From Eucommia ulmoides (lineage: Eukaryota > Streptophyta > Magnoliopsida > Garryales > Eucommiaceae): DNA of 64,000 bases. The position numbers and the translations under genes were made by a program. Under the pieces are notes generated by a model. The model was not told the DNA's origin and did no database searches. It worked only from the letters and a program-made list of their open reading frames with translations. This document shows, piece after piece, positions 1 to 64,000 of the stretch (position 1 is the first letter of the stretch; each line of letters opens with the position of its first letter). The stretch lies in NCBI GenBank assembly GCA_016647705.1, contig CM028326.1, positions 2,976,001 to 3,040,000 of the forward strand, written 5' to 3'.

Positions 1-102
1 TTCAGATTCAGCGTCAATGTTGGGGGAGAACGCGGTGGCTTAGTGAAGGGTAATGAAGAGGAGAGAGAGAATGGTGGCGAGCTTGAGGAGAGAGAGGGCC
101 AT
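1..102 (-). pseudogene. 5' edge of a secreted-protein gene, with in-frame stop
   Basis: Read on the minus strand, an ATG at 102-100 opens a classic signal peptide: Met-Ala-Leu-Ser-Leu-Leu-Lys followed by a Leu/Ile-rich core, then a small-residue cleavage region (Ala-Thr-Ala) and Phe-Ser-Pro-Asn-Ile-Asp-Ala-Glu. The window ends inside the gene, so no mature domain is visible and I cannot name the product. A TAA at 42-40 falls in frame between the hydrophobic core and the Ala-Thr-Ala site, although the sequence on both sides reads as one signal peptide. Either the gene is a recent pseudogene, the base is an error, or translation is not from this ATG. The GA-rich + strand at 50-170 would be its CT-rich 5' UTR, as in many plant genes. 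Confidence 0.4.
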
Positions 103-364
103 TCTCTCAGATTGTGTACAGGAGTGAGAAGGGAGGGAGGGGAGAGGAGGAGAGGGGGAGGGGTGATTTAAATTGTAAGTTTGTTGATAAATTAATCCTT
201 ATTTTTTTGGTGTTTTACAGAACGCTAGATTCTCTGCTATTAAAGCCTATTACAATTTCTAGAACGTGATGCTGAATTTATGGTTTTAAATCAAGGTTTA
301 TTTCTAATTTTAATTTTAAAGCTCCAATTTTGTGCAACTAAATACTATTTAATTACATTTAGAA

Positions 365-675
365 GTTTTTTACACTGTGCACCTCTGAAGTTTCGGATAA
401 ATTTCACTTTAGCTCTCATCCTTTCAACGTGAAAACATTAAACTCTAAAATATTCAAATCGTGTTAAGTGAGTATAAATTGTCAACATTGTTATTATTTT
501 TTACATAATTCACTGACTTGTCAAGCACGAAAATCATCAACATGGTTGATTTCCGTTAAAAACAATAACGGTGTTAATGATTTGGATTCAATTGACACGA
601 TTTGATATTTATTCAAAAGATGGGGATTAAAGTGAAATTTTTCTAAAAATTTTAGGTGTGCAAAGTGAAAAAAAC
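365..675. repeat. Short TIR element (MITE-like)
   Basis: The left end, with a run of T then ACTGTGCACCTCTGAAG and AAATTTCACTTTA, is matched in inverted orientation by the right end (TAAAGTGAAATTTTT, then GGTGTGCAAAGTGAAAAAAA). The inverted repeats run about 50 bp and are imperfect. There is no coding capacity. I found no clean target duplication, so the superfamily is open; the 'cannot-exceed-N cost' style ends resemble MULE-derived MITEs elsewhere in this window. Confidence 0.55.
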
Positions 676-786
676 TCTACATTCAATTTTAATTTTAATT
701 TCATGTTACCCAAAGTATATTTTTTTTATGGTGACACACCACAACATTGTAAATGTTGGGTTTCACAAATCAAAAACTTTTTATTT

Positions 787-1196
787 GGAAAAATTACATT
801 TTTGCTCCTAAAGTATGGGATTGATGACTATGTGGAAGTTGAGGTTTTTGTTAAATTGCATTATTAATCTCTCAAATGCTGCGTTTGCTTCAATTGTTAA
901 TGATTTTGATAGAAAATGAGTTGTGCTGAGTACGTTTTCCACTAACCATTTTTTAATGATGATTCAGATTTCTCTCTATTTTTTAAATGAATCGTTGCCA
1001 GACAAAAGTTTAAGAGAAAATATCTTAGGTTTAGTGACTTGTGAAATGAGAAAAATATTCCCATTAGAAAATCACATGCTGAGTACAACTCATTTTTTGT
1101 CCAAAATTATTAATAAAATTTTCAATTTTACGGCATTGAAACAATGTGGAACTTAGACAACCACCCCATACTTCAGGGATAGAAGGTAATTGTCCC
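787..1196. repeat. Non-autonomous TIR element, probably MULE-derived
   Basis: The left end GGAAAAATTACATTTTTGCT with CCTAAAGTATGGGAT is mirrored at the right end (ATCCCATACTTCAGGGATAG-like, ending TTGTCCC). The inverted repeats are about 50 bp at roughly 75-80% identity by eye. The termini resemble those of the larger MULE at 4045-6160 (GGGAAAAATACATTTTTGAT), which suggests the same broad family. No open frame of note. The flanking 9-mers are both T-rich and match 7 of 9, too simple to be convincing. Confidence 0.55.
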
Positions 1197-1570
1197 TTTC
1201 TTTTTGTATGGTAAATTAATTCTTAACCACGTAGCAAATGGTACACCACGTAGCACGTTGATATAGTGTGTCACAACCAATACGTGATATTTTGATATAT
1301 TATTTTATTTAACTAGGTCAATTTCGTAAGATGGCAAAATTTTCAATCTGACATGTGATGTCATTATTTCGAAGTGCAGTCGTCAGATTGACTGTGGTGT
1401 ACCACACAGCACACCATGTGATTTCCCATAATCACGGAATATTTTCTCTTACTAAATGGAGCCCCCAAACAGTAGATTATTAGAATCCGGGAACTTGGAC
1501 TTTTATTTTGAATTATAATCGTTTTTATTTTATGATTATATTTCATGAAAATTAAGAAAAGAAATTGAAA

Positions 1571-1990
1571 GGAAAAATTATATTTTTGGTCCCTAAAGCA
1601 TGGGGTTAGTGTCTATTGCACCCCGAACTTTGTCAAATTGCACACTTGATCCTTCAAGTTTTACATTTATTTTAATCTCACAAAATTTAAAACATCATTA
1701 ATGATTTTGGATGGAAAATAGGTTGTTTTCAGCATATGGCCTTTTAATGAATATGTTTCCATTTTATTACTCCACCAAATTTAAAACGTTTTTCTCTAAC
1801 AATGATTCATGTTTATCTTCCACATTCTTCAGACTTGAAATATTATAGAAAAATGTTTTAAGATTAGTAGAATGATGAAATGACAAAAAATAATAATTTT
1901 TTTTTTTAATTTTGCGGGATTAAAATAAATATGAAATCTGAGGGACCAAATGTGCAATTTGATAAATTTCACCAAAAATATATTTTTTCC
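1571..1990. repeat. Non-autonomous TIR element, probably MULE-derived
   Basis: It starts GGAAAAATTATATTTTTGGT and ends with the inverse of a near-identical sequence (ACCAAAAATATATTTTTTCC). Inside the ends, the 'caaattgcacacttgatcc' motif recurs inverted as 'ggaccaaatgtgcaatttg'. This is the third element in 1.6 kb with these ends. No target duplication was recognised and there is no coding capacity. Confidence 0.6.
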
Positions 1991-2005
1991 AATTTTTTTT
2001 TTATA

Positions 2006-2007
<2 letters not shown>

Positions 2008-2065
<58 letters not shown>
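2008..2065. repeat. (TTA)n microsatellite
   Basis: About 19 uninterrupted TTA triplets between the TIR element and the SINE-like piece. On the minus strand it gives a meaningless poly-isoleucine reading frame. Confidence 0.95.
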
Positions 2066-2066
<1 letters not shown>

Positions 2067-2075
2067 CTACTACAC

Positions 2076-2160
2076 ATAGTGTAGCTCAAGTGGTAAGAGC
2101 CGCTTGAGTTAAATTAGTTAAGGGATCTCTATAAGGTCAGAAGTTCATTTTTCTTGAGAT
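2076..2160 (+). mobile_element. tRNA-derived SINE head abutting the LINE
   Basis: The sequence has a Pol III A-box-like segment (TAGCTCAAGTGGTAAGAGC) and, 40-50 bp on, a B-box-like GGTCAGAAGTTCA, as in plant tRNA-derived SINEs. It aligns by eye to the head of the minus-strand SINE at 17170-17372 (shared 'gtttgagttaaa-tagttaa-gga-cctct-aa'). The 3' half of the SINE is missing: it runs directly into the 5'-truncated LINE at about 2161. This could be two insertions or one template-switched SINE-LINE chimera. Confidence 0.5.
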
Positions 2161-2164
2161 CAAG

Positions 2165-2650
2165 GTGGGCCTTGCTTCTCTTGGTAATTTTTTTAATAGT
2201 CTGAGGCTCATGGCTTCAAGCTATGTCGACCTTGATGGGAGAACTGGGGGGATTTGGGTCATGTGGATGCCTGAAAAGGTGTACCTGCAAAATATATCCA
2301 CCAGTAACCAGGCCATTCACGCTTTGGTTACTCGCAACAACTTTGAAAATTGGCTTCTTTCTGCCGTTTATGCGAGTCCTAACCCAAGAGTAAAAGAAGG
2401 TCTGTGGGATGAGATGAGGAATGTTGCCCAGAGTTCTAATAGCACCTTGCTAATGGCTGGTGATTTCAATGAAATTGCATCCTAGGAAGATAGAACTGGT
2501 CCTTGCAATTCTTTTGATATCGCTCGTATCAATAGGTTCAACCGGGTCATAAATGAGTGTGGTCTGGAGGATCTGGGATCCAACGGACCTAAAATGACTT
2601 GGACTGGTACTGTTAGAGGCGGAATCAAAATTGAAAAAAGGCTTGACTGA
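2165..2650 (+). pseudogene. LINE ORF2 remnant: AP endonuclease domain
   Basis: The translation holds the later endonuclease motifs: Ala-Val-Tyr-Ala-Ser-Pro near the middle, LLMAGDFNEIAS around 2440-2480 (catalytic Asp and Asn of the GDFN motif), and downstream GLEDLGSNGPKMTWTG and RLD, the usual 'DLGFxGxxFTW...RLDR' end of the domain. The first third (WNCRG and related motifs) is missing. Two in-frame stops interrupt it; the second (TGA after RLD) is what a C-to-T change in an Arg codon would give. Confidence 0.8.
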
Positions 2651-3109
2651 GCTTTCTCCAATGAGAAGTGGAATGATGTCTACCCAAATACGGGTATGGG
2701 AACACTCCCTCGTACGTATTCTGACTATTCTTCTATTTTTATCAATTGTTGTGGTGTTGCCCCTCCTTGTAATTGCCCCTTTCGGTTTGAAGCAATGTGG
2801 CTAACCGACACTAGTTTCAAAAGTCTTATTAAAGATAAATGGGTTAATGATGATTGTTCGTTGAACTTGAACTCGATAACTTTGCTTCGGATCTGAAAGT
2901 GTGGAATGCCCAAACTTTTGGCAATATATTTAAAATTAAAAAATCTCTCATTGCTAGAATAAAAGGCATTCAATTTTCTCAGGATAGAGGCATTTCCCAC
3001 ATCCCACAACCTTTGTCGTCTGGAATTTGATATCCAAAAGGAATATAAAGATATTCTTCTTAAGAAAGAAATTCACTGGGTTCAAAAATCAAGAATTAAC
3101 TGGCTAAGA

Positions 3110-4044
3110 TTGGGAAACCTTAATAATAATTTTTTTTATTTGATGACTTTGAATAAACGTAGAAGGAATAAGTTCACTATACTAAAATATGGTAATATTT
3201 GGATTGATAATGTCAATGATCTTAAATATTTAGTTATAAATTACTTTGTCAATATTTTCTTGTGTGATGATGTCACCACTCTGGACTACCCCCAAATTAG
3301 TCATCTTGGTATTGATTCCAATCATTATAATAATCTCGAGATGATTCATTCTATGGTTGAGATATGGGATAATCTTAAAGATATGAAAGATTTGAAAGCT
3401 CCTGGCCCAGATGGTTTCCAACCAATTTTCTTTAAAAAGAATTGGGGAGTTGTGGGCCTAGATTTCCAGAAATGTGTGTTGGATTGTTTTAGGAATTATG
3501 TTATGCCCAGTAGTTTAAATAAAACTTTCTTTGCTCTAATCCCTAAAATTGATAACCTTGAAAGCACTAATCAATTCAGACCCATAAGCCTTTGCAATAC
3601 TGTTTATAAACTGGTTACTAAAATTCTTGTGGATAGGTTGAGGCCTTATCTTAAAAATTTTGTGGGTCCTTTCCAAACCAGCTTTGTTCCAGGTCATTCT
3701 ACAGACAATGTCATTATTACTCAAGAATTATTCCATTCTCTAAGAAAATTCAAAAGCAAAGATGTTGGACTTATTATAAAGATAGATCTCGAAAAAACTT
3801 ATGATAGAATTGACCGGAATTTCCTCAAAGATACTTTTTTGTTCTTTAATTTCCTTGTTTCTTGGATTAACTTGATTATTTCTTGTGTTACGGGTGCCTC
3901 TATGTCTATTTTATGCAATGGTAAACCTTTAGAGGAATTCAATCCCTCTAAAGGGCTTCGACAGGGTGACCCTCTATCCCTATATCTTTTTACTCTTTGC
4001 ATGGAAAGACTTTCTCTTATGATTTGTAACAACATTAATAAAAG
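3110..4044 (+). pseudogene. LINE ORF2 remnant: reverse transcriptase, N-terminal part
   Basis: Typical non-LTR RT motifs appear in order: APGPDGFQPIFFKKNW, FALIPKID, FRPISLCNTVYKLVTKIL, RLRPYL, QTSFVPGHSTDN, the catalytic-Asp block IKIDLEKTYDR (usual form 'DxxKAFD'), LCNGKP, GLRQGDPLSLYLF, and INKR, where the MULE interrupts. The frame resumes after the MULE at about 6170 with EWKRLKAGRNGPRIFHLF. Confidence 0.9.
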
Positions 4045-6160
4045 GGGAAAAATACATTTTTGATCCCTGAAAGATGGCTAGAGTGTTCAATTGGCCCATA
4101 AGATTTGAAACTCGATACATTTGATCTCAACATTTCAAAATTGTTCCAAATTGGCCCTTCGGTCGGGTTTGGGTCGGGTTCCGTTAGTAAAATTTGGGGG
4201 AATTAGATGGAAAAAATCACGTGACAAGCACATGACGTTTGGCCAAGGGTACATGCGTCATTTCATTCTTATTAATTTAGTGGGATCTATTTGCATATGT
4301 TGTTAAACTAAGAGGTCAAAATATTTTTTCCCAAACTATTTTTTTTTTTTTTTTTCTCTATTTTTTTTTTGGCTTTTCTTGGCTCCTCAGTCCCCTCCGT
4401 TTCTCTGCACCACCGAGCACCGCCGAACCAATCAACACCGCCGAACGCATCGCTGAACCAAACAGCAGCCAAATGAAGACGCCGACGAATCGATCGACGA
4501 GAGCTCGAGTGACTTACGAGTCGTTGCGGAGGTCAAAGACGACTTCGTCGACGGCAGACAAAATGTCAGGGCTCACGCCGTGGAAATTCATCCAGGCGTA
4601 ACCAAGATCGTGGAGGTCAAAGTCGTCTTCGTCTTCTTCGCCATCACCTGCGTCATCTTTGTTGTCGCTCCATCACGTGAGTCGTCTTCATCTTGTTCTC
4701 TATTTCCATTTCGATTTCGATTTCGAAATCGAAATCGAAATCGATTTGGGTTTCGATTTCGAAACCCAAATCGAACAAATCGAAACCGTGGTTCGATTTG
4801 GGTTTGGAAATCGAAACCCAAATCGATTTCGATTTCGAACAGGGCCTATTTCGATTTAGAAACCGTGGCGATGTTCGGCGGTGTTCTTCGATTTCGATTT
4901 CGAAATCGTGGTTCGATTTGGGTTTCGAAATTGAAACTTAAATTCGATTTGGGTTTCGATTTTGAAACCCAATCCCAAATCGATTTCGATTTAGAATAGG
5001 GTTTCGATTTCGAAATCGAAACCCCCAGGTTCAATTTCGATGGTGTTCGTTGTTTTGGTGGCGATGTTCGGTGATATTCTTCAATTTTGATTTCGAAATC
5101 GAAATCGAAATCGATTTCCTGTTTCGATTTTGAAATAGAAATCGGAACCCTAACGTTCGATTTCGACGGTGTTCGTCGTTTTGGTGGTTGTGTTCTGCGG
5201 TGTTCTTCGTGCCATGTTCATCAGTTTCGATTTCGAAATCGAAACCCCAAGGTTCGATTTCGGCGGTGTTCTTCGTTTTCGATTTCGGTGTTTATCGGTA
5301 GTGTTATTTGTTTTGGTGGTGGTATTCGTTGGTGTTGATGTTCGTTTTGGTGATGATGTTCGTTTTGGTGTTGATGTTATGTTTTAATATGGGAGCCAAA
5401 AAAAAAAATGATTATGTTGTACTCCCTTATTTTTAGCACAAAATTCTTAGAATATAGTGGAATTATCTCTTAATTTTGCTCCTATTTCCTCTTTCATAGA
5501 TGTTTGTATTTGGTTTGGTTGAATATGTCATTCTTTTTGTATTTCTTGGGTTTTTAATTCCCCTTTTAATGAAAAAAAAAATCAAATAATATTTCCAAAA
5601 AAAAAAATGTTGTTTTGTTCCCATAAATTCTGTTTCGTTTCCATAAATTTGTTGTTGAAATTACACGTCCAAATTTAGCAATATTTATATTTGCCGACGA
5701 AGAAGACGACGACGAAATTTGTTTGTTTGAATATGGGAGAGTCCTATTCGTCGGTTTCAAAATTTGTTCCCAAATTTTTGTTTCAATATGGGAGGGTCCT
5801 ATTTGTGTTCCAGATTTGTTTCGAGATTTGTGTTTTAATGAAGAATAAAAAATTAATATGGGGATAGGAAGAGTATTTAAAAGTTACAAATGAATATTGA
5901 GTAAGAAGGATAAAAAGAAATAGAAAAAAATAATATTTTGACCCCTTAAGTTTAGATGACTTTTTAAAATTAACCCCTTTGAATAAAAATACTAAAATAC
6001 CCTTAATGAAACGTTGACCGTCAGTTGATTTAACGGATCTGTCTCAGGGGCCAATTTGGAACGATTTTAAAATGTTGAGATCAAATGTGTCGAGTTTCAA
6101 ATCTTAGGGGCTAATTGGATACTCTAACCATCTTTCAAGGACCAAAAAAGTCTTTTTCCC
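4045..6160. mobile_element. Mutator-like (MULE) non-autonomous element, 2,116 bp
   Basis: The ends are inverted repeats about 115 bp long (left GGGGAAAAATACATTTTTGA..., right ...AGTCTTTTTCCC), roughly 85% identical by eye. They are flanked by a 9-bp target duplication, TAATAAAAG (4036-4044) and TAATACAAG (6161-6169), 8 of 9 matching. Nine-base duplications with long TIRs define MULEs. Removing the element rejoins the LINE reading frame exactly. No transposase is present. The interior has a GC-rich stretch (4395-4690), possibly captured, and a long self-complementary tract (4700-5290). Confidence 0.9.
4700..5290. repeat. Self-complementary GATTTCGAAATC-type tract
   Basis: Short blocks of GATTTCGAAATCGAAATC, GGGTTTCGATTTCGAAACCC and variants alternate for about 600 bp. 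Each is close to its own reverse complement, so the tract can pair with itself over many registers. Apparent reading frames here (Arg-Phe-Arg-Asn repeats on both strands) are by-products of the repeat. Similar 'aaatcgaaatcgatt' blocks recur in the unrelated TIR element at 34009-35301. Confidence 0.85.
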
Positions 6161-6169
6161 TAATACAAG

Positions 6170-7258
6170 GGAGTGGAAAAGGCTTAAAGCTGGGAGAAAT
6201 GGCCCGAGGATTTTCCACTTATTTTTTTATGATGATATCATAATGTTTTCTAAAGCTAATGAACTGCAAATTTTAAATATTCAGAGAGTGCTTAATAAAT
6301 TCGTTAAGGCTTCGGGACAAAAAATTAGCTTTTCCAAATCTAAGGTGTTTGTGGCTCTTTCTATCCCTAGATGCAAGGTTAGAGATCTCAGCAGAATGCT
6401 TAATATTTCCATTACTGATGACCTGGGGAGATATTTAGGCTTCCCATTGGTGCATGAGAGGCTAAATATCAACCATCTACATAGTATTATCCAAAAAATG
6501 CAATTAAAATTATCCAATTAGAAATCTAATATGCTTTCGGTGACAGATATAACTACTCTTGTTAAATCTGTTACTGCTACCATTTCCAGCTATTTCATGC
6601 AAACGATTCCTTTGCCTCCCAAAACTTTGCTCTAGAATTAACCAAATTAATAAGAACTTTTTATGCGGGGACACTAACTTAAAAAAGAAATACCACATTG
6701 TCAATTGAAAAAAAGTTTGTCAGGATAAAGACAATGGGGGTATAGGGTTTAGTGCGTCTAATAATCAAAACAGGGCTTTCCTTGCTAAATTGGGTTGGAA
6801 ACTTGCTAATGATGATCACAGTCTTTGGGCTAAAGTCTTGAGGGCTAAATACACTTTTGATAATAACCCATATTCGTGGAAGAAAAAGTTGGGAAGCTCT
6901 CATATTTGGAGAGGTATCCATGCTACTTAAGACATTCTAACTAAAGGTATTAAATGGAAAGTGGGTAATGGCACTACCACCAATCTTTGGTCTGATTGGT
7001 GTTGTCAACCTCAAAGTGGCGGATATAGTTGATGAGGAGGGTAATTGGTTCCTTAACCCAATTCTCCACCTCATTGATGAAGATATGGAAATGTGTATTC
7101 GCAACACCAACCCTCCGTGTTTTATTGGCTCTGCAAAGCCTCTCTGGTGGCCAAATAACTCTCGGTTGTTTTCTGTCAAATCTGTTTGTAATTTGGACTT
7201 GGATAACCAGGTGGATAATTTAAGTAAGTGGAACTGGATTTGGAAACTAAAAGCCCCT
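6170..7258 (+). pseudogene. LINE ORF2 remnant: RT C-terminal part and connector
   Basis: After the MULE the LINE frame continues with NGPRIFHLFFYDDIIMF, the second catalytic block (usual FADD, here FYDD), then KASGQKISFSKSKV and DLGRYLGFPL, both standard plant LINE motifs. Further on, WKVGNGTTTNLWSDWC and the start of the zinc-knuckle region (WIWKLKAP) are present before the LTR fossil. Stops and frameshifts are scattered through it, for example TAG after KLSN at 6519-6521. Confidence 0.85.
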
Positions 7259-8748
7259 TGGTAGTGCGTGAATACGCTGCTACTTACACTCGCAAGTATA
7301 CGAGGTCAAAGTTTTAGAATAGTGGATCGATTAAGATCGAGTATCGTGTCCACAGGGAAAGTGTGAATAATTGAGTACCGCAATTTACGTAGTCTTATAT
7401 TATCCTGACGATTCAATTTAATATTTAAATTAAACTAATTAAAACTACTCCTAAGGATTAATTCTAATTACACTAATTAACTAGGGATTGATTTCATTCA
7501 CTTAGTACCTATTTGGCTTAGTTTAGTTATCAATAACGGTTATTATCACATCCAACAATCTCGGTATCTATAACTCACTCGCTTTCTCTTCCGAATAAAA
7601 AGCGAGCGAATACATGACTTCGCGTTGACGCCGAAGTCTCCCTCGAATACCTTTCCGAACACATAGCCACATGAGTCTTGACCCAACCTCACGAATTGCA
7701 CACTCTCCAACTCCCTCTCGGGTTATTGGATCGTCGCGTTGTGTTTAAACTTAGTCCGAATCCAGGGTTACCTCTTCCGAGTGTCAAACCACCTATTCTC
7801 GGTTTATCGTAACAAGCATAATAGACGTGAAATAATGGTAAACACAATTGGAATTAGATAACAAACCATAAAAATTAACTTATATTCAACCAAAAAGGTA
7901 TTTACATGAATTACATCTAACCCTAGCTAATATCTAACTAAACTAACGCAATCTTGGCTATTGAAACATTAAACCAAGAGAAAATCATCATTTACAATAA
8001 ATCATTAAGTACAAAGATAGAAACAATGAAAGAAAGATCAAATCTTAAAGTGGAGTGGTCCACTTTCGCCAAAGAACGATTCTCCTGAGCTTCCTCTTCT
8101 CCATTGATGAACTTCCTTTTTTAGCTCTTCAAGAATTGGCCAAAATCACTTCCTAAAACTAATCTAATCTACTCCTAAATTATCTTAGGTGTAAGGGGTC
8201 TCCAAGCATCCTTTAAGAATTGGGTGAGAAAAGGTTTTACGTAAAGGTTTTGAAAATATCTCAGAAAATATCTAAAAAATATATTTCTGTGCAGAGTGTC
8301 ACCGCCTAGGCGGAGGTTAAGTCGGTTTGCTTTCTGCCTAGGCGATGGGCTGGCACAAAACATTCTGACTATTTTTCGCCTAGGCGGTGGTTTTTTTTGC
8401 CTAGGCGGTGAAGCAACTCTCAACTTTCTGACGGTTCTCCGCCTAGGTAGTGGTTCCTTCGGCTAGGCGGTGAAGCAGCTCTCAACTTTCTGACGATTCT
8501 CCGCCTAGGTGGTGGTTCTTGTTCATTTTTCAGCACATCCTCAGCATTCTCACCGTCGCGACGGTGACTTTTGTGATATTGAAATCTTGTTTCTTCAATG
8601 TTTTCCCATCGTTTTCGCTCGTTTATCAGTTGTTTACATCCCTACACCTGAATTAACTAAAAACAAACTAAAACGTAATTAAATATAAATAAAACACTCA
8701 AAAACTCCAAATTTGGTTTAAAAGTAGATATGTATTTTACACCTATCA
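7259..8748. mobile_element. Solo-LTR-like fossil, copy 1 (1,490 bp)
   Basis: The unit begins TGGTAGTGCGTGAATACGC and ends TTTTACACCTATCA, so it has TG...CA ends. The flanks CCCCT and TCTCT are a decayed 5-bp duplication, differing at two C/T positions. A second copy at 40408-42112 shares both ends, the 'tatacgaggtc...tccacaggga' block and the palindrome cluster. It has no coding region, so it is best read as a solo LTR or a coding-free LTR element of an LTR retrotransposon family; Gypsy versus Copia cannot be decided. It interrupts the LINE zinc-knuckle region. The worn duplication suggests it is older than copy 2. Confidence 0.8.
8300..8515. repeat. Cluster of CCGCCTAGGCGG palindromes inside LTR copy 1
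   Basis: Seven occurrences of the core GCCTAGGCGG or near variants lie within about 215 bp, often followed by TGG or TGAAG. The perfect form CCGCCTAGGCGG is its own reverse complement. A 'ctctcaactttctgacg-ttctccgcctagg' block of about 60 bp is repeated twice (about 8410-8460 and 8475-8520). The cluster is also present in copy 2 (41619-41890). Confidence 0.9.
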
Positions 8749-8753
8749 TCTCT

Positions 8754-9709
8754 CATAACTTCAAATTTATCATCTGGTCTATAGTTCACAAAAGTCTTGT
8801 TACTAATGCCTTTAGAGCTATTAGGAACAAAGACATGTCTCATATTTGTCAAAGATGTAATCGAAGTATTGGGGATATTGGTCATGTAATTAGAGCTTGT
8901 CCTAAACCTTGGAATATTTGGAATCAAGTGGTTTGGAACCATTTCAGCAAGTACAATGATGCTTCGGATATTTGGGGATGGATCAAATCCAATATGAAAG
9001 GGAGTTTTCCGAATAATAATTTTTTTTTCTGTTCGTTGCAATCATTTGGGAAATTTAGAAAGATATGAATAATGAGGTTATTAATCGTAAAAACAATTCC
9101 CCAAGCTGTGTTCTTTGGTATATTGCAAACTACGTTAAATATCTCAGGAAAACCTTTCTTGGGCCAAATTTCTTAAATGGGAATTTAAATCCACGTACTA
9201 ATTGGTTCTCACCCCCTGCAGATTATCTGAAGCTGAACGCAGATGGTAGTGCTAGGGGTAATCTTGGGAAAGGCGGTGTTGGAGGAATTTTGAGGGACAA
9301 CCAAGGTGTCTGGAAGATGGGATACTTCGGCAGCCTTGAAAGCTGCACGCTGCTTGAAGCTGAGTTGAAAAGCCTTACCACGGGGATCAAGCTTGTGGCT
9401 GGGAGAAATTTCCCACGTGGGTTGGTGGAGACAGACTCTGCTGAAGCTGTGGATCTTGTGCTCAATATGTGCTCGGACAACCATCGCTATAAGGACTGGA
9501 TAACTGAATGCTAACGGGCCCTCCTCATTAATGATTATAAGTTGCAATTCGCCTCAAGAGAGGCGAATAGATATGTAGATGCACTGACTAAGAAGGGAGT
9601 AGAGGAGCAATGTACGCTCAAGATCCTAGAGTCCCCCATCACTGAGATTGAAAATCTGATCATTGAGGAAATGGACCACCGGATGTCGAATTCAAGCCTG
9701 TCCATCTAG
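8754..9709 (+). pseudogene. LINE ORF2 remnant: zinc knuckle and RNase H
   Basis: The zinc-knuckle part reads NFKFIIWSIVHKSLVTN, then CQRCNRSIGDIGHVIRACP (Cys-Cys-His-Cys spacing of zf-RVT). RNase H follows: LKLNADGSARGNLGKGGVGG (first Asp), LLEAELKSL (Glu), LVETDSAEAV (second Asp) and a degraded last block around NRYVDALTKKG. It ends at TAG 9707-9709, followed by a T-rich 3' UTR and an A-tract. A TAA at about 9512 breaks the RNase H part. Confidence 0.85.
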
Positions 9710-9794
9710 ATTTTTTTTTCTGTTGTCTGTTTTTTTCTTTTATTTCTTGTTTTGTTTCTTTGTTCTACTTTCTCAAACTATCCAAAAAAAAAAA

Positions 9795-11086
9795 GTAGGT
9801 GCGGGGACACTCGTGGTATACCAAAATATTATTATTATTATTTTGACTACCCTTAATCTGAGTATTTGGGAGTGCTCTAAATTAAGCAGAAAATCAAACA
9901 AGTGAGCTGGATTTTCTTTCCCGGCAGTTAATACGTAAAAAAAAGGGCGGTTAGATCTTGAGTGGACCCCATTTGGGACACGTGTAATCTTAGGAGTGGT
10001 GTTCCAAATAAACAAATCTCGGCCGCACAAACCTTGATCACGTGGTTGACTTCTTTACATCACATGGCTCGCCCACCCTGCCAATTCCAACCGTGACCAC
10101 GCGTGTTTGACTTAACAATGTTTTTTAATACGTTGGAATGGAATGTAATGATAATAGGATTGAAAATTGAAAATTTAGTTTTGGCCCTAGTAGAAATTCC
10201 AACACCCTCCCACAATCGTGGCTGGGGATTGATTCCCTTCCCATTCATATATGGGTGTGAGATTTCAATCTCATTCTATTGAAGGTGCGTGTGTCAGGGT
10301 ACGTGCGTACAAAGGCGTTTAGCCTCCCACCCACCCCAACAAGAAAAGAAAAAAAAAGGGACTTAACAACGTGTTACTCTTCTAGGAGAAAATATAGAAT
10401 AGTGATGTTGCATGAACTAAATCATCCCATGTCGAATTGGAGACCTTGATTCTTACCATAACTTTTGCTTGTATTCAACAAGTATTGAATGATCAAATAA
10501 TTCAAGGAAGGGCGCACTGTAGAGGATCCTTTTAAGTAGATGACTCATCGGGCCGTCGGAGTGAAACTGAGAATCTTGTTGCACATAATCTTCTATATAC
10601 TGTTCCTAGGCAAAAAGGTTGCGCGATCAAAAATTTTTATTTAAAAAAATATATAATTTTTTTCCCCAGTAGTTAATTTTTTTTTAGTACAAACGTTGGG
10701 AGAGATTTTTGAACATCAGACCTCTCACTAAGGAGTCATTAGATAAATATTATCTTACAAGTTTTGAATTGTAGATTTTTTATTTAATAGATTTGGGTCA
10801 TTAAACGGAAATAATTTAGTCAAATTCTTTCAAAGGTTCTAAAAGTGAAAAACGAGGACTATCTGAGTGAATTTTTTTGCCTTTCGATGGTCCTAAAAGT
10901 GGTAGTCCTCCCTTTTTGGGAGTTCTAAAAAAAAAAGCCCAATAATTTATATGGGCCCAGGGCCCAAATATAGTGCTCGTGAACATTTCCCTTAGCGGCT
11001 TCCATCAAACAAATTCAAATTCAAATTCGAGATCTCTCTCACTCTCTGTGAAGCAGAAGCTCTGACCGAACTCGAACTTCGCTTCA
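9795..11086. other. Spacer between the LINE and the DRP5A-like gene
   Basis: Just after the LINE A-tract, 'gcggggacactcgtggtatacc-aaaa' followed by (ATT)n resembles the tail of the SINE family at 17170-17372 and 32047-32245, so a SINE 3' end may sit at 9797-9845. The rest is AT-rich with no recognisable gene. The last 90 bp, with 'caaattcaaattcaaattcgag' and CT-rich sequence, look like the 5' UTR of the next gene. Confidence 0.5.
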
Positions 11087-14000
11087 ATGGCAGCCGCGAA
11101 CAGCTACCTCACCACACCGACAAAAACCCCATCCGGAAAAAGCACGTCTTGCCTTTCCAAAAGACACCACCAATCAACGACAATGGAGCCATCTTCGACA
11201 TCATCGCTGCTGTCCAGCAGATCATCGGAATTCAAGACTCGGTTCGAAGCCTACAATCGGCTTCAGGCGGCTGCTGTAGCATTAGGGGAGAAGCTCCCCA
11301 TCCCTGAGATCGTCGCACTGGGAGGCCAGTCCGACGGCAAGAGCTCACTCCTTGAAGCCCTTCTCGGGTTCCGGTTCAATGTTCGCGAGGTCGAGATGGG
11401 CACCAGAAGGCCTCTTATTCTCCAGATGGTCCATGATTCAACAGCATTGGAACCCCGCTGCAGCTTTCAGGTAAATTCAGTCGACCCCCTTGGTCATTTC
11501 TATTGTTGTTAGGGTTTTTACTTCTATACATCACTTAGTTGATTTACTACGACATCATTCAAGCATGTCAACTGAATTTCGATTTTGGGCACTTAGTGAT
11601 CTGTTTCGCGCACAGACAATGGATGGAATCAATTTGTTCAAACTAAATTAGCCGAAAAATTCTTGAATCGAACTGTTAGTAAATTTGATAGGTTTGAATT
11701 AAATTCAGGGAAATTTGTCATTTCCTTGCTGAAATAGTTGTCAAAGCTAAAAGTTCTTTGCCCAAATCTTTTTTCATCTTAAATTTTACTCAAAAAAACC
11801 CCACTCTATAACAGGATGAAGATTCGGAAGAGTATGGAAATCCCATTGTTTTAGCATCTGCAATTGCAGATACTATAAAACTTCGCACCGATGCACTTTT
11901 AAAGAAGACTAAAGCTGCAGTTTCGTCCAAGCCCATTGTGATGAGGGCTGAATATGCCCATTGTCCTAACCTCACTATCATTGATACTCCGGGTTTTGTT
12001 CTCAAGGTAAACAAGCTGAGAATTATGGGTTTTGTGGTTTAAGTTTTATAGCCATTTGTATTGAACTTATTTCTGAAATTACACTGGTAGGCAAAGAAGG
12101 GTGAACCCGAGAATACACCCGATGAAATTTTATCCATGGTGAAGTCATTGGCTAGCCCTCCACATCGGATTCTTTTGTTCCTTCAGCAGAGTAGTGTAGA
12201 GTGGTGCTCATCACTGTGGTTGGATTCTATTCGTGAAATCGATCCAACACTAAGGCGGACAATAATTGTCGTCTCCAAATTTGATAACCGACTCAAGGTA
12301 CAAATGCATATATCATCTCTTATCAACTTGCTTAGTTGAATCCTGTTGGAATATATGATATTTCCTTTAGTACTTTATTTATTATTTTGTATTTCCTATT
12401 TAGATCATGTTGACAAATTTGATAGTTTCATTTATTCAATTAATTAGACCTTTTATTAGGGTGATATTGTTCCTAATTTAGCCACCGTTATATAATAACA
12501 AGATATTCTCGTTCTCTCCAAAATCGTTTAACCTTAATTGTACAAATGAAATGGCAGTAGATTAACATAACGTGTCATGTTAGTGTCGAAGTTTCCTTTA
12601 ATCGAATATATCCAAATTGGGTTTGATTTGGTTTCAAATGAAACAATGGAGGCTTCATTTCTTTTTTTCATGGCTCCCGTTGCATTTATGTATTTATTTT
12701 AGTTTAATATGTCATTTGATTGGAAGGAAATTAATTTTCAGGAATTTAGTGACCGTTGGGAAGTAGATAGGTATTTGAGTGCTAGTGGCTATCTTGGAGA
12801 GAACACTCGCCCATTCTTTGTGGCCCTGCCAAAGGAGAGGAGTGCAGTTTCAAATGATGAATTTCGAAGGCAAATATTACAGGTAGATACAGATATATTA
12901 AGCTATCTCCGGGATGGTGTTAAAGGAGGGTTTGATGAGGAGAAGTACAAGTCCAATATTGGTTTTGGTTTTCTTAGAGATTACTTGGAATCCATGCTTC
13001 AAACGAGATACAAAGAGGCTGCACCTGCGACATTGGCTTTGCTTGAACAGCGCTGCAATGAAGTCACCTCTGAATTAGCGAAATTGGAGTCCAAAATTCA
13101 AGCCACTTCTGATGCTGCACATCTTCGTCGGTCTGCAATGTTGCATACGGCTTCTATCTGCAATCATGTGGTGCATATCCCAAATCTAGACCTAAATTTG
13201 ACGCTTGAACCATGCAAAATTAAGTTATTCGGGCCTATTTGGTTTAGAATTTGAAAACGGTTTTCTGAAAAGTTTGACAACAGTTTTTATAATTTTTTTT
13301 AAAAATAATGATAATTTGTTTGGTTCGGTTTTTGAAAATGTTTGAAAACAGATTATTATTTTTTAAATGTATTATTGTGTTAAAAAAAATAAAAGTTGAA
13401 GTGATGTGATGTGGTTGATTGATTTTATTTTTTATAAAAAGTGAGAAGAAACATTATTGATGCGATTGATTGAAAATGAGAAAAAAAAAGTTACAAAATA
13501 TTTTCTAAAACTATATCATTACAATATTAAAAAAAAATATACTGATTGATTGAGAATTGTGAAAATTGTTTTGTAAAATAGTTTTTGATTTATGTTGTAA
13601 AAACAAAAATGTTTGAAATTTTTTATTTTCGAAAACAAAGCATACAACTAGATTTTTAACCCAAACAACCCCTATGAACTCCGATTCTTCCTTTTTCATT
13701 TCCTTTTAAGTTAAAACACTCGATGATTTCTGAAAGAAGTTTTTTTTTTTTGTATGATCACTGAAGGGAGCTTTGATCGATGGTGCAGCCGATCCTGCAC
13801 CAGAGCAATGGGGTAAAACCACAGAAGAAGAACAATCCGAAAGTGGTTTTGGCAGTTGGCCTTGTGTTAAAGCACATATAAAACCTCCAAACGCCACCAT
13901 TCGTCTCTATGGTGGGGCTGCTTTTGAGAGGGCGATACATGAGTTTCGTTGTGCTGCTTATTCCATTGACTGCCCCCTCGTTTCAAGAGAGAAGGTAATT

Positions 14001-15940
14001 TGTAAACTCATGATTTTCGTTGTGCTGCTTATTAATGATTCATGCATATGCTACACAGGTAGCAAATATATTACTTGCTCATGCTGGACAAGGTGGGGGA
14101 AGAGGCGTTGGAGAAGCGGCTGCAGAGATAGCACGTGCTGCTGCATGTTCGTGGCTTGCTCCACTTCTTGATGCAGCGTGCGACAGGCTTGCTTTTGTTT
14201 TGGGGAGCCTTTTCGACCTAGCGGTTGAGAGGAGTCACCAACATGGCTCCAAGTGTAAGGACTAGAAAGAGCTTTCAGTGTTAAAGTGCTTAATTGCGTT
14301 ATCAAACAGAGTCAAGTTTGATTGATTTGTTGTACGTTGATCTTTTCATTATCCTGCAGATGGGATGAAAACAGGCGATATGGATGGCTACATCGGATTT
14401 CATGCTGCTCTAAGGCAATCCTACAACTACTTTATAAAAGACCTTTCCAAAAAATGCAAGAAACTCATCAGACACCATCTCGATTCAATTACAAGCCCGT
14501 ATTCTCAGGTCTGCTACGACAATGACAGTTTTGGTGCAAACACAAACTCAATTTACAAATTCAACCCAGTTTTTATCGAGCTTTCTGATGCTGCATTGCA
14601 CGAAGAAATATCAAAAGACCAAGAAAACATACCTCCAGAGAGTAACTTATTACAGCAAACCACACCAGCAAAAATTCCAGAAGTGCTTCGAGAAAGCCAA
14701 ATCACTATTCCTGAAACCCCATCTCCCGATCAGCCATGTGATGGGAATCATGCAGGTAATAACGAGAAGTTCAAGGAGATTGGGGCGAGAAAAAGGAGTA
14801 GTAGAATGACAGTCAATGCTCGAAATGGCAGTTCAAAATCAGGCTCTGCTTACTCTGAAATTTGTTCATCTGCTGCACAGCATTTTGCGAGGATACGTGA
14901 AGTACTCATTGAGAGGAATGTCATGTCGACCTTGAACTCTGGTTTCTTAATACCTTGGTAAGCTGTTAAGGTAGTTTGGCTGCAAGGAATTAGAATAATG
15001 GAAATTTTTAAAGTTTTTTGCATGTGTTCATTTCTAATTCTAATTCCGTGAAACCAAAGTCTACTCAACATAATATTTTTAGGGTTCACGCGGGGGGGGG
15101 GGGGATTTGACACTTTGCACCCTTGAAGTTGACCTTATAGTAGTTTCAATTTGAACAGACGGCACCCTGAAGTTCCGAAATGATCCCTCTGAGTCCAAAT
15201 CAATAGTTGCATTACAATTTTGGATGACTAACGTGCACCCAACTATTTCTAAGAGTATTTTAGGGGCATTTTCATCCTCTTCTTTTGCCCTTTACAATTT
15301 TTCTATAAAAAAAAACATGTATATAATAAATGTTATGTCATATTTATATTTTTTACTTCTGAATATTCAAGCAGGAAGGAGAATGGGGAGGGAAAAGGGA
15401 TGAGGTTGGAAATGCCCATAAAGTCTCTTAAAAACAGTCACATGCGCGGAAAGTAAATATCTTCTATCCAAAAAGTAATGGGTTATAGGGATCATGACTT
15501 GTACTGTAGTGGGATGATTAGGAAACTTTAAGATGTCATACAATCCAAATCGAAACTATGGGGATGAAAGTGATATTTCGGTCAAATCTTAGGGGTACAA
15601 AGTGCCAAAACACCTTTCTTTCAGTTTTTTTTTTTTCCGTGTTCTGTGAACTTGCATTGTATATGCTGTCAAAATTATGGTTTTACAGGTTCAGGGAAGG
15701 ACTTGATTGAAAGAAACTGACTATTTTTTTTTCTTGACTAATTTATGCAGCCGGGATGAACTTTTGGTCACTGTTGGATTGGATTTGTTTGCTGTGAACG
15801 ACGAAAAATTCGTGGACATGTTCGTTGTGCCTGGGGCAATTGATATGCTGCAGAACGAAAAACAGTCACTTCAGAAACGTCAAAAAATATTACATTCTTG
15901 CCTGACTGAGTTCAAAAACGTGGCTCGGGCACTTCACTAA
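11087..15940 (+). CDS. DRP5A: Dynamin-related protein 5A-like GTPase, 8 exons
   Basis: Exons by eye: 11087-11470, 11815-12006, 12091-12297, 12742-13170, 13767-13994, 14059-14254, 14360-14957, 15751-15940. All introns are GT-AG, phases agree, and the product is 807 aa. It follows the Arabidopsis DRP5A protein as I remember it nearly throughout. GTPase motifs: P-loop GGQSDGKS (79-86), DTPG (185-188) and SKFD (254-257, in place of TKxD). A dynamin middle region and a helical C-terminus ending 'LTEFKNVARALH' follow; no PH or proline-rich domain is seen, as in this plant clade. DRP5A is known to act at the division plane in cytokinesis, unlike its plastid-dividing paralogue DRP5B/ARC5. Introns 4 and 7 hold TIR elements. 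The first ATG fits the conserved N-terminus NSYLTTPTKTPS. It looks intact. Confidence 0.93.
13235..13678. repeat. MITE-like insertion in DRP5A intron 4
   Basis: GGGCCTATTTGGTTTAGAAT at the left is answered at the right by AACCCAAACAACCCC, an imperfect inverted repeat of the 'GGnCnnnTTTGGTT' type found in PIF/Harbinger-like MITEs. The interior is AT-rich (repeated 'ttttgaaaa', 'gattgattga') with no coding. It accounts for most of the 596-bp intron. Confidence 0.5.
15095..15620. repeat. TIR element in DRP5A intron 7
   Basis: A run of G followed by GATTTGACACTTTGCACCC is mirrored at the right by GGGGTACAAAGTGCCAAAAC. Inner blocks ('tagtttcaatttg' against 'ccaaatcgaaacta') are also inverted. The ends resemble those of the elements at 365-675 and 61331-61850. 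It is non-coding and fills most of the 793-bp intron. Confidence 0.65.
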
Positions 15941-16095
15941 CAAGAACAGCTTGCAAAGTTCCACGCTCTTGTATCGGTAATTGTCCTATCCCTCTTCATT
16001 TTATTTTGTACATAATGTGCTTATTTGTTGCTGGTTATCGAAATAAATAACCTTGTACAGATATGGGCTGCATTTTTAAATAAAAGAGAATGTAA

Positions 16096-16515
16096 GGCCC
16101 CGTTTGGTTACTATTTCCATTCCTTAATTTCTGTTCCCATAATGTACAAAAGAGCATTTGGTAAACACATTTCTGTTCTTAAAAATTTGAGAGTAATTCC
16201 TGAAATTCTTAAGAATCTAAGAAACAAAAAAATGTTGATGCTCATTCACTCCCACAAAACTATTCCCACTACCACCTCGATGGCCACCACCACCACGACG
16301 CAGCCACTGTACGTTTAAAGGGAAAAAAGAACAAATGTTGCAAACAATCATGTTTCTTGTTTTTGTTCTCATAAATTAGAATAAATAATTTCAAAACAAT
16401 GGTCATTACCAAATATATTTCTATTTCCGGATGCTCCAGAATAGAAACAAAATTGTTACCCTTAGTTTATTGGAAGTAGTTTCAGCAAAAGCAGAAACAC
16501 TAACCAAATGCCACC
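16096..16515. repeat. PIF/Harbinger-like MITE, 420 bp, TAA duplication
   Basis: It starts GGCCCCGTTTGGTTACTA and ends with the inverse of GGTGGCATTTGGTTAGTG. It is flanked by TAA (16093-16095 and 16516-16518), the 3-bp target typical of PIF/Harbinger and Tourist MITEs. The centre has a Pro/Thr-like 'ccaccaccaccacgac' stretch. The diverged copy at 19690-20102 shares its interior. It lies about 150 bp past the DRP5A stop, near or inside the 3' UTR. Confidence 0.75.
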
Positions 16516-16518
16516 TAA

Positions 16519-17169
16519 ATTTTCTCATTCAATTTCCAATTGATTTGAAAACCTCATATATTTCGGCATTGTTTGATAACAAGTGTTTTATGTATTTTCT
16601 TTTTAGTAAGACAACAATAGCCTTTGTTTTGCACTTGAGAAAAGTATTTTCAAAAATCAAAAAATTAAAAAAATAAAAATTTAAGTACTTTTTTCAAATA
16701 GAAAAAATAGTTTTTTTTTTTTTTTGTTTAAATTATTCTATAAGAGATGGATGAAGATCGATGTATTGAGATCACTCGGTCCATTTTTTTTTTAAATCTT
16801 TTATGAATACTTCTGAAATTAAGAGATCATTGATGGGGATAATACTAAGATATTATTTCTATAGTACCAAACACGCTTTTGATACTTTGCTTTGAAATAA
16901 AACTATTGTTTCATCTGAATGATTTTTTTATTTTAAAAAATACTTAAAAAAACGTTATCAAACGTTGTATTTGTATTTTTTTTTTTTTTTTTGAAAGGAT
17001 AAAGAAAGGAATATTAAATAAGGGGAGGGGAAGCAACAGCTAGAAAAAAGGTGAAGGGAGCAAACTGTATGCATGAACCTTGTGCTATGTATGAAAGTGG
17101 TCCCCCTCTCCCCTATCTCCATTGTCCCTTCCCTTCTTCCAGGGACCTGGTCTCCAATATATATATATA
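16519..17169. other. AT-rich spacer after DRP5A
   Basis: Rich in A- and T-tracts, with no open frame or family match recognised. Phrases such as 'gcattgtttgataacaagtgttt' and 'accaaacacgcttttgatactttgctttg' suggest a hAT-type MITE remnant at about 16565-16890, but the ends are too worn to delimit. Confidence 0.4.
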
Positions 17170-17363
17170 TATATATTATTTTTTTTTGGTATACCCACGG
17201 TGTTTCCATACCCACATAAAGTGTAAGACTAATCTCGTTCGGGATACGTGACTGTCTCTCTCAACAAATGTTTTTCTGTAGGCTCAAACTCACGACTTTG
17301 TAGGGGTCCTTTAACTATTTTAACTCAAACGGGTTTTACTATTTGAATCACACCTTGTTGGTA

Positions 17364-17372
<9 letters not shown>
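17170..17372 (-). mobile_element. tRNA-derived SINE
   Basis: Read on the minus strand it runs from a degenerate A-box region (gtgattcaaatagtaaaacc) through 'gtttgagttaaaatagtt' and a B-box-like GTGAGTTTGAGCC to a body (acgtatcccgaacgagatta, then ggtatggaaacaccgtggg) and an A-rich tail. The head matches 2076-2160 and the body matches 32047-32245, giving one family of about 200 bp in at least three places. It is flanked on both sides by (AT)n. Confidence 0.65.
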
Positions 17373-17414
<42 letters not shown>

Positions 17415-19689
17415 TTTTATTAGAGTTGAATTTTACAACATCATCCTCGAGATGCAAGTATATTAATTAAAAATGAACCACTTAGGTTAGGTACTGTTTG
17501 GCAATGTCTAAAGAAATAAAAATAAAGGGAGAATTACTCGGAACTCTTATAACGAGATGAAAACATTCAAATTATCTTACTGGATTTTCGATTTACATTA
17601 CATATCCTAAATACCGGTTAAATATGTATGCAAAATATATCTTCTGTAAACAAAGAGTGGTTACTAATTATAATTTTAGTAATTATCTTTTAATATAATT
17701 ATAAGTAATTATATTTTAACTAATTGTTTGTTTGATTTAATTAAATAAATTTATTTGTCTAAACAATAGATTCAAAACGATATCTCAATCAATTAGTTTA
17801 GCTAAAAAAAATAACATGTATGGAATTTAACGTGGTCACTTAATAATGATTATTGTGAATCGTTATTATGTTTATTGCAAGAAAGTATGAGATTAAGTGA
17901 GTCAATCTTTAACTTTTGTGAGACTAATCTACTTATAAAATAGAGGGATAATTTGATAGTTTGGTGCTATAAATTGGTTTGAATGGTTACCATAAATAAA
18001 ATTAGGGATAATTGGTGATTGGTCCCAAATAACGGGTGTAATTTGTTATTAGTCTCATTTAAAACATAAGTTTTAATTTAATCTCTTAAATTGGTTTTTG
18101 CATGTGTATTAGTCTCGCATGTGTTCACGTCTATGTAATATTAGTAATATATATATGTATAATATATGTAACATAGTTACATGTTACAAATTACATGTAA
18201 CATAGTTACATGTATTTGTATAATATTTATTAAATTTAATAAATATTTTATACACAAATTCGATATATGTAACTGTGAAAGTGCAGTGCGTGTATTAGAT
18301 CTTTCATTTTTTTTTAATGCGCGAGACTAAAACATAAGTTGCAATTGCGTATAAGACTTTTTAAAATTAACATTTGCTTAGAAGAAAAAATAATTTTAAA
18401 AGTTTTAAAAAGTTTAACATAATTTCAAGTTTTGCCTTTAAAAGTAAAAAATTAGTTGTGTTTTTTTTTTTTTTTCTAATTTTTTTATATTTAAGAGAGA
18501 GATCGATTAAGAAATCTCTACCTAAATTATAGGGTAACTTAATTTTTAGTTTTTAATAACTTAAAATTAACTTATTTAGTTTTTATTAATATTTTAATTT
18601 ACATTAACTCTGATATCAAATACAAATTCCAAATCTTGATAATATTAATTCGATAGATTTAATTTAACGGAATGATAAAAAATTTAGTGGATGGAACCAA
18701 AGATCTTGGGTAGGGGATAAGATTTTCTGAAGGGTAAATTGTCTTTTACCCCTCTTTATTTAGTTTAATTATTATTATTTTTATTTTTTTTTTACTTTAA
18801 AAAGTTATATTGTACCTATTTCTACTTTTAAAAAAAAATGATAATTTTTTTTTTCCTGTTTAAGTTAACGAAGTATGCTTAAAAATATACGGAATTAAAA
18901 TTTTTCATCTAAATTTTAAATGAAATAGATGAAATTACCCTTTTATTATTTATTTATTTTTTTCGTTTTGGCAGATATGTTTGGGAAGAGAATTGAATTC
19001 TAGACTTTCTACAAGAGAAGTAAACTGGATATTCATTAGATTACACACCTTGCACGCCTTGCGATTAAATAATATGCTATTTGTTTTTGCGAAAAATACT
19101 TAGTTTGAAAAAAATAAAAAAAATATATTTTGATTTAATTTGCTTAGTAAGTCTTTGTCAATGTACCTCTTCAAATTGGACAAACCACCTTAGAGAACTT
19201 CTCAACCTCCCCTTGGGGGATTGAATCTAATTAGAGTTAATTAAGCAGTCAATTTTCATTTAAATTGTTCTCTTACCAGGTGGACCCTACTCTATCACCA
19301 ATAACAAAGTAGGATTACCTACAATAATGCCACCCAAAAATTAATTAATTAATTAATTTCAAATTTTTTTAATCAAGATTCAAGTCAAGCCGGCCAAGCA
19401 GACACTAATATTAGATTAGTATTACTTTTTTATTAATTTACTTTTCTTATTTAGTGGGCTCGAAATATTCTCTACAGTTCGAACCGTCATTTTTGTAGTA
19501 CAATCCAATGGGTAGTACACACGTGGAAATTTCACCATTTTGTTTTTTGTTTTTTGTTTTTTATGATCAAATTTAAATTTGTGTGTTAAGATTATTTTTT
19601 AATAATAGCTTTGATAAATTTATGAAATTCATAAGTTTATTATTGATTTTTAGTTCTAAAACTTAATACGTGTTTGATATTGAGTGATA
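17373..19689. other. AT-rich spacer without recognised genes
   Basis: It begins with (AT)n at 17370-17405 and contains repeated 'atgtaacatagttacatgta' palindromes around 18160-18210, A- and T-tracts, and possible TIR fragments (for example 'gggtaaattgtcttttacccctc' at 18735). Nothing has coding potential and no RNA gene was seen. Confidence 0.6.
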
Positions 19690-20102
19690 TGGGCTTGCTT
19701 TTTGCTCACTGATTCTTGTTCTCGCTCTTAAAATTTTGGGATTAATGTACAGAAACGCGTAACAAACACGTTTCTATTCTCAAAATTTTAGAGATAATCC
19801 TGGATCATTTCCTAAATTCCTTAAGAATATGATAAATGAAAAAATGTTGATTCATATTCACTCTAACAATTACTATCACTACCATCCAACTGGCCACCAC
19901 AACCATCCACCGGCCACCACCATCCGCTGGCCACCACCACCAAGTGGCCATCATATATTTAAAGGAACAATTTCAGGATAATACTCGTTACCAAACATGT
20001 TTCTATTTCGATAATACTCTAGAATGGAAATCGAATTCTCATCTCATCTTAATTTATTGGAAGTAAAAATAAAAAAACAGAAACACAAACCAAACGCCAC
20101 CA
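19690..20102. repeat. Diverged copy of the 16096-16515 MITE family
   Basis: It shares the interior ('aacacgtttctattctcaaaattttagagataatcctg', 'ccactaccatcca-tggccaccac') and the right end (inverse of GGTGGCGTTTGGTTTGTG) with the 420-bp MITE at 16096. The left terminus is worn and could not be placed exactly. Confidence 0.55.
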
Positions 20103-21527
20103 TATATATTGCTTTCTATCGAAAAAAATGTAGAGGTAAATAGTATTTATTGATGTGCCTATAACATCCTTAAATATATCTTTCTTATTTTTAATCGGTC
20201 TTATTTTTTTAGGTAAGTGATTATCAATAAATTCATAATTGTTACAAGGGTAAATTTGACTAAATCTCTATAAAATATTAAAATATAACCCGGAAAATAT
20301 TGGTTTATTTCGTACTTTTGACTTTTTAATGAGAGGCGACCAATCGTCGCTATTATCAATAAATCAGGTGAATTATGTTCTAAAGTTAATAGGTTGTTGA
20401 GCTCCATTGGATGACTATAAAAATTGAGTTTTTATGATTTATATATATATATATATATATATTTTAAATTAAATTATTTTTTATTTTATTTTTGAGACAA
20501 ACATGCACTTGTGGTGTAAGCATTTTGGATGGTGTTTGTTAGTAGTAACCTCCACAATCCAAAAAGCTTCATCATCATGATTTTGAATAATGAATAAAAT
20601 TCCATTTTGAGAAAGAAAAAAGAAAAGAAAAGCACATTAGTGTATGGAGGAGGACTTTGCTCCATTTTCTCTTCCCCAAACATTGTTTTCTTCTCAAATA
20701 TAATTCATACTTTGAATTTTTTTTACCCTAGCGGTTATTATTTAGACGCATGCGTTTGTGTAATCAAATCAAACAAAAAATAATTAAAATACAATTATTT
20801 ATGAATATATTAAGGGATGAAAAAATATATTTCTTTTCTTAATTAAGTAATCATATTAAATTCAACATAGTAATAATTTGTATATTGAATTCAACATAAA
20901 CTTTGATTTTTTAGTAATCAAATTTTTCTAATTTACTGATAATGTTGAATTTCACACAAATTATTGAATTCAATTCAAGGGTTAATTTCAAATTTTATGA
21001 ATAACTTAACGTGTTAAATTCAAACAAGACGATCATGATTATATAATTTAATCATGTAAAAAATAAAACAAAGGTTTTTTTGTTGTAATAGTTTTTAATA
21101 TAATTAATTATGGTAAATATTTTTTTTTACAATATAAATATTTTCGGAATATCTCCGTCCGTCAAAATTTTTAATTTTGCTAAATTTTTTAAAACATGCT
21201 TATTTTGTTTTGTTAAAAGAGTGAAGCCAACGAAATTATTTGATTTATTTAGGTCTTTAATCATGTCCTTGTTATTATTTTTGGGAGTATAAACGACATG
21301 AGTATAATTTCAAATCTCATTACTTTGAAAATAGACCATGAATTGACAGAATTTTGTACAATGAATTGTGCTTACAAGTCATAAATGTCCAATATTTCAA
21401 ACAAATTCGACTTTGACTCAATTATTATTGGACAATTATTATATAATAAATTTATTCTCCCTTCAAATACACTTTTCTTAGATAATTGTTTTCACGAAAT
21501 TCTCATATTTTCAAACCAAATTGATAG

Positions 21528-21567
<40 letters not shown>

Positions 21568-21735
21568 GAGGAAAAATCCGAAAACTCATAGATATAAGTC
21601 ATGGGTTGAGAATTGCAAGAGATTTTTTGACGAACAACAATTACTTGCTCCAATTTTCGTCCAGAGAAAAAAAATGTTGTACGGACTTTCTTGCGAAGAA
21701 AAGAATCTCTCCTAGAAGACATGATCGAAATGGTT
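20103..21735. other. AT-rich spacer with AT microsatellites
   Basis: Contains (AT)n at about 20440-20462 and 21533-21565 and scattered 'gaattcaaca' phrases. Short open frames overlap the microsatellites and are not credible genes. Confidence 0.6.
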
Positions 21736-22270
21736 TTAGTTGAAATAGATATAAGCGTCTTTGATAGGTGCTCTTAGTTTTGCGTTTTCCCTCTTTGTAC
21801 CAAAAAATATAAAGAAAAATCTGAATGGAACCCGAATAGCTACCACGTGTCTACAAAGCACGTACCACGCAGGAGAAGCTATAGATTGTTCTATACTAAC
21901 TAAGGTACGGATCTCGGGATGAGTCACTATTCCGAGTAGCATTATTCCCCAAGCTCGCAAGCTCTCGACATTAACTTGACTAAGGAAGGTGGGTTTTGAA
22001 GCTTCGACAACCCTTCCTAACCAGGGTTGGAAACCTCAAGGACAAGTCGACGCCAACATTCTCGCTCGAGAATTGTTGTAACACCTCTCGCTTATTAAGT
22101 AAAGAGTTGTTACATTCCTAGAGTAGCAACTCATTATCTCCGCATCCCACCATTCCCGCCACGTTAATGGTGATGGGCTGAGATTCGAGGAAGACTGATC
22201 AAACAAGTCTTTCCTCATCTACAAATACTAAAAGAGGAGGATCTAGCCAGGTACACATATTTTTTCTAAC
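21736..22270. other. GC-richer island of unknown nature, LTR-like
   Basis: Composition changes sharply from the AT-rich flanks to balanced sequence with many CG dinucleotides ('gctctcgacattaacttg', 'ccttcctaaccagggttgg', 'ccgccacgttaatggtgatg'). It ends at 'tctacaaatactaaaagagg', which may be a TATA-type promoter. The texture resembles LTR sequence rather than a gene. No terminal repeats were found, so the family is unassigned. Confidence 0.35.
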
Positions 22271-23263
22271 CAATACTCTGTCGAAATTATCTCAAAACAA
22301 TGAACAATAACAATTAAGCATTGATCCTATTTATGTAGAGTTGACTACATGAATCAATTTACGCTATAGTGATCAATCAAAGGTCATTCCCTCTGTCAAA
22401 TTTAATGTCATCAAATCATTTTTAATAATTTTGTCCAACGTCTTTTTAGATTTACTTCTCTCTCTAGTAACTCTTGCACTTGAACTAAATCATATTTTTT
22501 TACTGATACTTCTATGGGTCTTTTATGCACGAAAAAAAAAAACTCATTATTAACATTCGAGACAATCCATTTTTCGACTAAAATCATTAATTTTGCATGA
22601 GTGAGCACTAAAGGAGGGAGAGTGCATTACACTTTCAAAGAAAGCGAGTACAAATTTGTGGCTTGTTTTTACTGCTCCAAGGTAAACATCTTCCCAACAT
22701 CTCCAATCCCAATATCTCTCTATCTTTCTCTCTCACACACACTAAAAAGTGAAAAAACACACACATAGGCATACCAAAGTCTCTCTCTGAGTCACAGGGA
22801 TGGCTCTGAAGTCAATGTCCCAAATTTAATAATATTAATTGAAATAAAATTCCCAAAAAAAAAAGAAAAATATTCCTAATTTTCACACTACTCATCATGG
22901 GTGATTGGCATGCCCAGTTGCTCTGTTTGATGCTGATGCCCAAAACCCCAAAATTCAACCAACCCAGGCTACTAACTTACCTTTTCTCCTCATCTAAAAG
23001 ACCGTTGGGCTGCACTTTCTCGGTAGCCAATCACTCCACCCCCCCTACCCCACCAAAATCAAGAGAGAGAGAGAGAAGGAGTGCAGCATAGCTTGTGTGA
23101 GGCTTCTTCTAAGTGCATATCAAAACAAACTCATCTTCTCACCAAACCTTGTTTTTCACTCATCAACCCATCTCTCCTTCTTCTTCTTTTTCACCCAAAA
23201 TCGTCCTTCTCTCTCGGGAGCTCTGGAGAGAGAGAAAGTTGGAGGCTTTTTGCAGACCCATCT
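22271..23263 (+). promoter_or_regulatory. Upstream region and 5' UTR of the VQ gene
   Basis: CT-rich stretches ('atctctctatctttctctctcacacacac' area, 22715-22745) and GA-rich DNA (23064-23090) are typical of plant promoters and leaders. An in-frame ATG at 23081 would add 61 residues, but that extension has no conserved look (Cys- and Ser-rich, then GA-repeat coded), so I treat 23081-23263 as 5' UTR. No transcription start could be fixed. Confidence 0.5.
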
Positions 23264-23944
23264 ATGGAAATCTGTTCAGGAGCTCTGGAGAGAGAGAACC
23301 CATCTCCTGCAAACTCCCCAAACAGTAATGGAAGCAGCAGCAACAGCAATGGATCGGCCCAAATCCATCCGCCGCCGCCGCTAACCCCGAAACCCATATC
23401 CAGATCCGAACCCAATCCTTACCCGACTACCTTCGTTCAAGCGGATACATCGACATTCAAGCAAGTGGTTCAGATGCTTACTGGATCATCCGAGACGGCG
23501 AAACATGCGTCCAAACAGAATTCCTCGTCAGATCCGCCGGTTTCCTCGAAAGGGTCCATCCCGCCGATCCGGACTGGGCAGAAGAAACAGGGGTTCAAGC
23601 TTTATGAGAGAAGAAATAGCCTGAAGAACGGACTGATGATTAACCCTTTGATCCCGGGTTTCGTTCAGAATTCTGGGTTTTCGCCGCGGCAGCAGGAGAT
23701 CCTGTCTCCGAGCATACTCGACTTCCCGTCGCTCGTCCTCAGCCCTGTTACCCCCCTGATCGAAGACCCATTTCACAAGTCTTCACCGTCGGTGGGTAAT
23801 TCTTCGGAGGAAGAGAGAGCTATCGCCGAGAAGAAATTCTATCTGCACCCGTCGCCAAGGACAACGACGCCGAGAGACTCCGAGCCGCAACTCTTGCCCC
23901 TGTTTCCGGTGACTTCGCCGCGTGTTTCTGGGTCATCTTCTTAA
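23264..23944 (+). CDS. VQ-motif protein, VQ4/VQ31 (MVQ1)-type, 226 aa
   Basis: An intronless gene. The defining VQ motif, FKQVVQMLTG, is at residues 65-74, preceded by a Ser/Asn-rich stretch and Pro-Pro-Pro-Pro. Downstream come KQGFKLYERRNSLKNG, then SPSILDFPSLVLSPVTPL, a block with several Ser-Pro/Thr-Pro sites, and a C-terminal part with more of them (HPSPRTTTPRDSE). That layout matches the MAPK-substrate VQ proteins (MVQ group), small nuclear cofactors known to bind WRKY factors and restrain defence genes until phosphorylated. This assignment is from family knowledge. I chose ATG 23264 because residues start to look like the family there; an upstream in-frame ATG exists at 23081. A 19-bp direct repeat links the 5' UTR (about 23218) to codons 5-10. 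Confidence 0.85.
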   Translation: MEICSGALERENPSPANSPNSNGSSSNSNGSAQIHPPPPLTPKPISRSEPNPYPTTFVQADTSTFKQVVQMLTGSSETAKHASKQNSSSDPPVSSKGSIPPIRTGQKKQGFKLYERRNSLKNGLMINPLIPGFVQNSGFSPRQQEILSPSILDFPSLVLSPVTPLIEDPFHKSSPSVGNSSEEERAIAEKKFYLHPSPRTTTPRDSEPQLLPLFPVTSPRVSGSSS

Positions 23945-24686
23945 AGACGATGGCGACTCTGTGAAGATGTAAAACCATGAGTAGTTGAGAGGAAGCGAAA
24001 CGGGTTCTTCATAATTCAGAGAGACCGGTAGAGATCTTGCCTTCAATTGTACAATTTGATTTCTCTCTCTCTCTCTCTCTCTCCACCATTGTTAAGAAAC
24101 AAATGGGCTTTCTTTACTTTTTTCCTTTTTTTTTTTTCCATCTAATTCTGGGTTGAAGAAACTCTAGAGTTCATCATCTTCTTCATCTTTTTTTTTTCAT
24201 CATTAAAATTTCTATAAATTTCTTACCACATATGGATGCAAATTTTGTGGGTAATTAATGAAAATAGTTTTTATTTTTGCTGTTTCATTGAGTGACTGAT
24301 ACAAGAATAAGCTAGTTGTCTCTATCACTAGTGGGATCAAATCCATATACATATTCATTGCTCAATCACATCCACACACACACATATATATACACACATA
24401 TATACATATAGAGAGAGAGAGAGAGAGAGTGATGGATGAAGAAAATGTCAATGGGGTTCGTCATAAAATTCAAATTCTTTTGAAAATAAGAACTTAGTTG
24501 TTTCATTATCTTGTGATAATGGGTAGGATCAAATTCATATTCGAAGAATATATGCACATGCACTATGAAGAAAAAAAATATTTTCTAATTGCTTTTAATA
24601 CTTGGATTACTTCCCATCTTCATAGCATATGTATGTACTTGCTTCTCAGATACAGAAATGGGCGTGTGTAGTGTGTGTGACAGATA

Positions 24687-24753
<67 letters not shown>

Positions 24754-25538
24754 CTTATGTGTAAGACTCTTGGGGACTGTGGAATGATGGAGGAGTTCGT
24801 TTTATTTTTTCAGTTTGCTCTAAGAATAGAACTGTGCTGCATGCATCAATATTATACAATTTTGTGCACAGTGATAGTCCGGTTGTTGAGAAGATATGTT
24901 TCTTGTTTGTCAACTAAGAATCAAATGGAGCAATTTAAGAATTAAATTTTGAATTTAATTATAAATGCACTAAGTCGATATAAAAAAGCGCACCTTTAAT
25001 ATTACCTAATGAGGTGATTAATCGAAGTACGCACAAAAAGACACCTTACCGGAAACAAATTTTAAAATAAAATTTTTCTCAAAATGATGTATCCATTTTG
25101 TTTTATTTTTAAGAACATGAGCAAAAATTACGATGGTAATGAAAGATTGTACATAAGGGGCGATGTCACATTTTGTTGTCAACCAAGATTCAAATTTTTT
25201 GAAAAGCACATTAAGAATTAAATCATGAATGCACCAGACTGGTGTAAAAAAGTGTTCCCTAAAAGTCTCTTATTTTACTTTCATATTCATATTTCTTTAA
25301 ATAATAATAATAATTAAAAATAAAAACCTTCCATATCTTTTTTTGATATCGTACTAGATTCTTGCTTCTAACAAGAAACAAACCATGTTCTAAGAACTTT
25401 ATTTCTTTCTTTTTTTCGAAACTGTGATGAACAACAAAACATTTTATTCCAAGGCATTGAAATATTTAATTGTTCATACGGTTTAGACATTTGAAATCTA
25501 TCTTATCATGTCACAATTAATACAACGACAGAAAATCC
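23945..25538. other. Spacer between the VQ gene and the DEP1-like gene (tail-to-tail)
   Basis: It opens with the VQ 3' UTR, then (TC)n at about 24061-24082 and (GA)n at 24411-24430. At 24687-24752 an (AT)n runs into an (AG)n of about 22 units. Two similar stretches, 'taatcgaagtacgcacaaaa'-type sequence at 24950-25060 and 25200-25260 ('aaaaagcgcacc', 'aaaaagtgttcc'), are diverged repeats. No gene or RNA was recognised. Confidence 0.6.
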
Positions 25539-28500
25539 TTAAATTTCTGAGAATGAGTTGACTGTCTTGAATCCATGATTCTCAGGAAGAGGAGCATTTC
25601 CTGTCCTAACAGAAATAACCACCTCCAAACCTGTCAAACACAATCCAAGGATCAAATATCAGAAGTTATATATATACACATATACAGACACACACACACA
25701 CACATATATATATATCATCAGATATTTCATGGCGGTTACCTGCAGTCTTTGCGGCTATGGCTTCTTGCAACACGTCGGTTACAAATAAAATCTGGGAAGG
25801 ATTATCCACTCCAACTGCCTGGAAAATTTCAATGTAACTGCTTGTTTCCTTCTTGTTTCTGTAATATTATAAGAACGGCACGATTTCATTTTCTTTTAAA
25901 AAATAAACATATATATAAATAAATAAAAGGCTACTAGGATATTGTCAATTATTTAACTTACCCGACTGCTGTGTCAAAAAAACCACATAAATACTTTCTC
26001 AAGTCCCCGTATTTCGTGTTACCAAAAATGAGCCTCTGCGCCAACCTGCTGCCGCTGGAATATATGTACACCTGTAGGTTAAATAAGCAGATGACACGAT
26101 AAATTCGATGCACTTTTCATGAAAATATGTATATATATATATATACAGAAAAACTCCCCAAAAAATAAATAATAAAAATAAATGACATTTCAACATATAT
26201 ATTTAAAAAAAAAAAAAAAAGGAGGTACCTTGATGCCTAGAGCGTGCCATTTTTCAAGAGCTTCGGGCACATCATCGAAAACTTCCCCCTCTAATTCATT
26301 ATTGAGAAATCCAGTGCGCCATATGTGCCCCTGAATGCATGCAAAAAAAAATTTCAGATTTTTTTTCCATGTGTTCATTTGTAATTCCAATTCCATGAAA
26401 CCAAACACTACCTTACGGAAAACAATTTTATTTTTTATTTTTTTGGCTTACTTGTAATTGCTTCAAAGCTGTGATCTTCCTATCAGCTTTAATCATTGCC
26501 TCAACATTAGCAACCAAAGCAGCAATTACTTCTTCTTTTCCAGCATCATCAGAAGGGATGGGCACAGCCCCGACAATCCCATGTTCTAAATCAACCTCCA
26601 CCTGCAAGAAGACGCAAATGAGAGACCAAGCGAGAGAGAGAGACGCAAATGAGAGAGAGAGAATGAACTCTTTTAGAAGCAATTTCAAGAGTAAAAAGGC
26701 TTTACTTGAGAGCGCAACAACTTGATATCATCTTGGGTTTCGGCAGTGTCATATGTTGCCTCCAGATGCCGCCTCACATTATTACGAGCATATGGAAAGA
26801 GGACAGTGGTCACAAACGATATAGGAGTAGTTGTCCCTTCGATGTCCAGAACAATGCACCGCTGCTCCACATTTTCAACAAATCAAATCGGGCTAATGCA
26901 ATATATATTTACACACACAAACACACACTTACACGGTGCCTAAAGCCACATATTTTAATTCAATATATTCCTCTTGAATATCGTATAGTTAATTCAAATG
27001 TACTAGGACTTTTTTGCCATAACCCCAAATTTTGCAAACTTACTATTAATCTAATCCACTTGATACAATAATTTTTTTAGAAGTTCAATAATTTTGTCAA
27101 AAGTCCAAAGTCACTCCACATCATAAAAGTTACTGTAATTTTCTATATGGAAAAATTACAAGGACTTTCATATAGTAAAGTAAGTTTGAACATTTGAAAA
27201 AATTATCGTATCATGCAGACTGCATGGGCAAAATTTTTTTAGTTGTGCACTGTTCACCAAAAACCCCATATATTAATTATGAAAAGAGATTTTGTTGAGA
27301 GTTTCTTACTTAGTTTCTCAACAAAATCTAAATTAACGGTTGAAAATGTCTTCAACCATTCAATAGTTAAAAAATGTCTCGAATGTAAATGTCTTATTTA
27401 TAGGATAGAATAGTATATAACCTTGCTTAAAGCACTAATTTAATTCAATGCGTTAATTTTGAATATCTTGTAGTTAGTTGAAATACATTAATCATGAAAA
27501 GTTATTTTGTTGAGAGTTTAGTATTTAGTTTCTCAACAAAATCTAAATCAACGGTTAAAAATGTCTCGAATCATCTAATGGTTGAAAATCTCTCAAATAT
27601 AAAACATGTCTTTTGATTTATAATATAGATATATGTATGTATATACATACACACACACACACGAGAAATAGCATTATAACTCTCAAACGAGAAATTCGAG
27701 CAAAAGAGAGAATATTTACACATGACGGCTCGCTATGATTTTCTGAAGTATGAGGTGCAGCTTCCACTGACATGTTTGTATTCCGAATGCCACCTAAAAC
27801 TCCACGGATGGGACCGTGAGTTGGGGTCGACCAATCCACGCCCAATTGTCGGAGTTTAATTGCAGCATCAAATAGATAATGATAACATTCCGCCTACAAC
27901 ACAAATTTTCAAGCATAACTTCTTTTAAAAAAAAAATTGCAGGTAAAAACGATAAGAAATGGAAGGGAAGTCCTTTGCATAAAAGATTCAAAGAGTAAGC
28001 AAGGCATAATATGACAAGGAGTAGGAGTAAGGTTAAGGTTTACACCATCTTTAAGGTAAAACCCATGTTAAATATCATTTTTCCCATTGCATGTCAATTT
28101 GCAGATATTGCGTGTTCCATTGTGTTGGGTTTATCCCACATCGGATGTGAAGGGGCTAATAGTCAGGTTGTAAGCATAAAGGAAAACCTCACCTCATGAG
28201 CTATTTTTTAAAGTTGAGAGAGGCCAAGACCACCCCTACACTAGTATCAAAACTCAAATTAGAACAATTCTAACTCAATAGCCACAAAAGGAGAAACCAG
28301 TAGAGAGTTAGCCGACCAGAGACCCGATTTATAAGCGGGAGATTGTTGAATTTATCCCAGATCATATGTGGAAGGGGCTAGTGGTCAGGTTATAAGTGTG
28401 AGGGAAAGCCTCACCTCATGATCTAACTTTTAGAATGAGAGAGGCCAAACACCATCCCATACATTGCATGACTACTGAAATCATCTCTCTCTTTAAATAT

Positions 28501-31136
28501 ATAAATAAACAAAACATGAGCATAATATTGGAGAGGTACAAGTTACATCAAGAAAATAATAGTTTTCTGAGACAAGTATTACCTTAAATTAAAACACAAG
28601 TCAAGGAACGATAATCTGAACTTGAATGATCTATAACCTAAGAATGGAGAACTAACTACATGGTATTGCAAGAAATGGTACCGCTAAGTCCTCACTACAA
28701 ACGAAACGAAAAGAAAAGAGAAAAGCACAAACCTGAGTTTTAGTACTGATCCAAGAATCACCCCATATATATACGCCATGGTTCCGAACTAGCACAGCCG
28801 TTGTTTTCGGATAAGCTTTGATCTATTCAAACAAAAAGGAGAGTTCAGTCAACCTTGGGGAAGGTTTTAATAAACAAAAAGAATCTCAACGCAAATGAAG
28901 GCTAGAGAGAGCAATTATGATACTCTGGAAAAAAAAACGGTTATTTTCAGTTAAGAGGCACGAGATAAATAAACAAGAATGAAATTAGTTTATCATAAAT
29001 TATGCAAACTAATTTCTCTCACTACAACACCGGAGTTTACATGGCCCAAAATGCTTAAATCAAGATATTAGTACTAGCTCACATGATACTTTATATATCA
29101 TAAAATCTTTTCTAATACTTCAAATATAGGATCTCACAATATCTCACTCAAAGATGCAATGTCCTTGTTGCGTTGGCTTAATTCGTCCCCTAGTTGGTGG
29201 TATATATAGCAGCCCATTAAAGGAAACAGAGTAGCCCAAAAGCGAACATGGGGTACCTATACTAGGGCCTCTGCCCCTCTACTCTTTATCAACACCATTG
29301 AGGTGTTGTGTCCAGACCATGGTTGCCCTGATACCATTTGAACGTCCCATCCAGCCCACTGGCCTAGTAACTTTTGAACCGCCAAAAATACTTACACCAA
29401 TGTATTAGTAGTAGTCCACATGGTACTTTATATATCAGACAATTTTTTGTAATATTTCCGATATGGGCTTCACGCTCACATAGATCAACTTTTATACTTG
29501 GTTTCATTTGTTCTTCTATTGAGTTTGGTCCTTTTTGGATGATAAAATAGCAAACTAATACCTAAAAGAAACAAAAAACTCATCAATAGAAGATGTAACA
29601 AAAACTCATCGATATGCAAGATTGAATGCACAAAAAAGGAACATACAGCTTCAGCAAGAGAATCTGTGAGCTCTCGCTCGTGTGCAGTGTTCTCTATTAT
29701 GGGAACCACGAGCTCATCATAATAGCCATGCCCTTGAATTCCTTTTATCATCTCCATATGAGTGATCTGTAAAACCCAAGAAAAAAATAAATAAAAAACT
29801 CGATGGATCTACATTTTCACCTTTTGGCACCAATTGTCCTATTGTATTTTAGGACTTATGGTGCCAAACTAGCGGTTGATGAGAATATTCAGAGTTCTCA
29901 TATGAAAAAAATATATTCAATCAACATTCGCCAAACAAATCCTTTCCAATATTAAGAAACAAAACCTTACGGCATGTTTGGTTGGCGGTAATAAAATGAC
30001 ATTCTGATGGGAATGGAATCAAAATCTAAATGGAAGGAATCGAAGCCATGGAATAAGAATTCAAAATGAATGCATGTAAAATTTTTAGATTATTACATGC
30101 GTTCATTTCTTATTCCAAGTTGAAGGCTCCGACTCCATGCAACCAAACACAACCTAAATCCAATATTCAAAACATCCCAATAAGAAGTTCAACTTAAAAT
30201 AGATATACCCGAAACTCTTTAGACGATGGATTTATCATTGTTACAAGACAGGATTCCATCCCATGACTGTGTATAACTGCACCAGCATTACGCATCTCGT
30301 ATGCCTGAAAACAAAGGTAAAAAGTGTTAAGAGGATCCAACTTAATACCGTATAGTTTCAAGTAGAGTAACTCATTTCATATATACACGTGCAATTGTAA
30401 CCCCGCCTTGCAAGTGATACAATCAAACGAACAGAAGAGAAACATTCAAACAATCTGGGATAAACCAATGAACTTCCTAGTCCTAGCTCTGATACCAAGT
30501 TAGAAGATTACAACTTAATACCATACGATTTCAAGTAGAGTAATTCCTTTCATATATAGATTACTTTGGGAAGCCTCACAGATTCGATGGGAGATTCTAA
30601 CAAAAAAGAGTTACTACCACAAAACAAAACCAATATTAAAAGTTCAATGTACTGTCAAGAGATATTGTCGTTGTGGTAGCATAAAGAAAATGTCATATCC
30701 CCAATTTAAAGTAGTTTTTGATTAGTTACCTAAAGAAGATTAGCCTTCACTATTTGGACACGAATAAAAGTCAAACCATACATTCGGATAAGTTCAAGAG
30801 AAGATATCAAAAGGTTTGGTAGGTGGTGTTTGGTTGCATGGAATTGGAATTAGAAATGAACACATGTAAAAATCTAAAAATTTACATGCCTTCATATCTA
30901 CTCTGTGTTCATAAATGCTACCATAATGACCAAAGAAGAATAAGAATAACAGCAAATGCGCATCCATCGGCTTTTTTTTTAGGGTTGGTATCAGAAATAT
31001 AGTTCCTCCCAATCTAATATATGATTTGGCAGTTATCTCCGATCAATGCTAAGTGATTTCGTATGAACCACAATGAACTGGCCTATCTCCTTGCAATTGT
31101 GATTAAAAATCAATGATTTGTATAATGATTCAAGCT

Positions 31137-31178
<42 letters not shown>

Positions 31179-31771
31179 CAATCATAATTCATTTATACCA
31201 AATTTCAGACCACTGGCTTCAATAAAACAAATAGATAATCTGCAAAGATTTCAAAACCAGTAACAATCTCTGAGTAATCAAACCTTTAGGAACAGAGGAG
31301 CACAATCAGAACACTTAGGAGGCTTGTTGGGGTAAGGCTTTGCGAATGGAGCGCACAGTACAGACCCACTTGGAGACAGGACGTACATATCCTCTGAGAG
31401 CATTCTTTCCTTCTGAACGCCTACCCAAAACATCGGAAATAATCCAATTAATGACCCATAAACCAAAACCCACAAACGAATCAAGTGAAAAAAGAAGAGA
31501 ACAAAGAAGGGTTTTATGTGAAATTTTAAGGGAAAATACCAGAAGGGGACATGACGATGAGCTGTTGGGGTTTAGGGATGGAGTCATCGTGGACCTTGAT
31601 TGTGATGCTGCCGCCGGTGCCTGAGACCCAACCCAGGTTGTAGAATTGACGGCAGAGGTCCGATATCAGAGTCTTTGTTTCTCTGACTTGATTGCTCTCC
31701 AAATACGCCTGTGATGTTGTCGCCATTTTCACGCCGTTTACACCCAGTGTTGCTCCTGAGATTGCTGCCAT
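25539..31771 (-). CDS. DEP1: Methylthioribulose-1-phosphate dehydratase/enolase-phosphatase E1
   Basis: Exons, minus strand: 31771-31540, 31420-31284, 30304-30209, 29766-29647, 28822-28733, 27893-27720, 26861-26706, 26601-26452, 26330-26229, 26071-25962, 25858-25740, 25630-25539. All borders are GT-AG, phases agree, and the product is 525 aa, near the usual plant size. Residues 1-283 are a class II aldolase-fold dehydratase: [13 protein letters not shown], zinc ligands HSHG (His135, His137) and NHG (His210). From 284 a HAD phosphatase follows, [13 protein letters not shown] with nucleophile Asp289, then YIYSSGS and FVTDVLQEA motifs. The enzyme turns methylthioribulose-1-P into the acireductone precursor in the cytosolic Yang (methionine salvage) cycle, which recycles sulphur from ethylene and polyamine synthesis. 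The plant fusion of two bacterial activities is known. Introns carry TRIM and MITE fossils, but the coding sequence looks intact. Confidence 0.95.
27060..27268. repeat. MITE (ggtgaatagttcacaaat family) in DEP1 intron 6
   Basis: The minus strand reads 'ggtttttggtgaacagtgc-cacaactaaaaaaattttgcccatgc', matching the copies at 50250-50405 and 59020-59585. The interior ('taattttctatatggaaaaattac') folds back on itself, so a hairpin transcript is expected. Confidence 0.6.
27280..27600. repeat. Duplicated ~190-bp unit with internal hairpin, DEP1 intron 6
   Basis: Two copies start at about 27285 and 27487. Each has 'gattttgttgagagttt...tttctcaacaaaatctaaat' (a 13-15 bp inverted repeat with a loop of about 20) followed by 'caacggttgaaaatgtct'. 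It could be a tandem duplication or two insertions of one small MITE. Confidence 0.65.
28123..28461. mobile_element. TRIM-like LTR fossil in DEP1 intron 5
   Basis: Two direct repeats of about 117 bp (28123-28238 and 28344-28461) begin TGTTGG/TGTTGA and are about 80% identical by eye. They are separated by a 105-bp non-coding interior with an initiator-Met-like primer site after the first and a purine-rich stretch before the second. CATTG flanks both sides (28118-28122, 28462-28466). This is the structure of a terminal-repeat retrotransposon in miniature. It looks structurally whole but old, given the divergence of its two ends. Confidence 0.7.
29040..29480 (-). mobile_element. TRIM-like LTR fossil in DEP1 intron 4
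   Basis: Two related stretches, 'gatattagtactagctcaca-gatactttatatatca' (about 29065) and 'tgtattagtagtagtccaca-ggtactttatatatca' (about 29400), bracket a non-coding interior. On the minus strand the interior holds ATGGTATCAGGGC, an initiator-Met tRNA primer-binding site. The borders are approximate. It is an old, non-coding element. Confidence 0.55.
29968..30165. repeat. MITE in DEP1 intron 3
   Basis: The left CGGCATGTTTGGTTGGCGG is answered by the inverse of AGGTTGTGTTTGGTTGCATGG at the right. The flanks TTA and TAA would fit a PIF-type target. Fragments of the same 'aatggaattggaattagaaatgaa-cacatgtaaa' family occur at 14965-15055, 26350-26410, 30820-30900 and 59850-59930. Confidence 0.6.
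30329..30602 (-). mobile_element. TRIM-like LTR fossil in DEP1 intron 2
   Basis: On the minus strand an LTR starting TGTTAGAATCTCCCATCG at 30602 and ending '...ttaagttgtaatcttctaac' is followed directly by TTGGTATCAGAGCTA, a good initiator-Met primer site. A partial second LTR ('caacttaatacc-tatagtttcaagtagagtaa') lies at 30329-30385. It is the same family as 33284-33650. It is incomplete and non-coding. Confidence 0.65.
30605..31283. other. Rest of DEP1 intron 2
   Basis: Holds a half MITE at 30820-30900 ('ggtggtgtttggttgcatgg') and an (AT)n of about 18 units at 31139-31176. Nothing coding was seen on either strand. Confidence 0.6.
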
Positions 31772-32046
31772 TTCTTATAAGTGTGCGCGTATCTAAGCGC
31801 GATTATAATAATAACTTTAAAAAAGTAAAGTATATGGGAGAGAGAGAGAGGGATTGCAGAGACAAGCCACCGTGGATGATTCTCCTGGCAAAATGAAGAA
31901 GAAGATGAGATTCTGTTTCTGTGTGCCGGCTGGTGACTGAAGCTCAAACTCTGATTGGACCACGTGGAAGGGGTTCCCCAGATTTGCTTGATTCTTTCTG
32001 ATTTATCTCCATATTTTATTTTATTTTCCAAGTGGTTAGAAAAAGA
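31772..32046 (-). promoter_or_regulatory. 5' UTR and promoter side of the DEP1-like gene
   Basis: Upstream of the ATG at 31771 on the minus strand. It includes CT-rich leader sequence (31835-31860) and a CACGTGG-containing stretch (31959-31966) within 200 bp of the start. CACGTGG is the plant G-box/ABRE core; whether it is used is inference only. Confidence 0.45.
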
Positions 32047-32245
32047 GCTTTCATCACAAGACCTTTAACTACAAAATAACTGTTAGGTTAAAGGTTCGCT
32101 TGACTTAAAATTGTTGATAGAACTCTGGTTGGATGGCTGCGAAAAAATACTTATTGAGAGAGATAATAACGAACCCCGAACGAGATTAATCTCACATCTT
32201 GTGTGAATGTGAAGACACTCGTGGATATACAAAAAAAGATAACTG
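32047..32245 (+). mobile_element. tRNA-derived SINE, diverged copy
   Basis: The end 'attgagagagataataacgaaccccgaacgagattaatctca' followed by 'gtgtgaatgtgaagacactcgtgg-atatacaaaaaaa' matches the minus-strand SINE at 17170-17372. The head ('tcacaagacctttaactac') is poorly preserved. Confidence 0.55.
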
Positions 32246-32384
32246 TTAAATTAGAAGTCTTAGGTTAATTTATCCTCGTTAATATGATTCTAAATAATTT
32301 TTTTAGAATAAATATTTTGTTCTAAAATAAAAAGATAAAAATATTTTAAAATTTTAGAAACCTAATGGAAGGAGAATTGAATGA

Positions 32385-32780
32385 ACAGCTTGAACCTTAG
32401 TAGCTGAAATTGATTTCTTGGAAGTCTTTCAGTGATGAGAATGTCAGCCAATTGATCATTGAAATGAACATGAACAACTTAGTTATTTTTCGTAGAACTT
32501 TTTCCTTTAAAAAAGAGTAATCTACCTCAATATACTTTGTTCTCCAATGAAAAACAGGGTTAGCGACCAAGACCAAAGCGGGCTGATTGTTACACTATAG
32601 GGCAGGAGTAAGGACTCCTAATACTTGTAAATCCTGAATAAGAAAAAGTCAACCATATAAAGCTCAGAGGTATCTTATGTCACTGCCCCATACTCGGCTT
32701 CGATTAAGGATCTAGACATAATAGGTTACTTCTTTGATGATCAAAAGACTAGTTTGTCACCTAGCATCACACAATATCCT
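32385..32780 (-). mobile_element. Ty1/copia pol remnant (RNase H end)
   Basis: On the minus strand, short peptide blocks in different frames match the end of copia pol, for example a form of 'WRTKHI', 'VHVHFNDQLADIL' and a following Lys/Leu stretch. It is a broken fossil with several breaks; no LTRs could be tied to it. Known family order places these motifs at the 3' end of pol. It is an old copy. Confidence 0.55.
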
Positions 32781-33283
32781 GTATTGTTTCTTCTGTTTGT
32801 TTGGTTGTTAGCTCAATCTAAGTCCGAAACGACTTGAAAGTCGAGAGCTTTGTTTAAACTAAAGACCATAAGCATGAGCTCCTTTTAGCTGCTTTAGGAT
32901 TATCTTTACTATAAGAGAGATGCCTATTCTCTTGTTAGTTAGATACTGCAATCCTCTAACTATACTTCTGAACCGAGTATAATTTTTCTTTTTCTTTTTT
33001 GTTTATGGTAAGGTATTGTTCGGGTCAATTTACGCGCACCTCAACTAATCACCTCCCAAGGCGATTTTAGGGGTGCACTCCTCCACATCGCCCTAATGCA
33101 TTCAGAATTAAATTCAAAATTTAATTCCTGGAGTACTCCACAGGAGAGTTGAACCTTAGTTGACAATGAAATGGGACACTTCCTCTTACCAACCAAACTA
33201 ACACCTCTTGGGTGAACCCTGTATAATCCTCATAAGGTATTTTAATTGAGATAATAAAATTTCAAATTAACCTTATTAAGCAT

Positions 33284-33650
33284 GTTAGATTCATGTCTTA
33301 CGTCGATTACTTGAGAGTTTCCAAAACATTATATAAATTAAAGAAATTACTCCATTTGAAAACATATAATATTAAGTTGGAATCTTCTAACATGGTATCA
33401 GAGACAAGGTTATGAGAATTCTCCTCTCGTTTTTTTGTAGTCAAATTATCTGTACAAACTGAGGGGTGCATATTTCTCATAATTCATTTTTAGTCAAATC
33501 ATATGTGGAAAGGAGAGAGGGGATTGCACGTAAGAGCGAGTATTAAATTATTGTCCCACATCGATCACTCCAGAATTTCCAAATCACTATATAAGCAAAA
33601 AGAATTACTCTACTTGCAACCATGTAATATTAAGTTGAAACCTCTTAACA
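33284..33650 (+). mobile_element. TRIM-like LTR fossil
   Basis: Two diverged direct repeats of about 110 bp (33284-33392 and about 33540-33650) each end '...taatattaagttg-aa-ctt-taaca'. The first is followed at once by TGGTATCAGAGACA, an initiator-Met primer site. It is the same family as the minus-strand copy at 30329-30602. It has no coding interior, and the repeats are diverged enough to suggest age. Confidence 0.65.
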
Positions 33651-34008
33651 AATTACATCATATCTCATTTTGTCTTTTTTTTTGGGGGAGGGGGGAAGGC
33701 ATATATATATATATATTTTGTGTGTGTGTTTCGATGTCAAGTCCCATATTTTACTCTTAATTTTTTTTAAAAATCTCTAATCAATTGCAACTTGTGTTTT
33801 ATTCCCACGCGTTAAAAAAAGACAGAAGGTCCAATACACACGCATATACTCTCGTAGTTTTATGTATCTAACTTGTGTGTAAAATATTTGTTAATTGTAA
33901 CAAATATTACACAAGTACATGTATTATAATTACATGTAATTTGTAATTACGTATAACTAATATTACACAAATACATGTAACTAATATTAAACAAATATAG
34001 GTAATGTA

Positions 34009-35301
34009 GGTGGTGTTTGGTTAGTGTTCTCACTTTTCTCAACCCAACTAGGATGAATTAGTTTGAGTTGACTTGAGAATTTTGTTTCCTACCGGGAACA
34101 TAATTGCGTTTGGTAACGACAAATTTTTTTTTTGTTTTGGGAACAAAATCGCGTTTGGTAACGATATTATCCTAGAATTGTTTCCACACCAAAATCAAAA
34201 AATCAAAGCGAGAACTTTTATTCCTTGACCAAAAAATCAAAAAATTATCGACACTTTATTTCTTGAAAAAAAGAAAGAAAAAACAACCAGCAAGAACAAA
34301 CTGAATGGAGATACCTGAACAAGAAATCATCAATTACTCAAAATTGTGACGAAAAATGAAATCGAAATCGATTCCGTCATGGATGAACAATGAAATCAAA
34401 ATCGAACAAGAAATCCATCGTGAACGAACAACGAAATCGGAGATCATCACCTGAACAAGAAATTCATCATGAAAGAACAACGAAAACGAAATCGATTCCG
34501 TTAATGAGCAACGAAATTGAACCTTAAACTAAATTCAAGAACCAAACCCTAAATCGATTTGAGTAGTGAAATTGAAATCGAAAATCGAAATCAATTTCTT
34601 GATCAATTTCAGTAACGAAATCGAAAATGAAGCCCTAAACCAAAATAAAAAATCAAACCCTAAATCTATTTGAGTAATGAAATCGAAATGAAAAATCGAA
34701 AATCGAAATCGATTTTGAAGGCGAGAAGGAAGAACGATTTCAACAACAAAAAAAGAGAGGAGAATGAACGATTTTGATGAAGACGATGGCGACAGTTGTG
34801 GGGGTTATGGCGTTGGAGGCTACGAAATCGGAGGGAGATGGCGTTGGAGGCCAGGAAATTGGTTGAAACAAAATCAGAGCCCTATTTCGTCGTCGGCTGA
34901 GAAATCGCTGGCGACGGCGATGGCTATGGCGGTGATGGGAGGCCGATTTCATCGTCGGCTGTAGATGGCAAAGGAACGACCGTCGGCTGTAGATGGAGAA
35001 GGAATGATAGAGAAGAAGGATATATGAAAGGAAAAAGTAAATGGAAATGAGTTCAACCAAAGTAGAACACTGGACCAACTAACAATTTGTTTAATTCTTA
35101 GCGTGTCCCACATTTAGGATGGGTTGAGTTGGGCACAAAAAAATAATTTTTTTTTGTTTCTTATTTTTCTTAAGATTTTGAGAATCAATTCTCATTTTTT
35201 GGGTTCGATTGGATTGGATTTTGTGTTGCCAAAAGCGTTCCCAAAAATCAATCCCATATTTTTTAGTTGGGTTGGGTTGGAAACACTAACCAAACGGAGC
35301 C
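34009..35301. mobile_element. Non-autonomous TIR element, ~1.29 kb
   Basis: The left end GGTGGTGTTTGGTTAGTGTT and the right end (inverse of GGCTCCGTTTGGTTAGTGTT) form 20-bp terminal inverted repeats with 4 mismatches. Sub-terminal 'caacccaact' and 'gcgtttggtaac' blocks are also inverted. Flanks GTA and GCA could be a worn 3-bp target; the superfamily (PIF/Harbinger by its ends) is tentative. The interior is full of 'gaaatcgaaatcgattt' repeats like the MULE at 4045-6160, plus a GC-rich part (34770-34960) that may be captured. Confidence 0.65.
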
Positions 35302-36685
35302 GCAGTTATTAACTTGTAACTAATTTTAATTATATGTAACTAATATTTACTATAATATGGATTTACTCACTAAACTTTCTCTACTTTCCACACGCAAGGC
35401 GTGAGCACAAGACTAATCTACTTCAATTTAAAGAGACGATTGATGTTTTGGACCAATTTCGAAATACCCATTATGCCCTTGCAAACTAAAGCCTTCAACC
35501 ATCACTCTTGCAGACATAATACACGTGTGCCATTACCCTTCACTAACAACATAACCAAAATCAACCGTCACCAACTCACGCCAAAAGTCGCTAACCTCTA
35601 CCACAACCCCAAAATCAACTTCATCGCTCTTCTTCCTCCAACTTCCACTGAGATCAGTGCAGCGTACATTCAATAGCATCGCTTCCATAACACAAAATCT
35701 GCCACAGTTTGCCGACATTGACTGGGAAACAAGGGTGACTTCGTCTCTACCTCCTCATTTCCCTTGCGACTTTCCCTAACGTATCACATGCTTTCTGAAT
35801 TTAGTATATACTACATGACCAGTATTACTCAAACATGGTTTGTACAACCATGTTTTACAAACCATCTATTTCTGCGTGTTACTCAAACATGGTTTGTACA
35901 GATAAAGGATGCAGGAGGAGTAAATAAAAATTACGGCCATTTTGAGTATTTCGCTGTTGAAAGTAGAGGCGGTGGCAAATTTCAATTCCCTGTTTTAAGG
36001 TAGGTAATTATTTTTTTGCATTTGTTTTCACTTTTTTTTAGTACAAATTTACATAGTTTCTTTTATGATTTCAGTGTCCACGGTCTTTTTCCATTACAAT
36101 TGAAGAGTACGGAATACAAGCGCCAAGTATTGTTGTTCCTGCCAAAGAACAATAGGTCAGCTTATTTCATTTAACCTCAAGTTTATTGGATTCCTTATAT
36201 TGCATTTTAAAAAATCCCTTTCAATTTTTATTTTTTTGGTCTAGAAAAGCATCGCCCCTATGAAGTCTCACTTTTGTTTTTGAACAAGTACCATGGTCTA
36301 CTTGTGCTCCATTTGTTGATGGGTTGAGTCAAAAGAATATTTTGTTAAGGTCAAAAGGGCATATATATACCTTACAAAATGGAACAGCCTAAAGCAACTA
36401 ACGACTTACATATGACGATGGTTATTGCTTGAAAATTTCACATACTTGCCAAATTCATTTTTTAAAAATTTTGAAAAAAAAAATGCATTTTTACTTTTTT
36501 GCCTTTTTCCTCTAAAATAAATTTATACGAGGTTCTTTGTGGAACAGGATATAGGCCAGCTGGTTATGCTCTTTTTCTAGTGGTTTATGCTGGATTAGAA
36601 GTAGCCATTGCTTCATGTTTTTGTCTTGTTCAAGGTTTTAGATATTGATAGGAAATGCATCAAACTAACTCTGAATTGATGAAAT
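35302..36685 (+). other. Spacer with two exon-like remnants of an unrecognised gene
   Basis: After a CAG at 35899, 'ataaaggatgcaggagga' opens a frame reading IKDAGGVNKNYGHFEYFAVE and ending before a GTAGGT donor at about 36000. A second block after TTTCAG (about 36075) reads VHGLFPLQLKSTEYKRQV up to 'aacaatag-gtcagc' (36156). The two join in phase, as real exons would. I cannot name the family. The rest is AT-rich. A 'tcaaacatggtttgtaca' phrase is repeated at 35830 and 35884. Confidence 0.4.
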
Positions 36686-37060
36686 TTTGCATACTGGGAA
36701 AACAGTATCAGCGCCTGGAATATGCCTTCTAGCTCAGTTATCAGGTGCCAAACTCATGGCCACTACTTTATACAAGGGTTCTGGGCGTTTTGGTGGCCTT
36801 TATGCGCCAAGTTTGATGATTGGTGCTGCCGTGCGTGCTGTTTTCGGGGGTTTAGCTGGAGAACTAATTAATTCTGCCATTCCAGGATATACTGTTGTTG
36901 CTAAGCCACAGGCTTATACCCTGGTAGGGTTTCTATTTTCCAACAGGTTATTGGATGTTTAAGTTGTCTCTCCATTTCTGAATGCAAAATTTGGTCATTT
37001 TGTAGGTTGGGATGACTGCTACTTTGGCTTCGGTTTGTTCTGTGCCTCTGACTTCAGTCT
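36686..37060 (+). pseudogene. CLC-f-type chloride channel pseudogene, piece A
   Basis: The translation reads HTGKTVSAPGICLLAQLSG, then SGRFGGLYAPSLMIGAAV (the conserved CLC 'GxGGLYAPSL' region), LINSAIPG, KPQAYTLVG, a short intron, and VGMTATLASVCSVPLTSVL. This tracks Arabidopsis CLC-f, a plant CLC of the Golgi. Conserved positions are altered (for example CKGSGLVGG became YKGSGRFGG). The upstream two-thirds of the channel is absent and the downstream exons are displaced to 39418, so it is dead. Confidence 0.8.
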
Positions 37061-37151
37061 TGCTTAATTAGGAGCTTGATTTCAAAAGTATCCATGTAGA
37101 TATGACGTGTCAAGTCCCAATCAAGTCATATATTGTTCGCTTAATTAGGAG

Positions 37152-37478
37152 CTTGCGTGGCGCGACATCTGATGTTGGGCAACTGTATTCTCTCCAACGT
37201 TCATGACAACATTATAGTAACTCCGTCCGCCGGAGAGTCCTTTATTAATGGCGCCTTCATCGGTGTTCGATCCGATCAAATTGGTTGCCGTAGAGTGTTC
37301 CCTGTGGGAAAGCTCAAGTAAGTTTTTCTTCATTAACTCTATTTTCGCTTTCATGATAGTCCCCTTTAACTGTTCTACACCACCACCACCCAAAAAAAAA
37401 AAATCGGGATCACTCTAAATATATGATTTCATAGTAGAGGATAGAATGTTTTTTTCTTCTTCTTCTTCTTCTTCTTCT

Positions 37479-37530
<52 letters not shown>

Positions 37531-39345
37531 AGCAGGCAATGTATGAAACTGGTGCGGGGTTTCATCTTTTTTTCCTGATGTTTATTTTGCAGAGGGCTGC
37601 GATTTATGTGCTTTTTCCGGTTCAAGATGTGGTGGATGACACAGAGAATGGGCCCTTCCGGTGAAGACATACTCTTTGAAACTCAATTTTTGATCGTCAA
37701 AGGACGTCTGATTATTTTCCCTCCCTATTGACCTCTTTGATAACTATAAATCCCCCTATTTGCAAAAAAACATACATGCATGTATATAATAAAATAACAT
37801 TATACATGTCCCATGTCCCAAAACTTGTAGTCTAATGAATATGTATCTAATCTCCCTTGTGAATATGTATCAGTTGAAAGACATTTGCAGGCCTTCTGTC
37901 ATCATGATCGAAAGAAGGTATATTACATCAACCTTCGCAAAATTCACTAATTTTAATATGAATGTGAGTCATGATCTTATGAAGTGTGTTTCTTTTCTTG
38001 TTCATTGTTTAGATGCCAGACATGTTGAACTGCTTTGGATGGTGCACATGGGACGCTTTCTACACGGATGTTACCTCCGAGGGAGACAAACAAGGATTGG
38101 AAAGGTAATAGACATCTACACTACACCAAGGTCGACCATGAGAAACTAGAGACGCTAAGCAAAATTTCGAAACAGGTCCATCAATGTCTAAATATTTTTT
38201 ACTAATAATTCTTTCAAAAAGTTAATTTTTTTTTTTTTTAAAATATGATAGTTGACATAGTGATTGAACAAAAATCGAGACTATATTTTTTTTTTTTTTA
38301 ATTTGACATGATATTAGTAAAAAAAAAAAAAATTGAAAAAAAAAAGACAAAGGTCAATTTGAAGGAGACCCACCACCTAGGCAACTGCGTTGGTAGCCTT
38401 GCCTCAGGGCTGGCCTTGCACTACCCCCAACATTCTTATACTTTGAACAAGACTTAATTGGTTGATTATAGCATGATTGGAAGGTATTAACTTGTGTGTT
38501 ACCTTATTTTTTGTAGTTTGGAGAAATGCGGGATACCTCTGAAGTTTGTTATCATAGATGATGGATGCCAATCGGGTCGGTATGGATCCAATCAGTGTTG
38601 AATCCAAAGCTGATAACACGGCAAAGTCAACACTTTAAATTATTTTTTTTAACAATGTTAAAACCGTGAAATTTAGTTTCCTTGTCTAACAATTAATGGT
38701 CAATTTTGTGTTTGTTTTCAACTTCGCCAACAGGTTAACTCATATAAAAGAGAACCACAAATTTCATAAAGAGGGAAAAGAAGGCCACAGGGTAGAGGAT
38801 CCAGCAATGGGACTTCGCCACATTGTTACTAAAATCAAAGATAAACACGCTCTGCAGTACGATTTCACTTGTTCATTTTAAACTGCATCTTTTTAGTCTG
38901 CAATGCACTTATCCCATACGAATATATCTATAGGTATGTCTATGTGTGGCACGCAATAACTGGCTACTGGGGAGGCGTAAGGCTTGGGGTTTCTGAAATG
39001 GAACACTTTGAATCCAAGTTGGCTTATCCCATTTCTTCTCCTAGGGTTAAGTTAAATGAACCTTGTGATGCTTTGGATAGCATTACTACCAACGGTCTAG
39101 GCCTTGTGAACCCTGAAAAAGTTTTTAACTTCTACAATGAACTGCACTCCTACCTTGCTTCTGCTGGTATTAATGGGGTCAAAGTCGATGTTCAGAACAT
39201 CCTTCAAACACTTGGAATTGGCCATGGCGGAAGAGTGAGACTTGCTAGAAAATATCATCAGGCATTAGAGGCATCTATTTCCAGAAACTTTCCTCATAAT
39301 GGGATTATTTCATGCATGAGTCACAACACCAACAGTTTGTATAGG
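37152..39345 (+). pseudogene. Raffinose synthase-like (GH36) pseudogene, with introns, truncated
   Basis: Exon-like blocks: 37152-37317 (SAGESFINGAFIGVRSDQIG), 37593-37709 ([19 protein letters not shown]), 38013-38104 ([20 protein letters not shown]), 38516-38601 (CGIPLKFVIIDDGCQSG), 38733-38862, and 38935-39345 ([11 protein letters not shown], then [10 protein letters not shown] with the GH36 nucleophile Asp). Order and intron phases follow plant raffinose synthase (galactinol-sucrose galactosyltransferase). The usual DDGWQS is DDGCQS and is followed by a stop. The N-terminal start and the C-terminal third are missing. Introns are kept, so this is a duplicated genomic fragment and not a retrocopy. 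It lies between two CLC-f pieces. Confidence 0.85.
37446..37524. repeat. (TTC)n followed by a long T-tract
   Basis: About 9 TTC units followed by more than 40 T residues inside an intron of the raffinose-synthase remnant. Confidence 0.95.
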
Positions 39346-39417
39346 TAAAAAAGGTTGTTAATGTTTCAACACTCCTTGAATTAGAATTGTTAATTCTGTG
39401 TTTTTATTTTCAGGCAA

Positions 39418-39835
39418 ATAACAGTCTTGTTTCCTTTATCTGCACCAAAGGGATAATGTATCAGGGACGAGAGTGTGGTCTTCTAACTTCTAATCCAGAT
39501 ACCGACTAGTACTTGCCCAGCAGCTGATGGAGGCAAAGGGAATTAAACAGTTGCCTGTGGTTAAATGTGATGGAAGAAACCACAAAATCGTCAGTATTCT
39601 TTATTACGATGCAATCTCAGAATGTCTCAGGTTATCATTTGCCTTTACCTAAGTTTTTTCTTAAAATGATGATTTAAAATTTGAAGGCACCATCTTCTTC
39701 ATTGTTCTTAATTAGAAAGCCATTTCTTAACATTTGTTTGCTTCAATTTTGAACTTGGGGCAGAGAGGAGACTGCTGGCCGGAAGAAAAAAGAAGAAAAT
39801 CACAAGGAACTGATTTTAAACAGCCATTTGTGAGA
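39418..39835 (+). pseudogene. CLC-f-type chloride channel pseudogene, piece B (CBS domain and C-terminus)
   Basis: Blocks read SFICTKGIMYQGRECGLLTS, then LAQQLMEAKGIKQLPVVKCD (the second CBS domain of CLC-f) and SILYYDAISECLR, an intron, and a short Lys/Glu-rich tail to TGA or TAA at about 39812-39833. A frame change sits between the first two. It is collinear with piece A (36686-37060) but separated from it by the raffinose-synthase remnant; the exons between (transmembrane end and first CBS domain) are gone. Confidence 0.8.
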
Positions 39836-40402
39836 AGACATATGATTATACTGTCAATCATTGGCTGTCATGGTGCAACTGAAGCTATAGTAAAAAAATA
39901 GTGAATGGATTTTTGGTATTAGGGATGAGTATATTTGGCACAACACAATTTGTACATCTAATTTGTTCCCACTACAATTGTTAATCAATTGGAAATCCCA
40001 ATATAAACACAAATGGAACATCTTTTTTTGGTGGAAAATTTATTACATGCCCTTTTTGATTTGAGCTTCATGTTATACTATTTAAGCAGCATATATTCTC
40101 TTTTTTCGCTAGATGGTGCAACCAAAAACATTTTCCTTCTAGCAATCTGATCACAAAGGCTTACAAGCGATTTATGTTCAAATCAAGCGTCAAAATTTTG
40201 CACGCAGCTTGTCAAGAGTGGTGGAAAATGAGTAGTAAACAATAAAGAATAACATCTTCCTAGAGTAAAGCTTCACAACGAGAGAGGTAAGTTGCAAAAA
40301 AAATCAACAGTTACCAATAGCTATTGGAGAGGTTAAAAGCAGGTTCAGACAATGGCTCGACCTTAGGTTCTTCTTTTGGAAACATGAAACCTTGACCATT
40401 GG
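39836..40402. other. Spacer
   Basis: AT-rich. The 40320-40402 part, read on the minus strand, gives a plausible coding block (GFMFPKEEPKVEPLSEP). The flank beyond the LTR fossil (42118-42200) also reads proteinaceously on the + strand (DMDEEDVLGRDPVYPSP). The LTR may have landed in an exon remnant, but I could not identify it. Confidence 0.35.
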
Positions 40403-40407
40403 GTCAG

Positions 40408-42112
40408 TGGTAGTGCGCGAAATACGCCGCTACTTACTCTCGTAAGTATACGAGGTCTAAGTTTTAGTATACTGTGATCGTTAAGATCGGGTTATCGTAT
40501 CCACAGGGATTGTTGTCGTTACTATCGAATACCGTGTTTGTCATGACCTAAGTTTATCTAGGCGAAAAACAAATGTATTTAATTAATTAAACTAATACTA
40601 ATATATCCTAAATTAACTACACTATTATGTTAATATGTTTTAGGGTGAAGAATTGCATAGGGATTAACGTGTTTACAAATACGTGTTCGATTTCGATTTA
40701 CTCGCGTTTACGTTGGTCGACCTATTTGACAACCTCGGTACGTAAACTCCACCGCCACCTCTTCCGAGTGTAAGACGGGAGAATACATGACTTCGAGTAA
40801 ACGGAGAAGTCCCCCTCAACGTCTTAACGACCCTAGGTCACGTGAGTCTCGCCCAGCGTCATTGATTGCGCACAATTCAATTCCTTCCCGGGTTATTGGA
40901 TCGTCGAGTTGTATTTACCCTATCGACAATCTCCGTTCTAAAACTCCCTCGCCACCTCTTCCGAGTGTAAGACGAGGAATATAACGCAACTTCGAGCCAA
41001 CAAAGAGGTCCCCTTCAACGTCTTTACGACCCTAGGTAGCGTGTGTCTAGCCCCACGTCATCGATTGTCCACGATTCAAACCCCGACCGGGTTATAGAAT
41101 CATGGCGTTTGTTTATCCTAATCCGAATCCGGGGTTTTGTCAAAATCCTGTATTCTCCATTTATCAATCCAAGCATAATAAACAAACAAAACGATAAATA
41201 CAATCAAACTACGAAGAACAATCACAAACGAAACACCGAAATCATCCAAACAACGTATTTATAAATTATATGTTAATCCCTACTACAATCCATATTTAGC
41301 TTGGGGCCATAGCCGCATATACAAGAAAATAACGAGCTAAACATGCTCACATACTCCTAAGATAAAGAAACAAGAAAAAACGATCGAAGAACTTAGCCTC
41401 GTCCGAAGATAAACCGCTAAGAACGCTCAACGATCGATTCGCCGTCTTCTCCACTTCGGGATGCGAGCTCCACCACTAAAATTCCTAACCCTTGGCTTAA
41501 CTATAGCCTAAGGGGCTCAAAAATGCAAGAGAGATGAGAGATGTCCAGCCAAAGGAGGAGGAGAGGAGATATTTATAGCAAAAATATCCTAAAAATATCT
41601 CAAGACTGTGCAGGGCAAATCCGCCTAGGCGGTGGAAATTGCGCCTAGGCAGAATTTGGTTGGTTAAGTCTGATCGCCTAGGCGGTGGACTGGAGAACAT
41701 TCTGTTGGATTTTCGCCTAGGCGGTAGAATTTTCGCTTAGGCGAGCGGCTGTCAGTAGCCCTTCTTCGTCATCTGCTGGATTTTTGCCTACGCGGTAGAA
41801 TTTCCGCTCAGGCGGTCGTCCGTCAGTAACATTTTGCTCTTCTCTGCATCTTCACCGCTTAGGCGGTGGTCTGGACGCCTAATCGGTGGGCCTGTTTCAT
41901 CTTTTAGCCTCCAAGCTTGTTTATCCACCGTAATTTCGAACCGCTTTGGTTCGATCTCATCGTTTTAGTTCCAGTTTCCTATTTTTTTGACCCACACATC
42001 TGAGTTATATAAAAAGTATAAATACTAATTAAAACATAATAAAAATAACTATAAACATATTCAAAAACTAACCAATTTGGATTGGAAATAGATAAATTTT
42101 TCACACCTATCA
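40408..42112. mobile_element. Solo-LTR-like fossil, copy 2 (1,705 bp)
   Basis: It starts TGGTAGTGCGCGAAATACGCC and ends TTCACACCTATCA, flanked by a perfect GTCAG duplication (40403-40407 and 42113-42117). It shares ends, the 'tatacgaggtctaagtttta' and 'tccacaggga' blocks and the CGCCTAGGCGG cluster with copy 1 at 7259-8748, but differs greatly between. No coding region or second LTR is present. TG...CA with a 5-bp duplication fits a solo LTR of an LTR retrotransposon. The intact duplication suggests it is younger than copy 1. Confidence 0.85.
41619..41892. repeat. Cluster of CGCCTAGGCGG palindromes inside LTR copy 2
   Basis: Nine occurrences of CGCCTAGGCGGTGG or variants (CGCTTAGGCG, TGCCTACGCGG, CGCTCAGGCGG) at 25-60 bp spacing. 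Several are perfect palindromes over 10-12 bp. Confidence 0.9.
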
Positions 42113-42117
42113 GTCAG

Positions 42118-43254
42118 CGTGAGTGTCCCAGATATGGATGAAGAAGATGTCCTTGGTAGGGACCCAGTCTACCCATCCCCAAATTGCCCAGATTAAACAA
42201 AACCAAATTGTTTAAAGTCCATGTAACAATTTCCCATTCTAAAATTGAAATAGTTCACTACCTTTGGGAAACTTGTTATTTAAAGTACCATTTTATCAAA
42301 GGAAAAATTCTCTTAACTGCAGTAATAGTGCCAAAGAAATTTTCCATTGAAGGTCTTTGGAGTGTCTCAGATTAAATAAATTTTTCAAATAAAATTGCAA
42401 GAAAAGAAAAGAGTATGGCACACTTCTTTTGTTGGCATAATGTCTCTCAAACAAGAAAAGAGTATTTAACAACAGTTAATGTTGTGCAAGCAAAGAAATT
42501 ACTAATCCACCTTAAGAGTAAAGTTAATAGAAATAATAAAAGGTGCATTAACAGTACTATTGTCACAACAAAACAACAAAAAACAATAAATGATTATGCA
42601 ATTCATTGTGCTCACATTGTCATGAATTGAAAACCCCCTCTACTCTTCCAACGTTGAGTCTCGGTATTGGTTGCGTGAGATATCATATTCCAACCAGCTT
42701 TGGCAAGAATAACATAATGATATATAATACTGCAGTCATTGAACCTCTTTTTAGCTTTCATCTCATATGTCCTATTATAATGACCAAAAGATAATTAGTA
42801 TTTCTTGAGCAAATGTCAAAAACTAATTAAGAACTTAGCATGAAAGTTTGGGATAGGGATAAACACTCCCACTCACCCAATAATTGCTCTTCTTTAGTAT
42901 AATAGCATAGATGATAACAACTGAAACACTTGTCCCGCCTAAATGAATGCCAATCGCATATTTCCTTGCTTTTGCATTTCTAAGTGGTTGTTTTACCATT
43001 CGTTACCTGCAAATTTCTGTTCTTGTTCTATTGCTAATTGTCTGCCATTGAGGCTGATATAATGCATATTTCTGCTACTCTTCTATCTTTCATTGACTGC
43101 AAAATTTCAGTTGCTGCAACTCTGGCTTGTTTCTTAAATTTCTATATTGGCTACATATATTTGTCTTGGCTACTAATTTTTCAAAATTGGAAAGGAAAAA
43201 TAACACATCTTCATACATGCACTGATCAATAAAAATATTTATATATATGTGAGA

Positions 43255-43291
<37 letters not shown>

Positions 43292-46200
43292 AAGAGTTTA
43301 AAAAAAAAAGATTTTAATTAGTAAACCATAATGATTATTAATGCACTAGACTTAATCTGCACTTCATTTAATAATACTAATAATTATTATGATAATTAAT
43401 TGACTTGGAGATAGACCCATATGCTCTTTACCTTCAATACCACCACTCCTACCCATGATGTCCTTCAACATGCAAGGAAACACCCTCACCCAAACGCTAC
43501 GTTATCAATGTGCCCTTCACCTTCACTAGCACAATTCCCCAAACCAAAGAACAAATATACCCACCTTCAATAGGCCTCAAATCTTACATTTCGTGAACTA
43601 ATCGACGCCTATCAACCCGCATCAGGCATACCCCAAACCACCAACCACGTCCGCCTTAACTGTCGACCCCTCTGCCTGAAAAGTCCGAAGATACAAGTGT
43701 AGTGACAGTTGCAGTTGTAATTACTAGTCGCAATGATTCATTGCAACCTTTCGTCTCCACAAAATCGACAACACCAATACCATCGGCATCAGAATTTGAA
43801 GAACGACAAGTTGGGAAACTTCATTTTTTTCAAGTATGTTCTCGCATAAACAATATTTATGGGACCATGCTTCCCAATATCATCTAATGTCTCATTTACA
43901 CACAATTATTCAAATATCGCTCAGTATGTATGATGATACATACATACAAATTCCCTCAAATCATGTATCTTTATTTCCAACTCACTCATAATGCATTATA
44001 TCTTTCTATATCAAAAAATGCACGCAAAGTGTTTGTGTTTATACCTGAGAAAAATTAATCCGCGATAAGTTTGTTTTTTATAAAATTATTCATCTCTCTC
44101 GCTATACATACATATAATTTTTCTAAATAAATTTTATTCATTTCAAACTCACACATAATTCATCATATTTCTTCCTATCTCAAAAGCTGCACGCAAAGTA
44201 TTTGTATTTATGCTTGACAAAAAATTTATTTCAAAAAAGAAGATTGAAATGAAAATGAATCTACAAATTCTTTGTTTCTTCAATGCTTAATCAATACACT
44301 TCATGTGACATCCACAAAATATTATGTTACAAGCAAAAAGTAAATGAAAATGCAACTTCTTCCTCAATGGTGCATCATAAAAGAATGAAATTTATTTCAC
44401 TTATTGCATTAGAGTTTGCAGCTGTAGTCAAGGAAGGAAATGTGAGGAATGAAATAGTGAGATTACTAGAATTTATTTCCCAAGCTGGTGGAGATTCGTC
44501 CAGGTTTAGGTGTAGATTTGAAAGAGACAATCAAAATTCTGATGAATGAAGATGAACTTTTAAGAGATGGTTGTTGGAGAGCAAAAAAAAAACGCAGCTA
44601 TGGTTGACACATGAATATTGGAACACTGGGTACCTTTGCGCTGACTAACAATAAAATAAATTTCATTTCATGTGTTATGTAAGAGTTTATAGCAATAGTG
44701 AGAGAGGGAAATACAAAGAATGAAATATTGAGATTATATCATTCCAAATTTATGCTTCATTACAAGTTTACATAATATAAACCTACAGACTTCCTTATCA
44801 AACAAATACCGACTTCCATCTATCTACCCATCGGGAAAAAAAATATATTATTTCCCTTCTTCCTTATGCATTTATTATCTGATATTAATCCAAGTTAAAT
44901 TATTTTCGACAAACAAAACAAAGATGGGCGCTACATCAAATGCAAGGGCTAAAGCATCGAATGAAAAGAAAAAGTGCATGTACATCGGTTTAGAAAAAAA
45001 GAAATTTACAACCAAACCCCGGAGTCGGAAACAACCTTTGAAACAAGGTCAAAATGTTGCAATAGTTTCTGCAAATAGCCAATCAGGTAACACAACTTCA
45101 TTACTACATTCCAATAATATAAGTTGTAACCATCAATCAAATTAATATAAAAAATATATAAAAAATTGACAGCCAAAGTATAGCTAAAAATAATGATTAA
45201 TCGAATTTATAAACATTTTTACTTGTGGTTGTTCGACATCTCACAAACTCTTCCACTTTAAGATTTGACTCCTAATCCAATCAACCCAAATAGATTTGGC
45301 ATTAGAATCACAAAGATCTCAAATGTCTCAAGTTACAACCATTGGTAGTATGGTGAGCAAGTTGTTGGGTTACCGTCCAATATCTATGCCACAGATAAAA
45401 CTAACTTTTGTTGAATTTACAACAATTAAATTTGATACAAAACTATAATTTTCACAGTATAAAACCTATGTATGCACTAATATTTATGTCTAAAAAACAC
45501 CGATTTTTGTTATACTCATTAGAAAAAGAAAAAACAGACTTACTATTACTAAACTTAAAAAAACAAAAAAAAAAAAAAAACAACTCTTCATGCTTCAATA
45601 GTAACATGAGTTAATAATTTCTCACCTTGCTCAGTTATAAGCTTCTCAATGAAATACTATACAACCTCATATTTGTTGTCATGAGTGTTACCATTCTGGT
45701 GAATTAATTAAAGAATCAAAGAAGTTGAATGATAATTAGCAATTATCCTAGAGATATGAACAATGTCACACTTATAGTAGTTTATTTGCGAACTCTTCTG
45801 AGTAAACCAAGTGTCAGTTTATTTATCTCTCTGCCAATATACATTTAAATGTATTGAAAATATTTTCATACAAATACATTAAATGGCCATCACAATGCAC
45901 AAAAGTTCTTGCGCTAAAAAAATACTTAGTATTAATATTGTTAATTTTAATTGTTAATATTATTATATCATACCTAAACAAAAAATTTAACACATATATA
46001 TTATATAATATGCATATTACACGCACGCACACTCACACACACACACACATATGTGTATTAAACATAAAATTTGGAAATAACACTATACATTATATTTCTT
46101 GCGTAATGAATGATTTCTGGAAACAACAAGCAAGAGAAGACTTGTCGAATACCTCTTCAGCAGTATCTTAGTGATGACGAAATAATTGTTACATGCAAAA

Positions 46201-47663
46201 AGAAGAATGGATCTTCTTCAGCTTCTAAAAAGGATACCGGTGGCAAAGTTGTCGCGAAACAGTCGAACTCAACTTCAGCTAAACATTTTTACCCTTTGCA
46301 AGTCTTCTACTATTTTTCCTTTTTCTATGCAAAGTTTTTTTATATGCTTCTTTTGTTGCACAGTTTCATGAAAATGAGAAATTAAACACTTTATGTATCA
46401 TTATCATATTTGATGAATGACACTATTAAACAATTAATATCCCAGACTTAGTTTGAACATTAAGACTAAGTCTAATACTTCCACTAAATCTACCAAGATA
46501 AAGTAATTTATCAATTTATTTAATATACCCCCTTAACTTCGCACAAAGTCGAGGCAATGACTCAATAAATTTTACTTTACTGTATTGCCCTTATTAGAAA
46601 TGTGTGGAATTTTTAGAAAAATTTAAAATTCCAATTCCAATAAGTGGTTGGAAAGATGATTAATTTGAAAAAATTCAAAACAAATATGTAATTAAAAAAA
46701 ACAACGGACAATTATTACCTAAAAACTTATTAACAGAACAGTAAGACTATTATTTTTCAATGGAGGTAGCACAAGTTTACAAGTTCTAAAACTTTTATCA
46801 TCGCACTACTGCAATACTAATATTGCATATGCATAATTAATTTTTGAAAATCCATAAAACTCAAGATAATAAAGTATAAGAATATTGGACATTTATCACA
46901 TGAGTTTCCCATGTCAAATATAATAGGCAACCAATTTTAAACTGTCATTATTAATCAAAAAAATTATCATTGTTTGATGTTCCCGAATCCATTAATCCTT
47001 CTAAAATTAAATTTTTTATATATTTGAAATTTTGATATAAATTATAGTTTCAGATATGGAGGAAATGATAAATGGTACTACCAAAGGAAACTAAATAAGA
47101 AACAAGACCAATTTAAACCAAGGGATACTATTGGCTACATTATTCTAAAAATACTACCCACTAAGACATAATAAAAATGACAATTGGCCACAACACCAAT
47201 TTAAACCAAGGGATACCATCTTCAAAAGTCTGAGAGGTTTTGGTTTTTCATATATTTTGCAAGATATGTCAAAGAAGTATTTAAAAATCAGTCTCCTTGT
47301 GATACACATTTGGATGGGAACTCAAGTTTTACTTAAGTTGAATTAATTATATTAAAATTTGGGAAAATTAAAATATAATTACACCCTTTATGGAATTTGA
47401 TAGTTGTCGCAGCCCGTCTAGGGCTAGAGGTGGGCAGTTGATGTAGAAATATGGCAAATCACTTGAGATTTGATGCAGTTTCAGGACGAAACCCAAGAAT
47501 GCTAAAAAAATTGTTAAACATAAAGCTATTACATTGTCATTCTATTGACGGGCTATAAAGAGCAGCACATCTTTATGGTGATCATTAACTCTAAAGGCAT
47601 CAAAACTATAAGCAGTAGGCTCACAGTTTATTGTTTCCTTTGCGAGTTTAAAACTTTGTCAAG
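42118..47663. other. AT-rich stretch without a recognised gene; probable 5' part of the Helitron island
   Basis: No protein family was recognised. Possible small exons are a basic N-terminus at 44924 (MGATSNARAKASNEKKKCMY, up to a GTAACA donor at about 45086), 44283-44549, and 46140-46290 (DDEIIVTCKKKNGSSSASKK). An ~80-bp stretch is duplicated: 'gcagctgtagtcaaggaagg' at 44410 and 'atagcaatagtgagagaggg' at 44690, each followed by a similar 50 bp. (AT)n-(AG)n lies at 43253-43292 and (CA)n at 46022-46050. The 5' end of the Helitron was sought here and not found. Confidence 0.45.
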
Positions 47664-49525
47664 TTGTCTGCTATTATTGTAGTAATTTTGAGTAAAAATA
47701 TTTTACAAAGTCTCTCCTCCTCTATTAGTATATGTTTTGCGCAATATGATTTTATTTTGACATTTACATTTTACTATTACTATTACATCAACATGGACAT
47801 AGTAGGAGAAATTTCGAAAGACCATAATAGACTATACATACCAATCAATGATTTTCGCCCATATGAGAAAGAGTGGACGTTAAAAGTTACTGTCCTAAGA
47901 ACTAGTACTGAAGAAATGTACTCAACCACCAGAGGGACGGACAATGGACGAACATGTAAGTTATGTAACTCAATTTTATTTTATTTTACTAAATAGTTAA
48001 CACATTTAACACTTCAACCTATACATCCATAAACAATTCAAACTCATTTTTCCTACTTTTCTTATGATTTTTGAGTTTAAAATACATAAATGTATACATA
48101 CATTGCACTATATATATATATATATATATCAACACTTACATACCCTATATATTACATACCCTATATATTTTAGTCAAAAGAAAACAATTACATTTATTAA
48201 CACAACAAGTACATGGTACGAGAATAGAAGCTGTCTTGTTCAATGACGCAGTTGATAAGTTTGAAAACTCATTGCTGAAAGGAACTACATACTGCATAAC
48301 AAATGGATTAGTGAAATCAACAAATCCAAGGTACATCATATCATACCGTGACTTTGAGATTACGTTAACAAATATTACATGCATAACAGATAGAAGAATG
48401 GAAAAAATCATTCAACTTAATCTAACTTATCAATATAATATTCAGGTGTGCTATCCTTATCCACATTAACGGTCACAACTGTTCAGATTAATCCAAAATC
48501 ATCGAAATTTGACATTGCAAATTCATGATATATACCACAATTTACATACTATTTTTCTTGCTTCTATATCATAAGTCTTTAATAATAATTTAATGAATTT
48601 AACACTTATTATTAACACACATATAAAATACATTTTTAACTTCATGTGTAGGACTACTGAGACAATAGATAAGGATGAAGTACAAAAGAAAATGCGCCAG
48701 AAAAAATCGACAATTCGGAACAAACTTAAATCACTGATATCGTAACGCGCCCATTGACTTTCATTATTATACTATTACTATTTAGGATTTTTTAATTAGA
48801 CACCCACTTTTAAACTTGATATTTGTATGGGTCCTAATAAACAAGTCCAAACAATTTAAAACCCAATGAATTATTTTTATTTTGAGAAAACCCTAACTTT
48901 AGACACAAACTACCTCACGCGCGACTACGATTTGATCTTCCTGCATAGGTATTTTTAGAAACTACCATCAAGCTAAACAAGAAAAAATCAAGCAATTTAT
49001 GAAAATGGAAGACCGACCATCTTCCTCCATCCAAATTGGGTAGCGCCATTGCCTTTTGTCCGACTTCGCCGCCGGCATAAAGGTTCAAAATCGCCGAACA
49101 ATTGTGTTTTGGTAGCTCCAGCCTTGTTTGTCATTGACTGCTTTGCTTCTTTAGCAATTATTGAATGATGTTTTTATTGAATTGGAAATATATGCTGCTT
49201 TTCATCTCCATTTTTATACCTGCATTCGATGATTATACATTAGGTTTTCTCTTTGAGGTTTCTTCTTCAATAGGATTTGGGAGAATTGATTCCTTTATGG
49301 TTTTCTAGGGTTTTTAGCTGCCTTTGTGTGTATCTAGCATTCATTCTTTTTTTGTAGAATGATGTACTCCCGCTCGATCGTCAACCACCGTCTGCTGCTT
49401 AGGGTTTGGTTCTTCTGGGCGCTAAACCAGAGCCAAGGGGGGGAGGAGTGAGGAGAGATAAAAATCTAATTCTCCCTAAATCCTCGATTGCTATGTGAAA
49501 TTCTATACAAGGTCTTCCGGAAAAA

Positions 49526-50738
49526 ATGCCTACTATAACGAAGCCATACGGTGTGCAGAAAGCCACTCAGCACAACACCAAAGACGATTGTTGGGTCGTC
49601 ATCGATGGCAAGGTCTTCGTCTTTTCCTTCACGCGCTAACTTTTTCAATTCTATCTTAATGTTAGTTTGTTCATGTCATATACAACACTGATTTTAGTTT
49701 GAGTTTGAATTTTTTTTCCCGGATTATGAAATGCAATACCTAGATGCATTTTCTATTTGTGGATCTGTTTTCTGTTGATCTTCATACTTATCTCGGTGTA
49801 TTATTGAGGGTGAGGATGGGCATTGGTTCTACTTCTAAATCTTGGTTCTACTTCTAAATCTTGTTCATGTGATTGTAGTAATTGGTATGAATGGGTGTTA
49901 ATGGAAGTTCTCCTTTTGGTGTGCATTGGACAATATGGTGTTCTTTTGTGATGTTCATCTGTGAAAGCAGACAGGAAAAGATTGGTTTATCTGAATGGCA
50001 TGCATCCTTGAGAATAGTTGATGCCGGTATAGGCTTCTTATGAACTATTGTTAGGGAACTTGGCCAAAAAAAAAAAAAAAACTCCATGACATGCCAAGAA
50101 GAATAAAGGTCCTACTGCTAAGTGAGATATTTTTCCTCTGAATTTGATGGTTCCAACTTGTCGAACTGAATCTTTACCTTAGAGTAAGGAGACGAGTGAT
50201 TAGAAATGACGATTTCAACATTTTTGCTAGTAAAAAAATTGGGATCTTGGTGAATAGTTCACAAATTTAAATTTTTTTCTCATGCTGTTCGTAGTAATTT
50301 TTTATGAAGTCTAAAGTCATTGTAATTTTACCATGTAAAGACTTGCGGTAATTTGCGTGCAATGACTTTGGGACTTTTGACAAACTTATTGAACTTCTAA
50401 AAAAATTTGGGTATCAAGTGGTTTAAGATGAATATTGAGGTGCAAAACTTGGGATTATGACGAAAAAGCCCTAAAAAATGCACACACTAAACATTTGAAC
50501 ATTGTAAACTTACACGCCTTACTATTTCTCTTGTTTTTTCATTGCTTGTTTCTTGAAAGATATGCATTTTGCTTTTGTATTTTAACTTGCCATATATTTT
50601 TTTCCTCTCTGTTTTTCTCAACCCATGCAGAATGCTCACTATGCGAACAATTTCAGACATGTAAATCATTTTCGCTTTTATACTCCAGGTGTACGATGTT
50701 TCTGCTTACTTGGACAAACACCCAGGTGGAGATGATGT
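49526..50738 (+). pseudogene. Captured cytochrome b5 gene fragment
   Basis: Exon 1 (49526-49612) starts at ATG and encodes [20 protein letters not shown] followed by DCWVVIDGK. Exon 2 begins at 50689 after CAG and encodes VYDVSAYLDKHPGGDDV, stopping at 50738. The two join at the GK|VYDV junction known for plant cytochrome b5, so the intron (1,076 bp) came along. HPGG holds the first haem-ligand His; the second His and the C-terminal membrane anchor were not captured. The parent would be an ER haem protein giving electrons to desaturases and hydroxylases. Few changes are seen, so capture looks fairly recent. A MITE sits in the intron (about 50250-50405). Confidence 0.85.
50225..50410. repeat. 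MITE (ggtgaatagttcacaaat family) in the captured intron
   Basis: It begins TTGGTGAATAGTTCACAAAT and has the inner 'taaagtcattgtaattttac' and inverted 'gtgcaatgactttgggac' blocks. It matches 27060-27268 and 59020-59585. Confidence 0.65.
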
Positions 50739-50749
50739 ATGATTGGGTG

Positions 50750-50875
50750 AATATTGATGTACATTAACTATTTTGTAATATTACTGTACATTAACTATTT
50801 GTAATTGAGTGAATATTCTTGTACATTAACCATTTTGTAAATATTGATGTACATTAACTATTTTAGAGGTATAAA
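50750..50875. repeat. Short tandem repeat, TGTACATTAACTATTTTGTAA
   Basis: Four imperfect copies at 25-37 bp spacing directly after the cytochrome b5 fragment, likely filler formed at the capture junction. Confidence 0.7.
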
Positions 50876-51645
50876 AATTATTGCACAGTAAATTTCCGTT
50901 ACAACCATGGAAAACTTTGCCTTACTCATATGAGATATTTCATGCATGTTTATTTGTACAGAACAAGAAATACACCGACATGAAAGGTATTAATCATGAA
51001 CTACATCCACCCTAAAATTACTCATATCAAATAAATTTATAAATAAGTAAACCATTATATCAAAAATTATATCAAAAACAACATAACAAAAGTTCGAACA
51101 AATGATCCCCGTGAAATGAAGCTTTTCTTAACAACTGAAAAAACAAGAAAGAAAACATATTGTCGCCCGACTAATCAAACTCAACTGCCTTATGCATAAA
51201 ATGTATCAAAGACCCAACTACCATGTTTGTCATTTATTATGTCCTTAATAAGATCCATCCTTTCGATAATTGCTATCCCGTCATTGCCTGTACGCTTGAT
51301 GTTCGCTCGTTGCCTTATTATGTACATAACAATTACTCCACAATCAAAAGTTACGTAGATTGCATCTATATTATTTGCCCCTTGCTTGCTTATGTGCTAC
51401 TGGATCATTGTTGTTTTTCGTATGTCGCTCATGCCGATCATCGAATGCACCCGCCATTACCTGAGAAACAGAAAACAATTCAGTAGAAAAACAAACGATA
51501 ACTTTGTATGTGATTGTTCATGTATTCAAGTTTCACAAATGCATTAAGAAAAACTTCATCAGTTTACATATATTTAGTTAATCAACCGTCTTATTGCAAA
51601 ATAATATAGTTATATCAGATTTTTGCATCGTTAATCTCAAGAACT

Positions 51646-52890
51646 GTGATTTTTACTGCACATTAAATATCTTAACAACCCAAATATCACCACCGACACG
51701 GAAAACAAATTGAATATGTAAAAACACGTATCGAAAATATGATTTTTGCTACGCATTAACAATCCTAATAAACTAATGGTCAACAATGAAAATAGGGAGA
51801 TGGAAATTCAAAAATCCAAGACACCATTTTTTGTGATTTTTACTACACATTAAATATCTTAACAACCCAATCATCACCACCAACACGGAAACTAAATTGA
51901 ATATGTAAGAACACAAATCGAAGATGTAATTTTTGCTACGCATTAACAATCCTAATAAACCAATTGTCAACGATGAAATTAGGGAGATGGAAATTCAAAA
52001 ATCCAAGACCATTTTGTGATTTTCACTACACATTAAATATCTTAACAACTAAAACATCACCACCGACACGGAACCAAATTGAAATGTAAGAACACGAATT
52101 GAAGATGTGATTTTTGATACGCATTAACAATCCTAATAAACCAATCGTCAACGATGAAAATAGGGAGATGGAAATTCAAAAATCGAATACACCAATTTGT
52201 GATTTTTATTGCACATTAAATATCTTAACAACCCAAACATCACCACCAAAACGGAACCAAAGTAAAATATAAGAACACAAATGAAAAATGTGAATTTTGC
52301 TACGCATTAACAATCTTAATAAACCAATCGTCAACGATGAAAATAGGGAGATGGAAATTCAAAAATCCAATACACTATTTTGTGATTTTTATTGCACATT
52401 AAGTATCTTAACAACCAAAACATCACCACCGACACGGAACCAAATTGAAATGTAAGAACACGAATAAAAAATATGAATTTTGCTACGCATTAACAATCCT
52501 AATAAACCAATCGTCAACGATGAAAATAGGGAGATGAAAATTCAAAAATTCAAGACACTAATTTGTGATTTTTACTACATATTAAATATCTTAACAACTT
52601 AAACATCACCACCGAAACGAAACCAAAGTGAAATATAAGAACACGAATAAAAAATGTGAATTTTGCTACGCATTAACAATCGTAATAAACCAATCGTCAA
52701 CGATGAAAATAAGGAGATGAAAATTCAAAAATTCAAGACACCAATTTGTGATATTTACTGCACATTAAATATCTTAACAACCCAAACATCACCACCGACA
52801 CGGAAACCAAATTAAATATGTAAGAACACGAATTGAAGATGTGATTTTTGTTATGCATTAACAATCTTAATAAACCAATCGTCAATGATG
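51646..52890. repeat. Tandem array, seven copies of a ~183-bp unit
   Basis: Units start (GTGATTTTTACT...) at 51646, 51833, 52016, 52199, 52382, 52565 and 52748, so spacing is 187 once and then 183 five times. The last copy is partial. Conserved inner blocks are 'cattaaatatcttaacaac', 'catcaccaccgacacgg', 'gctacgcattaacaatc' and 'cgtcaacgatgaaaatagg'. Units are about 85-92% alike by eye. No unit keeps an open frame. It lies wholly inside the Pack-MULE. Confidence 0.95.
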
Positions 52891-54718
52891 AAATACTCAT
52901 TAAATCAAACATCAACGAGGAAAAGAGAAAGAAGAACGACAATCAAGATGGAAAATTGAATGTGTAATGTACAGTTATAATTTTTCTGCAAACACCCAAT
53001 TCAACTCTTGAGAATGAACAAACTCATATCAATGTTCAATTTTTGCACATCAATCAACAAACCTCCCATCGAAATTTGAGTTTTTCACAGCAATAATTAA
53101 ACCATAAACTCAATATATGATCATCAGTGCACAGTGGTCGCGAATTCATAAACCCTAAATCCAAAAAAAGTTGTGGAGAGACGAAGCAACAAATTGTCAT
53201 TGACCACCGAAAAACCCAAGATTTTGTTTTGAAAAATAGCTTGTGAAAACAGATTCTTGGTTTAATATTAATGTGGTGTAATATTTGATACATACCGGCG
53301 ATGAATCTTACGGTGACGGTGTGAGGAAACGTCGGCGATGGCGTCTGCAATGGGAAACGACGCTTCCTGTTGCAGCGTCACGAGCGAGACGCTACGAATG
53401 TAATAGCCAATTGCGCTGGGATGGACGGATGATGGCAACTGGCACTGGACGGCGATGGCTTCGACTGAACGACGCCGGTAATGGACGGCGACGGCAACGG
53501 CGAATAAAATGAATGGCGACGACGGCCTGGACTGGATGGAGACGACAATTGCAATTGAATTATTGTTGTGGAATAAAAATTAGGGCTTCAAATGGATGCC
53601 TTCCAATTTGGGGAGAATGAAGAACAGTGCACAACTTGCTGCGAAAAGGAAAATGGTAGTTTCTAATTGTTGATTTTCCAATTTTTATTGAGATTTCCCC
53701 CTAATATTACCTTCCATATCAAGAGGGCTTTCACGCGCATCTACCCCTAGGTGAAGACCACGGCTGCAACATGGGTTTCATATTAATCATATATTATTAT
53801 TGGAGAAAACTCTAATATATGGATGGGCCTTGGGGCCCATATTAAAAAACCCTACTATTTATCATATTTATTACACATCAACACCCAACCATCACACAAA
53901 TAACTAAAACGTTAAAAATGACAGAAGTCAATTTGTTACTTCAAAGCAACAATATTCAACATTGACAATATGGATCAAATCTGGTACAACTCTTGCAAGA
54001 GATACAACAAAAAAATAATTGTGAAAGACGACTCTGTTGAATGCATCAAATGCTCCGTACGAAATACCGAATACTGTCCAAGGTAACAACTGGTTACATA
54101 ATAAACCAACATATTAGCTTTATCATAACTTGAAAAATTCAATGTTTAAAAAAAAATTAAGGCATTTTAAAAAACAAGTACATGATGAAACTTACTGTTG
54201 GTTATGGAAAAGAAAATATTAGTGTCACTTTATTTGATACAACAAAGAAGTTGATCGGTTGTCTAATATCAAAATACATTGAAGAACAGAAAAAGGTAAG
54301 CAACCACAACAAAACATTTACCTTTTCTAAATCATTAATACTATTGATATTACCAATCGATCTATAATTCACTTCCAGGAGGGACTATACAATAAGTTCT
54401 ACAAATGAATGATACATCGGTTTGGCGAAAGTTACATCTTCTTCACAAGGATAAACCAGATGAATGACAAAGAACGCTTAGCATCAAAATTGATTGTGCA
54501 TGATGTATGGAAATTTGAAGCAACTGCATGCAATCATACAAGTCTCGAAGACAATCCCGTCATTCAAATAAACTAAACGGCTACTTTTGATGTAATTATA
54601 TTTACATACAATACACAACTACAATAACTACTACAGTTTCCATTTTAATATCCTCGGACCTTTGATGATCCAAAATTGCACCGATTTTCCTATTCTTTCC
54701 ATGCGATTCGATTAGGTT

Positions 54719-54991
54719 TTGTCTCATAATTATTTATTCTTCTCATCATTGAATGTGAAAGAAATTCTCTTGACACCTCCTACCTTCATCAATGTTAAAT
54801 TACGGTCAGTTTCCTCTCTGGCAATCTATGACTTGGACGAAGCGAAGAAGAAAATCCCCGTCGAACCATCGTCGCCATCTTGCGGCGTAGGATTTTGCAA
54901 TTTTGGAAGACGACAGTTGATAGGAGGTTTAGGGACAGCTTTGCTCTCACTACAGCCTTCGAATGCTTCAGACATGAATCCTAAAGTTTGA
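54719..54991 (+). pseudogene. Captured fragment of an unidentified host gene (plastid-type leader)
   Basis: The frame reads RSVSSLAIYDLDEAKKKIPV, then CGVGFCNFGRRQLIGGLGTA and LLSLQPSNASD before it loses sense. A twin-Arg followed by a Gly/Leu-rich hydrophobic run and a small-residue end resembles a thylakoid-lumen targeting signal. It lies between the RPA70 remnant and the Helitron 3' end, where Helitrons often carry captured exons. The parent gene is not recognised. Confidence 0.45.
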
Positions 54992-55504
54992 CCAAAATCA
55001 CAATACATTGAAAATTTTCTAACCAAGAAGATTTGACACTTTGTATCATTGAAGTTTGACCAAAATCTCACTTTGGGTCCCCATGATTTCAATTAGATTG
55101 AGCAAATCCCTTCTTCAAAAAAAAGAACATAGAGGGTCATATTTTCATAGGAGTCTTTTGCTGTCTAAGGATCTGTCAACTAACCCCTATGTCCTCATAT
55201 ACGCACATCAAGTTTTTTTAGCAAATACTATAAATGGCTCTTTAGCGAGCTTTTTATGTGTAATTAAATTTTTTATTCTAACAAAATTTATGTGAAAAAA
55301 AAAAAAAACTTAATTTACCAAACTCACATAAATAAATGGCATCTCAACCATAATAAATAAATAAATAAATAAATATATATATATATATATATATATTATA
55401 GTATTTGGTATATATGTAATTATTATATACTTGACAAATATATGATTGTGGGTCTTAAGTTATGGTATATATTTTGCAGGTGGAAAACATAATATTATAG
55501 CATT

Positions 55505-55534
55505 TCACGTGCAACGCACGTGCATACCCACTAG
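55505..55534 (+). other. Helitron 3' terminal hairpin and CTAG end
   Basis: CACGTGC, loop AAC, GCACGTG, a short spacer, then CTAG and a host T. This is the canonical replication-termination structure of Helitrons. Confidence 0.8.
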
Positions 55535-55806
55535 TATAGAATCAAAAATCAATTCTAAACTTATGTTTTGAATAAAACAAATAACATATTACACTCGTTA
55601 TTTGAGATTAATGGTCAAATTTTCTGTTTATTTTTTTTAATATTTAGTGGGCATAAATTAGATTTAAGAAAAAATGTGAAATATAGAACGGTTATGAAGT
55701 TGTTCAGCGGGGGGAGGATTTGACATAGCCTTGGCACTGGCATCGTTTTACTCTATCCTCAATCTCTCTCTATCCACCTTCCGTAGCGTTCCCTCTCTCA
55801 TCCAAA

Positions 55807-58800
55807 ATGCTAAGACAAATTCTACTCATACCTCGAGTCATACTTAAGCAGTTCGTCGAGCCCGCCCTCGATAGCGGCTTTCGTCAAGTGTACCGCGTTT
55901 ATGAACTTTCCGCAAAGCTCGTCATATCGCCGTTAATTCTAGCCAACGACATCGCCGGCTCAGCTCCGCGCGGTTTCGGCGTGCCGGAGTTCATCTCCAA
56001 TCTCTCATTCTCTACAATATTCGTGAGTTTTTGTGCAGCATCATCCCATTTCATTCTGCGTATTTGTAATTAGGCGTTTGTTTAAGTGGGTTACCATTTT
56101 TTGTTCAATTGATTACTGGGTTTTGTTTGAATATGCAATTGGATTGCGACGCCAAGAATATTGGTTGAATTTTTACTTAGATTGAGTGGGGCTATTTGAA
56201 TGGTTTGTTTGGTATGAACCTGCTTGTTCATAGGATGAATTTGGTTGTCGTTGTTTCAATATTCTGGCCATAACTTCCAAATTTTGTTGCATTGGTGTTT
56301 GATGACCTAATCTGATGAACAAATTGGCATTTACCTTCTGATTGGAATCATTCTGGTATGATATAATTGAGTTAAGTTAGGAAGAACACTAAAGTAAATT
56401 GATTCAAAGATGATGGATTCATGTGTTTATTTGCTGATTGCAGGTAGTTGCTACTCTTGGGAGTTGTGATATAGCATTAGATATAGGGAAGAAGGTGCTA
56501 TGTCAGAGGTGCTATTCTGTGTTTCAGCTCTTGCATATGATTTCTTTCATTGTCACTATATGTTGGTTGTGTGTTTTGCATCATCTGTAAAATGGTCCGT
56601 AAAATACATTGCTGCTCACTTGATAGCACGCCCCTTGGACCGTGAATCTTTAAGCTTAAGAACTCTAAGGGCATGTTTCATAACACTGAAAATTAAGGGC
56701 TGAATTTTAAGTTCTGAAATTATAAATGCTGAAAATATTAAGTATTTATTTTTTAATATTTTTATTTATTTTTTAAAAAAAATCTTTGTACAAGTTTTTT
56801 GTCCCTGCAGTATCAGTCAGTCTTAAATGCAGAAGTGTGTTATCAAACGAGCCCCAAATCTTTCTAATATTTGATATCAACATGGCAGCGGATAAATTAT
56901 ACCTATTTCCCGTTCCTGAATTTTGTATGTCTTGGAGTGTGGAGAAGGGTTTCGATTTATAGAAAGGATTTGCAAATTTTCCTTGAGCAAATTTCTTAAG
57001 AAAAAGTTATAATTCCCTTTTAAAAATCATTTTCCTTCTTCAAATTCTTCATCCTAAACACTCTCTTAAACTAAGAGTTTAGAGCATCTTTATGTGGTTG
57101 TATTCTGAATTGGAAGTTTGGTGGTAAATTGACTATTCTTGTGATCTGTTTGGTTGTGGTATTTGAAGAAGGTAATTCATTTTGATATGAAATTTTGAAG
57201 ATTTTTCTTTGGTGTGTTTGGATAAGGGATTTGAAAGAGGGATTTCATTTGGGGAAGGCATTTCTGAAATTTCTCCATTAAAATCCTTTGTTTGGCTACC
57301 CTTAAAAGGGATTTGTAAAATTTCTAAGGATTTGAAAATGGAATTTAAAGGGCCTAAATGACAATTTTAAATCCTTCCAAAACAAATGTTTTTTGCAAAT
57401 CCATTGAAATCGGGATTTGCCCTCAGCTTCTCATCTCTCTTGAAAGAATGTTTTTTTCCTTCTTAATTTGAATGATTTATTTATTCCTCCCCCCCCCAAA
57501 AAAAAAAAAAATATGAGATAAGAGTCAAATTTCTCATCCAAGCAAAGAATTTATAAATGATGGGATTTGGAATTCTGAATTTTAAAATCCCTTACCCAAA
57601 CACACCTTTAAGAATTTTTATTTAAGAAAAAAATACAAATCCATTCTCAAAATGAAATACATTCTTCAAATACCTCACCCAAGCGCACCTTTGTTGTTTA
57701 ACTTCCGTTTGTTCAGTAAAAACAATGAAAATTGGGTTGTTTGGCTGAATTAAATTTCTCAAACTTCAAAAAATTGCAGGGACTGTCGGACCTGCAATGG
57801 ATGGCAAGCATTGCAGTGTACAATGTGCAAAGGTTCTGGGAAGGTGCACTACCAAGTTAAAAATTACATCTTGAGAAGGTCGGTAACAATTAATTTGTAC
57901 TTTTGGTTGAGATTTAATTACCAATTAATTTCCCTCGAATTAGCCACCGTTATATCCAACTAAAGGATATTTTTCTTAGTTCGTTTCATTGGTATAACTG
58001 CATCATCTCTGCAAAGAAAACACAAGCTTATGGCAGTTTGGTTGGATAGAATCAAGGTGGAATGGAATCAAAATTCCACTGCTAATTTCCATTCTCTCGC
58101 TTGGCTATATAATGTAATGGATTTTTTTGATTTTATTGGGATCAAAAGTGGAGGAATGGCATTCTTTACTTCAAGTAGTGGAGTGACACTCATTCCATCC
58201 GATATTTTTTTTTTCCTACTTTGTAAATAAGGAAAAATAAAAATACAATTCGAAATAGAAAAAATTGTTGAAAGATAAAAATTTAGAAATATAATTTTTA
58301 GAGAGAGAGAGAGAGTAGTAGATAAACTGATTGTAAATTCAAAGAGAGAGAATTTGTCTAGATATAAAGTTCTGAGAGAAAAATATATTAGAACTAAAAT
58401 TCCAATACTTTGAACCAAACATTCCGTTTTTGCAATTCAACCCTAGTTAGTCTCAATAAAATATTATTTTTCTCTGTTTTTCTTGTAGGCGCCACATCCT
58501 ACGTATATTAAAATGGTACGTTTTTCGTTTTTCTTTTTCTCACAAATCCATCCATGTGCAGAGGAGAAAAGGCAACAGCCGAAAGTATTGCAGATGCCAT
58601 TGCTGAGAACCGGGCTGAGTTGGTGCACCTTCCTTCTGCCATGGATCTTCATGTTCCATTACCATCTAAGGATTGCCCGACTTGCGATGGAACTGTGAGT
58701 GTTTTACTGTGATAAAATTTGTGACTTCTCAAAATTTCTTCCTGCGCATTCTGTTAAGGTTATTTGTATTAATATTGCAGGGTGCGATGAAATGTCCTGA

Positions 58801-61174
58801 ATGCAGAGGCGAGTTGCAACTCAGCATTTCTGCTGATGATGTTAGTACCATGTAAATTTACTTTGGATTGTTTTTATATATTTCTGCTCATTCTTTTCAT
58901 TTTCCTAGATCATGGAGCCTCCTTGGAAAGTATATAATGTCTTGAGAAAGATGGACTACCCTTACGAGGTCAGTTTGTTGTTCCTTTTTCCTTTTCTATT
59001 CATATATACAAGTAATACTAATTTGGTGAATAGTTCACAAATTTAAAATTTTAGCTCATGCATTCCACACAATACAGTAATTTCTTTGGAAGCCCAAAGT
59101 CCACTACATGAGAAGCCCTGTAATTCTGTACTACATGAAAATCAGTGCAAAATATTATAGTGATTTTTCATGTAATACAAAATTACTGGACTTCTCACGA
59201 AGTTAGTCTAGCGAGTGGATTGGGTAAATAGTGGACCTAGAAATTTGGCACCCTAAATCCTAAATAATTTGAAGTTTTTAGTCCTTCTTGAGTTATAATA
59301 TTGCATGGATACGAGTAACAGAAAATTGGTGAATAGTCTACAAATTTAAAATTTTAGTCCATGTAGTCTACACGCTACAATAGTTTTTTTGGAAGTCCTA
59401 ATTCCACTACATGAAAATTACAACAATATTTTGCAATGTTTTTCATGTAGCGTAGTGACTTTGGAATTCTAACAAAATTACTGGACTTCTCACAAAATTA
59501 TCGTAGTTAGTGGGTTGGGCCACAAAATTTGGCTCCTTAAACCCTAAATTCTAAATAATTTATTTTTTAAGTTCTTTTTTATTTATAAAATCGCATGCCC
59601 CGTTTATTGTTTTTGTGTCTTCTAGCGTATACACTGTAACAAGTATTGGTGTTATCGATCTTTAATTATGGTCAAGCTTGTTTCGGATTTCAGCATATCG
59701 TTGACAGCATGAGAGATCCCAGTATAGCTGCCTTTTGGCTGATAACGATGCCTCAGATTCTTGGAGGATTCGAGTTTGATGATCATGTCAAGCAGAGAAT
59801 TTGGTGGCAATATAAGGTCTATAATTATTCCATCTGCATTACGGTAGTCCTGGGTTTCATGGGATTGGATGTCCGGAATTGGAATTAGAAATGAACAATC
59901 CGAGGCTTCAATTCTGTGCCACCAAACACTACCTATCTGTTTTCTCGACTATACCAGGTATAATGTATTATACCTATCTGTATAGCTTTGTAATTAGCCT
60001 TATTCTTTGGTAGTATAGGAATCAATGCGGTATGATCAACTCCGCGATGAGGTAGCAAAGAGAGAACCCGGATGGGAATACTTGCAACAAGTAAGATAAT
60101 CAGAAGCACAATCTTGTTGTCCTTTTTTTTTTAAAAAAAATAAAAATAAACCGCTTGGTCAAATAATCAGAAAAGATCTTGACTACTGTATTTGTCGTTC
60201 TTCAGGGCCTAATCTCTCTAGATCCTGTTCGTGCGAGGGATGATCCTGTTGTTGTTAAAAACGTCCCTCTCTACAAGGCAAAGAAGGCTCTGGAGGCACA
60301 AGTTTTGAGGCTTGATCCTCCGCCACGGCCGCAAAATTGGGGGGTAAATTTTATTTTTTTTAGAAAAATCTTGCAGCATGTTAAATCCCACATCGATGTC
60401 GGACCCATCCCCCGATATCCATTCGTAGTAGTTTGTCAAAAGTTTGCCCTGCGCGAATCCCACATTGCTTGTGTTACCTAATCATGAGCTATATATAAAG
60501 CTTAAGGCAATCCTTATCTTACAAGACATCTTGTAAGAGTGAGTTAAGCCCATTGGATTTCTACACATCAGTCTAAATAATCAAGATTTCATCTTTAATC
60601 ACAACAAAATCTAATGATCTTTATGAATAAAAGGAGATTTGTCATCTGTAAATGTGATTCAGGAACTAAATCTACCTCTGGATGCATCTTGTTGGAGCGA
60701 GGAGGACCTCAAAGATCCCAAAAAGCTATACGAGATGACGGTTCTTCTCAACGCTCAGAGAGAGATTGCTGATAAAATATTAGACGCGCAGTGGGAAACC
60801 AAATGGCGTCAAGAAAAGGTCACCCATTTCGATCCAATCGGCTCTTAATCTGTTTTTCTTCTGATTTTTGAATTTGAAAACTGGGTAATGTAGTTTATAT
60901 ATAATTTTTGGGTTGTTTTCAGGTGAACAAAATGATGGAAGAGAAACTCCGGCCATACTTGCAGAACATCGATGATGATGGAGTTCTTCCTCGTCCTATA
61001 ATCATACCGCCCCCCAGCAATCAGGATAATCAAATGGTCTCTCTCCCTCTCTCTATATATTTAAACACGATATGGAAAAATTGCAGTTTTCTTTTGATAT
61101 GTAGAGCAACTTTTGACCGGACTCTCTGTCTCTCTTAGGTAAAGCGACGGCGACGGCGGTGGTGGTTTTTTTGA
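55807..61174 (+). CDS. Plant DnaJ-type zinc-finger protein of unknown function, 423 aa
   Basis: Exons: 55807-56022, 56444-56508, 57780-57878, 58562-58694, 58781-58840, 58909-58968, 59694-59816, 60019-60090, 60206-60343, 60663-60818, 60923-61036, 61139-61174. All are GT-AG and the frame is open. Two CxxC pairs form a DnaJ-like zinc finger: Cys96-x2-Cys99 and Cys107-x2-Cys110 with KGSG, then Cys165-x2-Cys168 and Cys176-x2-Cys179, the last two pairs being CPTCDGTGAMKCPEC. The N-terminus (MLRQILLIPRVILKQF) is basic and amphipathic, as in organelle presequences. The C-terminal half is helical, conserved-looking (WETKWRQEKV) and ends KRRRRRWWFF. There is no J domain, so it belongs with BSD2-like chaperone/assembly factors by fold only. 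Target and organelle are inference. The ATG is 272 bp after the Helitron end. Confidence 0.85.
56666..56862. repeat. hAT-like MITE in intron 2
   Basis: GGGCATGTTTCATAACACTG at the left is answered by the inverse of GGGGCTCGTTTGATAACACA at the right, the common 'TTTGATAACA' hAT-MITE end. The interior is AT-rich. Confidence 0.65.
57142..57690. repeat. MITE in intron 2, outer element of a nested pair
   Basis: The left 'gatctgtttggttgtggta-tttgaagaa' and right (inverse of 'ggtgcgcttgggtgaggtatttgaagaa') are inverted, with the match continuing into 'attcattttga'. The inner element 57211-57606 splits it. Confidence 0.6.
57211..57606. repeat. MITE inserted into another MITE
   Basis: It starts GGTGTGTTTGGATAAGGGAT and ends with the inverse of GGTGTGTTTGGGTAAGGGAT. 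TTT precedes and follows it. It is non-coding, with a C-tract/A-tract at 57489-57512. Confidence 0.65.
58030..58425. repeat. MITE-like element in intron 3
   Basis: 'Ggcagtttggttggatag' at the left and the inverse of 'ggaatgtttggttcaaagt' at the right, with GA-rich and AT-rich interior. The ends are worn. Confidence 0.5.
59020..59585. repeat. Two tandem MITE copies (ggtgaatagttcacaaat family) in intron 6
   Basis: Copies start at about 59022 and 59319. Both contain 'ggtgaatagt', 'aaatttaaaattttag-tcatg', 'ccactacatga' and an inverted arm 'tcatgtagta-caaaattactgg', so each can fold into a long hairpin. Other family members are at 27060 and 50225. Confidence 0.7.
60379..60570 (+). mobile_element. 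Short solo-LTR-like (TRIM-type) fossil in intron 9
   Basis: It starts TGTTAAATCCCACATCGATG, the typical opening of small plant TRIM LTRs, has a TATA-like 'gagctatatataaagctt' and ends near 'ctacacatca'. It is non-coding; no target duplication was recognised. A short old fossil. Confidence 0.55.
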
Positions 61175-61330
61175 AATGAGTTCTAAGTTGGATTGGATTA
61201 AACAACTCCAATTTTCAATTACTGTGTTTCCCTCTTCTTCTTTTTTTTCCCCTTGTATCCTCTGCAATTTTCAAGTACTGTATTTGCATTTTTTTTTATG
61301 AGTTTGTAGTTACATTTTTAGTAGTTTGTA

Positions 61331-61850
61331 GGGTTAATTACACTTTGCATTCCTATGATATTTTCGTTAGCATTTACATTCTATCTGTACTTAAAAATTA
61401 AGTGCAACAGTTAAAAATTCTAAAGGTAATGTTATTTCATTTCAAATTAAGGATAATCAAAATTTTAAAGATAATTTTTTTTCTTTTTCATTTACATCTT
61501 CGTCATCTCCATTCCAGAGCTGCCACCTCATTTTCATATCTTCTCTGGTCGTCCCTAGGGGTTGGTGGTTGGTGATGGCCGACCATTGGTGTGGTGGTGG
61601 TTTTTGCTGGTGGCCCATCGGTGTTGTGGTGGCCGAGTTGTGTTATTGAGGAAGATGATGAAAAAATAAAACACAAAATATACTTTTGATATTTAAGTTT
61701 TAGATGAGAAATTAATTAATAGATTATGATTGATTTTTGGCTTTTGACCGAATAATTAACTATTACACTAAAGTAGGTGCAAGCGAAAATACCATAAGAG
61801 TACGAAGTACAATTAGATCAAACTATAGGGGTACAATGTGTAATTAACCC
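61331..61850. mobile_element. MULE-derived MITE, 520 bp, 9-bp duplication
   Basis: It begins GGGTTAATTACACTTTGCAT and ends with the inverse of GGGTTAATTACACATTGTAC. The flanks are TAGTTTGTA (61322-61330) and TAGTTTATA (61851-61859), 8 of 9 matching. The interior has a GGT/GGC-rich stretch (61560-61640). It lies about 160 bp after the zinc-finger gene's stop, probably in or near its 3' UTR. Confidence 0.85.
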
Positions 61851-61859
61851 TAGTTTATA

Positions 61860-62327
61860 TATGGTAAATTTAGTAGATTTTTCTTCAAACTAATCAATTA
61901 TATTATTTTAATTTTAGCTTCTTTTTTCTTTATTCTTTTAAATCTTTTGAATAGTTTTTAATGCTTCAATTAGTTGTCAACTATGTTGAATTATCGGCAA
62001 CTAAATATGAAATTTTGTATTTAATGTGGTGGTGTCCGGTGGTAGTCTGACAATTTTGCGACTAGAAGTTCGATAGAGGCCCGATGATCGGTAGTAGTTT
62101 TTTTTTTTTTTTTTAAATTTTGGTAAAAATAAGATGGTGAAAAAAAAATATATATATATATTTTTTAAATAAGGGCGTTCATGTAAAAAGGTGAAAGGAT
62201 ATTTTTAATTTTTAATTTTTAATTATTTAATTATTACAAGCGTTGTGTCAAGATGTTTTAATAAGGAGTTTCCATATTTCTATAAAAAATAATAGGAGAG
62301 CGTAGATGATATTAACCGTTCGTTTAT
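61860..62327. other. AT-rich spacer
   Basis: Nothing recognised apart from T- and AT-tracts (62098-62115, 62150-62162). Confidence 0.6.
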
Positions 62328-62334
62328 ATTAATC

Positions 62335-62980
62335 TGATGTGGGGGAATTTCGTCACATATGTTACGCGGAGAATATCGCTCCAAGTATGGAAAAACGGTC
62401 AGGCTAGGAGCCGGGGTTCCCTCTGAGCCAAACTGAGAATCGTCTTGCCGAGCTGAAAAAATCCGAGCCGAGCTAGTGAACTCTGGGCCGAGCTGACGAA
62501 CTCGAGCACCCTCCACTCATCGTCTCCGTACTAGGGGTCTCTCTGGGCCATCTTGAGGCTCCGGCCAATGAGCTTCTACAGGTGGGTCCAAAAGCCCAAC
62601 CCAGATGATCAAAGTACTAATCTATTTGCTCATTGGCTGCTCAGCTGATTAGGTTAATTAATCCGAGCTTAGTTCTCTAATTTCGTGACACTAATCGAGT
62701 CCAGCGCTTATAAATACCTCATAGCATCCAATGCCCGACGGTACGTCTTTTCTACTGACACTATAGTATTTCTTAACCCTTCTCTCCCGGATACTTACTC
62801 TCACGCTGGAGAAATTTTATCGAGCACAATCCTGATGAGTCTGTGAGCAGGTGCTCAGAGATTGGGACATAGTTCAAAGAAGCATTCATATTGGGGTCTG
62901 AACATGATCCCAGGTCGGGACGAGGATTTCAGGACGGATTGCGATCACCTCGAGGTTGTCAGCACCCCTGAATTCACCAA
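62335..62980 (+). mobile_element. LTR-like unit with TATA box, 646 bp
   Basis: A balanced-composition block in AT-rich surroundings, flanked by perfect 7-bp direct repeats ATTAATC (62328-62334, 62981-62987). It starts TGATGTGGGGG, contains TATAAATA at 62709-62716 and a following 'ggatacttactctcacgctggag' of the kind found after the start site in plant LTRs. The right end does not read CA, so the border or the class is uncertain. A non-coding fossil, possibly a solo LTR. Confidence 0.45.
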
Positions 62981-62987
62981 ATTAATC

Positions 62988-63340
62988 ACATCATTAACAA
63001 TCTCGTAAGCACACTATCTTTCCAGATCATACTATAGGTCGCTCACTACTTTTGGACATCAACATAATCCAAAACTCATAATCTAACGATCATCTAGTGT
63101 CTCCTTAGTAGGAACTTGGTGCGTGCAAAACTCCCTCCTCCATAATCCAAACAAACAAACAAACATAAAAATGCCAGCAAGCTCTCTTGTTCATTTCATG
63201 GTCCACACATACACAGAGTCCCAAGATACACGCCATCTGAAGCTTCTATTGCATGAATTGCACCAATAAGTTATTACACTGCGCTCTGCTTAGATTATTG
63301 TGAGCACATGATCTAATCATATACTTCAGATTTATTATTA
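62988..63340. other. Spacer
   Basis: No gene, repeat family or RNA recognised. Confidence 0.5.
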
Positions 63341-64000
63341 CTAGTTTTAGACTCGTGTATATCGTAAACTCGTGTATATCGTGCTGAGAGTAAAATATTT
63401 TTTAATATTATTTAATTATTTTGTTAACGATATTCGAGAGCAGATGTACCATTTGTTATTTTATATATAAAAATATAAAAAAAATAATAAATTAATCTTA
63501 GCCATTGATGAAAGGATTTAATCTTGACTATTTATTTTGGCGGAAGGAATACGGTAGGCTTTGGCTTTTAGTATTAGAAATAAGATTATTATTATTATTA
63601 TTATTATTTAAAAATATTTCAATTTTGAGTGGACTTGTCTTAATTGTATTTAAATAATATTTAGATAATGTAAAAAAAAAATTAGTCAAAAATAAAACCT
63701 TGACTGGTAGCTTTGTTGGTTGCTTTCACCAATTATCTTCTACATTCTGACTAGTTTTTTTTTAATTCTAATTTTCCTGATCAAACCCTAAATATTAATA
63801 AATAAATAATAATAATTTTTTTTAAAAAAAGAAAAAGATTTGGGTACCCTTCAAAATGACCAAATAATAATAGATGTTCATACACGTCGGCCATAGGGAA
63901 TGTCCAGGCCCTCTTTTTTTTTTTTTTTTTTTTTGGAGATGATTTACCTAGTCTACCGACACCAACGACACATTATATATTAGGAAAAAATACATTTTAA
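63341..64000 (-). mobile_element. Possible Helitron 3' end, minus strand, running off the window
   Basis: On the minus strand the sequence reads 'cacgagtctaaaa-CTAG' and then T, a form common at plant Helitron 3' ends, with a degenerate 'cacgatatacacgag' hairpin just before. CTCGTGTATATCG occurs twice in direct repeat (63351 and 63370). The element body would extend right, beyond the window. The hairpin is weak. Confidence 0.35.
63983..64000 (+). repeat. Possible MULE terminus at the window edge
   Basis: GGAAAAAATACATTTTAA repeats the first 16-18 bases of the MULE ends at 787, 1571 and 4046. Only the tip is inside the window. Confidence 0.3.

Follow-up and report, generated by a model that had tools for sequence, protein, structure and literature searches.

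Structure of the locus

Within the 64,000-nucleotide stretch of Eucommia ulmoides DNA analysed here (the window; contig CM028326.1, positions 2,976,001 to 3,040,000), a transposon carrying the front parts of a cytochrome b5 gene and an HSP20-domain gene lies inside a Helitron-type repeat with RPA70-like exons (Table 1). The transposon is bounded by inverted ends and an exact 9-bp target-site duplication (TSD), and it is the sole site in the window that pairs an exact 9-bp repeat with 12-bp inverted ends (9-mers with at least three different letters, at most one mismatch in the ends, spacing of 0.3-12 kb). The same configuration occurred in 0/30 first-order Markov windows, and the perfect duplication and inverted ends described in the initial annotation are confirmed. 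The terminal inverted repeats (TIRs) are imperfect: 11/12 positions agree, then 14/20, 17/30 and 26/50 moving inward, and no sub-terminal likeness was found between the two arms (best local match of the 400-base ends 16, shuffle maximum 21). Neither an Rfam family at gathering score nor a tRNA gene was detected.

Table 1. Features of the nested locus (window coordinates)
Feature	Position	Strand	Evidence or remark
RPA70-like exons of host (DNA-binding domain A region)	47793..48466	+	PDB 1jmc E 1.3e-6 on hand-joined exon model
Left TSD TACTATTTA	48776..48784	.	single copy in 3/3 empty sites fetched
Non-autonomous MULE (short-TIR Pack-MULE)	48785..53852	+	5,068 bp; TSD and inverted ends, five b5-bearing siblings with same left end
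Left TIR GGATTTTTTAAT	48785..48796	+	11/12 against right end
Left terminal region	48785..49000	+	38/40 listed genome matches, window's own included (40 of 417 candidates scored)
Captured 5′ end of HSP20-domain gene	49068..49369	-	22 codons from ATG 49134 leftwards plus DNA upstream of ATG
Captured 5′ part of cytochrome b5 gene	49367..50738	+	likeness to C9 gene starts at 49367
b5 exon 1	49526..49612	+	29 codons, then phase-0 GT..AG intron
Dispersed repeat in b5 intron 1	50222..50473	+	second copy ~27004-27285 on minus; 33 of 43 matches listed in one genome search
b5 exon 2, truncated	50689..50738	+	frame ends immediately (GTA TGA)
ATGT microhomology at internal deletion	50735..50738	+	siblings C59, C2:14.24M and C2:28.9M carry 610-615 bp there
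Short array of AATATTNNTGTACATTAACTATTT type	50735..50870	+	4 units
183-bp tandem array	51645..52893	+	6.8 copies, each with two diverged half-units
Right arm of MULE family	53052..53852	+	best other copy 94% (40 of 289 candidates scored)
Right TIR, reads GGGTTTTTTAAT on minus	53841..53852	-	11/12 against left end
Right TSD TACTATTTA	53853..53861	.	sequence comparison with left duplication
Putative RPA70-like zinc-finger/C-terminal exons of host, judged by eye	53925..54576	+	DNA repeated genome-wide
Helitron-like 3′ end of host	55506..55534	+	hairpin CACGTGC-AAC-GCACGTG, 8 bases, CTAG then T

Helitrons carry a 3′ hairpin some 10 bp ahead of CTRR and insert before T, and the surrounding repeat ends in this way: a 7-bp stem is followed by CTAGT at 55531, an arrangement found at two sites in 50 Markov windows. 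A pattern search for a 5′ TC end between A and T returned nothing convincing. On the left flank, one unedited ORF matched DUF223 (4.3e-4) and an OB-fold (7.1e-4), both below Pfam's cut-offs. The exons read by eye on the right were negative in Pfam and PDB, which leaves the RPA70-like matches in the left half, and no RepHel appeared among the host ORFs given to Pfam, a subset of the total. The host is a Helitron-type repeat bearing an RPA70-like gene, and the window copy inserted into it with a 9-bp duplication, much as first annotated. The insertion site would be an intron, and the host gene had probably already been damaged when the transposon landed there.

The insertion itself can be read from empty sites. 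Among 42 matches to the host, the three best were fetched, and in all three the repeat is uninterrupted and TACTATTTA occurs once. Together with siblings of the transposon elsewhere, these sites prove that the window element was inserted. They also bear on the reading that a genuine cytochrome b5 gene was truncated at this point, either by an inserted transposon or by misassembly, with the bracketing repeats a coincidence. The start codon, splice sites and frame are indeed intact as far as the b5 piece goes, but a complete b5 gene exists elsewhere (on contig C9), and the left arm, the HSP20 piece and the b5 start are contiguous in all five siblings. This reading has next to no probability, and the siblings and empty sites make the initial annotation's own grounds for doubt (that a complete b5 locus was misassembled, or that the 9-bp repeats are unreal) very unlikely.

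The region 48785-53852 is a non-autonomous Mutator-like element (MULE) with captured gene pieces, a new example of an already known type. Several observations define it. First, insertion produced a target-site duplication within the 8-11 bp expected of MULEs, and the defined ends recur at unrelated insertion sites. Second, as in Pack-MULEs, a transposase is lacking (the longest stop-to-stop frame inside the element is 111 aa) and fragments of non-transposon genes with candidate donors are present. Third, the long similar TIRs of Pack-MULEs of the TIR-MULE kind, which measure 100-500 bp according to PMC3903597, are absent: agreement is 11/12 and then falls to shuffle level.

Donors and limits of the captured sequence

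The b5 piece begins some 30 bp ahead of the inferred mRNA start and takes in the 5′UTR, exon 1, intron 1 and the start of exon 2; its 46-aa peptide matches Pfam Cyt-b5 (E 5.7e-15). The likely parent gene was found on C9 as an intact 130-codon ORF in three exons. It is the closest intron-bearing b5 gene (43/43 candidates scored), other b5 genes being 38-54% identical. The first description of the element as a MULE with a captured b5 5′ end is supported. That description overlooked a second capture and the fact that the element is one of six b5-bearing copies found. The second piece matches C11:309437-309737 at 90%, and the next exon of this C11 gene matches Pfam HSP20 (8.2e-8). The 5′ ends of the HSP20 and b5 genes are joined head-to-head, with CTC at the joint. 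A processed retrocopy of one donor is present in the same genome. With identity at just 83-90%, the genes actually copied may have been paralogues of those on C9 and C11 that have since been lost.

The capture had been described as keeping the b5 initiation codon and first haem ligand; the siblings correct this. In three of the five, exon 2 is complete and the sequence continues through intron 2 into exon 3, with both haem histidines; four siblings keep an exon 3 piece, these three among them. From the window copy about 610 bp are missing (the remainder of exon 2, then intron 2 and the exon 3 piece), with a 4-bp microhomology at the junction. Position 50738 was considered as the capture boundary and rejected, as siblings run on past that point. 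By this comparison the original capture reached into exon 3, and the window copy was shortened later; where a captured fragment seems to stop in a single copy is not necessarily the capture boundary. A chimeric protein from the window copy was likewise ruled out by the stop directly after the joint. This copy would yield a stub of 46 residues at most and no working b5.

Spread and decay of the family

Six b5-bearing loci were found: the window, C59, C2:14.24M, C2:28.9M, C14 and C13. All share the same left end and have differing flanks. Duplications read by eye agree at 9/9 positions in the window and C13, 10/10 in C14, 8/9 in C59 and 8/10 in C2:28.9M; that of C2:14.24M lies in poly-T and is unreadable. 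Kimura distances (K2P) are 0.036-0.051 among the five long copies and 0.109-0.127 between them and the donor, while the C13 remnant stands at 0.072-0.097 from the copies and 0.106 from the donor (202-231 sites only). Three different internal deletions are recorded; after spreading, the copies decayed by such separate losses.

No transposase-bearing relative turned up among the frames examined in seven fetched relatives (C51 twice, C10, C89, C6, C8 and C13:27.5M), which yielded retrotransposon proteins or nothing. All seven aligned by BLAST, and five contained frames of at least 150 aa (the other two had none). Pfam searches with five such frames, drawn from two loci, gave weak matches to reverse transcriptase or RNase H, or none; the remainder were judged by eye to be retrotransposon or LRR-like. 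A 3.35-kb b5-less copy at C1:11.2 Mb has no frame above 110 aa.

It is highly probable that the element is a short-TIR MULE with a mosaic cargo from two genes (HSP20 from C11, b5 from C9) that spread, inserted here into a Helitron-type host and decayed. The HSP20-gene 5′ end would have been captured first and the b5 front part next, from just upstream of the mRNA start into exon 3. Short homologies such as the CTC at the HSP20/b5 joint may have served capture through gap repair or template switching, with transposase presumably supplied in trans by an autonomous relative. Counting against this account are the lack of a transposase-bearing relative among the frames examined, the donor identity of 83-90%, the 12-bp TIRs, the one sibling without a readable TSD and the two with imperfect ones, as well as the C13 remnant, which is about equally far from the other copies and from the donor, at few sites. 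The record of gene capture is unusually complete (candidate donors, joint, amplified copies, deletions, empty site and retrocopy), and as all these parts lie in one genome, the succession of events can largely be followed.

Possible functions of the copies

Could any copy be more than a decaying fragment? In C2:14.24M, nearly the whole b5 haem domain is still open without a membrane anchor: an 89-codon b5 frame with GT/AG at all four intron ends. Both haem histidines align with a solved b5, and the Pfam Cyt-b5 match (7.1e-28) covers profile positions 2-69 of 74. As a new gene, this copy would encode an 89-residue soluble b5 with a 14-residue tail from the transposon, perhaps driven by bidirectional activity of the DNA upstream of HSP20. 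The other copies speak against such a role: the intron 1 acceptor is lost in C59 and C2:28.9M, exon 3 is frameshifted in C2:28.9M, exon 2 is lost in C14, and b5 has largely gone from C13 and is cut short in the window. An open frame in just one of six copies fits neutral decay. The NG86 values against the donor (dN 0.034, dS 0.117; 75 codons) include the donor's own constraint and are uninformative. That any copy carries a captured b5 working as a new gene is very unlikely.

Alternatively, the copies might act mainly through small RNAs, with siRNAs from read-through transcripts lowering expression of the C9 b5 and C11 HSP20 genes. The analogy is with maize, where gene-carrying Helitrons, Pack-MULEs and Sireviruses are described as siRNA reservoirs acting on donors (PMC13317346). 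The Eucommia copies, however, are at K2P 0.11-0.13 from the donor, so perfect 21-24-nt matches should be few, and such an action appears unlikely.

The tandem arrays invite a third reading, in which the element is a VANDAL-type MULE and its arrays bind a VANC-like anti-silencing protein. The 183-bp array that was initially counted among the peculiarities of this locus is real, but it occurs in all six b5-bearing copies (3.9-8.8 copies in siblings) and is thus a feature of the transposon family as a whole, beyond this one locus. Its variable copy number (3.9-8.8) and the short ends suit a VANDAL, as does the orientation of RCATTAA, which stands at 18 forward to 2 reverse in the element versus 11 to 8 in the rest of the window and is biased in the same sense in all six copies; VANC proteins target arrayed motifs that share one orientation (PMC5735166). 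RCATTAA was nevertheless chosen after viewing the arrays, and an unbiased k-mer ranking placed other words first. Outside the 183-bp array the ratio is only 5 to 2, most copies of the motif having come by duplication with one array. In addition, the VANC21 target YAGTATTAY is missing from all six elements (the window has 7, none inside the element). This assignment seems quite unlikely. The parts can be combined into a single cassette, in which the HSP20 upstream DNA, placed between the two captured 5′ ends, would fire both ways, C2:14.24M would express an anchorless b5 core and the RCATTAA arrays would dock a family-specific transposase or anti-silencing protein. We regard this as highly improbable; if true, it would place a VANC-like system outside Arabidopsis VANDALs.

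Comparison with known systems

In the open literature, no report pairing a Pack-MULE with cytochrome b5 was found, and nothing relevant was seen on Pack-MULEs with bidirectional promoters. The host resembles the RPA-bearing Mothra-type Helitrons without RepHel (PMC4683698) in its RPA-like exons and in the GC-rich hairpin 8 bases before CTAG; no helicase was noticed here either among the frames scanned, and the host RPA gene is damaged. With the Pack-MULEs of rice and maize (PMC4858842, PMC3903597), the element shares its non-autonomous MULE structure, an 8-11-bp TSD and non-transposon gene fragments with identifiable donors. Two-donor cargo is also known there, and 5-10% of MULE-derived putative genes are given at least two parents (PMC4858842). 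It differs from them in having 12-bp imperfect TIRs instead of long ones, inner tandem arrays and 5′ ends joined head-to-head. With the non-TIR MULEs (VANDAL and KIU/Ulp1 MULEs; PMC6446971, PMC13317346 and PMC5735166) it shares short or degenerate ends, a 9-bp TSD, inner arrays of varying copy number and captured host sequence. It differs from them in that the six Eucommia elements are without the VANC21 motif and that the captured genes are cytochrome b5 and HSP20.

Element structure and insertion site

The initial annotation described a perfect 9-bp duplication with inverted ends, and both were found: an exact TACTATTTA brackets the element, and the 12 bases at either end form an inverted repeat with a single mismatch. 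A second structure combining an exact duplication with inverted ends was not found in the window, and none of 30 Markov windows gave one. The longest stop-to-stop frame within the element is 111 aa, and the plus strand has frames of 111 and 103 aa; the Pfam search covered the two on the minus strand in the right arm, and neither matched a family. By the features tested, the element is a Pack-MULE with short ends and works like one. The TIR-MULE form of Pack-MULE was excluded. The TGGGCC/GGCCCA motifs adjoining the right end resemble plant site II promoter elements.

Genome searches covered the 946.7-Mb assembly (391 contigs), in which the window lies on contig C2 at 2976001-3040000. The DNA right of the insertion is repeated there (at least 42 rows, best 40 of 67 candidates scored; best other 95%), and its three best relatives (contigs C12, C6 and C1) supply the empty site: all three read ...ATACTATTACTATTTATCATATTT..., with a single TACTATTTA and no insert. 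About 70 bp immediately left of the site, kept in these relatives (L060-L062), are missing from the window's host copy; in the relatives they hold an apparent exon end and a likely GT splice donor, and the element appears to have inserted within an intron of an RPA70-like gene, of which the window copy is damaged. In the proposed RPA70-bearing Helitron host, database matches back the gene's left half (one model is hand-joined, partly in a second frame) and the repeat has a Helitron-like 3' end; the right half, RPA70-like by eye reading only, has no match in Pfam or PDB, and no 5' Helitron end was found in the host repeat. Elsewhere in the window, Pfam matches cover dynamin, VQ motif, CLC channel, raffinose synthase and LINE reverse transcriptase, a set consistent with a plant.

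Coordinates of features in the window
Feature	Positions	Details
Decayed LINE-like stretch	2135-9514	RVT_1 at 2963-4063 (6.8e-25)
CLC channel exon	36675-36962	Pfam 1.2e-7
Raffinose synthase exon	38845-39348	Pfam 5.9e-58
Stretch next to insertion where host DNA is missing	48760-48784	about 70 bp absent
Element	48785-53852	
HSP20 piece	49068-49369	C11:309437-309737, 90% identity; antisense, ATG at 49134
Match to tandem paralogue of C11 gene	49068-49296	84%
HSP20/b5 joint	49367-49373	CTC common to both
b5 similarity starts	49367; 49397	to C9 gene; to C7 retrocopy
Deleted in C13 copy	49601-50930	
b5 break	50738	
Dispersed repeat (~250 bp), whole or partial	50222-50473; 27004-27285; 59023-59061; 59326-59355	
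Right arm	52894-53852	
TGGGCC/GGCCCA	53825-53845	
Host repeat right of element	53862-55534	near-complete matches: C6 (93%), C12 (91%)
End of host repeat (Helitron-like hairpin, then CTAG)	55531-55534	
AtTam37-type zinc-finger exon	57754-57870	Pfam 1.6e-16; ordinary gene downstream of host repeat

Cargo from two host genes

The probable parent cytochrome b5 gene, sought in the same genome, was located on contig C9 (85-87%): its three exons form an unbroken frame of 130 codons, and the product has a hydrophobic tail at its end and matches Pfam Cyt-b5 at E 5.2e-30. A processed retrocopy of this parent at C7:27348133-27348749 (L014 2134-2750), with exons 1-3 joined, a poly-A tract and one in-frame TAG, probably marks the b5 mRNA ends; similarity between the element and the C9 gene starts about 30 bp upstream of similarity to this retrocopy.

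The annotation had taken the end of the window's b5 fragment as the extent of capture, a reading the siblings overturn. In the C59, C2:14.24M and C2:28.9M copies the piece continues through exon 2 and intron 2 into exon 3 (73 bp in the first two, 72 in the last) before transposon sequence resumes, and the C14 copy keeps the exon 3 piece with exon 2 gone. Since the siblings run past the window's break, and the window copy is 610-615 bp shorter with ATGT at both deletion edges, the break reflects later decay. A copy of a dispersed repeat in the captured intron is also present in the donor's intron.

The second piece corresponds to part of a gene on C11, namely its opening coding exon together with DNA upstream. 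The exon that follows in this gene has a Pfam HSP20 match (8.2e-8 in the unedited frame; 5.4e-8 with exons joined by guess); proteins of this kind are RTM2-like. The captured 5' ends of HSP20 and b5 lie head-to-head across one piece of promoter-side DNA. Two b5-less relatives (L042, C8:4.46 Mb; L043, C13:27.5 Mb) carry the HSP20 exon to 49154-49159 and diverge beyond, and a match over that range also occurs in a third (C8:4.54 Mb). This pattern suggests, without proving, that the HSP20 piece was captured before b5.

Copies, decay and age

Queried with 49500-50760, the genome yielded 43 rows. Besides the window there were four long copies of 93-94% identity: C59, C2:14.24M, C2:28.9M and, across its initial 1,021 bases, C14. 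The other rows belonged to the C9 gene, a C7 copy, a C13 copy and, in 33 cases, the dispersed repeat located in b5 intron 1. Element-borne b5 sequence occurs at six loci, window included, though mostly lost in C13. All six share the left end and have unlike flanks. That end is present in at least 38 of 40 rows listed (best 40 of 417 candidates scored), the right arm in at least 76 (best 40 of 289). Right arms are of two types, window, C13 and C14 versus C59, C2:14.24M and C2:28.9M, alike only over about the last 50 bases, which suggests arm exchange between subfamilies.

Duplications (siblings read by eye) and 183-bp array copies
Copy	Duplication	Array copies
Window	9/9	6.8
C13	9/9	6.8
C14	10/10	3.9
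C59	8/9	8.8
C2:28.9M	8/10	5.8
C2:14.24M	unreadable, poly-T	5.2 (first block)

The window's b5 frame runs 46 codons to a TGA. C59 and C2:28.9M have the intron 1 acceptor AG changed to AA, C2:28.9M is also frameshifted, and C14 is without exon 2. C2:14.24M encodes 75 b5 codons and 14 transposon-derived ones before a stop, with all four intron ends GT/AG and both haem histidines (HPGG, GHS) aligning with solved b5; a TAG in one of its alignment rows is the acceptor CTCTAG, the row beginning upstream of exon 2. Judged from sequence, one open copy in six would be the outcome expected of decay.

K2P distances are 0.036-0.051 among the five long copies (window included) and 0.109-0.127 from these to the C9 donor, from which 82 of 1,115 columns set all five apart. 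At plant substitution rates between 6.5e-9 and 1.3e-8 per site per year, the burst would be roughly 1.4-3.9 My old and the b5 capture at most some 4-10 My, rough figures that methylation would inflate. The C13 remnant lies 0.072-0.097 from the copies and 0.106 from the donor (202-231 sites), and the captured-piece tree is star-like with poor support (0.09-0.87).

Tandem arrays and known systems

RCATTAA, a word picked after the arrays were seen (k-mer ranking placed other words on top), occurs forward:reverse 18:2 in the element versus 11:8 in the remaining window; the ratio is 5:2 in the element outside the 183-bp array and 5:0 in a b5-less C1 relative. The VANC21 motif, a VANDAL-type feature, is absent from all six b5-bearing elements. 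Set beside VANC targets as described in PMC5735166, RCATTAA shows a likeness in form only.
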